DNA of 64,000 bases from a bacterium (GTDB lineage: Bacteria > CLD3 > SB21). The stretch lies in NCBI GenBank assembly GCA_013360215.1, contig JABWCP010000001.1:153144-217143 (forward strand). The letters are read 5' to 3'. The position numbers and the translations under genes are program-made. Below, in pieces: positions 1 through 64,000 of the stretch. The notes below the pieces were generated by a model that saw only the letters and a program-made list of their open reading frames with translations, was not told the DNA's origin and did no database searches. The first letter of the stretch is position 1. The number at the start of each line of letters is the position of its first letter.

Positions 1-1134
1 ATAATTATTATTTTTTGAAATCCTAATTAACTCATCCCTCAAGTAACGAGTTCCCGATGGGTGTAATCCAGTATCTGGCTCATCAAACAATAACAATGAA
101 TTAATTAAGCTTTGATTTTTTGCGCTTATCGAAACAGTCAAAAGAAATGAAACAAATCTTTTAAATCCATCACTTCGCATAGCTAGTGGAAAACTATTTT
201 TTTCCGAAACAGCTATCCGGATATTTGTCCCATCAGGTTCTAATAAAAATTCAACCTTATCATATTCCTTCCATATATTTTGGAATAACTCCGTAGTATG
301 GTAAGCAACACTTTTAAGAAGATTCTTCAAACCAGTTGACGATTTTTCTCTGGCAGTTGCAATTGCGACATCAATATCGCTTACTCCTGCAAGTTTAAAC
401 ATGTTTTTTAGAGGAATGCATATTTCTGGATTAGTTGCGAACCTATTAAGGTCAACTTCCGATGGAAGTAAATTTTTTTCATCATACTCCCATAATATTA
501 CTTCTGGTAGATTTTCCTCTATAACACTTATGGCGCAGTCTCTAAGTAGTAGTAGGATATCTTCAATTTTAGCGTCCTCCCAATCATCATCTTGCAGTGA
601 CGATGTATCATAAATAAATGATTTGCCTTCAAATCCTGAGGGTGTTTTTGATCCTTTCTTTATTTTTTTCCATCCTTTTTCTAATATTATACCTGCTGTA
701 TTAGACCTTAGAGCTGAAAATTTTTGTTCTTTACCTATATTAATACGAAAGACTGCTTCGCAATAGTTTCTTAAAAAGTCTTTAAATAAAACTATTTCTT
801 CAGTTTTACTTTTTTTTAGTAAATTAAATTCACCTGTAATACTGAATAAACTGTTGATAAAAGCTGATTCTATTTGAATGTATTCATCATCCGTGAATTC
901 AAATACAAATCTTATAAATGACTCATCCCCTTTTACCGGTTCTTCATTTGGCAGAGCCTCTCGAATATCTGTTTTTTTGGGCTCTTTATCTTTCGAAAGT
1001 AATGACAACGCGCTAAGAACATTAGATTTTCCACTTTCATTTATCCCTACCAAAAAATAACAATTTTTTGAAAGGTCTATTTTCAGATTTTTGATTGACC
1101 TAAAATTCTCAATTTGCACATAGTTTAAAACCAT
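1..1134 (-). CDS. AAA-family ATPase, OLD/ABC-like (C-terminus cut by window edge)
   Basis: An open frame runs from an ATG at 1134 to the window edge (378 codons, no stop), preceded by a GAGGGA ribosome site. The N-terminus reads like the OLD/RecF/SMC-type nucleotide-binding fold: a short beta strand with an ENFRSIKNL motif, then Walker A (GINESGKS, residues 30-37). Near residue 350 there is a Walker B and D-loop (LLLFDEPDTGLHP). This is the typical layout of AAA_15/AAA_21 ATPases, many of which carry a C-terminal TOPRIM nuclease or act with a partner in phage defence. The C-terminal effector is off the window, so the specific system cannot be named. Base composition is clearly more AT-rich than the neighbouring gene, which fits acquired DNA. 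The family call is secure; a defence role is inference. Confidence 0.75.
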   Translation of the reverse strand, partial: MVLNYVQIENFRSIKNLKIDLSKNCYFLVGINESGKSNVLSALSLLSKDKEPKKTDIREALPNEEPVKGDESFIRFVFEFTDDEYIQIESAFINSLFSITGEFNLLKKSKTEEIVLFKDFLRNYCEAVFRINIGKEQKFSALRSNTAGIILEKGWKKIKKGSKTPSGFEGKSFIYDTSSLQDDDWEDAKIEDILLLLRDCAISVIEENLPEVILWEYDEKNLLPSEVDLNRFATNPEICIPLKNMFKLAGVSDIDVAIATAREKSSTGLKNLLKSVAYHTTELFQNIWKEYDKVEFLLEPDGTNIRIAVSEKNSFPLAMRSDGFKRFVSFLLTVSISAKNQSLINSLLLFDEPDTGLHPSGTRYLRDELIRISKNNNY

Positions 1135-1149
1135 AGTATTTCCCTCAAA

Positions 1150-1193
1150 AATAAAGCACGACAATACATCCGTTACCGGATCATCATCGTGCT
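1150..1193 (-). terminator. Rho-independent terminator of nrdJ
   Basis: On the minus strand a 7-bp outer stem (AGCACGA/TCGTGCT) encloses a second hairpin (ATCCG-ttac-CGGAT on the plus strand). It is followed by a T-rich tract (TTTATTTTT). It lies about 110 bases past the nrdJ stop and just before the ATPase start, so it separates the two transcripts. Confidence 0.65.
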
Positions 1194-1302
1194 CTCTATT
1201 CATAACTCAAGGACAGTCAGCATTCAGTAGATTCGACCTTTTCTTTATAGTCGGTCACTTCCCAAAAAACGCTGCAATTCTTTTCAAAACCATATGCCCG
1301 GA

Positions 1303-4300
1303 TTACGAGCAGCCCATACTGTTACCGCAGTTCAGACACTTGTAGCAAGCGCCGTTACGAACCGTCATATGCCCGCATACATCGCAAGCCGGCGCATCAC
1401 CCATCATTTCGCTCAGTTGTTTTTCCATCGGATTGGCTGAGGCGTCATGCGCATGAGTATCATGCGTATGGGAATGTGAAGCCGTCGGCGTTTCGTTTGT
1501 CCCCGATTGGGCAACCGGTGCCGTAGCCGTATCAATCTGCGGCGGCACATGTACGAAGTCCATACGTCCGAGATACTCCATCGCCAATACGCGGAAAATG
1601 AAGTCTATGATGGATGTCGCATTTTTAATATTGGGATGGTTTGTAAAACCGCTCGGTTCAAACCGTGTGAACGTAAACTTCTCTACAAATTTTTCAAGCG
1701 GCACACCGTACTGCAAACCCATGGAGACGGCCACGGCAAAACAGTTTAACAAACTGCGATAAGCCGCTCCTTCTTTAAACATATCGATGAATACTTCACC
1801 GATCTGACCGTCTTCGTATTCACCCGTACGGAAATAAATCTTGTGACCGCCAAGCTCAACCTCTTGGGTAAACCCGTTACGTTTGAGCGGCATCGGTTTT
1901 TTCTGGCCCCGCCGCAATTCTTTGGCCGCATGTTCGATCGCAGCTTTGACCGCAGCATCAATTTGGGCTTTCACTTCTTCCGCACTTTGTCCGGCCTCAG
2001 ACTCCGTCGACAGGCCTTTGCTGCTCAGCGGTTGGGAAAATTTGGATCCGTCGCGATACAGCGCTACGGCTTTCAGCCCGAGCTTCCAGCCTTCGAAGTA
2101 GATTTTCTCGATATCTTTGACGCTGGCTTCGTTAGGAATATTCACTGTCTTGGAAATCGCTCCAGACAGGAAAGGTTGCGCGGCGGACATCATCTTGATA
2201 TGTCCCATCGGGTCAATAAACCGTTTACCGATACCGCATTTATTGGCACAATCAAATACGGCCAAATGTTCCTCTTTGAGTAAATGCGTGCCTTCGACCG
2301 TTTGCGCGCCACCGATATAGATCACCGCACGGGAGATCTGTTCGCCGCTGAGGCCTTTGGTTTTGAGGCTTTTGATATTGATATGCGGCGTCCACTCATC
2401 AAGCGATTTGTTTTTCTGTACGTAGGCTTCGGCTTCAGCGATCTCCGCATCGGCAAAACCCATTTGTTTCAGCTGTTCGGGATTGACGTACGGCGCCCCT
2501 TCGAACGTACCATGGCCGAGAATATATTTGATGATACCGTCAATATCATCGGCGGAGTAACCGAGATTGCGCAATGCTTGGGGGATCGAATTGTTGACGA
2601 TTTTGAAATAACCGCCGCCGGCCAATTTTTTCCATTTGACGAGCGAAAATTCGGGTTCCACACCTGTCGTATCGCAGTCCATCAGCAATCCGATCGTACC
2701 GGTCGGAGCCAACACGGTAGCTTGGGCGTTGCGGTAGCCATATTTTTCGCCCATCTTGACGCAGGTATCCCAATCTTCTTGGGCCGCCTTCAGCAAGGCT
2801 TCGTCGTGACTGAATTCCGGGTTGATTTTATATGCCGCGTCACGGTGCTTATTCATTACACGCAACATGGGTTTTTCATTTTTCTTATAACCCGCAAAAG
2901 GTCCTTTGATGGAAGCCACTTCCGCAGAACCGCGGAATCCCCATGCGTGCATGATCGCCGTGATCGCACCGGCCATCGCACGGCCTTCTTCGGAGTCGTA
3001 TGCAAGCCCGTTGACCATCAGGAGCGTACCAAGGTTGGCATAACCCAAACCGAGCGGGCGGTAGTCATGACTGTTTTGCGCGATCTGCTGCGTCGGATAA
3101 CTGGACATATCCACAAGGATTTCCTGCGCAATGATAAAAATGCGGCACGCTTGACGAAAACCTTCGATGTCAAACTTACCCGATTCATCGGCAAACTTCA
3201 TCAGATTGATGGAAGCGAGGTTGCAGGCGGAGTCATCAAGGAACATGTATTCCGAGCAGGGATTGGATGCATGGATTTTGTCTGTATTGGGACACGTATG
3301 CCAATCATTGATCGTATCATCAAACTGTACGCCCGGGTCGGCGCATGCCCAGGCCGCATAAGCGATTTGCTCATACAAGTTGCGCGCGTCGTGGGTTTCC
3401 ACCGTTTTACCAGTGGTGCGTGCGATGGTATCCCATTTGCCGTTTTCCAAAACGGCATTCATAAATTTATCGCTGATACGTACGGAATTATTGGAGTTCT
3501 GTCCGGACACCGTCTGATACGCTTCGCCGTTGAAATCGGATTCGTATCCGGCGTCAATTAACGCTTTGACTTTTTTCTCTTCTTTCACTTTCCAGTTGAT
3601 AAAATCTACGATTTCAGGATGATCCATATCAAGACAGACCATCTTTGCCGCACGGCGCGTCGTGCCGCCGGACTTGGTAGCACCGGCACCGCGATCCAAA
3701 ACAGTCAGAAAGGACATCAAACCGGACGATGTACCCCCGCCGGATAGTTTTTCCTGCTTACCGCGCAACGAAGAAAAATTAGAACCCGTACCGGAACCGT
3801 ATTTGAAAAGTTTAGCCTCGTTTTTGGCTAATTCAAAAATACCCATCAGATCGTCCGACACGGATTGAATGAAACACGCCGAGCATTGGGGTTTGGAATA
3901 CGAATCTTCCGTCATTTCGATTTTGCCGGATTGCGCATTCCAGTAAAAATTACCACCGCTGCCCTTAATCTGATATTCATGATAAAGACCGCAGTTAAAC
4001 CATACCGGTGAATTGAAGGCACCTTTCTGATTCACAAGCAGGTGCGTAAGTTCCAATTCAAAAACTTCCGCATCGGCCGACGAATCAAAATACCCCATCG
4101 CTTCGCCTTCGATGCGAATCGTATGGGCCACACGATGAACAAGTTGTTTGACGCTGATTTCGCGTCCCGTTCCCGGCACACCAGCTTTACGGAAATATTT
4201 GGAAGCCGCGATATCCGTAGCCAACTGAGACCACTCGCGGGGTATCTCCAGATCACGCATTTCAAATACGACGCGACCATCGGGTTCGGTGATCACGCTG

Positions 4301-4464
4301 GAACGCTTTTCCCACACGATCTCATCAAATGGATGTATGTTTTCTTTGGTAAAAAAGCGATTAAATCGAAGACCCTTCGCGCCTTCATAATTAACGCCAT
4401 TGAGCATCGCCGCATCCGCCTTCTTGGGAGATGCTTTTTTCACATCACGCTCTTGAATTGCCAT
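1303..4464 (-). CDS. nrdJ: Adenosylcobalamin-dependent ribonucleotide reductase (class II)
   Basis: This 1053-residue protein is the B12-dependent enzyme that reduces ribonucleotides to deoxyribonucleotides in the cytoplasm, independent of oxygen. The N-terminal segment with TDIAASKYFRKAGVP, the redox cysteine region (KPQCSACFIQS) and the radical-site motif NPCSEY, which carries the Asn, Cys and Glu of the active site, are all present. The C-terminus ends in a two-CxxC cluster (CDVCGH...CYKCLNCG) like the swinging or zinc-like tail of long NrdJ proteins. A His-rich stretch (SHSHTHDTHAH) precedes it and may bind metal. Length fits the long NrdJ subfamily. The ATG at 4464 has an AAGGAA site upstream. 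A long structured leader and a good promoter precede it. No class I or III reductase genes are in the window. Confidence 0.95.
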   Translation of the reverse strand: MAIQERDVKKASPKKADAAMLNGVNYEGAKGLRFNRFFTKENIHPFDEIVWEKRSSVITEPDGRVVFEMRDLEIPREWSQLATDIAASKYFRKAGVPGTGREISVKQLVHRVAHTIRIEGEAMGYFDSSADAEVFELELTHLLVNQKGAFNSPVWFNCGLYHEYQIKGSGGNFYWNAQSGKIEMTEDSYSKPQCSACFIQSVSDDLMGIFELAKNEAKLFKYGSGTGSNFSSLRGKQEKLSGGGTSSGLMSFLTVLDRGAGATKSGGTTRRAAKMVCLDMDHPEIVDFINWKVKEEKKVKALIDAGYESDFNGEAYQTVSGQNSNNSVRISDKFMNAVLENGKWDTIARTTGKTVETHDARNLYEQIAYAAWACADPGVQFDDTINDWHTCPNTDKIHASNPCSEYMFLDDSACNLASINLMKFADESGKFDIEGFRQACRIFIIAQEILVDMSSYPTQQIAQNSHDYRPLGLGYANLGTLLMVNGLAYDSEEGRAMAGAITAIMHAWGFRGSAEVASIKGPFAGYKKNEKPMLRVMNKHRDAAYKINPEFSHDEALLKAAQEDWDTCVKMGEKYGYRNAQATVLAPTGTIGLLMDCDTTGVEPEFSLVKWKKLAGGGYFKIVNNSIPQALRNLGYSADDIDGIIKYILGHGTFEGAPYVNPEQLKQMGFADAEIAEAEAYVQKNKSLDEWTPHINIKSLKTKGLSGEQISRAVIYIGGAQTVEGTHLLKEEHLAVFDCANKCGIGKRFIDPMGHIKMMSAAQPFLSGAISKTVNIPNEASVKDIEKIYFEGWKLGLKAVALYRDGSKFSQPLSSKGLSTESEAGQSAEEVKAQIDAAVKAAIEHAAKELRRGQKKPMPLKRNGFTQEVELGGHKIYFRTGEYEDGQIGEVFIDMFKEGAAYRSLLNCFAVAVSMGLQYGVPLEKFVEKFTFTRFEPSGFTNHPNIKNATSIIDFIFRVLAMEYLGRMDFVHVPPQIDTATAPVAQSGTNETPTASHSHTHDTHAHDASANPMEKQLSEMMGDAPACDVCGHMTVRNGACYKCLNCGNSMGCS

Positions 4465-4669
4465 GGCTCCAAGATTCCTTTAGAATAAGGTTTGATAAAC
4501 AGTTATAAAAAACTTATTAAAAACGTTTTTTCCTGTCTTACGAGCCGTCTGTAGAAGGGACAAAAGAACCGTAGGTCTGAATCGTCTTTTCAGACAACCT
4601 TCCCGATGTCCACCGGCCTCTCAACTCCTGTGGACGAACCGAAAGCCATGTCGCTCTCAAAAACAGGGG
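4465..4669 (-). promoter_or_regulatory. Structured 5' leader of nrdJ (candidate cis-regulatory RNA)
   Basis: About 205 untranslated bases separate the predicted transcription start (near 4669) from the nrdJ ATG. Within them are a 6-bp hairpin (4608-4613 with 4630-4635), another 6-bp hairpin (4575-4580 with 4590-4595), and a possible enclosing GAAGG/CCTTC pair. A CCTGT near 4663-4667 can pair with either of two downstream ACAGG copies (4627-4631 and about 4533), suggesting alternative folds. No cobalamin-riboswitch B12 box was found. The remaining 4707-5078 stretch between the divergent promoters is AT-rich, and I see nothing else in it. Confidence 0.4.
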
Positions 4670-4676
4670 TAAGCAC

Positions 4677-4706
4677 ATAATAAAGTCCCACCTAAAAAAA
4701 CGCAAG
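4677..4706 (-). promoter_or_regulatory. Promoter of nrdJ
   Basis: Reading on the minus strand: CTTGCGT, a 17-base spacer, then TATTAT followed by G. Same architecture as the other promoters in this window. It would start the transcript near 4669. Confidence 0.5.
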
Positions 4707-5078
4707 CCGAATTTTCGCATTTCAAGATAATAACAAGTTATCAACATGATAAATATTTATATTTATTAACTATAAATAATAGCAATATTGAATTGCCAAC
4801 AATTTTGTTAATAAAAAATTACCAACATTATCTAAACAAAAAACGAAGTTAATTTTGAATGATTATTTATTAAGATTTTACGTGCTGTTTGTGCTCAAAA
4901 AAGGCCAAATAGCTAAAAATCTGAAGAAATCATTAGAAATCGTTATTATAAAATTCACCATCACTCATGTAAATTATTAAAGCCATGCGTTCATTTAAAA
5001 GCCAATGATCATTATTTTATCGGAGCATCTTATCCAGCGGAGCAATAATCGTAGCGCAAGTTTAATCAATACAATCCC

Positions 5079-5109
5079 CTTGCATTTTTTTTTTCATTCC
5101 CGTATTTTG
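5079..5109 (+). promoter_or_regulatory. Promoter of sdhCAB
   Basis: CTTGCAT, a 17-base spacer, then TATTTTG. Counted from TTG this is also a near match to the Bacteroidota-type TTTG-N20-TAnnTTTG promoter. The sdhC start codon is about 70 bases downstream. Confidence 0.45.
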
Positions 5110-5180
5110 CCTTTGTTCATTCCGACAGCAATTCGTTTCTTCATAATATCATTATTTACCACGTTTCCGGAGTTTACTAT

Positions 5181-5876
5181 ATGCAGGTTCCCTTTTCGAC
5201 GCTGGTAACCTCCTCCGTCGGCAAAAAAATCATGACCGGCTTGACGGGGTTGGGTTTGTGTCTTTTTATTCTTTCTCACCTCCTCGGTAATTTTAATCTT
5301 TTTCTCGGCCCGGATGCTTTCAATCAATACACCAAAACCCTGGAGAGTTTCGGCAAAGCGCTGTATGTGATCGAAGCCTTGCTCGTTTTGGCCTTTGTAA
5401 TGCACGCGGTCGTAGGCATCTCCGTATGGCAGAGCAAACGGCGCGCGCGTCCCGAAGCCTATCACAAGACGGCTTACGCCGGAGGCAACAGCAAAAAATC
5501 CTTTGCTTCGCTTTCAATGCTTTATACCGGTCTTATTATTCTTCTGTTTCTTTTTATTCACATCAAATCGCTTAAGTTTGGACCCAATATGGCCGAAGGG
5601 TATGTCTACACCCACACAGTCACTGGCGAAAAAATGCGAGACATGTACAAACTGACGGTCGAACACTTTAAAAACCCGTTTTATGCGTTCGGTTATGCGT
5701 TGGTAATGCTGCTCCTTGGCGTCCACCTCCGGCATGGATTTTGGAGCGCCTTCCAATCGCTGGGCCTTACGCATCAGCGTTTGAAGCCGCTTATTTTTTC
5801 GGTGGGAATTCTTTTTGCCTCAGCGATGGCGTTGGGCTTTTTTGTGCTCCCGCTGTGGATTTATTTTTCACGGTAG
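5181..5876 (+). CDS. sdhC: Succinate dehydrogenase cytochrome b subunit (type B)
   Basis: This 231-residue membrane protein anchors succinate:quinone oxidoreductase and carries the b hemes that pass electrons to quinone. Five hydrophobic segments are visible, near residues 15-35, 62-85, 110-130, 165-185 and 200-225. Histidines sit in or beside four of them (ILSHLLGN, FVMHAVVG, LFIHIKS, GVHLRHG), as expected for a single-polypeptide di-heme type-B anchor. Such an anchor occurs instead of separate SdhC and SdhD, and no sdhD is present. The ATG follows a GGAG site about 10 bases upstream. It is the first gene of the sdhC-sdhA-sdhB operon, with a 58-base gap to sdhA. Confidence 0.93.
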   Translation: MQVPFSTLVTSSVGKKIMTGLTGLGLCLFILSHLLGNFNLFLGPDAFNQYTKTLESFGKALYVIEALLVLAFVMHAVVGISVWQSKRRARPEAYHKTAYAGGNSKKSFASLSMLYTGLIILLFLFIHIKSLKFGPNMAEGYVYTHTVTGEKMRDMYKLTVEHFKNPFYAFGYALVMLLLGVHLRHGFWSAFQSLGLTHQRLKPLIFSVGILFASAMALGFFVLPLWIYFSR

Positions 5877-5934
5877 GACATGCTTTACGATAATATCTGC
5901 ATCCTAATGACTATATAAGCTTACGAGGATACTC

Positions 5935-7848
5935 ATGAAACTTGATTCCAAAATTCCCTCAGGCCCGCTCGCGGATAAATGGAGCCAACATAAGTTCAAT
6001 ATGAAGTTGGTCAATCCTGCGAATCGCCGTAAATATACTGTCATTGTCGTCGGTACGGGGCTTGCCGGTGCATCCGCCGCAGCAACCCTCGGCGAACTCG
6101 GCTACAATGTACATTCTTTTTGCATTCAGGATTCGCCCCGCCGAGCTCACTCGATCGCGGCGCAGGGCGGCATCAATGCGGCAAAAAATTATTCTAACGA
6201 CGGAGACAGTGTGCACCGTTTGTTTTATGACACGATCAAAGGCGGAGATTACCGCGCACGCGAAGCTAATGTCCATCGTTTAGCGGAGCTTTCCGTCAAT
6301 ATTATAGACCAGTGCGTCGCACAAGGCGTCCCGTTTGCACGTGAATACGGCGGCCAACTAGATAACCGCTCCTTTGGCGGTGCGCAGGTATCGCGTACAT
6401 TTTATGCCCGCGGCCAAACCGGACAACAACTTCTCCTTGGCGCCTACGGTTCGCTGATGCGTCAGGTCAATGAAGGCGCCGTCAAAATGTTCCCCCGTCG
6501 AGAAATGCTGGATCTGGTGGTGATTGACGGTCAGGCCCGCGGCATCGTCGTCCGCAATCTCGTGACCGGTGCGATCGAATCCTATGCCGGTGACGCCGTA
6601 CTGCTGTGTACCGGTGGCTACGGAAACGTTTTTTATCTTTCGACCAATGCTAAAAATTCCAACGTTACTGCTTCGTGGCGATGCTATAAAAAAGGTGCGT
6701 TTTTCGGCAATCCCTGCTACACGCAGATTCACCCGACCTGTATCCCCCAAAGCGGCGATTATCAGGCCAAACTGACGCTCATGAGCGAAAGCCTCCGTAA
6801 TGACGGGCGCGTATGGGTTCCTAAAACCAAAGGTGATAAACGTCCGCCGGAACAAATTCCTGAAAATGAACGCGACTATTATTTGGAACGTAAGTACCCG
6901 AGTTTCGGAAATCTTGTACCGCGTGATGTGGCATCCCGTAATGCCAAATCCGTATGTGATGAAGGACGCGGTGTCGGCGAAACAGGTCTCGCCGTATATC
7001 TTGATTTTTCAGATGCCATCAAACGCCTCGGTGAAGACGATATTCGTGAAAAATACGGCAACCTTTTTGATATGTACGAACGTATCACCGGCGACAATCC
7101 TTATAAGACACCGATGCGTATATATCCTGCCGTTCACTATACGATGGGCGGTCTTTGGGTGGATTATAATCTGATGTCCACCGTTCCGGGCTTGTTTGTA
7201 TTGGGTGAGGCCAATTTCTCGGATCACGGAGCCAATCGCCTTGGCGCCAGCGCCTTGATGCAAGGACTCGCCGACGGCTATTTCGTGATTCCTTATACCT
7301 TGGCTAACTATCTCGCCTCGTCAAGTTTTAATAAAATCACGACGGATCACCAGGCGTTCAAAACAGCCGCAACCGCAGTAACCGAACAAACGAAAAAACT
7401 ATTGGCCATCAAAGGCAAAAAAACCGTTTTGGAATTTCATCGCGAACTCGGCAAAATTATGTGGGACGAAGTCGGTATGGCTCGCAATAAAGCAGGATTG
7501 GAACGCGCTTTAAGTGAAATCCCAAAACTCCGTGAAGAATTTTGGAAAAATGTCAATGTTCCCGGCGAAGGTGAATTACTCAACAAAAACCTCGAATTTG
7601 CGGGACGTGTTGCTGATTTCTTGGAACTTGGCGAGCTCATGGCAATGGACGCACTGCAACGCGAGGAATCATGCGGAGGCCACTTCCGTGAAGAACATCA
7701 GACACCGGATGGTGAAGCCAAACGTAATGACGAACAGTTTGCTTACGTCGCGGCATGGGAATATGCCGGTGCCGACAAAGCGCCGATACTCAACAAAGAA
7801 GAACTGACGTTTGAAAACGTTCATCTTGCCCAACGAAGCTATAAATAA
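5935..7848 (+). CDS. sdhA: Succinate dehydrogenase flavoprotein subunit
   Basis: 637 residues. This is the catalytic subunit that oxidises succinate to fumarate with covalently bound FAD at the membrane. The dinucleotide-binding [13 protein letters not shown] motif is at residues 38-50. The FAD-attachment histidine is His72, in [11 protein letters not shown]. The substrate-domain motif near YTMGGLWVD and the FAD-binding [18 protein letters not shown] are intact. Length and the type-B pairing with a single cytochrome b subunit match succinate:menaquinone or quinone reductases of the FCB group. The start has a GAGG site at good distance. Fumarate reductase activity in the reverse direction cannot be excluded from sequence. 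Confidence 0.95.
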
Positions 7849-7896
7849 TCTGAACCGAAGCGCCGCAACGCGGCACTTAATAGATAAGAGGAAATT

Positions 7897-8652
7897 ATGG
7901 AACAAAAGAAAATGACCCTTCACCTGAAGATCTGGCGCCAGAAAAACATGCAAAGCGCCGGTAAAATGGTGGATTATACGTTGGACAATGTATCAACCGA
8001 TATGTCGTTTCTCGAAATGCTGGACGTTCTCAATGAACGCATCATCAAAAACGGTGAGGATCCCATCGAATACGATAATGATTGCCGGGAGGGTATTTGC
8101 GGTATGTGCAGCATGGTGATCAACGGTGTTGCCCACGGTCCTGAAAAAGGCACGGCCACCTGCCAGCTCCACATGCGCAAATTTAAGGACGGCGACCACA
8201 TCACGGTAGAACCTTGGCGCGCATCACCCTTTCCCGTTGTTAAAGATTTAGCCACGGATCGTTCGGCTTTTGATGCGATTATTGCCGCCGGTGGTTATAC
8301 CTCGTGCCGTGTTGGCTCCGCGGCCGAAGCCAATGCGTTACTGGTTCCCAAAGATATGGCCGATAAAGCGATGGATGCGGCCGCATGTATCGGTTGCGGC
8401 GCTTGCGTAGCGGCCTGCCCCAACGGCTCCGCTTCCCTTTTTGTATCCGCTAAAATCGCGCAGTTTACTTATCTGCCCCAAGGTCACGCCGAACGGAAGC
8501 AACGCGTACTCAATATGGTCAATAAAATGGATGAACTCGGTTTTGGCGACTGCTCCAATCACGGTGAATGCGAAGCTGTTTGCCCGAAAGAAATATCCAT
8601 CACTCATATAGCTATCATGCGCAAAGAATATCTTAAAGCCGCACTGAGCTAA
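7897..8652 (+). CDS. sdhB: Succinate dehydrogenase iron-sulfur subunit
   Basis: 251 residues, the electron-transfer subunit between SdhA and SdhC. The plant-type [2Fe-2S] cysteines lie at 63, 68, 71 and about 89 (CREGICGMC then TATC). The ferredoxin-like half has CIGCGACVAACPN and CSNHGECEAVCPKEI, giving ligands for the [4Fe-4S] and [3Fe-4S] clusters. An AGAGGA site precedes the ATG. It is the last gene of the operon and is followed immediately by a strong terminator. Confidence 0.95.
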   Translation: MEQKKMTLHLKIWRQKNMQSAGKMVDYTLDNVSTDMSFLEMLDVLNERIIKNGEDPIEYDNDCREGICGMCSMVINGVAHGPEKGTATCQLHMRKFKDGDHITVEPWRASPFPVVKDLATDRSAFDAIIAAGGYTSCRVGSAAEANALLVPKDMADKAMDAAACIGCGACVAACPNGSASLFVSAKIAQFTYLPQGHAERKQRVLNMVNKMDELGFGDCSNHGECEAVCPKEISITHIAIMRKEYLKAALS

Positions 8653-8675
8653 ATGCTAATAATTTTGTCCCTTTG

Positions 8676-8707
8676 AAAAAGGCGAGCGATGCATGCTCGC
8701 CTTTTTT
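8676..8707 (+). terminator. Terminator of sdhCAB
   Basis: GGCGAGC/GCTCGCC stem with a short loop, flanked by A-run and T-run (AAAAA...TTTTTT), 24 bases after the sdhB stop. Confidence 0.85.
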
Positions 8708-8808
8708 GTAATAGTATTTTTACAATTTTTTAATTTTTTTGTGAAACCTTAAACCATAAGCATCGTATTCATTATTGGTTACACCATTAATGAAAGGTGG
8801 TTTGTACT

Positions 8809-10551
8809 ATGGCAGGTGTTTATAAATTCTCAGACATGCGCAGTCCCCTGCTTTTTGTTTCCCTGCTTTTTTCCGCATTACCCGCGTTTGCTCAAACATC
8901 CGTAGCGGAACTGAAAAACTTTGAGATGGATAAAATCTATGTCAAAGGATTCAGCGTTTCCAAAAACTCATCCGTGCATATCAAAGGCATCGGTGTGATG
9001 TCGGATCACGAAAAATGGTATCGCTGGAATCCCATGATCGCCTACGGATGGATCATCAACGCGGATACCCGTGAATTGGTTTGGACCATGGATCCTTCCA
9101 ACGTCACCAGCAATTGGAACTCGCGCAACATAGTTTACGAGGGCAATCTGACGTTAGCGCCGGGTAATTATGAAGCCTATTACACCACGACGGGCCAAAA
9201 GGTTATTCGTATCTCCCGCTCACAAAGTTATTTCAATCAATTCTTCAAAAATCTGGCCAATGTTTTTGTTGACGATGCCGATTTGTACGAAAACGCGGAT
9301 GAGTGGTTATTACAAATCACATCGGATGAAAGACCATCCAATTTTGGTTCATACGACGGCGCTTTACCCAAAAGCGTTTTCCTGAACCTTTGCGGCGCCC
9401 GCGACAGCGATTACCGGGAAAAAGGTTTTACGCTGGAGCGCGACATCAAAGTCAAAGTGTATTGCAACGGCGAAGGCCAAGACCGGCGCATGTATGATTA
9501 TGGCTGGATCGCTGAGGATAAATCTTCAAAGACCGTATGGGAAATGCGTTTTGATAATACCGAACACGGCGGTGGCGCTGAAAAAAATCGTTTGTATCGC
9601 GGCATCATCACCTTGCCCGCCGGCAACTATGTTGCAACATTCCTAACGGATGATTCGCATTCGTTTATGGATTGGAATATGCAACCGCCGTACGATCCCT
9701 CTTCATGGGGTATGATGCTGAGTGTCGTTGACGAGCGCGATTTGGATTTTGTACGCGAATACAAAAAAGCCAAGAAACAGGAAATTCTTTCCATTACCGG
9801 TGTCGGCGATGAACAGTTCCGTTCTGAAGGCTTATCGCTCAGCCGTAAAACGGATCTACATGTTTTTGCCCTGGGAGAAGGCCGTGAAAACCGGATGTAC
9901 GATTATGGATGGATCGTCAATGCGCGCGACGGCAACACGATATGGGAAATGCGATTCCGCGATACCAAGTTCGCCGGTGGCGCCGACAAAAACCGTTTAT
10001 TTGATGGAGTCGTATCGTTACCTGCCGGTGAATATATGGTGTACTATCGTACCGACGGTTCGCATTCGGCTGAAGATTGGAACGATGATCCGCCATACAA
10101 CCAACAAAAATGGGGCATTACGTTAAGTCTTGTTAATAACAGCGATGCATCGTCCATCAGCAAACTTAATGAATTGCCGGAAGATAATAATGTTCTCGCA
10201 CAGATCGTTCGCGTCGGAGATGACGAATACGAAACCCGCGACTTTTCGCTGAATCGCGCCACCGAAGTGCGCATCCAATGCATCGGTGAAGGACGTTCCG
10301 GAAGAATGTACGATTACGGATGGATAAAAAACGCTGAAACCGGTCAGACTGTTTGGAAAATGCTGTATGAAGATACCGAGCCAGCTGGTGGTGCACGAAA
10401 AAACAGATCATTTAATGGTGTGGTCCTATTGGCTCCGGGAAATTACAAGGTAACTTTTATTTCGGATGATTCACATTCCTACGAAGATTGGAACGACGAT
10501 CCGCCGAATTTACCGGACCGCTGGGGTATTACGGTACGCGTCAATAAATAG
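8809..10551 (+). CDS. Secreted protein with four copies of an unrecognised ~100-residue domain
   Basis: 580 residues from the ATG at 8809, chosen because AAAGGTGG lies 8 bases upstream; the GTG at 8797 overlaps that site. A signal peptide is clear (SPLLFVSLLFSALPAFAQ). The mature part holds four tandem units. Units 2-4 share MYDYGWI, then T(V/I)WxM, GGAxKNR, LPAGxY, (D/G)SHSxxDWN, PP and WG(I/M). Unit 1 is more divergent and lacks the DSHS/DWN part. The Asp- and Asn-rich loops could bind calcium or sugar, but I do not recognise the family. Export to the periplasm or surface is likely. A terminator shared with the convergent acyl-CoA dehydrogenase follows. Function unknown. Confidence 0.8.
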   Translation: MAGVYKFSDMRSPLLFVSLLFSALPAFAQTSVAELKNFEMDKIYVKGFSVSKNSSVHIKGIGVMSDHEKWYRWNPMIAYGWIINADTRELVWTMDPSNVTSNWNSRNIVYEGNLTLAPGNYEAYYTTTGQKVIRISRSQSYFNQFFKNLANVFVDDADLYENADEWLLQITSDERPSNFGSYDGALPKSVFLNLCGARDSDYREKGFTLERDIKVKVYCNGEGQDRRMYDYGWIAEDKSSKTVWEMRFDNTEHGGGAEKNRLYRGIITLPAGNYVATFLTDDSHSFMDWNMQPPYDPSSWGMMLSVVDERDLDFVREYKKAKKQEILSITGVGDEQFRSEGLSLSRKTDLHVFALGEGRENRMYDYGWIVNARDGNTIWEMRFRDTKFAGGADKNRLFDGVVSLPAGEYMVYYRTDGSHSAEDWNDDPPYNQQKWGITLSLVNNSDASSISKLNELPEDNNVLAQIVRVGDDEYETRDFSLNRATEVRIQCIGEGRSGRMYDYGWIKNAETGQTVWKMLYEDTEPAGGARKNRSFNGVVLLAPGNYKVTFISDDSHSYEDWNDDPPNLPDRWGITVRVNK

Positions 10552-10571
10552 TTTTCCCCTACTGAAAAAAT

Positions 10572-10600
10572 AAAACCCTGAGTTGAACTCAGGGTTTTTT
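10572..10600. terminator. Bidirectional terminator
   Basis: AAAACCCTGAGTT/AACTCAGGGTTTT perfect hairpin with A-run on one side and T-run on the other. It lies between the convergent repeat-protein and acyl-CoA dehydrogenase genes, so it can serve both strands. Confidence 0.85.
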
Positions 10601-10622
10601 ATTGCCATTTTTATAAATTGCC

Positions 10623-12506
10623 TCAAGCGGCTACGGTCGGCGCAGATTGTGATTTAGTTTTTGATTCTTTGGATTCCGCGATACCCGCTTCCATCCAACC
10701 GTATTTATTATTCAAAATATCTTTGGCCATGTTGTATTTAGCGTTGTCATCATTATTCCACATGGCTTTGAATGACACTTCGACGCGACGTCGTGCGTTA
10801 CGGCAAAAAAGATCCGCAAGCTTCATCGCATCGGAATTACCTTCTTTGGCCATCTTGACGGCACGCGACATCGTAGCCGACATAGCAAAAAGTTCGGCAC
10901 CGATATCAACGGCGCGGAACAAGAATGCCTGTTTGTATGCCAGTTTAGCTTGATGACGCATCATTCCGTGGAAAATCTCCCGGGATAATTTGCGTGTTTT
11001 GCGTTCGACAAAACGCATGTGCGTCGCGAGCGGACCAAATTCACTAAAACGTGGCCACCGTCCCCAACCTAACCAGCGTGTCGGATACCAAATGCCATAA
11101 AACAGCGCAATCTTAGGCAGAGCTCCCAGTTTTTCACCGATAGAGGATTTGGGATCGATCATTTTCCAAGCAACTTCCAAATGTTTATCTACGGCTTCCC
11201 GCGCAATAAACAAGCGCATAATTTCACTCGATCCTTCAAAAATCAAATTAATTCGAAAATCACGCATCATACGTTCAACAGCAACCGGATCTTCACCGCG
11301 TGCGCGTAAAGAATCGGCCGTTTCATATCCGCGGCCGCCGCGTATCTGCAGCGTATCATCTACAATTTTCCAACCGGCTTCGGTATTATACATTTTACCG
11401 ACAGCGGCCTCTAGGCGAATGTCCAACTTCTTATCCGCCATGGCTGTAGATAACGAAGCAACCGATTCCATGGCAAACGTCATGGAAGCCATATCGGCAA
11501 TTTTTTGTGCGATGGCTTCATGTTTACCGATGGGTTGTCCCCACTGTACACGCTTGGAAGCCCATTCCCGCGCAACATGGAGGCATGCTTTCGCCGTTCC
11601 CGCCGCTCCCGCCGGCAGTGTCAATCGCCCGGTATTGAGCGTGATTAACGCCAACTTGAGACCTTTACCTCTACCCCAAATGATGTTTTCTTTGGGCACG
11701 CGCACGTCTTTGAATGACAGAACCGCATTTTCCAATGCTTTGAGACCCATGAAGTAACAGCGATGATCTACTTTTACGCCGGGCCATTTGGTCTCAACGA
11801 TAAACGCTGTGATCGCTCCGTCTTCAGGATGACGTGCCATCACAACGATGATATCAGCGATTGTACCGTTGGTACACCATAGTTTTTCACCATTGAGTAT
11901 GTACGACTGACCGTCTTCGCTTTCAACAGCGGTGGTGTGCAACTTGGCAGGATCCGAACCGGCTTCAGGTTCCGTCAGCGCAAACGCTGAAATTTCGCCT
12001 TTGGCTAATCGAGGCAGATACTTTTGTTTTTGTTCGTCGGTACCAAATAGCATCAGCGGTTGAGGTACGCCGATGGATTGATGTGCAGACAATAAGGCAA
12101 TCACATTGCCATCTTTCGTACAGATCAATTCCATTATTTTATTATATTCGGCTTGCGAAAATTCCAAACCACCGTACTCTTTTTTGATCTTCATGCCGAA
12201 CGCACCCATCGCCTTGAGCCGGTCGCGCACCGCCATGGGTATTTTTCCTTCACGATCGATCGCATCGGAATCCACTTCCTCTTCGATGAACTTCTTGAAC
12301 TCGGTATAAAACTGCTGAAATTCGGGACGGTTAATTCCCTTGGGTTCCGGATACGGATGAACTAAATCCAGACGAAGGTTACCTAAAAAAATTTCACGCA
12401 AAAAACTGGGATTTTCCCATTTGCTCTCGCGGGCGGATTCGGCTACTTCCCGAGCCTCTTCCTCGGTGACATGGCGCTTGCCGCTTTGTGCATCATGAGC
12501 TGACAT
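10623..12506 (-). CDS. Acyl-CoA dehydrogenase, long (VLCAD-like) form
   Basis: 627 residues from the ATG at 12506, which has an AGGAAAGG site; upstream in-frame codons lack one. It catalyses the first step of fatty-acid beta-oxidation, FAD-dependent acyl-CoA to enoyl-CoA. The N-terminal helical domain, the FAD/acyl-binding middle ([15 protein letters not shown], then LWCTNG) and the C-terminal helical domain are visible. The likely catalytic Glu sits in [11 protein letters not shown] roughly 170-residue C-terminal extension makes it longer than the usual 380-residue short-chain enzymes and similar to VLCAD/ACAD9-type proteins. It pairs functionally with the FadB/FadJ-like protein 3 kb away. 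Substrate length preference is inferred from architecture only. Confidence 0.9.
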
Positions 12507-12540
12507 TATCGGATTACCTTTCCTGTAATAACATATGTGA

Positions 12541-12570
12541 TAAATAAAAAGCTTGTTTGTATAAATCAAA
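12541..12570 (-). promoter_or_regulatory. Promoter of acyl-CoA dehydrogenase gene
   Basis: Minus-strand TTTGATT, 17-base spacer, TATTTATC. The start codon is about 35 bases downstream. Confidence 0.4.
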
Positions 12571-12628
12571 TATCCAAATTCATTGCACTAAATTCAAATT
12601 AAAAATACGCCGTCAGACGGATATTACG

Positions 12629-12658
12629 CTTGTATTTTTACATGTGGTCGGCTATATT
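12629..12658 (+). promoter_or_regulatory. Promoter of the GAF/PP2C phosphatase gene
   Basis: GCTTGTAT, 17-base spacer, TATATTAG. About 39 bases before the ATG at 12697. Confidence 0.5.
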
Positions 12659-12696
12659 AGCCCGCTTTTTAATTTTCGTTCAAATCTTACGATTTC

Positions 12697-14667
12697 ATGT
12701 TCAATTTTTCTCGTACGCTGCTTCGTGATGTCATCTTATATGCCGTCCTCGTTGCTATTTTTATCGCTATTTTTCTCATCGGAGAATACATCTCCGACAG
12801 TTACTTTCCGCGCACCAGCGACTATGTGATTTTTTTCTTCAAAGCTCTGGTTTTCATCCTCATTTACGAGCCTATCCGTAAACTCACGGAACTCTATATC
12901 CGGAAAATCGTTTTTAGCTATTACTACCGTCGCCAGGAAGATCTCCGTGATTTGGATGCCCGGTTGGTTTCCACGATGGGTTATCATGAAATGGCCGATA
13001 TTATCACCGAACGGATTAGTGGATTGCTGAATGTCAAATACGCCGCGATTTACCTTCGCATCCCCGAATTTTTTTCATTGGTGAGTTCGTATGGCCGCAG
13101 TGACCTCATTACCAAACGTATTAAAGCCGACATGGCCGTTTATGATGCCTTGTTATCCGGCAAACGCGTATTCACAATAAATGAACTGTTTGTTATGCAT
13201 CAGACCGTTTTAACCGATGATGCGTTAAAAGTTTTCAAACACGAAGGCTGCAAATACATCATACCGATGTTAAAAAAAGACGGCATTAGCGCCTTGCTCG
13301 TGTTGGGTGAAGAAACGCAGATTCGCTACGATCTGAGCGACGAAGATAAAAAAATCCTCTGGCAATCCATGCAACGCGTCGGCAATACGCTTGAGAGTAC
13401 GCGCCTCTATAGTCAACTTCAAAAATCGCTCGTAGAAAAAGAAATCGTTCTAGAGATTGCCAAAAAATTTAACGGTGAAATTCATACCGAAAAATTGCTC
13501 GATAATATTCTCGATGCCGTCAAATCCATCGTGCCGTACGATGCCGCCGGTATTTTCCTGGTGAATGAAGTGACGCAAGAAATCGAAAGTGCGGTCATGC
13601 GCGGTTACGATCCTGAAGTAATGGAACAAATTCGCATGAAAGTCGGAACCGGTCTGATCGGTCACGTTGCGATCATTGGCAAACCGGTCATCGTAAAAGA
13701 CGTCAATTTTGATGAACACTACGTCAGTGTTCGTGACAATACCCGATCCGAAATAACAATTCCCATCAAGGACAGCGACCGTACCATCGGTGTACTCAAT
13801 CTCGAAAGTGACATGCTCGGCGCTTACCATGAGGGATTTCTCGATATACTCAATGCAATCGCCGGCGAAGCCGGAATTGCCATACAAAATGCACAGCTCA
13901 ACGAGCAAGCCATTCGCAATGAAGAATTGCAAAAAGAACTTAAAATTGCAGGTAAGATCCAGCAGGCTATCCTCCCGCAGCAGTTACCGCGTATTCCCAA
14001 TCTGCAAATAACGGCCAAAAGCCTTCCCTGTTATGCTGTCGGCGGCGACTTCTATGATGTGCTAAAGCTTAATGATCATCAGGTCACGGTTTCCATCGGC
14101 GATGTATCCGGAAAAGGCGTACCGGGCGCCATCATGATGTCCGTATTGTACACCAGCTATCGTGGCATGGTGCACGAATACAAAACGAGCTGGGAAGTCG
14201 TTAATAGTTTGAACAACCTCCTTTGCACACATACGGCCGAAGGCCGCTATGCAACGTTCTTTCACTGCATAATTGATTTTGAACGCCTCATCATGTATTA
14301 TACGAATGCGGGCCATAATCCGCCGATGATCCGTAAAGAAAGCGGCGAATGGATCAAACTTCGGGAGGGCGGCATTGTATTGGGATTCATCCCCGATCAG
14401 GATTATCGTCAGATGACCCAGCCGCTTGATCCGGGCGACATCATCGTATTGTACACAGACGGGATTACGGAAGTATTCAGCGAAGCCGAAGAATTGTTCG
14501 GCGAAGAGCGTCTCAAAGAGGTTATAGAAAATAACCGTGAAACTTCTGCTAAAAATATTCAGGACGAAATCATCGCCGCGGTCAGCACATTTGCCCCGGA
14601 TCAGGAAATGCAACAGGACGATATTACACTCGTGATTATTAAAATCGAAAAAAGTACATTAGTATAA
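12697..14667 (+). CDS. Membrane-anchored GAF-domain PP2C (SpoIIE/RsbU-type) phosphatase
   Basis: 656 residues. Two hydrophobic segments at about 10-30 and 45-65 anchor the protein. They are followed by a divergent GAF-like region (about 95-230), a clear GAF domain (about 250-400, IVPYDAAGIFLVNE) and a short coiled linker. The PP2C/SpoIIE serine phosphatase domain is at about 420-650. The metal-binding aspartates are present in GGDFYDV, GDVSGKG, YTDGITE and DDITLVII. Such phosphatases dephosphorylate STAS-domain antagonists in partner-switching pathways in response to a signal bound by GAF. A second such phosphatase with its STAS and kinase partners is encoded at 26.1-29.3 kb, so cross-talk is possible. 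MoxR and FadJ-like genes follow on the same strand. Confidence 0.9.
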   Translation: MFNFSRTLLRDVILYAVLVAIFIAIFLIGEYISDSYFPRTSDYVIFFFKALVFILIYEPIRKLTELYIRKIVFSYYYRRQEDLRDLDARLVSTMGYHEMADIITERISGLLNVKYAAIYLRIPEFFSLVSSYGRSDLITKRIKADMAVYDALLSGKRVFTINELFVMHQTVLTDDALKVFKHEGCKYIIPMLKKDGISALLVLGEETQIRYDLSDEDKKILWQSMQRVGNTLESTRLYSQLQKSLVEKEIVLEIAKKFNGEIHTEKLLDNILDAVKSIVPYDAAGIFLVNEVTQEIESAVMRGYDPEVMEQIRMKVGTGLIGHVAIIGKPVIVKDVNFDEHYVSVRDNTRSEITIPIKDSDRTIGVLNLESDMLGAYHEGFLDILNAIAGEAGIAIQNAQLNEQAIRNEELQKELKIAGKIQQAILPQQLPRIPNLQITAKSLPCYAVGGDFYDVLKLNDHQVTVSIGDVSGKGVPGAIMMSVLYTSYRGMVHEYKTSWEVVNSLNNLLCTHTAEGRYATFFHCIIDFERLIMYYTNAGHNPPMIRKESGEWIKLREGGIVLGFIPDQDYRQMTQPLDPGDIIVLYTDGITEVFSEAEELFGEERLKEVIENNRETSAKNIQDEIIAAVSTFAPDQEMQQDDITLVIIKIEKSTLV

Positions 14668-14695
14668 ATGATACAGTTTTGGAGCAAGGGACATC

Positions 14696-15691
14696 ATGGC
14701 ATCGGTTGACATCAAAGCACTGAACGAGCGCATTTATATCGAAAGCGGATTCATTGACAACATTCTCAAAGAAGTCGGCCTCGTTATCGTCGGTCAAAAG
14801 TATATGATCGAGCGTTTATTAGTAGCGCTTTTGTCCAACGGCCACGTTCTGCTCGAAGGCGTGCCGGGTCTTGCGAAAACCTTAGCGATCAAAACATTGT
14901 CGGAAACGATTCATACCAAGTTTCAACGTATTCAGTTCACGCCCGACCTTTTGCCCGCCGATTTGCTCGGAACGCTGATTTACAATCAGAAAGAAGGAAA
15001 TTTTTATACCCGCAAAGGACCGGTTTTTTCCAATCTTATTTTAGCGGATGAAATCAACCGTTCACCGGCCAAAGTGCAAAGCGCGTTGCTTGAAGCTATG
15101 CAAGAGCGTCAGGTTACCATCAGCGATACGACGTATCCTCTGCCGGAACCTTTTCTCGTATTGGCGACGCAAAATCCCGTCGAGCAGGAAGGAACATATC
15201 CTCTGCCCGAAGCGCAAGTGGATCGCTTTATGCTCAAACTCAAGGTGGGTTATCCTACGCGCGATGAGGAATTGGAGATTATACGCCGCAATGCAACGAC
15301 GGCACCGCAACTGAAAGTTAAGCCGGTGGCGACCCCGGAAGAAATTTTACGCGCACGCAAAACGGTAAACGAAATATACATGGACGAAAAAATCGAAAAC
15401 TATATTGTCGATCTCGTTTTTGCGACACGTCAACCGGAAAAATATGGATTGCCGGAGTTAAAGCCGCTGATTCACTTTGGCGCTTCACCGCGCGCATCCA
15501 TCAGTTTGACCCTTGCATCCAAAGCGTATGCATTTCTCAAGCGTCGGGGTTATGTGATCCCGGAAGACGTACGCGCCGTGGCTATGGATGTATTGCGTCA
15601 TCGCGTTATACTCACTTACGAGGCCGAAGCCGAGGAACTGACTACCGAAGAAATCATTACGCAAGTTTTGAATAAAGTCGAAGTACCGTAA
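14696..15691 (+). CDS. MoxR-family AAA+ ATPase
   Basis: 331 residues. Walker A is HVLLEGVPGLAKT (about residues 51-63) and Walker B is LILADEINRSP. The sensor and arginine-finger region ATQNPVEQEGTYPLPEAQVDRFM is typical of MoxR. These ATPases act as chaperone-like factors for maturation of enzymes or surface complexes, usually beside a DUF58/VWA-domain partner. None is present here: the next gene is FadB/FadJ-like. It sits 28 bases after the phosphatase gene, so co-transcription is likely. The substrate cannot be told from sequence. Confidence 0.9.
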   Translation: MASVDIKALNERIYIESGFIDNILKEVGLVIVGQKYMIERLLVALLSNGHVLLEGVPGLAKTLAIKTLSETIHTKFQRIQFTPDLLPADLLGTLIYNQKEGNFYTRKGPVFSNLILADEINRSPAKVQSALLEAMQERQVTISDTTYPLPEPFLVLATQNPVEQEGTYPLPEAQVDRFMLKLKVGYPTRDEELEIIRRNATTAPQLKVKPVATPEEILRARKTVNEIYMDEKIENYIVDLVFATRQPEKYGLPELKPLIHFGASPRASISLTLASKAYAFLKRRGYVIPEDVRAVAMDVLRHRVILTYEAEAEELTTEEIITQVLNKVEVP

Positions 15692-15766
15692 CATCGGTTC
15701 AGCCGCATTTGCGATCATACGCAGATCGGCTTTCTAACTTTCAACGCTCACCCGAGTATATATAAT

Positions 15767-17905
15767 ATGGATTCCTTATTTAGTCTTAAGCTGAAGATCG
15801 AAGGCGGTCTGGCATGGCTGACCTTTGACTATCCCGGTGAAAAATTTAATAAACTTTCCACCCCCGTCATGCAAGCGCTCAATCAGGCTTTGGATTATTT
15901 GGCAAGTCAGTCGCCATCTATACAGGGCTGTATCATTCACAGTGCCAAAGACGGTATTTTTATCGTCGGTGCGGATATTGATGAAATCAAAAATATCACC
16001 GACCCCAAAATCGCGGAAGCCGCCGCCGCGCAGGGACAAGCCATTTTCACGAAAATAGAAAAACTTCCCTTCCCGACCGTTTGCCTTATTCATGGCGCGT
16101 GTATGGGAGGTGGTACGGAGTTAGCACTGGCCTGCACCTACCGTATTGCAACCGATTCACCTAAAACAAAAATCGGCCTTCCGGAAGTCATGATCGGCAT
16201 AGTGCCGGGTTTTGGCGGAACCCAGCGTCTGCCTCGTCTTATAGGCCTCCAGCGTGCCCTCCCCATGATTTTGTCAGGTAAAGCTTACGACGGGAAAAAT
16301 GCATTGAGGAACGGTGTTGTAGACAAAGTCATACCGTCTGAATTTGCCGAACGCTATGCTGCCGCTTTTGTACAAGAAATTATTTCCGGAAAAACAACCG
16401 GGTATGTCAAACGACGTAAACCATCGGGGCTCATTAATTTTTTACTCGAATCCGTTGGCAAACCGCTGATCTACAGTCAGGCGCGTAAAAGTGTACTCAA
16501 AGAAAGCAAAGGCCAATACCCCGCTCCGTTAAAAGCATTAGACGCTGTACGCGAAGGGTATTCCCAATCGCTTGAAAACGGATTGAAAATTGAGGCGCGT
16601 TATTTAGGCGAAATGGTTGCTTCTCCGATTTCTAAAAATCTGATACGGATTTTTAGGCTCACTGAGCAAATTAAAAAAGATACAGGGGTAACCGACAAAT
16701 CCGTAAAATCGCCCGAGATACGTTATGCCGGTGTACTGGGCGCAGGCGTCATGGGTGGCGGAATCGCCTATCTTTTTTCTAATTATGATATCGAAGTACG
16801 ACTAAAAGACATCAACCATCAAGCAATCACATTGGGTCTCGACTCAGCTAAAAAAGTATATGAGCGGGCATTAAAACGACGTAAACTAACCAAACAAACG
16901 TTCAACAGGAAAATGTCCTATATCACCGGCGCATTGGATTATTCCGGTTTTCGCCGTTGCGATCTGGTTGTCGAAGCCATCGTCGAAAATATGGATGTGA
17001 AGAAAAAAGTTATCGGTGAACTTTCAAGTCACGTCAGCGATAGCTGTATCGTAGCGTCCAATACGTCTTCCTTATCCATAACCGAAATGGCGAAGGCTTA
17101 TAAAAATCCCGACAAATTTATCGGAATGCATTTTTTTAACCCGGTACACAAAATGCCGCTCGTCGAAATTATTCGCGGAGAAAAAACATCGGATGCGACA
17201 GTGGCCACGATCTATGCGTTGTCAAAAAAGCTCGGTAAACAGCCTATCGTCGTAAAGGACGGACCGGGGTTTCTTGTCAATCGTCTCTTGATGCCCTATC
17301 TCAATGAAGCCGGGCATCTGATGGAGCAAGGCGTTACCATCGAACTATTGGATAAAACGATGCTCGATTTCGGTATGCCGATGGGTCCGGCGCTACTTAT
17401 CGATGAAGTCGGAATTGACGTAGCGTACAAAGTCGGCCATATTTTTTACGATGCATTCGGCAAACGCGTACAACCGTCCCGCGTTGTCGAAAAACTTTAT
17501 GAGGCCAAACGTCTCGGAAAAAAAGGAAAATTAGGATTTTATAAACACGCTGACGACAAACCTCAGGTTGATCCTGCCGTCTACGCGCTTATAGGAGCAA
17601 ATCAAACTTCGACTATCCGTTCAGAAGAAATGGTCGAACGCATGACCTATACGATGATCAACGAAGCGGCCATGTGTTTGGCCGAAGGAATCGTCAGCCA
17701 ACCTAGCGATGTCGAAATCGGGATGATCTTCGGAACAGGTTTTGCTCCATTTCGCGGTGGCCTTTTGCGATACGCCGACAGCGAAGGTCTTGATAAAATA
17801 GTTGCACAGCTTGAAAAATATGCGCACACTTACGGCGTACGTTTTACCCCATGCGATTATTTGGTACAGTTGCAAAAATCAGGTAAAAAATTTTATAACG
17901 AATAA
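15767..17905 (+). CDS. Enoyl-CoA hydratase / 3-hydroxyacyl-CoA dehydrogenase fusion (FadB/FadJ-like)
   Basis: 712 residues, a bifunctional beta-oxidation enzyme. The N-terminal crotonase domain (1-190) has the oxyanion-hole and glutamate segments [14 protein letters not shown] and [21 protein letters not shown]. The dehydrogenase begins near residue 320 with the NAD-binding [13 protein letters not shown]. The catalytic His is in [16 protein letters not shown]. Two C-terminal helical domains complete the fold. It hydrates enoyl-CoA and oxidises 3-hydroxyacyl-CoA. The matching thiolase is not in the window, but the acyl-CoA dehydrogenase at 10.6 kb is. FadB versus FadJ cannot be decided from sequence alone. 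Confidence 0.93.
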
Positions 17906-17938
17906 CTAAATCAAACGAACAAACGAAAGGACTGAATC

Positions 17939-18097
17939 ATGCTTGGCGATAAACTCATCAGCAAAGGTGTTATCAATCAATCCCAACTGGACGAATGCCT
18001 CAAAGAACAACAAAGCAGCGGTAAAAAACTCGGTGAAGTTATCATCGCCAAAGGCTATGCGACACAAGCTCAGATTGATGCCGCTTTAGCCGGATAG
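17939..18097 (+). CDS. 52-residue protein resembling an isolated MshEN/GspE N-terminal domain
   Basis: A small gene with an AAAGGA site 8 bases before the ATG, 33 bases after the FadB/FadJ-like gene. The product (begins MLGDKLISKGVINQSQLDE) has two helix-turn units of the pattern LGxxLIxKGxIxxxQLDxxL and LGEVIIAKGYATQAQIDAAL. This is the signature of the MshEN/T2SSE N-terminal fold, which in GspE, PilB and MshE ATPases can bind cyclic di-GMP. Here it stands alone with no ATPase attached. The conserved spacing and good ribosome site make it a real gene. Its function is unknown; a small regulatory or adaptor protein is possible. Confidence 0.75.
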   Translation: MLGDKLISKGVINQSQLDECLKEQQSSGKKLGEVIIAKGYATQAQIDAALAG

Positions 18098-18111
18098 ACT
18101 TCGGATTATCG

Positions 18112-18141
18112 CTTGAAATCTTTTGCACAGCCGCGTATATT
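18112..18141 (+). promoter_or_regulatory. Promoter of the aldehyde dehydrogenase gene
   Basis: GCTTGAAA, 17-base spacer, TATATTCG. About 44 bases before the start codon. One of the best matches to the window-wide promoter pattern. Confidence 0.55.
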
Positions 18142-18184
18142 CGACTGCATTTAACATTTCATTTTATATTCAGGCCCAGCCCTT

Positions 18185-19693
18185 ATGGATAAAGACCTCA
18201 TCGCTATTCAAGAAGCACGCGACATCGCCCGTGCAGCTAAAGCCGCACAAAAAGAGTTTGCAAAATTTACGCAACAAAAAGTAGATGCCCTTGTCAAAGC
18301 GATGGCCGATGCCGGGCTGGCCGCCGCAGATCGTTTGGCGCGTATGGCCGCCGACGAAACGCGTATGGGACGTTATGAGGATAAGATTGTAAAAAATCAA
18401 TTTGGCACACGCGATGTGTACGAATACATCAAGGACATGAAAACGGTCGGTGTCTTGCGGTACGATGATAAACTCAAATTTTATGAGATCGGTACTCCGA
18501 TGGGTGTCGTATGCGCTATTATCCCTACGACCAATCCCACATCTACCGTGATGTATAAAATTTTAATATCGCTTAAAGCCGGTAATGCCATCGCTATCGC
18601 TCCCCATCCGCGTGCAGCCAAGTGTACTTATGAAGCCATGCGCATCCTCCGCGACGTTGCCGAATCTATGGGCGCACCCAAAGGTCTCATCGGTTGCATC
18701 GAACATCCGACGCTTGAAGGAACACAAGCATTGATGAAGTGCCCGGAGACTTCGGTGATTTTGGCTACCGGCGGGCCCGGTATTGTACGCGAAGCGTACA
18801 GTTCGGGTAAACCGGCTCTGGGCGTAGGCTCTGGCAATGTCCCCGCTTTTATCGAAAAAACGGCGAATGTTAAAAAAGCTATCGCCGATATCGTCGCGGG
18901 TAAATGTTTCGATTACGGTTTATTATGTTCATCTGAAAACTCCATCGTTGCCGACGCCGCACTGCGTGATCAGGTTATTGCTGAATTGAAAGCCAATCGC
19001 GCATATGTTTGCAATAACGAAGAAAAAATTAAGCTTCAGCAACTGATGTTTCCTAAAGGAAAATTGAATACCCAGATTATTGGCCTTCCTGCACCTAAAA
19101 TTGCGCAAATGGCCGGTGTAGCGGCACCATCGGATGCGACGGTCCTGGTTGTTCCTTGCGAAAAAGTCGGCAAAGAAGAACCCCTGTCAGCCGAAAAACT
19201 TTCACCGGTATTATCGCTTTTTTGGGTAAACGGGTGGGAACAAGGCTGTGACCGCGCGCTGGAAATTCTCAATTTCGGCGGTATAGGACATACGATGTCC
19301 ATTCATTCGCAGGATAATGATGTGATCATGAAGTTCGGCCTCGAAAAACCGGCCTTCCGTATTTGCGTGAACACCGTTTCCACCTTAGGCGCTGTCGGTT
19401 ACACGACCGGCCTCGCACCGTCCATGACACTCGGACCCGGCACACTCGGAGGCTCTATCACGACGGATAATATCATGCCGTATCATTTGATGAACGTAAA
19501 GCGGCTTGCTTTCGAAATACGCCCGTTCAAATCTTCTTTAGTTCACGGCAATACCGAATCACCGGCAAAAGATACAAGCAAAAAAACCGCCGAAATATCG
19601 CCTGCCCCCGTTTCTTCTTCGCCTAAGAATGATTCTTTGTCGGAAAAAGAAATAGATAAAATCGTAGAGGAATTCATTCGCAGCAGAAAATAG
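18185..19693 (+). CDS. Acylating (CoA-dependent) aldehyde dehydrogenase with C-terminal targeting-like tail
   Basis: 502 residues. It belongs to the acetylating aldehyde dehydrogenase group (EutE, PduP, SucD, N-half of AdhE), which interconverts aldehydes and acyl-CoA with NAD. The Rossmann region, ATGGPGIVREAYSSGKPALGVGSGNVP and the catalytic cysteine segment KCFDYGLLCSSENS are intact. After the catalytic domain (to about residue 450) comes a Ser/Pro/Lys-rich linker. The protein then ends in an amphipathic helix (SLSEKEIDKIVEEFIRSRK). That layout matches encapsulation peptides that bring enzymes into bacterial microcompartments. No shell genes are nearby. The gene has its own promoter and terminator, so it is probably monocistronic. 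The substrate (acetaldehyde, propionaldehyde or succinate semialdehyde) is unknown. Confidence 0.88.
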   Translation: MDKDLIAIQEARDIARAAKAAQKEFAKFTQQKVDALVKAMADAGLAAADRLARMAADETRMGRYEDKIVKNQFGTRDVYEYIKDMKTVGVLRYDDKLKFYEIGTPMGVVCAIIPTTNPTSTVMYKILISLKAGNAIAIAPHPRAAKCTYEAMRILRDVAESMGAPKGLIGCIEHPTLEGTQALMKCPETSVILATGGPGIVREAYSSGKPALGVGSGNVPAFIEKTANVKKAIADIVAGKCFDYGLLCSSENSIVADAALRDQVIAELKANRAYVCNNEEKIKLQQLMFPKGKLNTQIIGLPAPKIAQMAGVAAPSDATVLVVPCEKVGKEEPLSAEKLSPVLSLFWVNGWEQGCDRALEILNFGGIGHTMSIHSQDNDVIMKFGLEKPAFRICVNTVSTLGAVGYTTGLAPSMTLGPGTLGGSITTDNIMPYHLMNVKRLAFEIRPFKSSLVHGNTESPAKDTSKKTAEISPAPVSSSPKNDSLSEKEIDKIVEEFIRSRK

Positions 19694-19747
19694 CATATAA
19701 AATCTATTGCAAATTAACGTGTTTTACGTGACATTGCATCAGCTTTT

Positions 19748-19778
19748 AAGCACTTCGCTCAACGTGAAGTGCTTTTTC
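19748..19778 (+). terminator. Terminator after the aldehyde dehydrogenase gene
   Basis: AAGCACTTC/GAAGTGCTT 9-bp stem followed by TTTTTC. It ends 22 bases before the GTG start of the next gene, so it may also act as an attenuator for that gene. Confidence 0.75.
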
Positions 19779-19800
19779 ATTAAAGGAGATAACACCCCTC

Positions 19801-21093
19801 GTGGTTATTGATATCTTAGTAATCCTTATACTCGTTTTACTCAACGGCTTTTTTGTCGCCGCCGAATTTGCCATCGTTAAAGTGCGTTCAACGCAAATCG
19901 ACACCATCGAACAAAAAAACATCCGTGCACGCATCGCTAAAGAAGTTATTATGCACCTCGATGCGTATCTGTCTGCAACCCAGCTTGGTATTACGATTAC
20001 AAGTATTGCGCTCGGCTGGATCGGCGAACCCGCCATTTCACGCATGATTGAGCCTATTATCAATTATTTTGGAATAACCAATCCGCAAGTGATTCATGCC
20101 TTGTCTTTTGGTATCGGTTTTTCCGTGATTACGTTTTTACACATCACGATGGGCGAACTGGGCCCCAAATCCATTGCTATCCAATATCCTAAACAAACAA
20201 CGCTTTGGATTGCATCACCGCTTCATCTTTTTTATGTCGTTTTCAAACCGTTCATATTCATACTCAATAAAAGCGCTAATCTCATGCTTCGTATGGTTGG
20301 GATTCACCCAGCCGGTGAACATGAGTTGTCTCACTCCGAAGAAGAAATTCGTATGCTCATTGCTGATGGTCGTAAAAGCGGTGTGATTGATGCTACGGAG
20401 TACAAGTTGATCGAAAATATTTTCAATTTTACCGAAACTTCAGTAAAAGAAATAATGATTCCCCGCATGGATGTATTTGCCTTGGATATAGAGAAACCGG
20501 TTGTTGAAAATCTGAAATCGGCGATAGACAGCGGCTATACGCGCATACCAGTGTACCGTGAGTCAATTGATACATTGATCGGTATTCTTTATGTCAAAGA
20601 CTTATTCAAAATTGACCGCGATACGATAACGACCGCTTCCTTTGAAACGATACTGCGACCTGCTTATTTTGCACCGGAAAGCATCAGTATCAATCGTCTG
20701 ATGCAGGACTTTCTGCAACAGCGGTTTCATATGGCGATTATCATTGACGAATTCGGCGGAACGAGCGGTGTTGTCACACTTGAAAACATAATCGAAAAAA
20801 TAGTCGGCCAGCAGATTCAGGACGAATACGACGATGAAAAAAAGGAATTTGAAATTTTATCTGACGGCAGCTATACGGTACAGGCCAAGATGCGAATCGG
20901 CGATTTTAATCAGCAATTTCAGGCTAACATACCCGAGGATGATAACTACGAAACGTTAGCCGGTTTTCTGAATAATGTGGCAGGTCATATTCCCAACAAC
21001 GGAGAAGAAATTCGGTATCAAAATCTAAGTTTCAGGATTACCAAAAAATCACCGAAGCTCGTTCAACAAGTGCGTTTTGCTAAACTTACTTAA
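19801..21093 (+). CDS. CNNM/CorC-HlyC family membrane protein
   Basis: 430 residues from a GTG start with AAAGGAGAT upstream. An N-terminal DUF21 (CNNM) membrane domain covers about residues 1-190 with four hydrophobic segments. A pair of CBS domains follows (about 205-330, including VKEIMIPRMDVFALD and IIDEFGGTSGVVTLENIIEKIVG). A CorC_HlyC domain closes the protein (about 345-430). Members are linked to magnesium or cobalt efflux and were once called hemolysins. Ion specificity cannot be read from sequence. No promoter was seen between the upstream terminator hairpin and the start, so expression may depend on read-through. Confidence 0.9.
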   Translation: MVIDILVILILVLLNGFFVAAEFAIVKVRSTQIDTIEQKNIRARIAKEVIMHLDAYLSATQLGITITSIALGWIGEPAISRMIEPIINYFGITNPQVIHALSFGIGFSVITFLHITMGELGPKSIAIQYPKQTTLWIASPLHLFYVVFKPFIFILNKSANLMLRMVGIHPAGEHELSHSEEEIRMLIADGRKSGVIDATEYKLIENIFNFTETSVKEIMIPRMDVFALDIEKPVVENLKSAIDSGYTRIPVYRESIDTLIGILYVKDLFKIDRDTITTASFETILRPAYFAPESISINRLMQDFLQQRFHMAIIIDEFGGTSGVVTLENIIEKIVGQQIQDEYDDEKKEFEILSDGSYTVQAKMRIGDFNQQFQANIPEDDNYETLAGFLNNVAGHIPNNGEEIRYQNLSFRITKKSPKLVQQVRFAKLT

Positions 21094-21104
21094 TCAGCTA
21101 TCCT

Positions 21105-22013
21105 TCAAACTTTCGAAAGCCGGTGTTTAGATAACCGGCTTTTTTCTTTTTTGAGTGCCATGAATATCGCATTTATAGAGACATCCACCGACTTTTCTCC
21201 GGCCGCTATGAGTTCATTCATTTTTTCAAATGCCGCCCAATGATGATGTCCGACTTCAGGTCGAATATGTACCGTTGACCTGGAACACATAAGAGCATTG
21301 GCTTGCAGGGCTGTGATAAGATGAGTTCTAAATAATAAATCAATCATATTCGCCGGCGGTGCCTCTCCGGCCAGAGTGCGCGACGTATCAACAGCGATCA
21401 CATAGTCAGCCCCCATCTCCCATGCCGCATCTACCGGCGTCTGCGCAGCGACAGCACCATCCACTAAGACTTTATCTTCGTATTGCATCGGCGGTAAAAA
21501 ACCCGGGATAGATGAACTGGCCTTCGCGGCTTCTTTGATTGAACCTTCTCTGAAAATTTCCGTTTTTCCGGTGATCATGTTTGTTGCAACAGCGGCAAAT
21601 TGAATGCGGGTATTTTCGATTAAACCATCTCCTAACAATTCATCCATCACGATGCCGAGTCGGTTTTCTTTCATCAAAGACATTCGATCGGCGTACAACT
21701 GAATCAGCAACTCATTCCCTACTGCCCGGGCTATTTGTCCGAAAAAATTTTCAGGATGCATATCACGACGAAAAAGGTGGAGTCCCGTTTTTTTAAAATC
21801 ATCGCCAAGAAAGAACTTTTTAATCCGAGATTCTACCTCAACAATATGCAAACTCTGAGCATACATCGCTCCGACGACAGCGCCTATACCGCTACCGACG
21901 ATGATATCCATCGGAATATGATGGCGTTCTAAAGTTTTGAGTACACCGATGTGGGCCAAACCGCGCGCACCGCCGCCGCCCAAAGCTAATGCAATTTTCC
22001 GCTGTCCAAACAT
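21105..22013 (-). CDS. Patatin-like (RssA-type) protein lacking the nucleophile serine
   Basis: 302 residues with the patatin fold. The oxyanion loop LGGGGARGLAHIGVL is at residues 11-25, and the dyad aspartate motif is VDGAVAAQTPVDAA. The GxSxG nucleophile elbow, normally like GCSIG or GTSAG in this family, reads G40-S41-G42-I43-G44. The central serine is therefore replaced by glycine and a serine sits one place earlier. Either the protein is catalytically dead or the serine register has shifted. It is the last gene of a tight minus-strand run, 3 bases after the Gfo/Idh/MocA gene. Lipid hydrolysis should not be assumed. Confidence 0.88.
   Translation of the reverse strand: MFGQRKIALALGGGGARGLAHIGVLKTLERHHIPMDIIVGSGIGAVVGAMYAQSLHIVEVESRIKKFFLGDDFKKTGLHLFRRDMHPENFFGQIARAVGNELLIQLYADRMSLMKENRLGIVMDELLGDGLIENTRIQFAAVATNMITGKTEIFREGSIKEAAKASSSIPGFLPPMQYEDKVLVDGAVAAQTPVDAAWEMGADYVIAVDTSRTLAGEAPPANMIDLLFRTHLITALQANALMCSRSTVHIRPEVGHHHWAAFEKMNELIAAGEKSVDVSINAIFMALKKEKSRLSKHRLSKV
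21116..21144 (+). terminator. Terminator of the CorC/HlyC gene, inside the end of the convergent patatin gene
   Basis: AAGCCGGT/ACCGGCTT perfect 8-bp stem followed by TTTTTTC on the plus strand. It overlaps the last codons of the minus-strand gene that ends at 21105. Confidence 0.8.
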
Positions 22014-22016
22014 TCG

Positions 22017-23057
22017 TTATTTTAAAACGATTTCACGTTTTTCTTTGGCCGATTGATAAATCGCTTCCGAAATGCGCATGATCTCCATAGCTTCTTCGCC
22101 GCTGGACATCGAAGGCCGGTTATTTTTAATGCATTCCACGAAGTGCTTCAGTTCGTATTCATAAGATTTTTTATAATTATTTTCCGGCTTTTCCATTTTT
22201 TGAGGCGTCACATTGACAAGGTTGCCGTGCATTTCTTTGTGAATACGCAGCGGATTGAGCAAAGCGCCCCCGCTTGTACCAAAAAGATTGGAATACATAA
22301 AATCATTTTCCATAAGTAATGTCCAGCTGACTTCGATGGAAAGCACGACATCGTTTTCAAAACGAATCATTACCGCCGCCGAATCTTCGACGCCGTCTTT
22401 CTGAAAATGGCTGTACATCGTGCTAAAAACACTATGAACTTTAGGATTGTCCATCAGCCATATGGAAAGGTCCAGCATCGGAATTCCCAGATCCATAAAA
22501 ACACCGCCGCCGGAAACATTTTTCTTTTTGGCCCAATCGGTTTCATTCCAGCTGCCGCGACGACGCAGCCAACCCGATTTGGTGTAAAATATTTTACCAA
22601 GCTCTTTACCTTTAACGAAATTTTTAAGAACCATCGCATCCGGACGGAAACGATGATTCATTCCCACCATAAGAATCTTTTTCCGTTTTTTGGATTCTTC
22701 GACCATGGCTTTGGATTCTTCATAGGTAAGTGCGATGGGCTTTTCCACCAGAACATGTTTCCCTGCGGATAATGCTGATTTAGCCATCGGCGCATGCATA
22801 CTGTTAGGCGTACATATATGAACGCCCTGAATTTCTTCCATTGCCAAAAGTTTTTCAAAATCGGTAAAAACATTGGGGATATGATACTTTTCCGCCAACG
22901 CTCCTACTTTGGTTTTATCCGAATCCGCGATAGCCACGATTTCAACATCGTTCATTTTAGAAAGTATAGGTAAATGGATTACCTGTGAAATAGCGCCGGC
23001 ACCGACGATCCCCAATTTCACTTTTTCCGTATTCGCTTTGCCTTTGTCCTTGGGCAT
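22017..23057 (-). CDS. Gfo/Idh/MocA-family NAD(P)-dependent oxidoreductase
   Basis: 346 residues. The N-terminal Rossmann domain starts with KLGIVGAGAISQVIHLPIL, and the EKPIALT motif holds the family's Lys-Pro pair. The C-terminal alpha/beta domain includes GGGVFMDLGIPMLDL. Members oxidise or reduce sugars, inositols or related hydroxyl groups with NAD(P). The substrate is not predictable here. It lies 21 bases downstream of aroA and 3 bases upstream of the patatin-like gene, so all three are probably co-transcribed. Confidence 0.92.
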   Translation of the reverse strand: MPKDKGKANTEKVKLGIVGAGAISQVIHLPILSKMNDVEIVAIADSDKTKVGALAEKYHIPNVFTDFEKLLAMEEIQGVHICTPNSMHAPMAKSALSAGKHVLVEKPIALTYEESKAMVEESKKRKKILMVGMNHRFRPDAMVLKNFVKGKELGKIFYTKSGWLRRRGSWNETDWAKKKNVSGGGVFMDLGIPMLDLSIWLMDNPKVHSVFSTMYSHFQKDGVEDSAAVMIRFENDVVLSIEVSWTLLMENDFMYSNLFGTSGGALLNPLRIHKEMHGNLVNVTPQKMEKPENNYKKSYEYELKHFVECIKNNRPSMSSGEEAMEIMRISEAIYQSAKEKREIVLK

Positions 23058-23078
23058 AAAACCTCCGTAAGAATAAAA

Positions 23079-24386
23079 CTATTGATGAACCGCCATGCGG
23101 TCCGAAGATAAGGATATATTTAATATACTATAAAATTCAGGGAAAGAAATACGTACAGCCTCTGCAGAGTGTACGATAGATTCACCGCCTTCAGCAATCA
23201 AAGCGGCAACTGTAAATGCCATTGCAATGCGATGATCATCAAATGAATCTATTTCTGACGATCGAAATGAACCGGGATAAATACGAAATCCGTCATCAAA
23301 TTCATCAATTCGTACTCCCATAGACCGCATGTTTTTTACAATGGCTTCGATACGATCACATTCTTTATTGCGTAGTTCACGTGCATCACGGACTTCCAAA
23401 CCATCTTTCAAATGAGTTCCTAGCACGGCCAATATCGGAATTTCATCAATCAAAGCAGCTACAACCGAGCCGCTTAATTGTACCGATTTTAATTCGCGGG
23501 TATGACGCGCGACGATATCACCATAAGGTTCTCGCGCCTCAGTGATATTATGAATAGTAATATCCGCACCCATATCTTTCAAAATTTCCAAAAAGGCAAT
23601 GCGAGTGGGGTTTAGCGAAACATGGCGTATAGTCACTTCACTTTCAGGCACCAAGAGCCCTGCCACAATCAAAAAGGCGGCCGAAGATAAATCACCGGGA
23701 ATCGTCATATGCTCAAAACGAAAAGAATCACCTCCCGTAACCGACAAACGAATCCGGCCTACTTCAACCGATTTTTTTATCGTCGGTAGAAGACGCTCCG
23801 TGTGATCCCGAGTCATGACCGCTTCGCGAACGGTTGTTGTTCCTTTAGCATAATGACCGGCCAGCAAAATACAACTTTTGACTTGAGCGCTTGCAATCGG
23901 TAAACTGTAATCGATGGCTTTTAATTCTGTACCTTCAATTTCTATCGGTAAAGTTTGCTGTGCTGATGTTTTTATTTTGGCACCCATTTGAGTCAGCGGT
24001 TCAATAATGCGTCTCATCGGGCGTCGGGATAAAGACGCGTCGCCACTAAGTTCAGATTTAAAACTTTGACCGGAAAGAATACCCGCCAATAATCTTGCCG
24101 TTGTTCCTGAATTCCCGCACTCCAAAGGCGCGGATGGTGGTACAAAACCATGCATACCGCATCCGGTAATGTGCAACTCTGAACCGTTTTGATCGACCTT
24201 CACACCCAATCGGCGCATACAATCTATAGTACTTTGCACATCTGCGCCGGTTGCAATATTAAGCAAGGAGACGATGCTTTCAGACATAGCTGAAAAAATA
24301 ACCGCACGGTGTGTGATGGATTTATCACCGGGTATTCTACAATCAATTCTGATCTTTGTCGCAGGTTTAATGAGCGCCGTTGCCAT
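23079..24386 (-). CDS. aroA: 3-phosphoshikimate 1-carboxyvinyltransferase (EPSP synthase)
   Basis: 435 residues. It joins phosphoenolpyruvate to shikimate-3-phosphate in aromatic amino-acid synthesis. The substrate-binding IPGDKSITHRA motif is at the N-terminus, with ECGNSGTTARLLAGIL in the hinge region, SGDASLSRRPMRRI for phosphate binding, and the C-terminal DDHRIAMAFTVAAL motif. Length is normal. No other shikimate genes are nearby; it is embedded between a PHP-domain gene (70-base gap) and an oxidoreductase gene (21-base gap) in a regulatory gene run, which is unusual context for aroA. Confidence 0.95.
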   Translation of the reverse strand: MATALIKPATKIRIDCRIPGDKSITHRAVIFSAMSESIVSLLNIATGADVQSTIDCMRRLGVKVDQNGSELHITGCGMHGFVPPSAPLECGNSGTTARLLAGILSGQSFKSELSGDASLSRRPMRRIIEPLTQMGAKIKTSAQQTLPIEIEGTELKAIDYSLPIASAQVKSCILLAGHYAKGTTTVREAVMTRDHTERLLPTIKKSVEVGRIRLSVTGGDSFRFEHMTIPGDLSSAAFLIVAGLLVPESEVTIRHVSLNPTRIAFLEILKDMGADITIHNITEAREPYGDIVARHTRELKSVQLSGSVVAALIDEIPILAVLGTHLKDGLEVRDARELRNKECDRIEAIVKNMRSMGVRIDEFDDGFRIYPGSFRSSEIDSFDDHRIAMAFTVAALIAEGGESIVHSAEAVRISFPEFYSILNISLSSDRMAVHQ

Positions 24387-24456
24387 AACATTTCAAACAA
24401 ATAATTGGTAACAAAAATACACATGCAACGATGAAAAAGCAACGGTAAAGGGGGCT

Positions 24457-26085
24457 TTATTCAAGCCAAATCGGGTTCGTGTAGCAGAAATTTTGACTTT
24501 TCGTAGTAACGCTCAAACGTATATAACTCGGCGCATCCGCCGTCGTATGGAATTCTCCTTGATCGCACCATGCATCAACCGCCACCGTAGAAACCTTTTC
24601 GTGCGGTTCGCCGATAACTCCTTGAAAGACGCTAATCGTTTCGAGCGCACCAAACTCTTGCGCGCTTGATGCTTCCCATGCAATCCGAAACCGTCGTCCT
24701 CTAGCATTTTGACCGATGCGGCTAGAAAGGCCTGCTTCGTTTACGACATTAAAAACAATGTACGGGCCCGTCGAAATAATCGCGCATCCTTCACGAATGG
24801 CGTTGATTGTGTTTTCCGTATTAGGTTTTTGTTCACCGAGGTATAATACGGTTCTCGCCCATCCCAGTTGTTTGTGATGCGACACATCTTCGATGGTCCA
24901 AAAAGGAATACGCACCTGACGGTTACGATTAAAGTTGCCATGCGCATCGTTTCCGGCAACGATATAAACACGTCGGCCAGACAACAAAAGATGCACCCAC
25001 AAGCCCAATCCTTGCTTGAATGCCGTATCGTTACTACCATTTAAAATTTGTAAGACCTCCGCCGAACGATTATAAAAATCTTCTAAACGCCATACCCCCC
25101 GCTGCAAAAAAGTACGCTCCATGGGAGATGGTTTTTCTAAAGGATGCGCAGCCATAATAAGAGTTTTTTTACTCAATAAACGGGTCATTTCCGACACCGT
25201 ATGTTCGGAGGATGTGTTTAGCGGATTTTTACCTCCGTCGCCGGAACCATAAAAAAATTGATCCGAATTAAGAATCAACGCATGTATATTTTCATCGGCA
25301 ATATTCATACATGATAACTCTTCACCGGCCAGCAATAATACTTTTGAAGTGGGTTCATCATTCATCTGTTTCACGGATTCGAGAAATGCGCGCCATTGCG
25401 CAAGCGTAGGATCGGATTGATTATAATCCTCTTTCTTATTGTCCAAGTCATAGGAATGGTCTGTCACGGCGATAAAATTTAATCCCAATGCCTCGCTCGC
25501 AGCTCTGAGCATGGGCAGCGGAGCCCCATATTCTATAGCATCTTCGGTATAGTCGCTGTGTACATGCAAATCACCGTTAAACCACCCTTGGGGTTGCGGC
25601 CAATGATCCCCGCTCACATAGACATCAAACGGGGCCTTTGTTGTTCCAATTATATTGTCGGCTTCGACGGTATGCGTGACCCCGGCTGTTCTGTATTCGA
25701 CAACAATACGCAGTTGAACAGTATGACCTATCCATGATTCGTTTACGGCGATATCCCACTTTTTCCACCACCAATGTTGACGTATTTCCTCTTGTACCGG
25801 GAAAATCAATTCATCACTATTTGCGCCTTTTGTAATGATGATACGAACAGAGAGAATGGACGTAGGATAGAGATGCGCATCTTTGATCAAAACAAAAACC
25901 GGCATCCTTTGACCACGATCTATACGATGTGGAATATCCGCAATGATTTCAGGTTCTTTTTTGAAATATCGGCTGAACGGAAAGAATCGGAAGCGGTAAT
26001 GAATTTCTGGATATAATAAAAAAAACGGAAGGATCAGAGAGGACGTGGTTTGCAGGGATTCAAGAGTTAAAGAAGTGAACGTCAT
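24457..26085 (-). CDS. PHP-domain metallohydrolase, CehA/McbA-like
   Basis: 542 residues. The N-terminal part (about 1-175) looks like beta-sandwich, immunoglobulin-type sequence. A PHP domain follows with the metal-binding motifs GDLHVHSDYTED, AVTDHSYDL, AGEELSCM, MAAHPLEKP and AGNDAHG. A second beta-rich stretch ends the protein. This matches CehA/McbA family phosphoesterases/amidohydrolases. There is a hydrophobic stretch at residues 14-24 but no convincing signal peptide, so location is uncertain. It starts 18 bases after the RsbW-like gene. The substrate is unknown. Confidence 0.8.
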   Translation of the reverse strand: MTFTSLTLESLQTTSSLILPFFLLYPEIHYRFRFFPFSRYFKKEPEIIADIPHRIDRGQRMPVFVLIKDAHLYPTSILSVRIIITKGANSDELIFPVQEEIRQHWWWKKWDIAVNESWIGHTVQLRIVVEYRTAGVTHTVEADNIIGTTKAPFDVYVSGDHWPQPQGWFNGDLHVHSDYTEDAIEYGAPLPMLRAASEALGLNFIAVTDHSYDLDNKKEDYNQSDPTLAQWRAFLESVKQMNDEPTSKVLLLAGEELSCMNIADENIHALILNSDQFFYGSGDGGKNPLNTSSEHTVSEMTRLLSKKTLIMAAHPLEKPSPMERTFLQRGVWRLEDFYNRSAEVLQILNGSNDTAFKQGLGLWVHLLLSGRRVYIVAGNDAHGNFNRNRQVRIPFWTIEDVSHHKQLGWARTVLYLGEQKPNTENTINAIREGCAIISTGPYIVFNVVNEAGLSSRIGQNARGRRFRIAWEASSAQEFGALETISVFQGVIGEPHEKVSTVAVDAWCDQGEFHTTADAPSYIRLSVTTKSQNFCYTNPIWLE

Positions 26086-26103
26086 GAATTAGTGTCGAAG
26101 TCG

Positions 26104-26541
26104 TCACGAAACGTATTTGATCATTTTAACACGATTTTTTTCGCCGGGATGAATATCAAAAACCACTTCATCCATCATTCGTTTGATCAGCGCTATTCCA
26201 AGGCCTCCGCGCGCATGTTTCTGAAGACGCTGTTGAGGTGTTTCCAGACGATCCGGATCGAACCCTTCGCCTTCATCGGAAATAATGATGGTAAATTTAC
26301 TACCGTTGGTTTCTACTGTAATATCAATATTTTTGGATTCGTCATATTTATACGCGTGCTTGATCACATTGGCACATGCTTCATCAACGGCCAATTCGAT
26401 TTCACCGATCGCATCATCGTTAAATCCAAACCGTCGGGCGATCGACGTGATAAACTCACGAATGATCCCCAGATTATCCGTACGGCTCGGGATGGCCATA
26501 TTAAATGAATTTGTTGTAACGCTGGACACCGTTGTTTCCAC
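26104..26541 (-). CDS. Anti-sigma-factor-type serine kinase (RsbW/SpoIIAB-like)
   Basis: 145 residues, starting at a GTG 2 bases after the STAS gene. It is a HATPase_c_2 domain: the N-box region is ELAVDEACANVIKHAY, and the ATP-lid motifs are DEGEGFD and GGLGIALIKRMMDEV. In partner switching it phosphorylates the STAS antagonist and, when free of it, binds and inhibits its target, classically a sigma factor. The STAS antagonist and the matching phosphatase are the two genes immediately upstream. The target is not encoded next to it; the ECF-like sigma factor at 30.5 kb is a weak candidate. Confidence 0.88.
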   Translation of the reverse strand: METTVSSVTTNSFNMAIPSRTDNLGIIREFITSIARRFGFNDDAIGEIELAVDEACANVIKHAYKYDESKNIDITVETNGSKFTIIISDEGEGFDPDRLETPQQRLQKHARGGLGIALIKRMMDEVVFDIHPGEKNRVKMIKYVS

Positions 26542-26543
26542 GA

Positions 26544-26903
26544 TTATTGTTTGTTGGCCTGTACAAAGTGATCGCGCGCTTCCGAAGGATCTTTGAGTAT
26601 CTGATAAATCGTCGGAAAACCGAGCAAATCGAAAACTTTATATACTTTGGTGGACATCGTACACAGCTTGATATCACCTTGATTTTCGCGAACTGTTTCA
26701 ATAAAGCCCATAAAAACGCCCAACCCGGCGCTTGAAATATAGCTCAGCTCCTGAAAATCCACGACGATCCGGTAACGTTTTTCTTCCATCAATTTTTGAA
26801 GCTCGCCTTCAAAATGCGGATACGTGTGCGCGTCAAGATATCCCTTCAAGTACAGAACAGTGATATCCTGCTCGTCTTTTCGCGTGACTTCGAACCCGTT
26901 CAT
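26544..26903 (-). CDS. STAS-domain anti-sigma-factor antagonist (RsbV/SpoIIAA-like)
   Basis: 119 residues, a single STAS domain. The phosphorylation-site loop is LSYISSAGLGVFMGF, with the acceptor at Ser57 or Ser58. Phosphorylation by the downstream kinase and dephosphorylation by the upstream phosphatase would control whether it can free the kinase's target. The ATG has an AGGAAC site. A strong promoter match lies at 26957-26986, so this pair can be expressed independently of the phosphatase gene. Confidence 0.92.
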   Translation of the reverse strand: MNGFEVTRKDEQDITVLYLKGYLDAHTYPHFEGELQKLMEEKRYRIVVDFQELSYISSAGLGVFMGFIETVRENQGDIKLCTMSTKVYKVFDLLGFPTIYQILKDPSEARDHFVQANKQ

Positions 26904-26956
26904 GGTTTGTTCCTATCGTTATAAAATGAAAACTGAAGTGTCGCTTTTTGAAAAAT

Positions 26957-26986
26957 ATTGTACTTCAATTTTTCATCTATTTCAAG
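26957..26986 (-). promoter_or_regulatory. Internal promoter before the STAS/RsbW-like genes
   Basis: Minus-strand GCTTGAAA, 17-base spacer, TACAAT. It lies directly past the stop of the phosphatase gene and about 54 bases before the STAS start codon. Confidence 0.55.
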
Positions 26987-26992
26987 CACAAA

Positions 26993-29269
26993 TCAAACGC
27001 GTCGTACGGCTGTGATTTCCCCTGTTTCCGCTTCGGTGACAGGGGCCACCGGAACAACTTGTTTCTGCAAATCTGCCAACCTGAAAACAACGCAAGTCAA
27101 ATCATCGTGTGTTTTCGCCGAACCGACAAATCGTTTTACGTCGGCTATAATTTTATCTTTAATAACTCCGGCCGGAAGATGCTCGACACCGTCAAGACAT
27201 TTACTGAGGCGCTCTTCACCGTACTCTTCATCCTTCGCATTTCGCGCTTCAACCAATCCGTCGCTGTACATGACAAATACATCCCGATCATCAATTCGTA
27301 TTGTCTTCTCTTCGATAGCTTGACGAAAAAGATTACCTTTATCCAATCCTAAGCCGATGCCGTTGGGCTGAATATAGGTTTTGACGCCATCGCGCATGTG
27401 CAGTAAAGGACAGTGGCCGGCCCGCGCAAAACGCAGTTCGCTCTTTGATATATCCACGTCCGCATATAGCAACGTAATAAACGATTTGCGATCAATCGTT
27501 CCAAAAAGTACGTCATTAACGGCGATCAAAAGGTCTTTAGGGGCGGAATAAATACCGGCTAAGGCTTGAATTATGCCTTTGATCTCTGCCATATAAAAAG
27601 CGGCCGAGGTACCCTTTCCGGAAACGTCGGCTACCGCAATTCCGCAGCGCCAGTCGGCCAGACGAACAAAATCATAATAATCACCCCCTACTTCATTGGC
27701 AGGCACTGTCGTCGCGCCGATATCAAGCGTCATTTTAGATAGGTCATGGCGTATATCGGGAATTTCCTGCGGTATAAGCTTCATCTGCACATCATGGGCG
27801 ATGCGCAATTCTTCCGCAAGACGTTCTTTTTCAAGTGACTCTTTGACCAAACGCGTGTTTTCGATAGCTACCGTCGTCTGATTGGCTAACGCTGATATGA
27901 TCGCAATGTCATCCTGATCAAATCCGAACGAAGTTGATTTGACGGCAAAAATAATCCCGAGCATACCATCCGACGTGATCAAAGGCACACCAATAAGCGA
28001 CTCGATGGGTGTGCGTTTCAGATCTTTTGTTCGTTTATCGCGTTTGACTTGATTGATCAAAATCGGCTGTTTGTTATTGATGATCCAATCCGTCGGTTCG
28101 GTCAGATAGTAATGGTGATGCTGATCGTTGGATGGTATCAATCTTGCATTTTCATGTTTAGAAAGAAATTTACGAAAGCTAACTTCGAGAAAATGAACCT
28201 GAAACGGTTCTCTCTGACGTACAGCCGCAAAATCAAAATGCGTACGGAAGGCAGGGTTTTTTGTATTGGCCAGTTCCAACCAACACGCATTGGCGCCTGT
28301 CGCATCGCACACCAATTCGGTCACGGAGACCACGATTTTTTCCACATCAAAGAGCGAATTGATCGTGCGACTCAGCGAGTAAATTGAATTGATTTCGCGA
28401 ACTTTTTTATCATAAATGGCGGCCGTCGGCAAGTGCAGCAGTGTATTGATCGTCGTACTGATACTATATACAAAAACAAAAACCGTCATTAAAAAAAGAA
28501 AACTCCCGGCTGTACGGCTATAGGAATACACCATGTCAGCATAGGTGGCACCACCACCGATCTCCGCACCCAAAAGTCCGGCCGAAATTAGGGTAAATAC
28601 CAACCCGCCGATAAATGTAAGAAACTTCTGACGTCGGTTGAGAACAGTTACCCATGTCACACGTCCCGCATTGATCAGAAGAAAAATAGTGGTAATAACA
28701 AGAAGGTTAAATGTGATGATGTGATTAGAGGACGGATCGTACTTCAGTGGCCGCCCCGTAATCGCGGTTGATAAGGCCGTCAAAGCACCAAAAAGTAAGA
28801 ACAAATGAAAAAAAGTAGCCGTATTCTTTTTTCGACGATAGAAAATCAATGTCTGCAAAATCCGAAGGCATGAACCCAGCGATAATACGGCCACGAATCC
28901 GATCACATGCGCGACTATGACACCTGACCATGTATAAGCTCTGAGTACATAGGAACCGGAGTAACGCGGCGTGAAAAAAACGGGTTGGGTGACGAGCGTC
29001 ATCAATAGGCCCACACCATAGATCGTTACAACGAAAAAAAGCGACAATCGCAATTTTTGTGTGATACTGATTGATTCAAATCGAGGATAATTAAACGCTA
29101 CGTACAAAACCAAAGCAATAATAGCAATACTCAGAAGTTCACTGCCCCAGTCCCCTGCACTAAAACGAATTTTCGCATAGAACATAAACGAATTGAGAAT
29201 CACTCCGATCACGAAGAGAATCGGAATAAAAATCAATGCGACACGAAACAATTTGTTCTTAGGATCCAT
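26993..29269 (-). CDS. Polytopic membrane GAF/PP2C phosphatase (RsbU-like)
   Basis: 758 residues. The first 290 or so hold about eight hydrophobic segments. A GAF domain (about 320-480, VPLITSDGMLGIIFAVKS) and a helical linker (LEKERLAEELRIAHDVQMKLIPQEIP) lead to the PP2C/SpoIIE domain. Catalytic aspartates are in EVGGDYYDF, VADVSGKGTS, MYSDGLVEA and THDDLTCVVF. It most likely dephosphorylates the STAS protein encoded next to it when a membrane or cytoplasmic signal is sensed. The multi-span membrane sensor part is unusual compared with the soluble RsbU of Bacillus. It is the first gene of a seven-gene minus-strand run. Confidence 0.92.
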   Translation of the reverse strand: MDPKNKLFRVALIFIPILFVIGVILNSFMFYAKIRFSAGDWGSELLSIAIIALVLYVAFNYPRFESISITQKLRLSLFFVVTIYGVGLLMTLVTQPVFFTPRYSGSYVLRAYTWSGVIVAHVIGFVAVLSLGSCLRILQTLIFYRRKKNTATFFHLFLLFGALTALSTAITGRPLKYDPSSNHIITFNLLVITTIFLLINAGRVTWVTVLNRRQKFLTFIGGLVFTLISAGLLGAEIGGGATYADMVYSYSRTAGSFLFLMTVFVFVYSISTTINTLLHLPTAAIYDKKVREINSIYSLSRTINSLFDVEKIVVSVTELVCDATGANACWLELANTKNPAFRTHFDFAAVRQREPFQVHFLEVSFRKFLSKHENARLIPSNDQHHHYYLTEPTDWIINNKQPILINQVKRDKRTKDLKRTPIESLIGVPLITSDGMLGIIFAVKSTSFGFDQDDIAIISALANQTTVAIENTRLVKESLEKERLAEELRIAHDVQMKLIPQEIPDIRHDLSKMTLDIGATTVPANEVGGDYYDFVRLADWRCGIAVADVSGKGTSAAFYMAEIKGIIQALAGIYSAPKDLLIAVNDVLFGTIDRKSFITLLYADVDISKSELRFARAGHCPLLHMRDGVKTYIQPNGIGLGLDKGNLFRQAIEEKTIRIDDRDVFVMYSDGLVEARNAKDEEYGEERLSKCLDGVEHLPAGVIKDKIIADVKRFVGSAKTHDDLTCVVFRLADLQKQVVPVAPVTEAETGEITAVRRV

Positions 29270-29381
29270 GCAACCCGTTTTAATTTCAAAAATGCTATCT
29301 AAGCTGGCATACGCAAAAATAACACATAGGTTTCCAATAATATGAACTTACGATAGGCCGATTACGATTTCAATACGAAAC

Positions 29382-30359
29382 TCACGCGCCTATACGAAGG
29401 ATGATTTTTCCGATATTAAGATTTGACTTCATTCGCATATGAGCGGCCTCCGCGTCAAACCATGAATATTCCGAGTCAATAATCGGACGAAATAAACCGG
29501 AAGTGAAATGCGGCATGATCAGTTCTCTTATACTTTTGGTCAGATCTGATTTTTCTTCATGTGATTTGTTACGCAACGTGGAGCCGATAATGGAAATGTT
29601 TTTGGTCAATAATGTACCCGTCGGTAAATTGGAAGACGTACCGCCTAATAGCCCGATTACGACGATGCGCGCCTTGTTGTTAGCGATGTCCACGTGATGT
29701 GACATATTTTCCCCGCCAACGGTATCCAATATGACATCCACGCCGCCACTACGCGTCTTTATAAGATTCCAAAAATCTTTGGAGTGATAATCAAATACAA
29801 AATCGGCGCCTAATTCATAACAAAAGCGCATTTTCTCCGAGTCGCCGACAGAGGCTATGATCTTTGCATCTAAATTTTTAGCTAGTTGTATAGCCGCAGT
29901 TCCTACCCCACTTGCACCGGAATGAATGAGGGTGACTTCTCCGGCTTTGAGTTGAGCGATCGGAACAAGATTGAGATACGCGGTAAACCACGCTTCCGGT
30001 ATCGCTGCAGCCTGAGCAAAACTCAGGTTTTCCGGTATCGGTATGATCATGGTCTCATGAACAACTACTTTTTCTGCATATCCGCAGCCCGGCAAAAGAG
30101 CACACACCCGTTGCCCTGGGCTCCACTGCGTCACATTTGAGCCCACTGAAAGAATAATGCCGGCACATTCCAATCCCAAAATATCGGGAACACCTGCCGG
30201 CGGCGGATAAAGCCCACGCCGCTGGAGCAGATCAGCACGATTGAGAGCTGTAGCTTTGATTGCGATCAATACATCATTCGGATGAACTATGGGTTCATCG
30301 ACTTCGCCGATAACCAACCGTGATGTATTTTTTTCACGTTCTACGAGTATGGCTTTCAT
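29382..30359 (-). CDS. NAD(P)H:quinone oxidoreductase, zinc-free MDR family
   Basis: 325 residues from the ATG at 30359; a TTG two codons earlier is a worse start. The medium-chain dehydrogenase fold is clear, with LNRADLLQRRGLYPPPAGVPDILGLE near the N-terminus, as in the PIG3/TP53I3-type quinone oxidoreductases. The NADP-binding segment is LIHSGASGVGTAAIQLAKN. The zinc ligands of alcohol dehydrogenases are absent. Members reduce quinones or enones with NADPH. It stands alone, 112 bases upstream of the RsbU-like gene on the same strand. The true substrate is unknown. Confidence 0.9.
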   Translation of the reverse strand: MKAILVEREKNTSRLVIGEVDEPIVHPNDVLIAIKATALNRADLLQRRGLYPPPAGVPDILGLECAGIILSVGSNVTQWSPGQRVCALLPGCGYAEKVVVHETMIIPIPENLSFAQAAAIPEAWFTAYLNLVPIAQLKAGEVTLIHSGASGVGTAAIQLAKNLDAKIIASVGDSEKMRFCYELGADFVFDYHSKDFWNLIKTRSGGVDVILDTVGGENMSHHVDIANNKARIVVIGLLGGTSSNLPTGTLLTKNISIIGSTLRNKSHEEKSDLTKSIRELIMPHFTSGLFRPIIDSEYSWFDAEAAHMRMKSNLNIGKIILRIGA

Positions 30360-30550
30360 AAGCAATTAACAACAGTTAAAAGTAATGATACTTTCAAATC
30401 TAAAAAAATAATAAATAACCTATGAAATTTTGCATGTTGTGATATACGTCACAGCACGAGCGAAGCATTTATAATAGCTTGAAAACCGAAGTGTCGCTAT
30501 ATCAAATCTAAGACATTTTTATTTAATTTCAACTAAAACAAAAACTTAAA
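30360..30550. other. Intergenic region between divergent quinone-oxidoreductase and sigma-factor genes
   Basis: AT-rich. It contains GCTTGAAA at 30478-30485, but the best -10 at 17 bases (TCAAAT) is weak. It also holds an 18-base element (30481-30498) that recurs with one change in the leader of the STAS gene. No other structure was seen. Confidence 0.3.
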
Positions 30551-31312
30551 ATGAACGTTGGCACACAACATAATGTCTCTGATAAGAAGCTCAATGCTTC
30601 AAGTAAGAGTGGTGTGGTGTGGCCTGCTCTGACTGAACGTGAGATTATACGTATTGCTGTTGAAGATGCAGCCCGTTTTGAACCCGCAATGTCGGAAATA
30701 TGGGAACGCTACAAAAAACGTTTGTATCTTTATATAAAATATAAACTCAATATTAATAAAGGTTTTGAAACTGATAAAGAACGTTACATTATCGAAGATA
30801 TTCTTCAGAATACCTTTTGTGATGTTCTAGAAAACCTTAATGAATATAATCCTCAATATGAAGTTTCAACATGGATTTATAATATTTGTAACAAGCATAT
30901 TGTACGTTATATCCGCGAAGTTCAAAAATATCAAGGACGTACGATAGCTATCGAAGACGAATCCGTCGAGGTTATCCGACTATCCTCTGACTCTGTGAAG
31001 CCTGACCAAGAATTCGAAGTAAAAGAATTTGAACGAATCATAACCTTTTTTGTAAAATCATTACAGCACAAAGCAGATCAGGAAGTGTTCCTTTTGTATT
31101 TACAGAATTTACATAATCATAACATTTCCGATCTTTTGGGTAAAACGCAAGACGCGGTACGAGCCCGGCTCAATCGCGTGATCAAACGGTTCAAAAAATT
31201 TATGACTAAGCAGTATCCGGAATATCTAAATTCAACGATGCTGTCGCAAATCAAAAATCTTTCGTTTGGTTCGGCCAATACCGAAAATGATTTTTCACCT
31301 GAAAGAGGATAG
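30551..31312 (+). CDS. ECF-like RNA polymerase sigma factor
   Basis: 253 residues, long for an ECF factor because of an N-terminal extension of about 45 residues. Sigma region 2 is visible (WERYKKRLYLYIKYKL, then EDILQNTFCDVLENL and STWIYNICNKHIVRYIRE). Region 4 is also visible (QEVFLLYLQNLHNHNISDLLGKTQDAVRARLNRVIKRFKKF). No sigma-1 or sigma-3 domain was recognised. The adjacent downstream gene, 14 bases away, is probably its partner or regulator. Genes controlled by it cannot be told, though autoregulation is common in this family. Confidence 0.88.
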   Translation: MNVGTQHNVSDKKLNASSKSGVVWPALTEREIIRIAVEDAARFEPAMSEIWERYKKRLYLYIKYKLNINKGFETDKERYIIEDILQNTFCDVLENLNEYNPQYEVSTWIYNICNKHIVRYIREVQKYQGRTIAIEDESVEVIRLSSDSVKPDQEFEVKEFERIITFFVKSLQHKADQEVFLLYLQNLHNHNISDLLGKTQDAVRARLNRVIKRFKKFMTKQYPEYLNSTMLSQIKNLSFGSANTENDFSPERG

Positions 31313-31326
31313 GTGGTAAGCGGATT

Positions 31327-32400
31327 ATGAAGCAACTTCAAAACAAAATCGAAGTTACGGCTGACGAACTGTTTGAACAGTTTGTTCGCGAACTGGAAAA
31401 TTACAGCACGAACGGCGTTGTTCGTTCGTTTGAAACGGACCGTCTCTGGCCGCTTGCTCAGCACTACATTGCGCAATGCGCGCCCATGCAAGAGCGCATG
31501 GATTTAGAAGAACGAATTCGCCTTCTTTTAGCATCGAAATATCAGTACACTTTGCAGGAATCCCGATTAAAACTCAGTGAAAATTTAGAACAAAGTATCA
31601 AAGAAAAAATCAGGGCCTTAGTCAAATCTAATATAGAAAATGCCGGTAAATTTGCTGCGTTGGCTTTCAATTGGACGGTCTTAAAGCCTTTGCAGTTTGC
31701 AAAGGATATTTTACAGCCAGTCGCAACCAATGCTATGCTTACCTATGCCGTAGCGATTCAACCATCATTCACACCGGCTATGGATGCGATAAAATTAGAG
31801 TCTAAAATCCAAGCCTCGCATGTAGAAGTTGCTGACGAAATTAAGACTGATTTTTCACGAGTTTATGAACTACCAAGTGTAAAAACATACTCTAATGAAG
31901 ATCTGAATGCTATGAACGCCGGAGCCAATACACTGGCAGACGAAAAAGCTCCGATAATTCAGAAAAATGTAAATAAGACGTATCACATAACACCTGTACA
32001 ATCATCTCTTAAAGAGACTTCTAAGTTGACCATTGATGTGGAACGCGCTCGGTTGATTCCGGAGACCATACCTTCAGTGACTTCTTCCCCCGTCTCTTAC
32101 GACCGTACACGGCGTGAGTTGCGATCAATCGGTGAAGTTCAGCAAACTATCGGCCTGCATGAAAATAAGATTTTTAGTTGTTATCAGTCATATCGCAAAA
32201 CTTCAAATAGAAAAAATGGACGTGTCGCCGTTAAGTTTTTAGTTTCGAGTAAAGGTGTGATCAAGGATGTACAGGTAACAGCTAATAGCTTTAACCGGCA
32301 AATGGCGGACCGCATTGTGGTCCAACTCAAAGCTATCAAGTTTAGCGAAGTAGAATCACGCCATGGCGACCAGACTATATACCATACGTTCTATTTCTGA
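31327..32400 (+). CDS. Protein with AgmX/TonB-like C-terminal domain, partner of the sigma factor
   Basis: 357 residues. The last 85 or so (HENKIFSCYQSYRK...GRVAVKFLVSSKGVIKDVQVT...VVQLKAIKFSEVE) match the AgmX/PglI C-terminal module. That module is related to TonB C-domains and is common in delta-proteobacteria and FCB genomes. The N-terminal 140 residues are helical with an HYIAQC element that only partly recalls the HxxxC of zinc-binding anti-sigma factors. There is only a weak hydrophobic stretch (about 115-150), not a clear transmembrane helix. Its position 14 bases after the sigma gene suggests an anti-sigma role, but this is inference. I do not recognise the middle region. Confidence 0.75.
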   Translation: MKQLQNKIEVTADELFEQFVRELENYSTNGVVRSFETDRLWPLAQHYIAQCAPMQERMDLEERIRLLLASKYQYTLQESRLKLSENLEQSIKEKIRALVKSNIENAGKFAALAFNWTVLKPLQFAKDILQPVATNAMLTYAVAIQPSFTPAMDAIKLESKIQASHVEVADEIKTDFSRVYELPSVKTYSNEDLNAMNAGANTLADEKAPIIQKNVNKTYHITPVQSSLKETSKLTIDVERARLIPETIPSVTSSPVSYDRTRRELRSIGEVQQTIGLHENKIFSCYQSYRKTSNRKNGRVAVKFLVSSKGVIKDVQVTANSFNRQMADRIVVQLKAIKFSEVESRHGDQTIYHTFYF

Positions 32401-32440
32401 TCGAATTATTTGAGAAAATAAGTAGAGAGGGGTTACTTTT

Positions 32441-32731
32441 ATGCTGGAGTACATGCTACTCAAGTACGGGCTTATTTATATGCCGGCTTCGATCAATATT
32501 ATCGCCAAACGTATCGGGATATCCGAAACCGATCGCAATCTTGAGGTTCTCAAAAAAGAATTGGATAAACTGGTTTCAAAGAAAAAGGCCTATCGCTCCG
32601 GCAACCGCTATGCGATAGATGCCGAAGGCGCACGCGCCATTTCAGAATACCAAGATCCTAAAAAACTGCAGGAAAAACCTAATCCGGAAAACTTTAAAAA
32701 AATTTTTAAGCAGTATTCTGTCGCACGCTAG
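32441..32731 (+). CDS. Small protein with winged-helix-like N-terminus
   Basis: 96 residues, 41 bases after the AgmX-type gene, with an AGAGAGG site upstream. Residues 1-60 (INIIAKRIGISETDRNLEVLKKELDKLVSKKKAYRSGNRYAI) look like a helix-turn-helix with a wing. The basic, lysine-rich C-terminus has no recognisable domain. It could be a DNA-binding regulator of the operon. A strong terminator follows it, so it is the last gene of the sigma-factor operon. Confidence 0.7.
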   Translation: MLEYMLLKYGLIYMPASINIIAKRIGISETDRNLEVLKKELDKLVSKKKAYRSGNRYAIDAEGARAISEYQDPKKLQEKPNPENFKKIFKQYSVAR

Positions 32732-32753
32732 GAAAAACGTGCGAATTTTAAGA

Positions 32754-32784
32754 AAGCCTAACGATAACCGTTAGGCTTTTTTCG
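32754..32784 (+). terminator. Terminator of the sigma-factor operon
   Basis: AAGCCTAACG/CGTTAGGCTT perfect 10-bp stem with a 5-base loop and TTTTTTC tail. The 3' half overlaps the last codons of the convergent gene ending at 32771. Confidence 0.85.
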
Positions 32785-33133
32785 TTTTAGAGGATTTTGC
32801 TTTGTTTGTACGAACCGCCGATTTCTTTTCGGTATTTGCTCGTTTTGGCAAATCAACTACTACTGAAACCAAGCAATTTTCCGTACCAAAAGGATTGGTT
32901 TTACGCGGTGCTTTATCATCTACCATCCAGGCTTTTTTATTAACACGATAAAGAAATTCGTACTCGCCCGTCGGCAATTTTAATGTTATAGACCAGTTAC
33001 CTGATTTATCTTTTTTGAGAGAATGTTTATCTTCATCCCAACCGTTAAAATTTCCTAAAAGATTGACCGATTCCGCCTCGCTTAAATGAACAGAAAAAGT
33101 CGTCTTCCCCGTTTTAGAGTCTACCATTACCAT
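32771..33133 (-). CDS. Glycogen-binding-like (CBM48/isoamylase E-set) domain protein
   Basis: 120 residues, one early-set domain with the sugar-binding pattern of AMPK-beta/CBM48: VNLLGNFNGWDEDKHSLKK, GNWSITLKLPTGEYEFLYRV and WMVDDKAP. A lysine-rich tail follows. Stand-alone domains like this are common in FCB bacteria and are thought to tether regulators or enzymes to glucan, but the partner is not visible here. A promoter match lies 38 bases upstream. Confidence 0.85.
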   Translation of the reverse strand: MVMVDSKTGKTTFSVHLSEAESVNLLGNFNGWDEDKHSLKKDKSGNWSITLKLPTGEYEFLYRVNKKAWMVDDKAPRKTNPFGTENCLVSVVVDLPKRANTEKKSAVRTNKAKSSKTKKA

Positions 33134-33170
33134 AAATTGCTTCCTCTCATTTTAGATAAATAACTTAATG

Positions 33171-33199
33171 AATATACCTACAAATCATAAAAACACAAG
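33171..33199 (-). promoter_or_regulatory. Promoter of the CBM48 gene
   Basis: Minus-strand GCTTGTGT, 16-base spacer, TATATTC. Confidence 0.4.
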
Positions 33200-33275
33200 C
33201 AAAAGCCGAAAAAATTACAAAATTCATGCGATTTCACGGTGTTTACCCGACAAAAATATACGTTTTTATAAAATT

Positions 33276-33306
33276 CTTGACTTTGGATATGCCATTCTCT
33301 ACTTTG
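33276..33306 (+). promoter_or_regulatory. Promoter of efp
   Basis: CTTGACT, 17-base spacer, TACTTTG. About 49 bases before the efp start codon. Confidence 0.5.
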
Positions 33307-33355
33307 AGCGGTCTAAAAAATACAATCGTTTACTTTCTTTAGGATTCAGATTTAC

Positions 33356-33922
33356 ATGGCAGGTGTCGCCGATTTTCGTACAGGTATGACCATTTTGATG
33401 GATGGTAATCTTTTTGTTGTTACTGAGTTTCAACATCGCAATCCAGGCAATTGGCGCGCTTTTGTCGTCGCTAAATTAAAAAATGTTCGCACCGGGCGAG
33501 TGATCGAAAAAACATTTCGTTCGCACGATAAATTAGAAGAAGTACGCGCCGAAAGCAAAAACATGGCCTACCTCTATTCCGATGGCGACATGATGTACTT
33601 TATGGATAACGAATCATTTGAACAAGTCGGTATACCCCGTGAATCTGTCGGTGAGGCGGCCAATTACCTGAAAGAAGGTATAGCGCCGGCTATTCTTTTT
33701 TATGAAGGCAATGCCGTCAGTATCGAAATGCCTATCACCGTTGAATTAAAAATCACAAGTACGGTTCCTGGAGTCAAGGGTGATACCGTGACCGGAGGCA
33801 CCAAACCGGCAACCTTGGAGTCCGGTGCTGTAGTCAATGTACCTCTTTTTATCAATGAAGGCGATACGGTGAAAGTTGACACCCGCTCCGGTGATTATCT
33901 CGAACGCGTCAATACGAAATAA
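33356..33922 (+). CDS. efp: Elongation factor P with asparagine at the modification-loop tip
   Basis: 188 residues, the normal length, with three beta-barrel domains. EF-P helps ribosomes stalled at consecutive prolines. The loop that normally reads PGKG (modified lysine) or PGRG (rhamnosylated arginine) reads P30-G31-N32-W33-R34-A35-F36, so an asparagine occupies the tip. Such non-Lys/Arg forms are known as a minority, but the biochemistry is less clear. No epmA, epmB or earP gene is nearby, which is consistent with no canonical modification. accB follows after 29 bases. Confidence 0.95.
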   Translation: MAGVADFRTGMTILMDGNLFVVTEFQHRNPGNWRAFVVAKLKNVRTGRVIEKTFRSHDKLEEVRAESKNMAYLYSDGDMMYFMDNESFEQVGIPRESVGEAANYLKEGIAPAILFYEGNAVSIEMPITVELKITSTVPGVKGDTVTGGTKPATLESGAVVNVPLFINEGDTVKVDTRSGDYLERVNTK

Positions 33923-33951
33923 ATCTTCTGCACAAACGGAGAGAGAAACGC

Positions 33952-34479
33952 ATGGATCTCAAAGACTTGAAAAATCTCATCAAAATGGTAGATGAGAGTA
34001 ATGTCAATGAAGTCGAAATAGAGCAAGACAATGCCAAAACCAAAGGACGCCTGAAGATACGGATAAGCAAATCCGGTACGACACATGCCATGGCTGTCGT
34101 TCAACATTCGGCTCCGATGGCTATGCCGCACCATGTACCGACACAACATCTTCCCCCGCCGGCTGTCCAATTTGAAAGCCAAGAGACGATAGAAAAATCT
34201 AAATCTGAAAGACCGGCCGGAGCCGTGGAGCAAGGCAACTTTATAGAGGTTAAGTCTCCTATTGTCGGCACTTTTTACCGTTCGCCCGCACCCGACGCCG
34301 ATGTCTATGTTCAAGTGGGCTCTTCGGTCAAACCCGGGCAGACGCTTTGTATTATCGAAGCGATGAAAATAATGAACGAAATCGAATCTGAATCGTCCGG
34401 TAAAATCGCCAAGATCCTCGTAGAAAACGGCCAACCTGTGGAATACAATCAGACGCTTTTCTTGATCGAAAAAGCTTAA
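33952..34479 (+). CDS. accB: Biotin carboxyl carrier protein of acetyl-CoA carboxylase
   Basis: 175 residues. The biotinyl domain has the biotin-attachment motif CIIEAMKIMNE with acceptor Lys139. A Pro/Gln-rich flexible linker (about 50-95) connects it to the N-terminal dimer region. It carries carboxylated biotin between the AccC and AccAD activities in fatty-acid synthesis. The usual downstream accC is absent here; a histidine kinase gene follows instead, 21 bases away. The efp-accB neighbourhood itself is common. Confidence 0.93.
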   Translation: MDLKDLKNLIKMVDESNVNEVEIEQDNAKTKGRLKIRISKSGTTHAMAVVQHSAPMAMPHHVPTQHLPPPAVQFESQETIEKSKSERPAGAVEQGNFIEVKSPIVGTFYRSPAPDADVYVQVGSSVKPGQTLCIIEAMKIMNEIESESSGKIAKILVENGQPVEYNQTLFLIEKA

Positions 34480-34500
34480 TCCCCGGCGAGAATAAACGCC

Positions 34501-36027
34501 GTGTCATTTCGGAAAAAAATATACATAACCGGTTTTTTACTGATAATAACCTGGCTTTTTGCCGGGTTTTATCTTTTAATGCACTACCAGCGTACACAGG
34601 AACTTACCGACACGCTAATCCCCTTCGAAATTGTCAAACTTAAATCCATCGAATATCTTCGTCGGCACGCTGATACATTTGAACGATATTGGAGCCCTAC
34701 CGAAGAAACGCCAGTCCATCCGATCGTCCTTAATCAGGAATTAATCAAATTTGATGAAGAGATACAGTCGTTAATAAAGCTACATTGGGAAAGCAAGGCG
34801 TTTTGGGAGGCGCATGGGGATCACGTCGGCTCGTCATCTCTTGTCATGTACGTTACGGGCCTTATTTGGTATGACACACTTTCCGTGGACTCGGAACGGA
34901 TTCAGCTGAGCCATCTCAAAGAACTCACAGCTCAGCTTCGTAACTCCGCGCCAACCCGTGCAGGCACTACGATTGCTTCAACAGAAAAGAAAATATTAGG
35001 CACCATACATGAAATCCAAATTACCATCCATGCGCTGGATGAAACTGCCAATAAAATTCTGGAACAGAAAATCTCATATATCTCGCATCGCGGCCTTTTC
35101 GCCAAATCTATCATATTTGCAGTTTTTACACTTGCCATCATTTTGATTACATTTCTCATCATCGACATACATCGAATTTTACAAAGTATCGGCGGTATAA
35201 AAACGATCACATCCGCATTTGCCGAAGGCAAACTTGATGAACGGCTGCCCGTAGAAGGTTTTGAGGAAATACGAACCATCGCCGTATCGTTTAACGCCAT
35301 GGGCGAACGCATGCAGGAATTGGACAAACTCAAATCCGATTTTTTTAACAAACTCGTACATGACTTCAAAAGCCCGCTGGATAATATCAAACAATCGGCC
35401 GATGTACTGATCAGCGGGATAACCGGCGAAACTTCGGACGGAAAACAAAAGAAGTTCTTAGAAATTATTAAAAAAAGCTCCATTCAACTCCGTACGATGA
35501 TACAAGAGCAGTTGGATGAATCCAAACTTATCGCAGGACAAAGCTCGCTTGTTTATGAACAAACAGATATTCGCCAGTTAATCCGAGAGCGAATGGAATT
35601 GCAACGCCCGACCGCCACAGCGCGCCAACTGAATTTTGCCGTAAAATTCACAGATGCCACCTTCGTCATCTCTTGTGATCGTGCAAAACTCTCGCGTGTA
35701 ATGGATAATCTGCTTAGCAATGCGATCAAATACGCATTCCCCGAGACGACCATATCAGTAGAAATTGAAGATCGCGTGCATGAAATTGAACTCCGAATCC
35801 GGGATCACGGTCCGGGCATTCCAGCAACGATGCTAACTCAAATTTTCCAAAAATACGTACGGATAGAGCATAATCGAGGTACAAACGGAACAGGTCTCGG
35901 TTTATATACCGCTAAATATATAGTGGAGTTACACAAGGGGCGCATTTGGGCATCGAATTACAATGACGGTGCCGTATTGCACGTTTTACTTCCAAAATCA
36001 CCGGGACAACCACGGCTCAATCATTAA
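34501..36027 (+). CDS. Membrane histidine kinase with HAMP, HisKA and HATPase domains
   Basis: 508 residues from a GTG with a poor ribosome site. Transmembrane segments at about 8-28 and 200-222 flank a helical periplasmic sensor region of about 170 residues. A HAMP domain (about 225-275) leads to HisKA with phospho-acceptor His287 in KLVHDFKSPLDN. The ATPase has DNLLSNAIKYAF, RDHGPGIP and GTGLGLYTAKYIVELH. A cognate response regulator is not adjacent; the next features are the tRNA and its terminator. It probably shares the efp-accB transcript. The signal is unknown. Confidence 0.9.
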   Translation: MSFRKKIYITGFLLIITWLFAGFYLLMHYQRTQELTDTLIPFEIVKLKSIEYLRRHADTFERYWSPTEETPVHPIVLNQELIKFDEEIQSLIKLHWESKAFWEAHGDHVGSSSLVMYVTGLIWYDTLSVDSERIQLSHLKELTAQLRNSAPTRAGTTIASTEKKILGTIHEIQITIHALDETANKILEQKISYISHRGLFAKSIIFAVFTLAIILITFLIIDIHRILQSIGGIKTITSAFAEGKLDERLPVEGFEEIRTIAVSFNAMGERMQELDKLKSDFFNKLVHDFKSPLDNIKQSADVLISGITGETSDGKQKKFLEIIKKSSIQLRTMIQEQLDESKLIAGQSSLVYEQTDIRQLIRERMELQRPTATARQLNFAVKFTDATFVISCDRAKLSRVMDNLLSNAIKYAFPETTISVEIEDRVHEIELRIRDHGPGIPATMLTQIFQKYVRIEHNRGTNGTGLGLYTAKYIVELHKGRIWASNYNDGAVLHVLLPKSPGQPRLNH

Positions 36028-36039
36028 AAACAAAATCTG

Positions 36040-36070
36040 CTTGAAACAGGAATCCTTACACTCTATATTG
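36040..36070 (+). promoter_or_regulatory. Promoter of tRNA-Arg
   Basis: GCTTGAAA, 17-base spacer, TATATTG. It is 21 bases before the tRNA 5' end. Confidence 0.6.
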
Positions 36071-36091
36071 CGCGCGTCAAACATATAGTAT

Positions 36092-36165
36092 GGGCCCGTA
36101 GCTCAGTTGGATAGAGCATCTGCCTTCTAAGCAGAGGGTCACAGGTTCGAGTCCTGTCGGGCCTA
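36092..36165 (+). tRNA. tRNA-Arg (anticodon TCT)
   Basis: A complete cloverleaf of 74 bases. It has a 7-bp acceptor stem (first pair G-U), a 4-bp D stem, and a 5-bp anticodon stem TCTGC/GCAGA with loop CTTCTAA (anticodon TCT, reading AGA). The variable loop has 5 bases and the TTCGAGT loop sits on a 5-bp T stem. The discriminator base is A. The CCA end is not encoded. Confidence 0.95.
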
Positions 36166-36170
36166 CTAAT

Positions 36171-36208
36171 AAAAAAGGTTTGCTAAATCTATAGCAAACC
36201 TTTTTTAT
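36171..36208. terminator. Bidirectional terminator between tRNA-Arg and the TonB-like gene
   Basis: AAAGGTTTGCTA/TAGCAAACCTTT stem with A-run before and T-run after. It works on both strands and would end both the tRNA transcript and the minus-strand transcript from the TonB-like gene. Confidence 0.85.
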
Positions 36209-36331
36209 TTAACCTCAAGACTTCTTTGTAAGATTAACCCATCAAACCATCTCTTAAATGAGCTACACGCAGGCCCTCGAATGAGAAGTTTATATCAAAA
36301 TGCGAATATGTGATTCAAGCAACTTTGTTTA

Positions 36332-37060
36332 TTATTTTTTTCCGTCGAAATTAAAAACGATTTCATGATCAAACCAATCTTCGGCCGGAACACCGTCATT
36401 GGTGGCAGGATAAAACTTCATTCGATTAGCCGTTTTGCGGGCAATTTCCTGAAGTTCCTTTTCTTTGGTAGTATTGTTTACAACGACAGCTTCAACCACA
36501 TTACCCTGGCTGTCGATGTGTAAACGTAATCGTACGGAGCCATTGATTTTATTTTTTACTTTTTCGACATTGGGTTGCACCAAAACCCGAACTCTCGGAT
36601 TGGTATGAACGACGGGTTTTTCTTTACCACTGGATGCTCCATCGCCTCCTTCATCCCCCACACCCATGCCTATTCCACGTCCTAGACCGTTACCGGTTCC
36701 GTTTTCTGCAAAAAATTGCGCGGTCGTATCCACAACCATGCTATCCGTTATTTTTTTATCAGCCTCTTTTTCGTCCTTTACGATTTCAGATACATTAGCC
36801 ATCTTCTTAAGATCTTTATCCGAACTTACTTTTGCACGCATCGAAGCACGTGATCCGGATGACTTTGGCTTACTATCATTGAGGAGAAAATCCAAATTTT
36901 CGAGCTTGAAAACCATCGGCGCTTCCTGTTTACCATCCGACCAATCCCAAAGCGTGATGGCCATGTATAACCCAACAGCCATGAGATGCACGGCAATGGA
37001 TATACCTACGGCATAGGAAATATATTTACGATAAACGAGTTTTAATTGACTTTGAATCAT
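36332..37060 (-). CDS. TonB-like energy transducer with C-terminal TonB domain
   Basis: 242 residues from the ATG at 37060; an in-frame GTG 24 bases upstream lacks support. One N-terminal transmembrane helix (about 17-40) is followed by a charged Lys/Ser-rich periplasmic stretch with a Gly-rich stretch near GNGLGRGIGMGVG. A C-terminal domain follows (NGSVRLRLHIDSQGNVVEAVV...TANRMKFYPATNDG). This fits TonB, which transmits inner-membrane energy to outer-membrane receptors. No exbB, exbD or TonB-dependent receptor is adjacent. The Gly-rich stretch is unusual for TonB, and an AgmX-like role is an alternative. Confidence 0.8.
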   Translation of the reverse strand: MIQSQLKLVYRKYISYAVGISIAVHLMAVGLYMAITLWDWSDGKQEAPMVFKLENLDFLLNDSKPKSSGSRASMRAKVSSDKDLKKMANVSEIVKDEKEADKKITDSMVVDTTAQFFAENGTGNGLGRGIGMGVGDEGGDGASSGKEKPVVHTNPRVRVLVQPNVEKVKNKINGSVRLRLHIDSQGNVVEAVVVNNTTKEKELQEIARKTANRMKFYPATNDGVPAEDWFDHEIVFNFDGKK

Positions 37061-37142
37061 ATAATAATAAACGAATTCTGGCACGAATTGTTCCCCAAAC
37101 TAATATCCGTGTTTTTTCTTAATAGCGCAAGATTGAAAATTA

Positions 37143-38315
37143 TTAAACAAAAAGGCCTGCGGCATGCCCCGACGCCCATGCCCACTGAAAATTATGCCCT
37201 CCAAGGTGCCCAGTTACATCTACAACCTCACCAACGAAATACAAACCTTTCTGTTTAACCGATTCCATTGTTTTCGACGAAATATCGCGTGTATCAACGC
37301 CTCCGCGTGTAACTTCAGCTTTTTCAAATCCCGCTGTTGAGACAGGTATCAATTTCCACTGATGTATTTTCTCATCCAAATTATTTAGTTCTTTAGACGA
37401 AAGTTGATAAACCGGTTTATTAGAAAAATGCTCTACACACCATGATTGTATAAACCGTTTGGGGAAATGATAGCTCAATACGTTAACCAGATCTGAGCGG
37501 CTGTTCATATGTTGATCTAACAATTGTTCTATCGTTTTATTCGGCAAAAGATCAATGGTTAGTATATCCCCTTTTTTCCAGTAAGAAGAAATCTGCAAAA
37601 CCGCCGGCCCACTAATACCCCGATGCGTAAAAAGCATATTTTCATGAAATGATTTTTTTTCGCAGGAAATAATAACCTCGATTGAAACACCAGTCAAATC
37701 ACCGTACCGTTGAATAAAACCGGCATCCATGTGAAGAGGAACTAACGCCGGTTCAGGTGGTATTATCCGATGGCCAAATTTTTCCGCTAGTCGCAATCCA
37801 AAATCCGTAGCGCCTATTTTCGGGATTGAAAGCCCTCCAGTCGCTATGACGACATGGGGTGCTTTGTAAATACCGGTGTTAGTTTGTAACGTGTAGCATT
37901 CATCATAACGAACTTCTTCAACACGATTTTTTATAACCATCTTGACCCCGGCATCGGCGCATTCGTTCAAAAGTATGGATACAATGTCCCTCGCCGAATC
38001 ATCACAGAATAACTGACCGCCTTTTTTTTCATGAAAGGCAATACCATGTTTTTTTACCAGTTCAACAAAATCTGTGGGACTATACCGTGATAGGGCTGAT
38101 TTGAAAAAATGAGGGTTTGTTGAAATAAAATTATCAGGTCCGGATAAAAGATTGGTGAAATTGCAACGTCCACCGCCTGAAATCAGAATTTTTTTTCCGA
38201 CCTGTTCATTTTGTTCTAAAACTACGACGCGGCGCCCTCTCCGAGCCGCCGTCATAGCGCACATCAGGCCGGCTGCGCCAGCGCCGACAATGATGACATC
38301 CGTTTGGTTGACCAT
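37143..38315 (-). CDS. BaiN/HI0933-family flavoprotein oxidoreductase
   Basis: 390 residues. An N-terminal FAD-binding motif VIIVGAGAAGLMCAMTAARRG is followed by GKKILISGGGRCNFTN, the hallmark of the HI0933/BaiN family. It continues with VIATGGLSIPKIGATDFG and a C-terminal FAD motif FVGEVVDVTGHLGGHNFQWAWASG. Related proteins reduce unsaturated bonds in bile acids (BaiN), but most members have unknown substrates. It is a single gene on the minus strand. Confidence 0.92.
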   Translation of the reverse strand: MVNQTDVIIVGAGAAGLMCAMTAARRGRRVVVLEQNEQVGKKILISGGGRCNFTNLLSGPDNFISTNPHFFKSALSRYSPTDFVELVKKHGIAFHEKKGGQLFCDDSARDIVSILLNECADAGVKMVIKNRVEEVRYDECYTLQTNTGIYKAPHVVIATGGLSIPKIGATDFGLRLAEKFGHRIIPPEPALVPLHMDAGFIQRYGDLTGVSIEVIISCEKKSFHENMLFTHRGISGPAVLQISSYWKKGDILTIDLLPNKTIEQLLDQHMNSRSDLVNVLSYHFPKRFIQSWCVEHFSNKPVYQLSSKELNNLDEKIHQWKLIPVSTAGFEKAEVTRGGVDTRDISSKTMESVKQKGLYFVGEVVDVTGHLGGHNFQWAWASGHAAGLFV

Positions 38316-38490
38316 AGTGAATTAGAGTGCAAATATTTTATTCTTTTAAGATCGAATTAGTGTTCCGACCGATGAGTAAAATACTGAAATAAACGGATGA
38401 TGAAAGAAAATTAAATGATGAACTAAAAAATTTAAATACGTATATAAAACCTTCTTAAAAATAGAGAATTCAAAATTCAATAACTGGACT

Positions 38491-38919
38491 TCAATATACT
38501 TCAAATTCATTGGAATACACGGTGTCTTTACGTCCAGGATCACCGTCCCACAAAAAGGGAATTCCTACACGGTAAATACCCGGTTTTACGACGAAAATAT
38601 CCAGTACCGTTGTTTCATTTATATTGATAATAACTGTATCGCTTTGAGGATCATCTATAAGCGATGAAGTAACCAAACTCCATCGATCCTTTACAATTTT
38701 TTCACGAAAGGCAGAATTATACAGTAACAAATATAAAATTGATTCCGTTTTATTGGAAATATGTATATAAATACGCTCATTATGATATAGTGATTTATCA
38801 GTTAAAACTGATAAGCCAACTCTAAGATCATCTTGTTGATCATTTGAAATACATGACTCTAGAAGAAAACACTGTAATAGAACAATCACCATCACAATTA
38901 AAGACCATTTTTGCCTCAT
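38491..38919 (-). CDS. Small lipoprotein of unknown function
   Basis: 142 residues with a GGGAGGAT ribosome site. A hydrophobic signal peptide (about 8-20) ends in LLESC, a plausible though imperfect lipobox with Cys23 as lipid acceptor. The rest is beta-rich with an NKTESILYLLLYN stretch, resembling small intracellular-inhibitor-like or immunoglobulin-like folds. I do not recognise the family. It lies downstream of the FGGY kinase terminator and seems to be a single gene. 38316-38490, between it and the flavoprotein gene, is AT-rich with nothing recognised. Confidence 0.7.
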   Translation of the reverse strand: MRQKWSLIVMVIVLLQCFLLESCISNDQQDDLRVGLSVLTDKSLYHNERIYIHISNKTESILYLLLYNSAFREKIVKDRWSLVTSSLIDDPQSDTVIININETTVLDIFVVKPGIYRVGIPFLWDGDPGRKDTVYSNEFEVY

Positions 38920-38984
38920 AATCCATCCTCCCTCGATAATTACTATTATCTTAGTACAGGAGAGGTAAAAAAACTTACAGATTA

Positions 38985-39014
38985 TTTAAAAAATAAAACC
39001 CTCGTTACCGAGGG
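38985..39014 (-). terminator. Terminator of the FGGY kinase gene
   Basis: Minus-strand stem CCCTCG-gtaa-CGAGGG followed by TTTTATTTTTT, 10 bases after the stop at 39024. Confidence 0.85.
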
Positions 39015-39023
39015 CTTCAATTC

Positions 39024-40556
39024 TTATAAATTTGTTTCCCAAATTCCTTTAGCAACCATGTCGTACAATCGTTGTTGCCGCTGTCTGGCATTTTTATATA
39101 TCGCATTATCTTTTGGATGCGGCTTATATGTTTTTCCAAGAGGTACGGGAGCCATATCAATATTTTTGATAGCCCCTATTGATTCTAACGCCAAAATTGC
39201 CGCTCCACGCGCAGAGCCTTCGGCCTCACCTGATTGGGTGATCGGGAATCCGATCACATCTGCCGCAAGTTGTGTCAATGCTCCTGAATCAACAAAACCT
39301 CCTCCCGAAGCCAATATTTGCTTCACGGGCATTTGATTCTTTTTAAAGATTTCATAAATCGCTGCATAACGGTAACATAAGCTTTCCAATGTCACGCGTA
39401 AGATATCTTCACGCGTTGTGCTGAGATTAAAGCCGTTGATCATGCCGCGCGCATTTTGATGCCAACCGGTACTTCGTTCACCAGCCCAAAAAGGTAACAT
39501 TGTAAGACCATGTGCGCCCGGCTTGGTCGTGTTAAGTGCAGCATCCACGCTCTTTTTGCCGCCCTCGATCGCTAAGCGACTTAGCATCCACTTGCGTAAA
39601 TTACCACCATCACTCAAAGCGCCGCCCATCAGGAATCTCTTGCGGTCAACCCGATAGACCCAAAGTTCGGATGGAATAGTAACATCCTTCGCTTCCCACA
39701 TAACGCGAAGCGCACCGGAAGTACCCATAACTATACAAAGCTGATCTTTTTTCACTGCACCGGTACCCACGTTAGAACTGGCGCCGTCGCCAACGGCGGG
39801 AAGCCACGGGATCTGCGCCAAAGCCGGCCAGCGACGCGCATACTCTGATTTGAGTCCACGCAAAGGCGTATCCAAATCACCGAGTTCCCCGAGTTGGCCC
39901 GATTTGACCGGTAGCACGCTCAACATTTTGTCATCCCAGTTGCACGTGTTTTGGTTAAAAAGTCCCGTACCCGATGCCATCGAAATACCGCAAATTACTT
40001 TCCCAAAAAAGACATGATAGAGATATTCACCGATGGATAACCATGTTGTCGTGCGACGGAAATCTTCTTTATTATATTTATGCATCCACAATAATTTCGC
40101 AGGCAAATAACTGGGGTGAAGCACGCATCCGGTAAGGCGGTGTGCTTCTTCAGGATCAATGCGTTTACGAAGGTCGTCAATAACTATGCGTGGTCTGGTG
40201 TCAGCCCAATTAATGAGCGGAGTCGTTGGTTTTCCGCGCATATCAATGCCCATCATATTATGCCAAAAAGTATCAAACCCTACGGCTTTTATATCGTTGG
40301 CATCTTTTCCCATCGCTTCCATGATCGCATCAATGCACTGCGATGTTGCATCAACAATAAACTTAGGATCGGCAAAAACACCACCATCGGGCGTTACCTG
40401 CATCATATATCCTACCTGATGAACTAATTTTTTTACAGAGCGTCCTTGCGCGTCATATACTACCGCACGTGTGGAGGATGTGCCGATATCAATAGCTAGA
40501 ATTAACGGGCGATCAGCTTTTTTGAGCTTAACGGGTTCGTTAGAAAACATTTTCAT
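39024..40556 (-). CDS. FGGY-family carbohydrate kinase (gluconokinase/xylulokinase-like)
   Basis: 510 residues from the ATG at 40556, chosen because GGAG lies 6 bases upstream; an in-frame start at 40601 has none. Actin-like ATPase domains: the N-terminal phosphate-1 motif is ILAIDIGTSSTRAVVYD. The catalytic aspartate is in LPAVGDGASSNVGTGA and the adenosine motif is ILASGGGFVDSGALTQLAAD. It phosphorylates a sugar or sugar acid. WADTRP and the overall pattern favour the gluconokinase branch, but the substrate is not certain. No transporter or isomerase is nearby. It has its own promoter and terminator. Confidence 0.88.
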   Translation of the reverse strand: MKMFSNEPVKLKKADRPLILAIDIGTSSTRAVVYDAQGRSVKKLVHQVGYMMQVTPDGGVFADPKFIVDATSQCIDAIMEAMGKDANDIKAVGFDTFWHNMMGIDMRGKPTTPLINWADTRPRIVIDDLRKRIDPEEAHRLTGCVLHPSYLPAKLLWMHKYNKEDFRRTTTWLSIGEYLYHVFFGKVICGISMASGTGLFNQNTCNWDDKMLSVLPVKSGQLGELGDLDTPLRGLKSEYARRWPALAQIPWLPAVGDGASSNVGTGAVKKDQLCIVMGTSGALRVMWEAKDVTIPSELWVYRVDRKRFLMGGALSDGGNLRKWMLSRLAIEGGKKSVDAALNTTKPGAHGLTMLPFWAGERSTGWHQNARGMINGFNLSTTREDILRVTLESLCYRYAAIYEIFKKNQMPVKQILASGGGFVDSGALTQLAADVIGFPITQSGEAEGSARGAAILALESIGAIKNIDMAPVPLGKTYKPHPKDNAIYKNARQRQQRLYDMVAKGIWETNL

Positions 40557-40604
40557 ACGCGTCTCCGGTGATGGTACAATTAGGATACGTAAGGCAGGCA
40601 ACTC

Positions 40605-40634
40605 ATTTTAGCCATTTCCAAGAATGCCTTCAAG
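40605..40634 (-). promoter_or_regulatory. Promoter of the FGGY kinase gene
   Basis: Minus-strand GCTTGAAG, 17-base spacer, TAAAATG. The upstream space to 40838 also holds a bulged hairpin (40690-40715) without a T-run. Confidence 0.5.
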
Positions 40635-40838
40635 CAGAAAAAACATTCTTAAATGCAGTGATATTTTATGTGAAATGGTTTATTTATAGCAATTGATCAA
40701 GTCTTACTTGAATTGTCGTTCGTTCCGCCGCTTGACCTGAATACACTTGGATTCTATGGTGCGTGCTTTTGAAAAAATAACATGGTTTTTAAAATCGTGG
40801 CGACGGTTTGCCGGTATACTGATAAAAAAAATGCAGAA

Positions 40839-43800
40839 TTACGGCCGCTTGCGAACCGGTAAGTACACGATGAACTCCGAGCCTTTACCTACTTCGCTCC
40901 GCACTTCGATCTTGCCGTGATGCCGCTGAACAATCCCGTATGCTTCCGTTAGACCAAGCCCACGTCCCGACCCCACATCACGTGTTGTAAAAAACGGATC
41001 ATAAATTTTATCCATAACGGACGAAGACATGCCAATGCCATTATCGCGAATCGAAATGACAGCATATTCGTTTTGTTCATGCGCCTGTGTGGATGTGGAT
41101 AAATCAATTTGACCTTCTTTTAACCCTCTATCCTGTATAGCTTGCACCGCATTCGTGAGAATATTGACGAGGGCTTGATTTATTTCGGCCGTATTACAAT
41201 ATACGGCAGGAACTCCGGTATATTTTTTTTCAATCGTAACAAAATCATACTGCTTGATAAAAAGATCACAAATAATATCAAGATTGTCTTCTAAAGAAAT
41301 TAACTTCCAATCGGATTCATTGAGATTACTAAAACGTTTAAGGTTGTCAATGATAGCCTTAATACGCATGCCGCCTACCATCGAACCCTCAAGTGAAGGC
41401 ATCATCTCGGCATGTAATTTTTTAAACACACCGGAACCGTCATCCGGCCGATTTTTCAGCTGATCGCACGTTTCTTTGATCTGCTGTATATTACCTATTA
41501 CAAACGTAAGCGGGTTATTCACTTCGTGCGCAATACCGGCAACCATCTGCCCTAAGGAAGCCATTTTTTTGCTTTGGATGATCTGCGCTTGTTGTTCTCG
41601 AATCTGTTGATTTTTTATCGCCAACTGCGAGTTTTGTTCATCCAGCATTTTGTTTTTTTCAACCACTTCAAACGTACGCTCACGCACTTCGTTTTCCAGT
41701 TCACGCTTACGGAGTTCTATGGCGTATACACGCCGGCGGTATATAACATAGGTGACACTCAAAAGTAAAATAACTACCGTGATACGAAACCACCACGTCA
41801 TCCAAAATGGCGGATGGATCACTACCGCTATTTTAATTCCATCCGTATTCCATATATCATCATTATTTGATGCACGTACCCTAAACGTATAACTTCCCGG
41901 ATCAAGATTGGTATACGACGCGGTTCGTTTACTGCCAACAAAATTCCAATCTGTTTCAAAACCTTCCATAATATACGCGTACTGATTTTTCCCGGGAGCG
42001 CGGAAATTGAGGGCCGCAAATTCAAACGAAAAGACATAATCTTTGTACGACAAGTGAATTTCTTCTGTTTCTGATATGTGGATTGGAAATTCAAAATTAC
42101 GATTAAATTTCTGAAACCCCGTAACGGCTATTTGCGGAATAAAAGGATTATCGCGTACGCTGTCAGGATGAAAAACGTTGAAGCCGTTGATCCCTCCGAA
42201 ATACATCCATCCATCGCGCGCCTTGAGTCCAGCATTCATGCTAAATTCATTACTTTGCAAGCCATCATACACATCAAAATTACGAATGCGATTGTGCGCG
42301 GTAGGGCCACCGTTTTCAAAATTATTGATGTCAATACGAGACAACCCTTTGTTCGTACTAATCCACAAATGTCCATTACCGTCTTGCTGGATTGAAGCAA
42401 TGACATCGTTGGGTAAACCATGCTTCTCTGTGATTTGAAAAATTTTATCGTTGGAAGGATCAATACGATTTAATCCACCGCTGGTACCAACCCAAATCTT
42501 TCCTTGCGCGTCCTCGAGTATTGATACGATGGCATTATGACTCAGACTGTTCGGATTGGACGGATCATGCACAAAACGCGTGAACGCATACGTTTTCGGA
42601 TCCAGCCGCACAATACCTCCGCCGCTCGTTCCCACCCATATATATCCTCGGCTATCCTGCATCAATACCTGGACGCCATTGTCCGCTGGATTTCGACCGT
42701 CGTAACGTACGCGCCGAAATTCACCTTTTTTTTCGTCAAAAATTTGTAGCCCAATCGCGCGTGTACCAACCCATAATGTTCCTGAGGTATCTTCCAATAT
42801 GGCAAAAACGACATTATTGCTTTGCGCCGATGATATAGGATCTATTCGGTAATTTTTAAATTGCTCGGTCTTACGATCAAAACGACTCAGCCCTCCGCCA
42901 CGCGTACCTACCCATAGATTATGTTTGCGGTCTTCATAAATCACCGATACGCGATTATTACTGATACTCTTTGCATCGGCAGGATTATGTTTAAAGTGGC
43001 GGTAGGTCTGGTTTTTCGGATCATAACGATTTAGACCCGCGTCGTCGGTCCCGATCCAAATGATTCCCTCATGATCTTCGGCAAAACTAATCACAATATT
43101 TCCGCTGAGTCCTTGCGGTTGTGAAAGATCCAAGTGATAATGCTTAAATCGTTCTTTGTATGGGTCGTACATATTGACACCGCCACCATACGTGCCAAAC
43201 CATAAAATACCCATGCGATCTTCGCAAAAAGCATTTACAAAATTATTACTGATACTGGAGGGATCCGCGGGGTTATTACGATAATTATAAAACTTTTGGG
43301 TCGCCTTATCATGAATACTTACGCCCCCATTGGTGCAAACCCACAAACGGTCCTGACGGTCAAAATAAATTGATTTGATCCAATTATCCGCGATCGAATT
43401 GGGATCGGCTGAGTTATGGCGGAATATTTCAAATTCATCCGTTGCTACATTCCAGCGCGATAACCCGTTATTATTTGTACCAACCCACAAATAACCTTTA
43501 CGGTCTTCCGATAAAGCCCATATGCGTTCTTCGGGAACGGGCGAACGTTGCCCGGGCTTATACCGGTAACGGGTAAATTTTCCCGTAGCGCGATCCATTC
43601 TATTCAAGCCGCCACCATTGGTACCTATCCAAAAATTATTTTTTGAATCCTCGAAAACCGTCATGACATAATTATGACTCAGGCTTGTCGAGTCCTGCGG
43701 ATTGTTTTTATATGCAATAAAACGATCTGTTGCACGATCATACTTGCAAAGGCCGGCGTAACGCGTCCCAACCCATAGCACACCGGCGCGGTCTACATAC

Positions 43801-44213
43801 AATGCCCACACGCGGTTATCACTGATTGAGTGTGGATCGTCGGCTATATTACGATAGGATTTGAACTTTTGAGTCTTACGATCAAATCGGTTTAATCCTC
43901 CGCCGTTAGTACCGATCCACAGGTTTTCTTCTTTGTCCTCAATAATCGACCAAACGTAGTTTTCTGATATCGTCGTCGAATCGCGCGGATCATGGCGAAA
44001 AACGGTAAAACCGTATCCATCATAGCGATTGAGCCCGTCCATCGTACCGATCCACAAAAATCCTTTGTGGTCTTGATAAATCGAAAAAACTTTACTTTGC
44101 GACAGGCCTTCTCCGATGGATAGGCGTTCGAATTTAATACGATCCGATTGGGCGAGCACAATCGTGCCACTCCAACAAATCCAAACTATAAGTTGAACGA
44201 TATGTTTTTTCAT
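40839..44213 (-). CDS. Two-component-propeller histidine kinase, fourth of the array
   Basis: 1124 residues. A signal peptide (ending near residue 21) leads to a periplasmic sensor of 14 WxGT-type Reg_prop repeats, enough for two seven-bladed propellers. A Y_Y_Y beta domain (about 690-770, YAYIMEGFETDWNFVG) and one transmembrane helix (about 785-805) follow. A coiled coil leads to a HisKA domain with His896 in VAGIAHEVNNPL. The HATPase has NILTNAVQAI, RDNGIGM and GRGLGLTEAYGI. There is no receiver or AraC domain, unlike classic Bacteroidota hybrid sensors. Its start shares one base with the stop of the preceding kinase gene (TGATG), so translation is coupled. Signal and partner are unknown. 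Confidence 0.93.
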   Translation of the reverse strand: MKKHIVQLIVWICWSGTIVLAQSDRIKFERLSIGEGLSQSKVFSIYQDHKGFLWIGTMDGLNRYDGYGFTVFRHDPRDSTTISENYVWSIIEDKEENLWIGTNGGGLNRFDRKTQKFKSYRNIADDPHSISDNRVWALYVDRAGVLWVGTRYAGLCKYDRATDRFIAYKNNPQDSTSLSHNYVMTVFEDSKNNFWIGTNGGGLNRMDRATGKFTRYRYKPGQRSPVPEERIWALSEDRKGYLWVGTNNNGLSRWNVATDEFEIFRHNSADPNSIADNWIKSIYFDRQDRLWVCTNGGVSIHDKATQKFYNYRNNPADPSSISNNFVNAFCEDRMGILWFGTYGGGVNMYDPYKERFKHYHLDLSQPQGLSGNIVISFAEDHEGIIWIGTDDAGLNRYDPKNQTYRHFKHNPADAKSISNNRVSVIYEDRKHNLWVGTRGGGLSRFDRKTEQFKNYRIDPISSAQSNNVVFAILEDTSGTLWVGTRAIGLQIFDEKKGEFRRVRYDGRNPADNGVQVLMQDSRGYIWVGTSGGGIVRLDPKTYAFTRFVHDPSNPNSLSHNAIVSILEDAQGKIWVGTSGGLNRIDPSNDKIFQITEKHGLPNDVIASIQQDGNGHLWISTNKGLSRIDINNFENGGPTAHNRIRNFDVYDGLQSNEFSMNAGLKARDGWMYFGGINGFNVFHPDSVRDNPFIPQIAVTGFQKFNRNFEFPIHISETEEIHLSYKDYVFSFEFAALNFRAPGKNQYAYIMEGFETDWNFVGSKRTASYTNLDPGSYTFRVRASNNDDIWNTDGIKIAVVIHPPFWMTWWFRITVVILLLSVTYVIYRRRVYAIELRKRELENEVRERTFEVVEKNKMLDEQNSQLAIKNQQIREQQAQIIQSKKMASLGQMVAGIAHEVNNPLTFVIGNIQQIKETCDQLKNRPDDGSGVFKKLHAEMMPSLEGSMVGGMRIKAIIDNLKRFSNLNESDWKLISLEDNLDIICDLFIKQYDFVTIEKKYTGVPAVYCNTAEINQALVNILTNAVQAIQDRGLKEGQIDLSTSTQAHEQNEYAVISIRDNGIGMSSSVMDKIYDPFFTTRDVGSGRGLGLTEAYGIVQRHHGKIEVRSEVGKGSEFIVYLPVRKRP

Positions 44214-47200
44214 CAGGATACGCGCTTTATAACCGGGAGGCTGATAATAAATTCAGAGCCTTTACCTTCTTCACTTATCACTTCGATATCACCATTATGT
44301 TTCTTTACAATACCATAACTGATGGATAAACCCAGACCCATTCCTTTACCAATTTCTTTCGTTGTAAAAAACGGATCAAATATACTTTTAGCCATCGATG
44401 GATGCATACCGATACCATTATCTTTGATATGGATGCGAATATTATTTTCTGACAGAACTGTTTTAATAGTGATAATACCCTCGTTTGGAATAGCCTCGAT
44501 GGCATTGGTTAAAATATTAAGAAATACCTGGTTGAGCAAACCGGGATAACAATCAAGCATGGGAATTGTACCGAACTGCTTATGGACGGTTATGCGGTCG
44601 CTCAACATGGACTTTAAAACAGTCAGAGTGGACTCAATCCCCTCGTGCAAGTCGGCCGGGATAAATCCCATCGCATCGGTACGCGAAAATTTACGCAAAT
44701 CCTGAACGATATGTTTGATACGTTGACTGCCATTTTTACAAGAGTCGAGTATCTTCATTGTTTCCTGTCGGACATATTCGTATTCATGCCGTTCGCGAAT
44801 TTCCATCATACCCAATTTAATTTTCTCAGGATCGGCCGATTCGATAAGTCGCTCGTACTCCGTGATGATGTGGTCCCAGCGCAGTACGTTTTCTTCGAGC
44901 AGGTGGAGATTGCCATCTACAACCGTCAGCGGATTATTGATCTCATGGGCGATACCGGCCACCATTTGACCGAGCGATGCCATTTTTTCGGCATGCACCA
45001 GTTGGGATTGTGTTTCGTTGAGTTCCTGCAACGTTTTTTCGAGTTGGGAATTTATGGTTTTCAAATCGTCGCGTTGTGCTTTGATTTCACGCGTCCGGTT
45101 GGACACTTCGACTTCAAGTTTATTTTTTTGAAGTTCGATAACACGCACACGGTAGCGTATAAATGCCCACAGCAGTCCCATAAGCGTACTAAAACTCAAT
45201 GCGATAAACCACCACGTTTTCCAAAAAGGCGGAATAATCCGTATCGGAATCGAAATACCCTGCTCATTCCAAACGCCGTCATTATTGGATCCGCGTACAT
45301 AAAAGACATAATTGCCTGCATCCAGGTTCGTATAATTCACATAGCGGCGTGTACCCGCAAGGATCCAGTTTTTATCGAATCCTTCTAATTTGTATGCATA
45401 CTGATTTTTGGCCGGCTCTGTAAAATCAAGCGAAGCAAATTCAAATGAGAAGTCTTCATTGTAATCAAGGGTAATCGGATCATGGCGGTACACCGATTCA
45501 ATATAGGCGTCAACAAATGCTTTATCGGATTTGTGCATTGTTTTGAATGCCGTTAATACGATTTGCGGAATATGCGGATTGTCCATCGCAAGTTTAGGGT
45601 AAAAACGATTAAAGCCGTTGGTCCCGCCGAAAAATATTTCTCCGCTGCGGCTTTTGTAGTAACTGCCATATTTGAATTCATTATTTTGAAGCCCGTCACT
45701 TTCATCAAAATTACGAAACATCAGTTTTTCCGATTTGTCATTCTCATCTTGGATCAGACGTGCACGGGACAAACCTTGGACCGTGCTGATCCAAAGATTG
45801 CCATGTTCGTCCGGCAATATCGCATATACGTAGTTATCCGGAAGCCCGTCTTTTTCGTAATAGTTATAAAACTTCAAGCTACCGTCCGTAGTGCGTACGA
45901 TACGATTGAGTCCTGAGCTGGCGCCGATCCAAATATTTTTGTCCGAATCTTCGGAAATCGCAAAAATAACATCACTACCCAATGAAGAATTACTTTCCCC
46001 TCGCCCGGCGATACGTTTAAAGGACGCATAACCCGTGCGATCCTGAACGGCATCCAACCGATTGAGCCCTCCGCCAAATGTACCAACCCAAATCTTATCT
46101 TCCGAATCCATCAGTATAGAGCTGACTTCATTATGGCTCAAACTCTGCGGGCGATGAGGCTCATTGCGATAATGAACAAATATTTCTTTTCCGTTTTCTA
46201 CGATCAATTTATCCAGGCCGTTGCCGAAAGTTCCTATCCACAGTTGATTGTATTTATCGCTCAACAGTACGGATATGTCGTTAGCTGCGATACTCAGCGA
46301 ATCCTGCGGACGATGTTGGTACACGGTAAACCGATTTGTTCGGCGATCAAATTTATTTAATCCGCCGCCTTCGGTACCAAGCCATATCATTCCGTTTTTA
46401 TCTTCCGCAATGGTTCGCACTTCGTTGCTACTCAGACTGCCCGGCCCGGCGCGGTATGCCGTAAAACGATCGGTACCGGCATCATATCGATTGAGTCCGT
46501 CGTGCGTACCGATCCACAAAATCCCATCGCTATCCTCCCAAAACGAACGGACAATATTATTGATCAAGCTGTTGGGATTATCCGGTTTGTGACGTATGTG
46601 ATTAAATTTGACCGGCTTCAAATCAAGTTTGTTCAAACCGCCGCCGCCGTATGTACCGATCCACAGATTGCCCGACCGGTCTTCGCATAACGCTCGGATT
46701 TCATTATCGGACAACGACGACGCATCGTTGGGATTGTGTCGAAAAAATATTTTGGTATTACTGTTAAAGTCTATCCGATCCAATCCCAAACGAGTCCCGA
46801 CCCATACGATATTTTGTCGATCGACCATCACAGTTACAATATCGGCATGTGTTGTGGACGCATCATTACCGGAATGAACAGGTATTTTTTCAAAAACAGG
46901 ATTCAGAATGTTCTTGCGGTCTAATTTGCAAAGACCACCGTCTTCCGTACCGATCCAAATATTATTATTAGCGTCTTTAAACAAAGCTGTAATATTATTG
47001 GATGGGAGTCCCGAACCGCCCTGCTTATCGGCAAAGTAACGTATTATTTCACCGTTGGTTATTTTATTAAGTCCCTGCTGCGTACCGATCCAGATATCGC
47101 CATTCTCATCATCCGTGATCGCTGTAATCCACGAATGTGAAATGGAATTGGCTACTTGACTGCTGCTAAAATACCGCACAAACCGCATTGCAGTCTCGGT

Positions 47201-47707
47201 TCGCATCGAATCGTACGGAATGACGTTGAGGCCATTTTTGGTGCCCACCCAGATATTGCCATGCCGGTCCTCCATAATCGCCGTAATCGAATTATGACTT
47301 ATCGTACGTTGATTTTCAGGATCCGAAATCATGTGCTTAAATTTTTTTCGAGCCCGATCAAAACGGTTCAAACCTTTATTTAAGGTACCGACCCAAAAAT
47401 TATGATTTCGATCTTCATACAATGCCGTGATCCAATTATCGGAAATAGATTCCGGATCCGTAGGACTTGATTTGTACACCGTAAAACGATATCCGTCATA
47501 TTGGTTGAGGCCATTGCGCGAGCCGAACCACATCAAACCGGTGTGATCTTGCAAAATCACGCCGACAGTGCTCTGCGATAAACCCTGATCGCCGGACAGA
47601 TGCTCAAACTTCATATTTATCTGTTGCGAAAAAACATCATGCGGAGCGCCCATCCCAACGAAAACCAACATCACGCCGATGCTTCGAAAAAACTTTTGGT
47701 ACTGCAT
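44213..47707 (-). CDS. Two-component-propeller histidine kinase, third of the array
   Basis: 1164 residues with the same plan as its downstream neighbour. It has a signal peptide ending near FSQ, 14 WxGT-type repeats, a Y_Y_Y domain (YAYKLEGFDKNWILAG), one transmembrane helix near residue 820 and a coiled coil. HisKA follows with His921 in VAGIAHEINNPLTVVDGN. The ATPase has NILTNAIEAIPN, KDNGIGM and GKGMGLGLSISYG. No receiver or DNA-binding domain is fused. It is 5 bases from the preceding kinase gene and overlaps the next by one base. Sequence divergence between the sensors suggests different ligands. Confidence 0.93.
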   Translation of the reverse strand: MQYQKFFRSIGVMLVFVGMGAPHDVFSQQINMKFEHLSGDQGLSQSTVGVILQDHTGLMWFGSRNGLNQYDGYRFTVYKSSPTDPESISDNWITALYEDRNHNFWVGTLNKGLNRFDRARKKFKHMISDPENQRTISHNSITAIMEDRHGNIWVGTKNGLNVIPYDSMRTETAMRFVRYFSSSQVANSISHSWITAITDDENGDIWIGTQQGLNKITNGEIIRYFADKQGGSGLPSNNITALFKDANNNIWIGTEDGGLCKLDRKNILNPVFEKIPVHSGNDASTTHADIVTVMVDRQNIVWVGTRLGLDRIDFNSNTKIFFRHNPNDASSLSDNEIRALCEDRSGNLWIGTYGGGGLNKLDLKPVKFNHIRHKPDNPNSLINNIVRSFWEDSDGILWIGTHDGLNRYDAGTDRFTAYRAGPGSLSSNEVRTIAEDKNGMIWLGTEGGGLNKFDRRTNRFTVYQHRPQDSLSIAANDISVLLSDKYNQLWIGTFGNGLDKLIVENGKEIFVHYRNEPHRPQSLSHNEVSSILMDSEDKIWVGTFGGGLNRLDAVQDRTGYASFKRIAGRGESNSSLGSDVIFAISEDSDKNIWIGASSGLNRIVRTTDGSLKFYNYYEKDGLPDNYVYAILPDEHGNLWISTVQGLSRARLIQDENDKSEKLMFRNFDESDGLQNNEFKYGSYYKSRSGEIFFGGTNGFNRFYPKLAMDNPHIPQIVLTAFKTMHKSDKAFVDAYIESVYRHDPITLDYNEDFSFEFASLDFTEPAKNQYAYKLEGFDKNWILAGTRRYVNYTNLDAGNYVFYVRGSNNDGVWNEQGISIPIRIIPPFWKTWWFIALSFSTLMGLLWAFIRYRVRVIELQKNKLEVEVSNRTREIKAQRDDLKTINSQLEKTLQELNETQSQLVHAEKMASLGQMVAGIAHEINNPLTVVDGNLHLLEENVLRWDHIITEYERLIESADPEKIKLGMMEIRERHEYEYVRQETMKILDSCKNGSQRIKHIVQDLRKFSRTDAMGFIPADLHEGIESTLTVLKSMLSDRITVHKQFGTIPMLDCYPGLLNQVFLNILTNAIEAIPNEGIITIKTVLSENNIRIHIKDNGIGMHPSMAKSIFDPFFTTKEIGKGMGLGLSISYGIVKKHNGDIEVISEEGKGSEFIISLPVIKRVS

Positions 47708-47712
47708 ATAGG

Positions 47713-50700
47713 TTAAACCTTAACCTTTAGATTTTTATCCGATTGTTTGTCCGCCCGCGGCAAACTAAAACTGAAGGTCGAACCTTGCCCTTTGTTGCTG
47801 CGAACCAAGGTCTGACCATTATGAATTTCGATAATTTTCTTTACGATAGCCAGCCCCAAGCCTGTACTGGATTCTCCGGCCGTGGGTTTGGCGCTCAGGC
47901 GTTTAAAGCTCATAAATACGGTTTGTTTATCTTCGTCACTAAGGCCTTGACCGGTATCTTCAACGTGCGTTACCACATCCTGATCACGCACTTCATGATA
48001 CACACGCACTTTACCGCCGGGATACGTATATTTGATCGCATTATTGATAAGATTATCCACAACCGATTTTATTTTTTCACGATCCATCAATGTATCCGGT
48101 AAAGTCGGATCATATTCGTAATCCATGGCGATATTTTTTTGATTCGCGGCACGCCGATGCAACGGTTCCGCATCGCGAATAATAGTACCCAGATTGTCCG
48201 GCAAAACTTCTAACCGGATTTTGCCCGACTCAATAGCCGAGATGTCCAGCAATTCTCGTATGAAATGCGACATCTGATGCGATATGCGGGAAATACGGAC
48301 TAGATCTTTTACGGCTTCTTTCGGTTTGAATGTATCCGTTTCCGCATCGGCGATCAAAAGATCAATATATCCCATAATCGTTGTCAAAGGACTACGCAAA
48401 TCGTGTGCTACAATACCCAAATATTCGTTCTTTTTTTCGTTCAGATTTTCTAATTCCACATTTTTTTGTTTCAATTCCGCGGTCCGCTGCTGAATGATGC
48501 GTTCGAGATTGTCATTGGCAAGTACCAATCGCCGCTCACGATAATGAATTATCACATAAATACATAAGAAAACTAAGGCCGTATAAAAGCCAAACGCCCA
48601 CCATGATTTGAACCACGGAGATCGTATGACGAACCGCAATTGATCTTCGACACTGACTTGTTCGTAGAGATTGCGTGCACGCACCCTAAATCGAAATACT
48701 CCGTCCGGCAAATTGGTATAATCTTTACGAAACTCCGTTGACCACTCCGACCAACCCGGGTCAAAACCTTCGAGATAGTATTGAAATTGATTGGATCCGT
48801 CGCGTTCGTAGCTGCTGGCCGAAAATTCAAATCGGATATTATTGTCATAGTGCGCCAACATAACATGCCGTGATGTATCCGATAAAATCGGAATATTCTG
48901 TCTCTGGTCATTCATCACCACTGCTTTGCGTATCAGTGCATAAAATTCCGAATCCCACGCATATTGGATATTGCCGTCATAACGGATAAGTCCGTCCGCA
49001 CCGCCAAACCAGATGATGTTGCCCGATTCCGGATACGGTATATTGACGCGAAAGTCCGATATTCGCAGAAACGGATTTCTTACGGTATAAGAAATCGCAC
49101 GCGATGACGAGGCGGCATGTAAAATTTCAAATCGTTCTCCCACTTGGGCGGTCATCCACAAACCGAACTGCGGATGCTGCAAAAAGTGATGAACTACTGT
49201 TGCGCTGTCCGACAATAACGGACCAAAAAGAGTTTCACGCACAAAGTGATTATGATCCACATCGTAACGAAAAAGCCCTGATGTCGTCCCGACCAAGGGT
49301 CTCCCGTCCACTTCATACATATACATTTCGCCGATGGGTAAACCGTTAGCTCGGTCATAACGGGTAACCGGCCAGTTGAGTGAATCCCCTTCGCGTTTGA
49401 GGTGAATGACGCCTTTGAAACGCGTACCGAGCCACAAATCACCATTCAAAGACTCGGCGATCGTTCGAACTTCCTCTTTGATCGTACGATGTTCCTCGAC
49501 GCGCACCCATTGTTCTTTATCAATCCGGCACAACGCTAATCCGTCGGACAAACCAACCCACACCTGATTTGGGTTTCGTTTGGATCGCATCATATTTCGC
49601 ACCGAACGATTATCCACCATTTGTGCCTGCTGACCGGTAATCCTGAAAACACCTTGTGCCGTACCCGCAAATAATGAAACCTCATTATCCACAAAAGACC
49701 AGCACTGCGCCGTGATACCGGCGATCGGCTCAAATTTCCATATTTCCTGACTGGATGAAAGCGGAACATCCTTTTCCGGGGATGAGGGATAACGATTCAA
49801 ACGGTACACCCCCCGGCTGGTGCCCACATAAAGCGTATTATTCCAACGCGTCAATGAAAGCACAGTCCCACGCAATCCGTGTAATTCACTAAATCGCGAA
49901 TACGGACTGCCGATTTCAACCCGCGCAATGCCGTTATTCATGGCCAGCCATAATATGCCATTGTGATCAACGTACGTCGCCCAAATATTGTCATCCAATA
50001 ATCCGGAACTTTTATCTACTCTGCGAATAAAACTACCATCTTCGGATAATTCAACAACACCGCCCAAAATTGTCCCCAAAACCATATTACCGTTTTTCAG
50101 TTTTGATGCATAATACAACTGATGTTGAATAAGCCAATCATCAACCGAAGTTTTCATTGCAGCAAAACTGCTGCGTGTTGCAACAAAAAGATTTTTCTCG
50201 CGCGTTGCGATCAGAAACCGTCCGTCTTTAAACGGCAGCATACCATAAATACGCAAATTCGCAAACTCTTTACCATACGGCAATAGATGCAGCGTATCCT
50301 GATCTATTATGTATAAGCCGCGCTTGTCCTGTCTCACAAAAATCGTATTATGGATAAGATAGGAACGGTGAAACTGAGTATCAGATATAATAGCTTTGAC
50401 AAAGTGATACGAGCCGTCGGCGGCGCGTCGAAAAACGAAAAAATATTTATTGCTACGAAAATAAATTTTATCAGCAATACAGCTAATTTCCCAGATATCG
50501 GTAATTCCTTTGAACGACGAATCCAGTGATGCGCTCAGCGAATAATATTGACGAATACCCGTCGAATCTGTTTTGAGTATTCCAAACTCGCCGACCGCTC
50601 CGACATAAATCGTTCCCACCTCATCTACGGCCAAAGCACGGATCGACGTTCGATTAGGAGCAGGGATCAGACGCCAGCGGATTCCGTCGAACTCCAATAC

Positions 50701-50886
50701 GCCGTCATTGTTTCCGAAATACATTAGTCCGCGATGATCCTGTACAATAGACCAGTTTTGTGATTGTGCGCGGTACTCTTGGGGAAAGTAATTGCGGATG
50801 AACGGTTCGCCTTGCTCATCTTGCGCCGCAAGCGGCGAAAAATAAATCAAACAAAGCAGGCTGTACATTATTGTGGATTTCATCAC
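47713..50886 (-). CDS. Divergent propeller-sensor histidine kinase, second of the array
   Basis: 1057 residues. The signal peptide ends near LAAQ. The sensor is a propeller, but most blades lack the WxGT repeat signature and use forms such as LMYFGNNDG, IYVGAVGE and LWLGTRFKG. Y_Y_Y (about 675-750) and one transmembrane helix follow. The kinase core is of another type: His828 lies in LGIVAHDLRSPLTTIMGY, with VVDNLINNAIKYTYPGG and GESSTGLGLAIVKKIIEIH. This resembles ordinary HisKA/HATPase sensors and not the AHE(V/I)NNPL type of its three neighbours. It overlaps the first kinase gene by four bases (ATGA). Confidence 0.92.
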   Translation of the reverse strand: MMKSTIMYSLLCLIYFSPLAAQDEQGEPFIRNYFPQEYRAQSQNWSIVQDHRGLMYFGNNDGVLEFDGIRWRLIPAPNRTSIRALAVDEVGTIYVGAVGEFGILKTDSTGIRQYYSLSASLDSSFKGITDIWEISCIADKIYFRSNKYFFVFRRAADGSYHFVKAIISDTQFHRSYLIHNTIFVRQDKRGLYIIDQDTLHLLPYGKEFANLRIYGMLPFKDGRFLIATREKNLFVATRSSFAAMKTSVDDWLIQHQLYYASKLKNGNMVLGTILGGVVELSEDGSFIRRVDKSSGLLDDNIWATYVDHNGILWLAMNNGIARVEIGSPYSRFSELHGLRGTVLSLTRWNNTLYVGTSRGVYRLNRYPSSPEKDVPLSSSQEIWKFEPIAGITAQCWSFVDNEVSLFAGTAQGVFRITGQQAQMVDNRSVRNMMRSKRNPNQVWVGLSDGLALCRIDKEQWVRVEEHRTIKEEVRTIAESLNGDLWLGTRFKGVIHLKREGDSLNWPVTRYDRANGLPIGEMYMYEVDGRPLVGTTSGLFRYDVDHNHFVRETLFGPLLSDSATVVHHFLQHPQFGLWMTAQVGERFEILHAASSSRAISYTVRNPFLRISDFRVNIPYPESGNIIWFGGADGLIRYDGNIQYAWDSEFYALIRKAVVMNDQRQNIPILSDTSRHVMLAHYDNNIRFEFSASSYERDGSNQFQYYLEGFDPGWSEWSTEFRKDYTNLPDGVFRFRVRARNLYEQVSVEDQLRFVIRSPWFKSWWAFGFYTALVFLCIYVIIHYRERRLVLANDNLERIIQQRTAELKQKNVELENLNEKKNEYLGIVAHDLRSPLTTIMGYIDLLIADAETDTFKPKEAVKDLVRISRISHQMSHFIRELLDISAIESGKIRLEVLPDNLGTIIRDAEPLHRRAANQKNIAMDYEYDPTLPDTLMDREKIKSVVDNLINNAIKYTYPGGKVRVYHEVRDQDVVTHVEDTGQGLSDEDKQTVFMSFKRLSAKPTAGESSTGLGLAIVKKIIEIHNGQTLVRSNKGQGSTFSFSLPRADKQSDKNLKVKV

Positions 50887-53800
50887 GAACCGTGTTGGTA
50901 GTTTTCGTGAAATAATGTTTTTACCGGGAGATCAATGCACAGGGTCGTACCGATACCGGGTTCACTTTCGACAGTGACATCGCCGCCATGTTTTTGCACC
51001 GTCGTAAAAACTTCTGACAAACCCAGTCCAGCACCTGCCCCGATAGGTCGCGTTGTAAAAAACGGATCAAAAATTTTCTTTCGAACAGAGGAATCAATGC
51101 CCACACCGTTATCAATGAAGCAAAGACGAATTTTATTCGTATCCGTTTGCCATTCGGCAGATAATGTAATACGACCATCTCCGCTTGCGAGCAAATTTTG
51201 TTTTTCCGCATCGCGGATTGCTTTGACCGAATTATCGAGGATATTAATGAAAGCCTGATGCATAAGCGTCAAGTGAACGGTTATAAAGGGAATTTCGGTG
51301 GTTTTGCGTTCAATAACAATATCTTTATGCTGGCGCATAAACAGATCCACCACCATATTGAGCGACTCCAGCAAATTGGTTTCTTGTATTTCTTCCTGAT
51401 CCAGACTGCTAAACGCTCGCAGGCTATTTACGATTTTGATAATACGGGTACTACCTTCTACAGAGCTTCTAAACATGTCATCCAGATCTTTTTCGAGGTA
51501 GTCGTAATCCAAGGTATGTTTGAATTTTTCATACTGTTTTTTTTCATCATCTGTCCATGATTCCGTGTGTGAGCGTTTATCGAGAAACCCCATGAAAAGA
51601 AATAATCGTTGAACCCGCGCGCGAAGAAGTTGAATATTGGAATACACAAACGTCAGAGGATTATTGATCTCGTGCGCAATGCCGGCCACCATATGTGCCA
51701 ATGAACCGATTTTTTCGGATTGAAGAATCTGAACCTGAGCGCGTTTAAGCGAATCCATCGCTTTCTCTAATTCGTATGTCCGCGCCTGGACTTGACGTTC
51801 TAATTCTCTTTTTTGATTCTGTATTTGCCTGAAGCGATACACAAGAACCGCGCATAAAAAGGCACCTACCAGGAATTGAAACCACGCTGTTTCCCAAAAT
51901 GGCGGTTCTACAATCAAGGTGATCGCACGCCCTTCCTCATTCCACACATTATCATTATTACTGGCTTTGACCTTGAATACGTACGTGCCGCCGTCCAGAT
52001 TGGTATACGTCGCTTCGCGGCGGCTACCGGCGTCTATCCAGTCGCGATCAAAACCTTCTAATTTGTAGCGGTATAAATTTTTTTCGCTATGGGTATAATT
52101 GAGTGCCGCAAATTCGAACGCGATGAAATTATCTTTGTATGAAATAATGATCGTGTCCGTTTCAGAAACGGATCGTTCGAGGACGAAGGGTTTGTTAAAT
52201 TTTTTGAAACCCGCGATTATTACCGGAGGTACATAACGGTTTTCTTTGATACTGTCCGGATGAAAAGTCACCAGCCCTCTGTTACTTCCAAAATACATAC
52301 GGCCGTCATGGGCGCGTAAGGCCGCACCGACACCGAATTCCGCAGAGATCAAGCCGTCGCCCTCATCAAAATTGCGAAATGTTTCCGTTTTAGTGTCTAA
52401 TCGGCTCAGGCCTTTATTGGTACTGATCCAAAGGCGCCCGGTTTGGTCTTCCAAGATACCGTTAATGACGTTGTTCGCTAAACCATGTTTATCGGTATAT
52501 GTTTTCCAATGACCCGTCTGTTTATCGTAACGATTAAGACCGCCGCCGGCTGTCCCGATCCATATCAGACCGTCACGACTTTCAAAAATACGTAAAACAA
52601 GATCGCTTGAGAGCGACGACGAATCGTGGTTTGAACTTAAATGCCGGGTAAATATTTCTTTTTTTCGATCCCACACACTGATGCCCCCGCCGAACGTGCC
52701 GACCCACAACAACCCTTCTTTATCCTGGTGCAACGCGCGAATTTGATTGCTACTGACCGTATATCCAAGCGCCGGATCATGCGTAAAACGACGAAACGTA
52801 CGCGCATTACGATCAAAACGATTAAGACCGCCGCCGGAGGTTCCAATCCAAACGGTATTTAACGGATCCACATAAACTGTAAAAACATTATCGTTGCTAA
52901 GCGAATTCGCATCATGCGGATCATTGCGAAAAACTTCAAAAGTTCCCCTTTTTCGGTCCCAACGATTGAGCCCTCCTTCATTGGTACCGACCCAAAGATC
53001 ACCGTTTTGGTCTTCGGCTATACTCCATATATCATCATGACTGAGACCGTGTTGGGGTTTTTGAAAATGAAGAAATTTTTTCTGATCCGGCAAATACCGG
53101 TTCAGACCGCCGCCGAATGTTCCTACCCAAATAGTGCGGGACTGATCTTCATGCAGCGCATAAATGCGATCTTGACTCAGAGAGTACGAATTGGACGGAT
53201 CATAACGATAGTTGATAAATCGATGCCCCGTGGGACTGATATAACTTACACCGCCACCCCATGTACCAAACCACACCGTGCCGGATCGATCTTCCACTAT
53301 AGATATTACGCTTTTATGAATTATACTACCCGGATCGGTAACATCAGGAAGAAATCGAATAAACTTCCCGGTAACACGATCCATTAAATTTAACCCTCCA
53401 TTAAGCGTGCCTACCCAAAAATTTCCACGTTTGTCTTCATACAAAGCCCGTACAAAATCATGACTCAAACTCTGAGAATCGTTCGGATGATTTTTGAATG
53501 TTGTAAAAGTACGCGTAACATAATCAAAACGATTGAGACCCCCTCCGGATGTAGCCACCCATAAGACACCGGCACGATCTTCGTAAATCGCGCGCACCGT
53601 GTTGTGACTAAGGGATCGAATATTACCCGGTTCATTTTTGAAAACGGTAAATTTTCCCGTCAGCGGATCCAACAAATTAAGACCGCCGCCATCCGTCCCT
53701 ACCCAAAAATTACCGCGGCTATCTTCATACAATGCCCACACGTTGTCAGACGATAAACTGGTCGGATCAAGCGGATTGTGACGGTAATGTTTGAATTTCC

Positions 53801-54272
53801 CATCCGCCGTCATTTGATCCAAACCGCCGCGAAATGTGCCGATCCATAAAATTCCTTTGCGATCACGATACAGTGCACGTATGGTATTATCTCCGAGCGA
53901 AGTTGCATCCGTAGAATCATGTTTGTAAATCGTAAATGATTCACGAATACGATCAAAGCGGCAAAGTCCTTGATTGAAAGTGCCGATCCATATGCCGTTT
54001 GCCGTATCTTCGCACAGCGTATATATAAAATTATCGCTTAACGCTTGACGCGGAGAACCTTGCCTGTATATAGCAAATGTATATCCATCATAACGATTAA
54101 GACCGTCTTGCGTACCAAACCACAAAAAACCGCGCCGGTCTTGTAATATAGTATGCACCGATCCCTCGGAAAGACCATGTTTAGTTGTGACGTGATTAAA
54201 TGAAATTTCGATTTGACCAAAAACGGGAAAGGATAGAACAAACAGCCAAGCTATGAGCGCAAGTGCTTTCAT
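50883..54272 (-). CDS. Two-component-propeller histidine kinase, first of the array
   Basis: 1129 residues. It has a signal peptide, 14 WxGT-type repeats, a Y_Y_Y domain (YRYKLEGFDRDWIDAG) and one transmembrane helix near residue 790. A coiled coil precedes HisKA with His867 in VAGIAHEINNPLTFVYSN. The ATPase has NILDNSVKAIRD, DNGVGID and GAGAGLGLSEVF. It lies 77 bases after the half-length carB. No promoter matching the window's pattern was found between them, so carB and the kinases may be one transcript. No response regulator is encoded in the operon. Confidence 0.93.
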   Translation of the reverse strand: MKALALIAWLFVLSFPVFGQIEISFNHVTTKHGLSEGSVHTILQDRRGFLWFGTQDGLNRYDGYTFAIYRQGSPRQALSDNFIYTLCEDTANGIWIGTFNQGLCRFDRIRESFTIYKHDSTDATSLGDNTIRALYRDRKGILWIGTFRGGLDQMTADGKFKHYRHNPLDPTSLSSDNVWALYEDSRGNFWVGTDGGGLNLLDPLTGKFTVFKNEPGNIRSLSHNTVRAIYEDRAGVLWVATSGGGLNRFDYVTRTFTTFKNHPNDSQSLSHDFVRALYEDKRGNFWVGTLNGGLNLMDRVTGKFIRFLPDVTDPGSIIHKSVISIVEDRSGTVWFGTWGGGVSYISPTGHRFINYRYDPSNSYSLSQDRIYALHEDQSRTIWVGTFGGGLNRYLPDQKKFLHFQKPQHGLSHDDIWSIAEDQNGDLWVGTNEGGLNRWDRKRGTFEVFRNDPHDANSLSNDNVFTVYVDPLNTVWIGTSGGGLNRFDRNARTFRRFTHDPALGYTVSSNQIRALHQDKEGLLWVGTFGGGISVWDRKKEIFTRHLSSNHDSSSLSSDLVLRIFESRDGLIWIGTAGGGLNRYDKQTGHWKTYTDKHGLANNVINGILEDQTGRLWISTNKGLSRLDTKTETFRNFDEGDGLISAEFGVGAALRAHDGRMYFGSNRGLVTFHPDSIKENRYVPPVIIAGFKKFNKPFVLERSVSETDTIIISYKDNFIAFEFAALNYTHSEKNLYRYKLEGFDRDWIDAGSRREATYTNLDGGTYVFKVKASNNDNVWNEEGRAITLIVEPPFWETAWFQFLVGAFLCAVLVYRFRQIQNQKRELERQVQARTYELEKAMDSLKRAQVQILQSEKIGSLAHMVAGIAHEINNPLTFVYSNIQLLRARVQRLFLFMGFLDKRSHTESWTDDEKKQYEKFKHTLDYDYLEKDLDDMFRSSVEGSTRIIKIVNSLRAFSSLDQEEIQETNLLESLNMVVDLFMRQHKDIVIERKTTEIPFITVHLTLMHQAFINILDNSVKAIRDAEKQNLLASGDGRITLSAEWQTDTNKIRLCFIDNGVGIDSSVRKKIFDPFFTTRPIGAGAGLGLSEVFTTVQKHGGDVTVESEPGIGTTLCIDLPVKTLFHENYQHGS

Positions 54273-54349
54273 GGAATTATTGATTCGATAGGAAATAACA
54301 GAGGAGAGCGAAACGCTTAACGGATATCAAGCATTGTATTGTTTACCAA

Positions 54350-55822
54350 TCAAGCCAGCGCCGCGCGGAGCGATCCTTCCAATTCGATTATTTCACGGAT
54401 ATTATTGAGAAACCAGGGGTCTATAAATGTGTAGCGGTGAATATCTTCTACCGTCATACCCATCTTGAAACCGTCACGTATGGCGAACATCCGTTGTGAA
54501 TTGGGTACGCGGAGTTTATTGATAACTTCCTGACGATACGCTTCGACGGCCGTTTCATCTGACGCATCTGCCGGCGGATTGTCTTTACCATCTGCGCCAA
54601 GTCCAAATCGCCCGTTTTCGAGCGAACGCAAAGCTTTTTGTAATGACTCTTTAAAGTTACGGCCAATGGCCATCGCCTCACCGACCGATTTCATCTGCAC
54701 ATTGAGCGTTGTATTGGCGCCTTGAAATTTTTCGAAATCCCAACGCGGAATTTTGGTCACTACATAATCAATCGTCGGTTCAAACGATGCCGGGGTTTTT
54801 TTCGTAATATCGTTCGGTATCTCATCTAATGTGTATCCGATAGCAAGTTTGGCGGCGATTTTTGCAATCGGAAACCCTGTTGCTTTGGAGGCTAACGCCG
54901 AACTGCGCGACACACGCGGATTCATCTCGATCACGATCATGTCACCGTTAGCGGGATTAATAGCGAATTGAATATTGGAACCTCCGGTTTCAACACCGAT
55001 TTTACGAATAATCTTCAATGCGGCATCGCGCATTTTCTGATATTCTTTATCCGTCAGTGTTTGCGCCGGTGCGACGGTGATCGAGTCGCCTGTGTGCACG
55101 CCCATCGGATCGAAATTTTCGATCGAACAAACAATGACGACGTTATCGTTTTTATCGCGCATTACTTCCAGTTCATATTCTTTCCACCCGATCACGGATT
55201 CTTCGACGAGCACTTCACTGATCGGACTCGCTGCCAACGCTTTGACGATGAGATCGTTATATTCGTCAATGTTATATGCTACAGCGCCGCCCGTTCCGCC
55301 CAGCGTAAAAGACGGTCTTAAAATAATCGGGTAATCAAATTCGGATACCGCTTCGTTGGCGTCCTGCACTGTACGAACAAATCGTCCTTTGGGTACGTGC
55401 AAGCCGATGCGTTCCATGGCTTCTTTAAAAAGTTCGCGATCTTCGGCTGTTTGAATGGAATCATACTTTGCGCCGATCATTTCGACATTATATTTTTCAA
55501 GCACGCCGGATTTGAAAAGCTCCACCGACGTATTGAGTGCCGTTTGGCCGCCCATAGTCGGTAACAAGGCATCCGGGCGCTCGCGCTCAATTATTTTTTC
55601 AACCATCGCCGGGGTAATCGGTTCGATATAAATACGATCCGCCGTTTCCGGATCGGTCATGATCGTGGCGGGATTACTGTTGATCAGAATTACACGGTAG
55701 CCTTCTTCTTTGAGGGCTCGGCAGGATTGAGTTCCGGAATAGTCAAATTCGCAAGACTGACCTATGACGATCGGCCCGCTACCAATGACTAAAATTGATT
55801 TGATGTCGGTACGTTTGGGCAC
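54350..55822 (-). CDS. carB: Carbamoyl-phosphate synthetase large chain, N-terminal half (split CarB)
   Basis: 490 residues, where a normal CarB has about 1070. It covers the carboxyphosphate-synthesis half: [21 protein letters not shown] at the N-terminus, the ATP-grasp region ([17 protein letters not shown]) and [19 protein letters not shown]. It stops inside the oligomerisation domain just after IDPWFLNNI. The downstream 77 bases do not continue CarB in any frame, so this is not a simple frameshift. Split CarB1/CarB2 genes are established in Methanocaldococcus and Aquifex, with CarB1 of similar length. The CarB2 half and carA are not in the window. Function in arginine and pyrimidine synthesis is inferred on that basis. 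Confidence 0.88.
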
Positions 55823-55914
55823 AAAATATCCAAGAAATTTTGATATATGTTAAATCTTCGTAATTTATCAAAATTCCTTATTAATGCAAGACTGGCTTTC
55901 ATTTGTGCAGCCTA

Positions 55915-55968
55915 TAAAAAAACTCCCAAAATATCGTATTTTTTAACCTACGACATGTTAGGAGTTTA
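55915..55968 (-). terminator. Terminator of the PQQ-propeller gene
   Basis: Minus-strand AAACTCC/GGAGTTT outer stem with an inner TCGTA/TACGA pair and a TTTTTTT tail, just past the stop at 55995. Confidence 0.7.
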
Positions 55969-55994
55969 AACGAACTCGATGTAGTTGTTTAGAT

Positions 55995-57800
55995 CTATTT
56001 AGCGTTAAAATACTTTAAAAAATTATAATCCGCCGGATTGCTGCGATCCATGGCGATTTGTATCCACGCCCCTTTTTTATTGGCGCCGTAATATTTAATC
56101 CAAGATGAAGCCAATCCGTTTTCATTAAGTCCTAACACTTCATCCACCTGATTTTTATTCACTCCGGCAAAACCCGTCCAAAAATCAGGCAACTGATATT
56201 TTTTTCCAAATTCGGTAGCAAACGACGGATATAAACCCTGAAAACTGCGGAGATCATTGGGACCATAAGCCACTCCGAAAATTTCTTCCGCCTTTAGGAA
56301 ATTATATGTTTCAATACGCGGATCGAATACGGTAGGATTAAATCCAAAATTGATGACCGCACCGCCTTGATCAAGAAATCGGCGAACCAAGCTGTTTTTT
56401 CCACCTTGTAATATCGTATCCGGAAATGCCGCAGAAATCACTACCACTATTGTTTTTGATGCCGAATCCGATTGCGCCGTGATTTCAGCAAAACGATTGG
56501 TATCAATGACAGCATATCCGATATCGGTAAGATAATTTTTTAATCTTACATCCATATTGTTGCTAAACTGAAGCCCTACTTTATCCATCCAAAGCGCAAG
56601 TTTCCGTGTACGTGATTCGACAGGGGTCGGCCTGCCAAACGAAGCATACAGAATACCGCTGTCATTGGTATAAAGCAGCGTTTTGCCTGTAAATACGGGT
56701 GACGAAAACGATTGGATCGGCGTGATCGTACGATGTTCTGAAATTTTCTCACCGGTTTTTGAATTTAAAATATGCATGACACCATCACAACTTTGGGCAT
56801 ACACATGATTATTGATGATCAGGGGTGACGACCATAAAATTTGGCGCGTATTAAATCGCCAGATTTCTTTACCGGTTTTGGCTTCCACGGCATTTACATA
56901 ACGTCCGTCGGATGTTGCCGTCACGGCGATACCTTCACGAATTGCCGCGGTCGAATTGACCCAACTTATTGTATAATCCAAAGACCAAAGTTGTTTACCG
57001 TCTATCGTATTAAAACCATATAAAAATCCATCGCGGCTGCCGATGACACAAACGTCCTCCGACAACGCTGCCGAACTAATCACCGCTTTGCGATCAAAAA
57101 TATACTGTGATTGATCTATGCGTACGCCTTCGGTTTCACTCCTCCATTTCGACTTTCCTGTCGCTGCATCTACTGCATAGACATACCCCATACAATCGCC
57201 AAAATAAATAATCCCGTCTCTGATAACCGGTGTTGAGCGAATCACAGATTCCGCTTTGAATTTCCATTGTACCTTACCGTCACGTAACCGTACACTATGG
57301 AGGTAGCCATCATCACCACCCACGATAATATTTTCGCCCCAAAAAACAGGCGATGAATACCAATAGTCAAACTTCCAATCGTAAGGCAATGCCTTATCAA
57401 AAGCATAACGCCATTTTTCTTTACCGTCACCCGCCGATACACAATACAAATGCTGTGAATTGTCAGTAAAATACAAACGATTGCCTTTTACCGCCGGCGT
57501 AGAATGAATAGCCGAGCCAAAATTACGATTCCATTCTACCGTACCGTCTTTTTCGCGAACTGCATAAAGCGTTCCTTTGGCTGTACCGATATATACATGG
57601 CCGTCCGAAAAAGCTGCTGAACCACGTATGGGGCCGTCTAGTGCAGTACGCCAATCGGGTGTATCATACAGTTTATTCTCAGGCGTGGTGTGGGCCTGAT
57701 TTTTGAGAAACCAATACCCCTCACCTCCGGCCTTCAGTTCTTTCACACACAACGAAATACTGAATACCCAAACCCACAAAAAAATCCCCGCATTTTTCAT
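55995..57800 (-). CDS. Secreted PQQ-like beta-propeller protein with C-terminal amidotransferase-like domain
   Basis: 601 residues from the ATG at 57800, which has a GAGG site; a start 15 bases earlier has none. A signal peptide (IFLWVWVFSISLCVKELKAG) is followed by seven or so PQQ-like blades (repeated KWR/W(R/K)F and YxG(T/D) units, about 45-400). Residues 405-600 form an alpha/beta domain with VVVISAAFPDTI and FLDQGGAVINFG, like the ThuA/class-I-amidotransferase fold. No PQQ ligand need be bound, since such propellers are often scaffolds. It lies 84 bases downstream of lysC, so it may be read from the methionine operon. Function unknown. Confidence 0.8.
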   Translation of the reverse strand: MKNAGIFLWVWVFSISLCVKELKAGGEGYWFLKNQAHTTPENKLYDTPDWRTALDGPIRGSAAFSDGHVYIGTAKGTLYAVREKDGTVEWNRNFGSAIHSTPAVKGNRLYFTDNSQHLYCVSAGDGKEKWRYAFDKALPYDWKFDYWYSSPVFWGENIIVGGDDGYLHSVRLRDGKVQWKFKAESVIRSTPVIRDGIIYFGDCMGYVYAVDAATGKSKWRSETEGVRIDQSQYIFDRKAVISSAALSEDVCVIGSRDGFLYGFNTIDGKQLWSLDYTISWVNSTAAIREGIAVTATSDGRYVNAVEAKTGKEIWRFNTRQILWSSPLIINNHVYAQSCDGVMHILNSKTGEKISEHRTITPIQSFSSPVFTGKTLLYTNDSGILYASFGRPTPVESRTRKLALWMDKVGLQFSNNMDVRLKNYLTDIGYAVIDTNRFAEITAQSDSASKTIVVVISAAFPDTILQGGKNSLVRRFLDQGGAVINFGFNPTVFDPRIETYNFLKAEEIFGVAYGPNDLRSFQGLYPSFATEFGKKYQLPDFWTGFAGVNKNQVDEVLGLNENGLASSWIKYYGANKKGAWIQIAMDRSNPADYNFLKYFNAK

Positions 57801-57884
57801 GACAAACCTCATCATTTAATAACAACAACGGATGTGTTTAGATTAGGTATGAGGTTACGTATTTATTTAAATATTGTTTCGTCG

Positions 57885-59261
57885 TCACGCAACGGCTACG
57901 GTTTTGACGGATGCTCTGTTTTCAAAAAAATCAGCATGCAAGAGCCGCACCGCCGGTGTAAGCTGATGTTCGCGGAGCAGCACCGCCCAGTGATGCCCTG
58001 ATCCCCCTTGTGCGATCGCTTCGACATGAATGGCCTCGGATTGCATCACACCCAATGCTCTTGTCAGGTTGGAAAAATCTTCGGCGATCAAATGACCAAC
58101 CAATGCACACAACGCCCGTCCGGTCTGAAAAGTAATATGCCATGAGGCCGGCAGATGATCGCAAAAATACCGCCAACGTTCATTGGAAGCAGCCGCCAGA
58201 ACAATCCCCCGCTCTGTCGTGTTTACCAATTCAACATCGGTTCCTGTTTCCTGCAACCTTGCAAAAATTTCAGCAAGAATCGGGCTCTTTTGTTCAGGAT
58301 CATTAAATCGTACCGTCATAACTTCCAAACCCCGCTTAAACGCAATCGAACGGACAATCCCTTTTCCTTTGATCGCTTCCCGCGTAATGCATGTACCGGC
58401 ATTGGATGGATTGAATGTGTTAAGCACACGGATTGGAATGTTCTTTTGAATCGCCGGTAACACCGTTTTAGGATGCAATACTTTAGCACCAAACTGCGAC
58501 AACTCCGTAGCTTCATCAAAGCTGACATGCGTCAGTTGACGGGCGACATGCACCAGGCGCGGATCCGTTGTGAGAATACCGTCCACGTCCGTCCATATTT
58601 GTATTTCATCCGCTTTGAGCGCCGCACCCAAAAGTGATGCACTGTAGTCCGAACCGCCGCGACCCAGCGTGGTTGTGTGCCCGTCCGTGGTCGCACCGAG
58701 AAAACCTTGGGTGATCACGATGCCCCTTTCTAAAGCGGGTATGATTTTTTGCTGAACTTGTAACGGCAGCGCATCTGTCTGTGGATGGGCGGCGTTGTAG
58801 GCATTATCCGTTGTTATCACGGTTCGTGCATCCAACCATGAAATGCTTTGACCTGTCTGACGAATCGCCGACAAAGTAAGAACCGATGACCACAATTCAC
58901 CGAACGACAAAAGACGATCATGCGTCCTCGGCGTCACTTCATGCAAAATGGATGCGCCGTTGACACAGCGTTCAAATTCACCGTTAAATCGTTCTAATTG
59001 CTCTTTTTCCTCCGCCGACAAAGTTAGCGTTTGAGCCTCCATTTTGTGTTTATCAATTAATGTTTCTTTTATCTTGCCGATAGCGGCTTCATCACGCCTT
59101 TCGATAGCCTGACTCAGCCGTACAAGTTGATCGGTCACACCGGCACATGCCGAAACCACTACCAGCACCTTGCGTTCAGCGTGGCGTCTGACGATTTCGG
59201 CCACCCGGCGAATCGCACCCGCATCCTGCACAGAAGTACCGCCAAATTTCATAACTATCAT
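57885..59261 (-). CDS. lysC: Aspartate kinase
   Basis: 458 residues. It phosphorylates aspartate, the first step toward lysine, threonine and methionine. The N-terminal nucleotide-binding MKFGGTSVQDAG, the catalytic LGRGGSDYSASLLGAALKADEIQIWTDVDGI and two C-terminal ACT-like regulatory regions (about 320-450) are present. This is a monofunctional enzyme with no homoserine dehydrogenase fused. A GAGG site precedes the ATG. It is the last core gene of the SAM-riboswitch operon, which suggests control by the methionine branch. asd and hom are not in the window. Confidence 0.93.
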   Translation of the reverse strand: MIVMKFGGTSVQDAGAIRRVAEIVRRHAERKVLVVVSACAGVTDQLVRLSQAIERRDEAAIGKIKETLIDKHKMEAQTLTLSAEEKEQLERFNGEFERCVNGASILHEVTPRTHDRLLSFGELWSSVLTLSAIRQTGQSISWLDARTVITTDNAYNAAHPQTDALPLQVQQKIIPALERGIVITQGFLGATTDGHTTTLGRGGSDYSASLLGAALKADEIQIWTDVDGILTTDPRLVHVARQLTHVSFDEATELSQFGAKVLHPKTVLPAIQKNIPIRVLNTFNPSNAGTCITREAIKGKGIVRSIAFKRGLEVMTVRFNDPEQKSPILAEIFARLQETGTDVELVNTTERGIVLAAASNERWRYFCDHLPASWHITFQTGRALCALVGHLIAEDFSNLTRALGVMQSEAIHVEAIAQGGSGHHWAVLLREHQLTPAVRLLHADFFENRASVKTVAVA

Positions 59262-59288
59262 GATATCCTCATAAAATTATAATTGAAT

Positions 59289-60037
59289 TTAAACTAATAC
59301 GGCGCCCCCATTGACGCTGATCGTCGAACCGGTGATATGGCGGCTCAGATCTGATGCCAAAAATAAAACGGCACCGGCCACATCTTCCGAGGACGCAATA
59401 CGACGAATCGGGATACTCTCAATCACGGTTTTTTTGAAACCCGCATCAGAAAAAACTTCGCGGTTAAGATCATTGTCCACCCAACCCGGTGCTACATTAT
59501 TCACTAAAATACCCTGCGGCCCGAGTTCAACGGCTATAGATTTTGTAAACGCAGTGATCGCTCCTTTGGATGCGGCATAATGACTGTGAAATGCTTCCCC
59601 GCGTTGGCCGGCTGTGGACGTGATATTAATAATACGACCGCGTGATTTCATCAAATGCGGAACGGCCGCATTAGTCACGGATAAATAGCTTTGTACATTA
59701 GTGAGATATGTAGCATCCCACACGGATTTATCGGTAAGCCCGATCGGAGCGCGCGTCCAGATACCCGCATTATTAACAAGAATATCCAATCGTCCGAATT
59801 TCAGAATCACCGATTGCACCAATTCTTTGGCTTGCGCGTCATCGCTGACATCCGCACGGATTGCTGCTGATTTTCTACCTAATGCCTGAATGCGATCAAC
59901 TACGCGCCGCGCATTCGCCTCACTGTTTAAATAATTTATGGCTATGTCGGCTCCGGCCTCGGCCAGTAATATCGCCGTGGCGGCTCCGATACCACGCGAA
60001 CCTCCGGTGATCAAGGCAACTTTATCTTTTAACGATA

Positions 60038-60041
<4 letters not shown>
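59289..60041 (-). CDS. Short-chain dehydrogenase/reductase (FabG-like) inside the methionine operon
   Basis: 250 residues. The NADP-binding ITGGSRGIGAATAILLAEAG, NNAGIWT and the catalytic Ser-Tyr-Lys set (INITSTAGQRG, then YAASKG) are complete. It overlaps metX by four bases (ATGA), so translation is coupled. No role for an SDR in methionine synthesis is established. FabG activity is possible, but other fatty-acid genes are absent here. It is probably a dedicated enzyme of the operon or a passenger. Confidence 0.85.
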
Positions 60042-62541
<2,500 letters not shown>

Positions 62542-63747
62542 TTAATGAGCATTGATTGATGAAAAAACGGATCGCGCCGACGCGGGCGTTGCAGGCGTAT
62601 TGTGTTGACACTGACGCAAAGCCGACGCCAAGTCTTCAATCAAATCGGATGTTTCTTCGATACCGACCGATAAGCGTACAATCCGGTCATTGATACCGGC
62701 TTTTTCCCGCAACTCGGCATCCATCGAAGCATGAGACATTGTGGCCGGATGTTCGATCAGGGATTCTACGCCGCCGAGGGACTCCGCCAACGTAAACAAT
62801 TTGGTACCTTTGAGAAGCCGGCGCATAGACTCCGAGTCCCCGTCCAGTTCAAATGAAACCATTCCGCCAAAACCGTATTGCTGACATCGAGCCAAGGCAT
62901 GATTTGGATGTGACGGAAGTCCGGGGTAAAAAACCCGCCGTACCTGGGGATGTTCGGAGAGAAATCGCGCTACCGCCAGCGCATTGCGCTCATGCGCTTG
63001 CATGCGCGCCACAAGAGTTTTGATTCCGCGCAGTACAAGCCAGCAATCAAAAGGCGCCGCACCCAAACCCAATGCGTTGACAAGAAATTTGAGACGCTCG
63101 GCCAAATTTGAGTCCTTGACAACCACGGCACCGCCGACTACATCGCTGTGACCGTTGAGATATTTAGTCGTCGAATGCACGATGATATCGGCTCCCAATT
63201 CAAATGGCCGCTGGAAATACGGTGAGAGAAATGTGTTATCTACAATGGATAAACCTCTTCGTGCACGCGCTATAGCCGTAATCGCTCGGATGTCCACGAT
63301 ATTGAGCAACGGATTGCTTGGCGTTTCGATCCATATTCCGCGCGTTTCAGGCAACCATGCAGCTTCTACCGATTTCAGATCACACATGTCTACATACGTA
63401 ACACGCAGACCAAACAATTCACTGTACGTCCTCAGTAATCTTTCTGTGCCGCCGTAACAATCATGTGTACACAAAATATGATCGCCGCTTTTGAAAAAAT
63501 GCAGCGCCGTCGCGACGGCCGCCATTCCTGTAGCTACGGCACGCGCGCATATCCCACCTTCAAGCGCGGCTATATTTTCTTCCAAAGCCGAGCGCGTCGG
63601 ATTGCCCGAACGCGTATAATCATATCCTTTAGTAAGTCCCGTCTCTTCAAATCGAAATGTCGAAGACGTATAGATCGGTGTGGTGACGCTGTTGTAGGCC
63701 GTATCTTTGTTGACGCCGGCATGGATCGCAGAAGTTCCGAATTTCAT
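62542..63747 (-). CDS. Cystathionine gamma-synthase/lyase-type PLP enzyme
   Basis: 401 residues, a second member of the Cys/Met PLP family. The PLP lysine is in VHSTTKYLNGHSDVVGGAVV. YDYTRSGNPTRSALEENIAALEGG and SLGGVESLIEHPATMSHASM are diagnostic of the gamma-synthase/beta-lyase/gamma-lyase subgroup. The exact reaction (MetB, MetC, MetZ or gamma-lyase) cannot be fixed from sequence. It is the first gene after the SAM riboswitch, with an AAAGGAAC site. Together with MetY it suggests both trans-sulfuration and direct sulfhydrylation. Confidence 0.9.
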   Translation of the reverse strand: MKFGTSAIHAGVNKDTAYNSVTTPIYTSSTFRFEETGLTKGYDYTRSGNPTRSALEENIAALEGGICARAVATGMAAVATALHFFKSGDHILCTHDCYGGTERLLRTYSELFGLRVTYVDMCDLKSVEAAWLPETRGIWIETPSNPLLNIVDIRAITAIARARRGLSIVDNTFLSPYFQRPFELGADIIVHSTTKYLNGHSDVVGGAVVVKDSNLAERLKFLVNALGLGAAPFDCWLVLRGIKTLVARMQAHERNALAVARFLSEHPQVRRVFYPGLPSHPNHALARCQQYGFGGMVSFELDGDSESMRRLLKGTKLFTLAESLGGVESLIEHPATMSHASMDAELREKAGINDRIVRLSVGIEETSDLIEDLASALRQCQHNTPATPASARSVFSSINAH

Positions 63748-63763
63748 GATGTTCCTTTCATTT

Positions 63764-63803
63764 TAAAAAAAATAAGCCTCTCCCGGGAGATTGGAAGAGG
63801 CCT
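63764..63803 (-). terminator. Riboswitch-controlled terminator
   Basis: Minus-strand stem AGAGGC with a 14-base loop, extending outward by further pairs, then TATTTTTTTT. It ends about 17 bases before the first start codon of the methionine operon, as expected of a premature terminator. Confidence 0.85.
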
Positions 63804-63812
63804 AGGCTTCTT

Positions 63813-63946
63813 CTCTCATCTTTCCCGAAACCAATACCGTTCGGTATCGGCGGGCAGGATGCGGCACCGGGCATGCACAGGACGTCACTATGCATCGGTT
63901 GCCAAGGCTTCACAGGGCCTGATCCCTCAGCCTTTCGCGATAAGAG
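63813..63946 (-). ncRNA. SAM-I (S-box) riboswitch
   Basis: The conserved S-box core is plain on the minus strand: CTTATCGCGAAAGGCTGAGG, then GGCCCTGTGAAGCCTTGGCAACC. P1 is a perfect 8-bp helix between 63939-63946 and 63813-63820 (CTCTTATC/GATGAGAG). The 3' strand of P1 can alternatively pair (GAGA with TCTC at 63787-63790, plus GAAG/CTTC), giving an antiterminator when SAM is low. This explains control of the whole metB-like/metY/metX/SDR/lysC operon. Confidence 0.95.
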
Positions 63947-63970
63947 TGTATGTCGTTGGTTGTTTAAGTC

Positions 63971-64000
63971 ATTTTATTCTTTGTTTGAGTGTAAAACAAA
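63971..64000 (-). promoter_or_regulatory. Promoter of the methionine operon
   Basis: Minus-strand TTTGTTT, 17-base spacer, TAAAATG, just upstream of the riboswitch and at the window edge. Confidence 0.4.

What the first reader, a model, noticed from the sequence alone, without database searches (positions are those of the whole stretch)
19500..19693. Aldehyde dehydrogenase ends in a microcompartment-style encapsulation peptide
After the catalytic domain comes a low-complexity Ser/Pro/Lys linker of about 30 residues. The last 19 residues (SLSEKEIDKIVEEFIRSRK) form an amphipathic helix. Encapsulation peptides of PduP/EutE-type enzymes have this linker-plus-helix layout. No shell protein is encoded in 64 kb around it, so either the shell genes are elsewhere or the tail has a different docking partner.
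Basis: partly seen in the sequence, partly recalled or inferred. Interest (0 to 1): 0.55.

Follow-up and report, generated by a model that had tools for sequence, protein, structure and literature searches.

The report
Targeting tail of scattered microcompartment enzyme
The tail is very probably the address label that sends this aldehyde-burning enzyme into a protein-shelled bacterial organelle whose genes, unusually, are scattered around the chromosome, and a similar label on a DNA-sugar-splitting enzyme elsewhere suggests the organelle eats the sugar of DNA.

Summary
The tail is real. The ALDH ORF (window 18185-19693, 502 aa) ends in a 37-residue linker and a tail predicted helical. Its last 18 residues are 74% identical in six of seven family members, against 44% for the linker and 83% for the core. 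All 9 genomes held of this phylum have a tailed ALDH; in the two of the second family the tail is more divergent.

The genome has shell genes, at five places outside the window: BMC-H pair, BMC-T, four BMC-P. That resembles 'FRAG' microcompartments (PMC8217296), which lack an assigned aldehyde-producing enzyme.

I propose one. A deoxyribose-phosphate aldolase (DeoC), 272 kb from the nearest shell gene on its contig, carries an N-terminal helix and Cys-rich linker; 8 of 8 DeoCs found in the phylum have an N-terminal extension, related to that of DeoCs inside compact shell loci. One compact locus (L014) holds homologues of nine of the eleven pieces.

Best reading: an exploded SPU-type metabolosome. 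DeoC makes acetaldehyde from deoxyribose-5-phosphate; this ALDH makes acetyl-CoA. Encapsulation is inferred, not shown; the tail's amphipathicity was not significant.

The parts
18185..19522 (+). Catalytic part (residues 1-446) of a CoA-acylating acetaldehyde dehydrogenase of the EutE/BMC kind
   Evidence: NCBIfam TIGR02518 EutH_ACDH 578 bits (cut-off 620.1, so just below); PDB 5j78 acetaldehyde dehydrogenase (acetylating) E 1.3e-145 over residues 2-461
19523..19633 (+). Low-complexity linker, residues 447-483
   Evidence: Direct reading; 44% identity in the family against 83% for the core; low confidence (pLDDT under 50) in the model
19634..19690 (+). C-terminal encapsulation-peptide-like tail, residues 484-502 (SLSEKEIDKIVEEFIRSRK)
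   Evidence: 74% identity in the family over the last 18 residues; tails at the same place in 9 of 9 phylum genomes; helix 487-500 predicted with low confidence

Best explanation
The tail is a C-terminal encapsulation peptide that docks this CoA-acylating acetaldehyde dehydrogenase to the inner face of a bacterial microcompartment shell. The shell genes are scattered over the genome: BMC-H pair (C14), BMC-T with a PduS-like protein and RpiB (C8), BMC-P pair (C5), BMC-P (C1:298034), BMC-P (C3). The aldehyde comes from a co-encapsulated deoxyribose-phosphate aldolase (DeoC, C1:25094-25987) that carries an N-terminal encapsulation peptide. Proposed flow: (deoxy)nucleosides taken up by a CNT-type transporter, split by a nucleoside phosphorylase (DeoA), deoxyribose-1-P converted to deoxyribose-5-P, then inside the shell DeoC gives glyceraldehyde-3-P plus acetaldehyde, and the window's ALDH turns acetaldehyde, CoA and NAD+ into acetyl-CoA; the PduS-like protein may help recycle NAD. 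It is thus an SPU-type (sugar-phosphate-utilising) metabolosome whose operon has come apart, i.e. a functional assignment for a FRAG-like compartment. Shown by computation: genes, tails, their conservation, and kinship of the DeoC extension to that of some shell-locus DeoCs. Inferred: encapsulation, substrate, direction of flux, joint assembly, NAD recycling.
For: Shell genes present and in 9 of 9 phylum genomes. Tailed ALDH 9 of 9. DeoC found in 8 of 9, with an N-terminal extension that starts helix-like in 8 of 8. DeoC model: helix 3-20 (pLDDT about 60), low confidence 20-68, core mostly above 90. A profile of five f1 DeoC extensions, run against 6545 ORFs, hits DeoC ORFs only; best-domain E (database size set to 4000) for DeoCs of compact shell loci: L055 2.5e-7, L060 4.1e-4, L058 0.052, L014 0.13, and the Gemmatimonadetes L153 0.023. 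L014 holds three BMC-P, RpiB, DeoC, ALDH, BMC-H1, PduS-like and BMC-T in about 7 kb, each the match of a different scattered gene. Gemmatimonadetes look half-way: BMC-P, BMC-P, DeoC, adenosine deaminase, CNT transporter (L219) and RpiB, BMC-P, BMC-P, DeoC, pyrimidine phosphorylase (L153/L217), with BMC-H, BMC-H, ALDH on other contigs. CNT transporter 2.2 kb from DeoC here, 1.9 kb in G006. DeoA relative in 8 of 9.
Against: No experiment; no shell-peptide complex modelled. Hydrophobic moment of the window's tail is not significant (p 0.18; 0.95 and 0.87 for the two f2 tails); the tail helix has low confidence. L014 has no separate counterpart of BMC-H2 or BMC-P4. The extension profile is strong only for L055 and L060; full-sequence E-values look better (1.8e-9, 6.1e-6) partly because a motif of the aldolase core also matches, and one ordinary DeoC (L160) is hit weakly that way. 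G009, with shell genes, has DeoC next to two BMC-P genes but no peptide on it. G003 has ALDH and shell but no DeoC match (91% complete). No PduL match in this genome. BMC-T and PduS-like lie in a tryptophan/kynurenine-type run. Outside the phylum a long DeoC extension occurs in 5 of 16 BMC+ and 0 of 14 BMC- genomes, one-sided p 0.031, two of the five being fusions. Distances hold within contigs only; DeoC is 25 kb from a contig end.
Confidence: 0.77

Rival explanations
1. The ALDH is microcompartment cargo, but the compartment serves tryptophan (kynurenine / 2-aminomuconate) breakdown, somewhat like the actinobacterial ARO type: ring-cleavage products end in acetaldehyde, which the ALDH takes. 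DeoC would be secondary or a second source.
For: BMC-T and PduS-like lie in one run with a tryptophan 2,3-dioxygenase-like gene (187 bits, cut-off 391), a 2-hydroxymuconic-semialdehyde-dehydrogenase-like gene (569 bits, cut-off 693) and a Rid-like domain (94 bits, cut-off 106). The run recurs in G006, there with a kynureninase and an amidohydrolase, and in part on short contigs of G008 and G005. On C5 a small cupin between the two BMC-P genes weakly matches 3-hydroxyanthranilate dioxygenase (20 bits, cut-off 220).
Against: By eye none of the enzymes in L066 has a tail of this kind; DeoC and ALDH do. BMC-T was not found in G001, G002, G003, G004 and G007, which have the tailed ALDH. PF07836, the acetaldehyde-releasing aldolase family, gave no match in 9 genomes, but no control rang, so this is inconclusive.
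Confidence: 0.12
2. The tail is a helix for another docking partner (membrane, or an enzyme assembly such as with the neighbouring hydratase/dehydrogenase-like protein at 15767-17905), and the shell genes belong to an unrelated compartment.
For: The ALDH gene lies 125 kb from the nearest shell gene on its contig; its neighbours (hydratase/dehydrogenase-like and membrane-protein-like genes) keep their order in G006. The moment test does not prove amphipathicity.
Against: The nearest ALDHs outside the phylum (L012, L013, L014; 49-55%) all lie directly beside BMC-H genes and bear C-terminal tails. No second ALDH of this subfamily was found in the genome: its other matches are at 22-27% identity.
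Confidence: 0.08
3. Relict: the shell and tails are decaying leftovers of an SPU locus.
For: Operon dispersal and lack of a PduL match would fit decay.
Against: BMC-H1 is 97-98% identical between genera and 88-95% between families while its histidine-kinase-like neighbour is 55-62%; the ALDH and DeoC matches have no stops inside.
Confidence: 0.03

Closest known systems
FRAG microcompartments (Sutter et al. 2021, PMC8217296; outline, section 8 and passages read)
   Same: Shell genes spread over several genomic places (five here, up to six in the paper), several BMC-P genes, an ALDH, most shell genes remote from known enzymes; the paper reports them from Ignavibacteriae and related phyla, Gemmatimonadetes, Planctomycetes and candidate phyla
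   Different: The paper lists FRAG1-7 among types with an ALDH but without an obvious signature enzyme; here a tailed DeoC, far from any shell gene on its contig, is proposed. Their survey took genes within 12 ORFs of a shell gene, which would miss it
SPU (sugar phosphate utilisation) microcompartments (Axen et al. 2014, PMC4207490, passages; PMC8217296, section 8)
   Same: DeoC, RpiB and ALDH with shell genes; the compact loci fetched here also have N-terminally extended DeoC and, in L014, PduS-like, BMC-H, BMC-T and three BMC-P
   Different: SPU is one locus; here seven addresses, and no PduL match in this genome
HO microcompartment (Haliangium ochraceum type; PMC8217296, section 8 and passages)
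   Same: The paper already notes that some HO genomes keep a PF01791 aldolase at another place, some with an EP-like N-terminal extension
   Different: HO is described there as a main locus with satellites; here no place holds both BMC-H and BMC-P and the ALDH stands alone
Atribacteria RT761 DeoC with N-terminal extension (PMC7736352, passage read)
   Same: N-terminally extended DeoC tied to a BMC cluster
   Different: That gene lies in the shell cluster

Membership tests
Encapsulation peptide | 15-20-residue helix joined to a cargo enzyme's N- or C-terminus by a flexible linker | tested here: met
   19-residue tail after a 37-residue linker; helix 487-500 predicted at low confidence; conserved beyond the linker
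Encapsulation peptide | Helix is amphipathic | tested here: inconclusive
   Hydrophobic moment 0.426, shuffle p 0.18; the ten other ALDH tails tested p 0.09-0.95
Encapsulation peptide | Directs protein into a shell | not testable with these tools
   Needs co-expression with the shell
FRAG microcompartment | No defined locus; shell genes at several genomic places | tested here: met
   C14, C8, C5, C1, C3; same neighbours in family relatives
FRAG microcompartment | BMC-P triplet | tested here: inconclusive
   Four BMC-P genes, three of which pair with the three of L014; clades of the published tree not tested
FRAG microcompartment | Assignment by shell-protein composition with the published models | not tested
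   Those models are not held here
SPU microcompartment | DeoC-type PF01791 and RpiB PF02502 enzymes with an ALDH in the genome | tested here: met
   DeoC; RpiB by NCBIfam, 2.5 kb before BMC-T; ALDH
SPU microcompartment | Signature aldolase encoded in the shell locus | tested here: not met
   DeoC at C1:25094, nearest shell gene on that contig C1:298034
SPU microcompartment | PduL phosphotransacylase (present in all but Marinimicrobia in the 2014 passage) | tested here: not met
   PF06130: 0 matches in G000, controls ring
ARO microcompartment | 2-aminophenol meta-cleavage enzymes with shell genes | tested here: inconclusive
   Kynurenine-type genes flank BMC-T but the PF07836 search had no ringing control

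The most novel reading that the evidence does not exclude
FRAG microcompartments, as a class, are SPU-type deoxyribose (DNA-sugar) metabolosomes whose operon has dispersed: shell, electron carrier and both tailed enzymes are made from seven or more separate loci beside housekeeping genes and meet only through their tails. This would supply the missing signature enzyme of an enigmatic organelle type and show that a bacterial organelle can be inherited without a gene cluster.
Probability: 0.45. Interest if true: 0.75.

Novelty: new variant of a known kind. Interest (0 to 1): 0.6.

Why it matters
Microcompartment function is normally read from the operon. FRAG compartments lack a defined locus, so their substrate is an explicit open question (PMC8217296). 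A DeoC recognised by its N-terminal extension rather than by its neighbourhood gives a concrete, testable substrate, and suggests a general way to assign scattered compartments: look genome-wide for enzymes with encapsulation-type extensions. The series compact locus (L014), two or three clusters (Gemmatimonadetes), full scatter (this phylum) also offers a case for studying how an organelle's genes drift apart while the organelle is kept.

Tried and rejected
Hydrophobic-moment test as proof of the peptide: not significant for the window's tail. PF07836 search for an aminomuconate-type acetaldehyde source: no match in 9 genomes but no control rang, so dropped as evidence. PduL: no match. The second PF01791 match (C4:153741) was read by eye as a class I fructose-bisphosphate-type aldolase, not DeoC.

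Papers: searches on satellite loci and encapsulation peptides (4 papers), FRAG (2), microcompartment with deoxyribose (12), sugar phosphate utilization (3), kynurenine (16, 10 listed), Ignavibacteri/Gemmatimon (144, 15 listed), deoxyribose-phosphate aldolase with encapsulation peptide (1, PMC8547011, not opened), aldolase/nucleoside/satellite loci (11, 10 listed). I opened three papers, in part. In what I saw DeoC is not assigned to FRAG; subscription papers are not held. PMC10470539 (ARO) was seen as a listing with the start of its abstract.

Full report
What is there. The ORF window:18185-19693 (+) encodes 502 residues. Residues 1-446 are a CoA-acylating acetaldehyde dehydrogenase: best NCBIfam model TIGR02518 (578 bits, just under its cut-off of 620.1), best solved relative 5j78 (E 1.3e-145). 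Residues 447-483 form a Ser/Pro/Lys/Thr-rich linker and 484-502 the tail. In six of the seven f1 sequences the last 18 residues are 74% identical (200 of 270 residue pairs), the linker 44% (307 of 694), the core 83% (5523 of 6690); with one sequence per genus 69, 39 and 80%. A short element that is kept while the linker before it drifts is what a docking peptide should look like. AlphaFold2 on a 10-sequence alignment places a helix at 487-500, with pLDDT under 50 for 13 of the 19 tail residues and for part of the catalytic domain too. The moment test is not significant for this tail (p 0.18) and poor for the two f2 tails (p 0.95, 0.87); I therefore rest the claim on conservation and context, not on amphipathicity.

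The shell. The genome (G000, 3.72 Mb, 56 contigs, rated 100% complete) has BMC-domain genes at C14 (two BMC-H in tandem) and C8 (one tandem-domain BMC-T, 183 aa) and EutN/CcmL genes at C5 (two), C1:298034 and C3. None is in the window. All 9 genomes that the tool holds for the phylum, ours included (families f1 with 7, f2 with 2), have BMC-H, BMC-P and the ALDH over its core, each with a C-terminal extension. In f1 the tails are close variants of one sequence; in f2 they align at the same place but are more divergent. G005 (85% complete) gave only one BMC-P. BMC-T was found in G000, G005, G006 and G008 only.

The scatter is stable in f1. Each shell gene keeps its neighbours: BMC-P3 lies between the same two genes (by eye CinA-like and MurA-like) in 6 of 6 other f1 genomes; the BMC-P pair beside the same sigma-factor-like and/or GGDEF-like gene in 5 of 6; BMC-P4 between the same two genes (DUF92-like and BamA-like by eye) in 5 of 6; BMC-H1 found in 6 of 6, its histidine-kinase-like neighbour seen in 5. 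These gene names are my reading. In f2 the shell loci matched only our shell genes, not our flanks. BMC-H1 is 97-98% identical to ours in f1 and 88-95% in f2, while the kinase-like neighbour is 55-62%. Distances hold within contigs; how contigs join is unknown.

The second cargo. PF01791 gave two matches. One, at C1:25094-25987, is a DeoC (Pfam DeoC over residues 81-280) with 81 residues before its core: a helix-like start (MSTEKIIADQIDRILADIKG) and a Cys-rich linker. It is 272 kb from the one shell gene on its contig and 25 kb from the contig's end. Eight of nine phylum genomes gave a DeoC and all eight have an N-terminal extension with a helix-like start, including the two f2 genomes, where it is shorter and not Cys-rich (MPDLVSQVISEIFSGE..., MDLISKVIEDIFKEE...). 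G003 gave no DeoC. The model of ours has helix 3-20 (pLDDT about 60), low confidence at 20-68 and a core mostly above 90. None of 18 solved DeoC-type sequences aligns before residue 72, though some have N-terminal residues of their own (3r12 is matched from its residue 41).

Link of this DeoC to shells. A profile of five f1 extensions, without the aldolase core, was run against 6545 ORFs of the fetched loci, 41 of them DeoC-like; only DeoC ORFs were hit (E up to 10, database size set to 4000). Best-domain E-values on the extension: L055 2.5e-7, L060 4.1e-4, L153 0.023, L058 (= L162) 0.052, L014 (= L150) 0.13. Whole-sequence values are lower (1.8e-9, 6.1e-6, 1.7e-4, 4.6e-5, 0.014) partly because a motif in the core also matches; an ordinary DeoC (L160) scores 0.039 that way. 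So kinship of the extension is well supported for two shell-locus DeoCs and suggestive for three more.

The Rosetta locus. L014 (Bacillota MAG THP_Bin_8) encodes, in order, BMC-P1, RpiB, BMC-P2, BMC-P3, DeoC, ALDH, BMC-H1, PduS-like and BMC-T within 7546-14507, each best matching a different one of our genes at 36-81% identity. BMC-H2 and BMC-P4 have no counterpart of their own there. Gemmatimonadetes look intermediate. In G009, two BMC-P, DeoC, adenosine deaminase and a CNT transporter are together, with BMC-H, BMC-H and ALDH on another contig; in G010, RpiB, two BMC-P, DeoC and a pyrimidine nucleoside phosphorylase share one short contig, BMC-H1, BMC-H2 and ALDH a second, BMC-T a third. G010's contigs are short (4-8 kb), so its scatter may be assembly. 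Nine fetched ALDH loci hold DeoC, ALDH and shell genes together (L014, L051, L054, L055, L057, L058, L059, L060, L063); their DeoCs have N-terminal or, in fusions, inter-domain extensions with a helix-like stretch by eye.

Controls outside the phylum. Of 52 ALDH-bearing loci outside it, the genomes of 40 were searched: 35 gave a DeoC match and 21 have BMC genes. For 30 of the 35 the best DeoC locus was at hand; the other five (G024, G034, G041, G042, G044) were not inspected. An extension of 50 or more residues from the first in-frame ATG occurs in 5 of 16 BMC+ genomes (G010, G011, G043, G046, G048) and 0 of 14 BMC- genomes, one-sided p 0.031. In G046 and G048 the frame is a longer fusion, which inflates the length. 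BMC+ genomes without it are mostly Firmicutes by record title; their compartment types were not tested. G009 is the telling exception: its DeoC sits next to two BMC-P genes without a peptide.

Pathway. A CNT nucleoside transporter (three Pfam domains) lies 2.2 kb from DeoC in G000, and a homologue 1.9 kb from DeoC in G006. A DeoA relative is in 8 of 9 genomes, only as pieces in G006 and G008. RpiB is 2.5 kb ahead of BMC-T, with a TDO-like gene and the PduS-like gene (Complex1_51K, SLBB, Fer4_17, RnfC_N) between; the name PduS-like is mine. PduL gave no match. Phosphopentomutase and alcohol dehydrogenase were not searched for.

A puzzle. RpiB, TDO-like, PduS-like and BMC-T are followed by genes resembling tryptophan/kynurenine catabolism; the run recurs in G006, with kynureninase, and in part on the short contigs of G008 and G005. 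Either two acetaldehyde sources feed one compartment, or the shell gene sits in an unrelated operon. This is my main rival.

Compared with what is known. FRAG (PMC8217296, section 8 read) groups scattered shell genes and lacks a signature enzyme; SPU (same section; PMC4207490, passages) has DeoC, RpiB and ALDH. The same section notes for HO compartments an aldolase elsewhere with an EP-like N-terminus, and PMC7736352 (passage) a DeoC with an N-terminal extension in a BMC cluster. So every element has a precedent; what I did not find in the searches listed under Tried and rejected is DeoC as the cargo of a scattered FRAG-like compartment. Hence 'new variant of a known kind'. Whether the catalogue's own models would call this genome FRAG was not tested.

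Noticed in passing
L073:9694-9936 (DeoC residues 1-81) and the matching stretches of L075, L076, L077, L079: The f1 DeoC linker is Cys-rich (6-8 Cys before the core, a constant ECGACRIS motif); several shell-locus DeoCs of other phyla have Cys clusters there too. Metal or redox role unknown. The GAxRIS motif also resembles the aldolase's own C-terminal GAxRIGAS motif, which the profile matches as well.
   Followed up: partly
L066:6932-15823; L210:5016-16439: BMC-T and a PduS-like gene inside a tryptophan/kynurenine-type run, conserved between genera.
   Followed up: partly
L067:10158-10523 (C5): A small cupin gene lies between the two BMC-P genes; its only NCBIfam match is a weak one to 3-hydroxyanthranilate 3,4-dioxygenase (20 bits, cut-off 220).
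   Followed up: no
G008:C599:39669-39890 (L099): The second BMC-H lies in one 610-residue open frame with the histidine-kinase-like gene downstream: a possible shell-protein/kinase fusion, or a frame error in the MAG.
   Followed up: no
L105-L108, L110 (ALDH linkers); L111, L112: A second short motif (FDSRP in f1 relatives, FDHEP/FDYEP in f2) and a (Y/F)G(S/T/K) motif are kept in the ALDH linker of relatives but missing from the window's own linker.
   Followed up: no
window:17939-18097: Small ORF just ahead of the ALDH gene that reads like a lone MshEN/GspE N-terminal domain (by eye).
   Followed up: no
window:54350-55822: Carbamoyl-phosphate synthase large-subunit-like ORF of only 490 aa, about half the usual length (by eye): a possible split carB.
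   Followed up: no
window:40839-54272: Four consecutive very large ORFs (1057-1164 aa) that read like propeller-type sensor kinases (by eye).
   Followed up: no

Follow-up and report, generated by a model that had tools for sequence, protein, structure and literature searches.

A chromosomal slot for tandem orphan propeller-sensor histidine kinases in one small bacterial family

Introduction

Known propeller-sensor kinases include the hybrid two-component systems (HTCS) of Bacteroides, in which a periplasmic double propeller is followed by a Y_Y_Y domain, one membrane helix and a HisKA/HATPase core (BT4663 and BT3049, structures 4a2l and 3v9f; PMC3243724). An orphan kinase of this kind is also known by experiment: ReeS of Clostridium perfringens, 26–29% identical to BT3334 and BT4663 (PMC3762733). 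Here we analyse a 64,000-nucleotide stretch of bacterial DNA (the window), which carries four propeller kinases, HK1 to HK4, one after another on the same strand. The preliminary description of this DNA proposed that they form a multi-input signalling unit, perhaps feeding one remote regulator or assembling into hetero-oligomers. Comparison with related genomes leads us to a different view, in which the position on the chromosome is conserved and the kinases found there change.

Results

The four genes are transcribed from the minus strand head to tail, in the order HK1, HK2, HK3, HK4 (Table 1). Their lengths (1057–1164 codons) and coordinates are exactly as first described, as are their junctions: HK1 and HK2 overlap by 4 bases, HK2 and HK3 are separated by 5 bases, and HK3 and HK4 overlap by 1 base, so that the tight coupling proposed earlier is borne out by ends that overlap or nearly abut. 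HK2 has an alternative start, an ATG right after the GTG, which would turn the HK1/HK2 junction into a 1-base TGATG overlap. In a Pfam scan every one of the four proteins matched Y_Y_Y, HisKA and HATPase_c and none matched Response_reg, HTH or an AraC-type DNA-binding domain, and in each kinase one strong hydrophobic segment follows Y_Y_Y, starting at residues 762–832. Each protein had also been credited with a signal peptide; all four N-termini are signal-like by eye, but a simple hydropathy threshold is passed only by those of HK1 and HK4. A pattern search recovered the H, N, G1 and G2 motifs of HK1, HK3 and HK4 intact; for HK2 the patterns gave AHDLRSP, NLINNAIKY and DTGQGL, with STGLGLAIV recognised by eye. 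The G+C content of the array resembles that of the window, so composition gives no hint of recent arrival. Promoter and terminator scans returned sites no more numerous than expected by chance.

Table 1. Position of the kinase array and other features in the window.
Feature	Position	Strand	Description
HK1	50883-54272	-	1129 aa; signal-like N-terminus, double propeller, Y_Y_Y, TM, HisKA (AHEINNP), HATPase_c; first in the row
HK2	47713-50886	-	1057 aa; divergent sensor, predicted double propeller, Y_Y_Y, TM, PhoR/HK853-class core (AHDLRSP); GTG start
HK3	44213-47707	-	1164 aa; propeller kinase, AHEINNP core; the sole member with a clear syntenic orthologue
HK4	40839-44213	-	1124 aa; propeller kinase, AHEVNNP core, shorter DHp hairpin
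carB N-terminal half	54350-55822	-	490 aa; conserved upstream border of the slot
FGGY-family sugar kinase	39024-40601	-	conserved downstream border; true start probably near 40556, from alignment with relatives
Terminator-like hairpin with T run	38994-39019	-	just 3' of the FGGY gene; weak evidence, total matches not above chance
Small protein	38491-38919	-	no Pfam match; g3 and g4 also have relatives (28–31% identity) past the FGGY gene
HAMP-HisKA-HATPase kinase	34501-36027	+	separate kinase adjoining EF-P and a biotin/lipoyl protein; no receiver nearby either
GAF-SpoIIE phosphatase	26993-29269	-	
GAF-SpoIIE phosphatase	12697-14667	+	

The Reg_prop matches have E-values of 1e-69 to 1e-78 in HK1, HK3 and HK4 but are marginal in HK2 (6e-6). 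The whole sensor of HK1 aligns with the crystal structures of BT4663 (4a2l, E 6.5e-119) and BT3049 (3v9f); by sequence, the Y_Y_Y end alone of HK2 matches them. An AlphaFold model of HK2, built on an 11-sequence alignment, has pLDDT of ~90 across most of the sensor, and the PDB entry that it matches best is 4a2l, the double propeller of BT4663 (E 1e-36, 18% identity; TM 0.73–0.75 on the target for the best chains). Because of this model and its structural match, the earlier statement that all four kinases have propeller sensors, read directly from Pfam for the other three, holds for HK2 as well.

The kinase cores fall into two classes. HK1, HK3 and HK4 have the H-box AHE[IV]NNP and score highest with T2SS_HK/AtoS/Esp-type models, while HK2 has AHDLRSP and scores highest with PnpS/PhoR models and HK853-type structures; core identity is 38–43% among the first three and only 23–26% between HK2 and the others. 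Counted from the histidine to the LxxFS-like motif, the DHp hairpin comprises 85, 52, 84 and 63 residues in HK1, HK2, HK3 and HK4, respectively. Sensor identity among the four is 25–44%, in agreement with the divergence noted before, and DHp identity is 18–43%.

To locate the same site in other genomes we used the carB N-half and the FGGY kinase as markers of its borders; we compared the window genome (genus g1; 3.72 Mb, 56 contigs) with six family relatives in three other genera (g2 to g4) and with two genomes of a sister family in its class. The order carB(N) – propeller kinases – FGGY was found in three of the four genera, g1, g3 and g4, and beyond the two families the other genomes searched are related to it no more closely than by taxonomic domain. 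This slot holds four kinases in g1 and two each in g3 and g4. In g3, G002 (L064) has a 1164-aa AHE-class kinase followed by a 1280-aa protein, in which an HK1-like sensor precedes an HK2-type core, and the two contig ends available from G004 (L081, L082) are consistent with this arrangement. In g4, G006 (L067) and G005 (L066, where the FGGY gene is cut by the contig end) have a 1260-aa protein, again with an HK1-like sensor and an HK2-type core (49–55% identity), followed by an HK3 orthologue (53%). The 1260-aa protein contains an extra segment of ~150–170 residues before HisKA, which in the slot protein at L066:5221-9003 appears GAF-like by eye and has no Pfam match. The third g4 genome, G003 (L065), has the G006-type pair plus a 244-aa frame (L065:16016-16750), in which the start of an HK2-like sensor is joined to the end of an HK2-like HATPase, with the middle gone; the frame would be either an internally deleted HK2-like relic or an assembly misjoin. 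The four-gene set and order of the window were found in no relative. Thus the locus is conserved in related genomes but the four-gene order is not, and the variation in gene number and order among relatives means that there is no fixed four-part unit.

Both core classes are represented in each of the g1, g3 and g4 slots, which may be due to chance, given three genera. No receiver or response regulator gene is present in any slot seen in g1, g3 and g4, so none is linked to the slot in the relatives; on the window's contig the closest receiver domain is 34.8 kb away from the HK1 Y_Y_Y domain, and the reported lack of a response regulator stands. In g2, G001 has carB(N) followed by a different gene with no propeller kinase, an FGGY gene, and an HK2 relative (40%) on another contig (L061); this is the one family genome lacking the slot, and it is 85% complete. 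The sister family has no FGGY homologue above threshold. A scan for HK2 over wider genome contigs gave no match, and an HK3 profile scan detected only distant relatives, mostly at 30–43% identity, from many phyla, in a collection that may lack records close to the window genome.

The borders have features of their own. In the window's family carB is split: the N half in the window covers model positions 1-474 of 1058, and the C half (model 477-1057) is on another contig (L087:8816-10621). In the sister family carB is a single fused gene of 1068–1082 aa. The kinase slot is located exactly at the carB break. The FGGY kinase is conserved across the family but stays below every curated NCBIfam cut-off, the best being gluconokinase at 252 of 649 bits. 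We found nothing usable in the literature on split carB or on tandem propeller kinases.

Trees were calculated for 61 sensors and 38 cores. HK3 forms a clade with three g4 proteins at 99–100% in both, and HK2 belongs to a separate sensor clade of 13 and to a separate core clade, while the positions of HK1 and HK4 relative to other paralogues lack resolution in both trees. HK1, HK3 and HK4 as one clade are rejected (AU p=0.023); HK1 and HK4 as sisters are compatible with the data (AU p=0.82). A recent tandem duplication of the whole row, an outcome that would have spoken against the preliminary reading, is ruled out by the sensor identities and the trees. Heads and cores have been exchanged, since the HK2-type core sits behind an HK1-like sensor in g3 and g4; the site persists, and its content is altered by gain, head/core exchange and loss. 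The g4 slot kinases have dN/dS of 0.08–0.11 (carB half 0.03–0.05, FGGY 0.01) and are under purifying selection, a measurement which applies to these proteins rather than to HK1, HK2 and HK4 themselves.

Propeller kinases with no receiver nearby are common in the window genome. It encodes 29 Y_Y_Y proteins (28 at a stricter threshold), compared to 10–20 in the family relatives; only about four of the 29 are hybrids, and, not counting the array, seven or more lie over 13 kb from any receiver or on a contig that has none. The expectation, taken over from Bacteroidota, of hybrids beside SusC/SusD-type genes therefore does not fit this genome. No SusC or SusD was found among the 30 larger window proteins scanned. 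More generally, with 5 kb as the limit, 28 of the 80 HATPase loci of the genome lack a receiver nearby, and 29 receiver loci likewise lack a kinase.

In other genomes, two or more consecutive Y_Y_Y genes occur at 9 loci among 80 relatives; the receiver/HATPase survey of these other loci relied on home-made profiles and on loci cut by contig ends, so that its counts are lower bounds. A row larger than that of the window, L176 (2-23458) from a Ferruginibacter MAG, consists of seven consecutive AHEI[QK]NP histidine kinases, four of them with Y_Y_Y, and continues past both ends of a 23-kb stretch without a receiver. At L131 two overlapping propeller kinases are followed by one receiver and one receiver-kinase. 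Non-hybrid HE-class propeller kinases elsewhere often sit beside receivers of 122–132 aa (L071 of the window genome, L141, L152, L158) or beside receiver-kinase proteins (L164, L152). These neighbours hint at the type of partner, and the unlinked small receivers of the window genome at C12:37476, C7:64380, C6:88619, C2:135858 and C5:166798 are therefore the first candidate partners of the array kinases.

Discussion

What is the role of such a row of kinases then? We propose, with a probability of about 0.6, that the locus is a sensor slot of independent homodimeric kinases signalling to unlinked regulators. The slot would be a fixed chromosomal position in one small family, between the carB N-half and FGGY, at which full-length non-hybrid propeller kinases are gained, recombined with heads swapped between core classes, and lost. 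Each kinase would work as an independent homodimer, its periplasmic double propeller and Y_Y_Y domain binding a ligand, possibly a carbohydrate in view of the BT4663 precedent and the FGGY neighbour. The change upon ligand binding would be relayed through the one membrane helix into the DHp bundle and lead to autophosphorylation of the kinase. Response regulators whose genes lie elsewhere, probably stand-alone receivers, would then accept the phosphate. The arrangement in a row would then provide co-expression of several inputs, presumably by co-transcription, and not a fixed four-part machine. Two observations sit less well with independent sensors: three genera have retained one site for several propeller kinases, which points to some joint role, and the presence of both core classes in all three could reflect pairing.

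The same observations are the basis of the most serious alternative, that the slot kinases, always with at least one AHE-class and at least one PhoR-class core, are a true multi-input unit converging on one remote regulator, much as first suggested. The overlapping genes would suit such a unit, and L131, from another phylum, offers a possible parallel in its two overlapping kinases with one receiver and one receiver-kinase behind them. However, two unrelated core classes (23–26% identity) would need to recognise one receiver, the order and number of genes vary, only three genera are involved and no co-occurring regulator has been identified, so we consider this reading improbable, if well worth keeping in mind. 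A more specific form, a dedicated shuffling site which always keeps one AHE-class and one PhoR-class kinase in joint control of one remote regulator, with inputs added by a new kinase or a head swap, is if anything a shade more doubtful.

The preliminary description saw no target genes beside the array, which overlooks the FGGY sugar kinase 3' of the slot in all three slot-bearing genera. The kinases might accordingly sense a carbohydrate and control this neighbouring gene, in a local sugar regulon; BT4663-type sensors are their closest solved relatives, and in g3 the gap to FGGY is only ~45 bp. In the window, however, this gap is about 240–280 bp, G001 has the FGGY gene but none of these kinases next to carB, we detected neither a transporter nor a glycosidase beside the FGGY gene, and the protein itself is under every curated sugar-kinase cut-off, all of which makes local control quite unlikely.

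A hetero-oligomeric receptor, in which the four proteins would form mixed dimers or larger complexes, could draw on the stoichiometric co-expression that the overlaps make plausible and on the nearly equal hairpins of HK1 and HK3. We nevertheless regard it as very unlikely: mixed dimers involving HK2 appear implausible because its core is of another class, those involving HK4 are doubtful because its hairpin falls short of those of HK1 and HK3 by ~21 residues, DHp identity is low and the set of members varies among relatives. Finally, that the row is a chance product of duplication, made of decaying and partly non-functional paralogues, could be argued from the half-deleted HK2-like frame in G003 and the turnover of members, but it is hardly to be reconciled with four full-length frames, intact catalytic motifs and the purifying selection on the g4 slot kinases.

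The slot displays the evolution of signalling inputs within one small family, with a fixed locus, changing sensors, swapped heads and what looks like a half-deleted intermediate. Should the kinases indeed have a common output, the slot would lend itself to studying how new inputs become wired to an old regulator. It further corrects the view of propeller kinases as hybrid systems of sugar loci: in this lineage the majority are separate kinases, and orphans are frequent.

How does the array compare with known systems? It shares the domain architecture of HTCS, but its kinases carry neither a receiver nor a DNA-binding domain of their own, several of them stand in a row, and there is no SusC/SusD-type polysaccharide utilisation locus among the window proteins scanned. 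It is closer to ReeS, likewise a propeller/Y_Y_Y sensor kinase with no receiver and no linked regulator, and the array cores have intact motifs; ReeS differs in being a single gene with two predicted membrane helices. The closest arrangements, all from other phyla, are L176, L111 (from a Kapaibacterium MAG) and L131, all consecutive same-strand propeller kinases with some overlapping ends. L176 and L111 resemble the window array further in having no receiver in their 23-kb stretches, whereas a receiver and a receiver-kinase close the L131 row, and all three carry one H-box class per array, while the window array mixes two. The array is thus a set of orphan propeller kinases in tandem; sensors of this kind are known, and the array does not represent a novel type of system.
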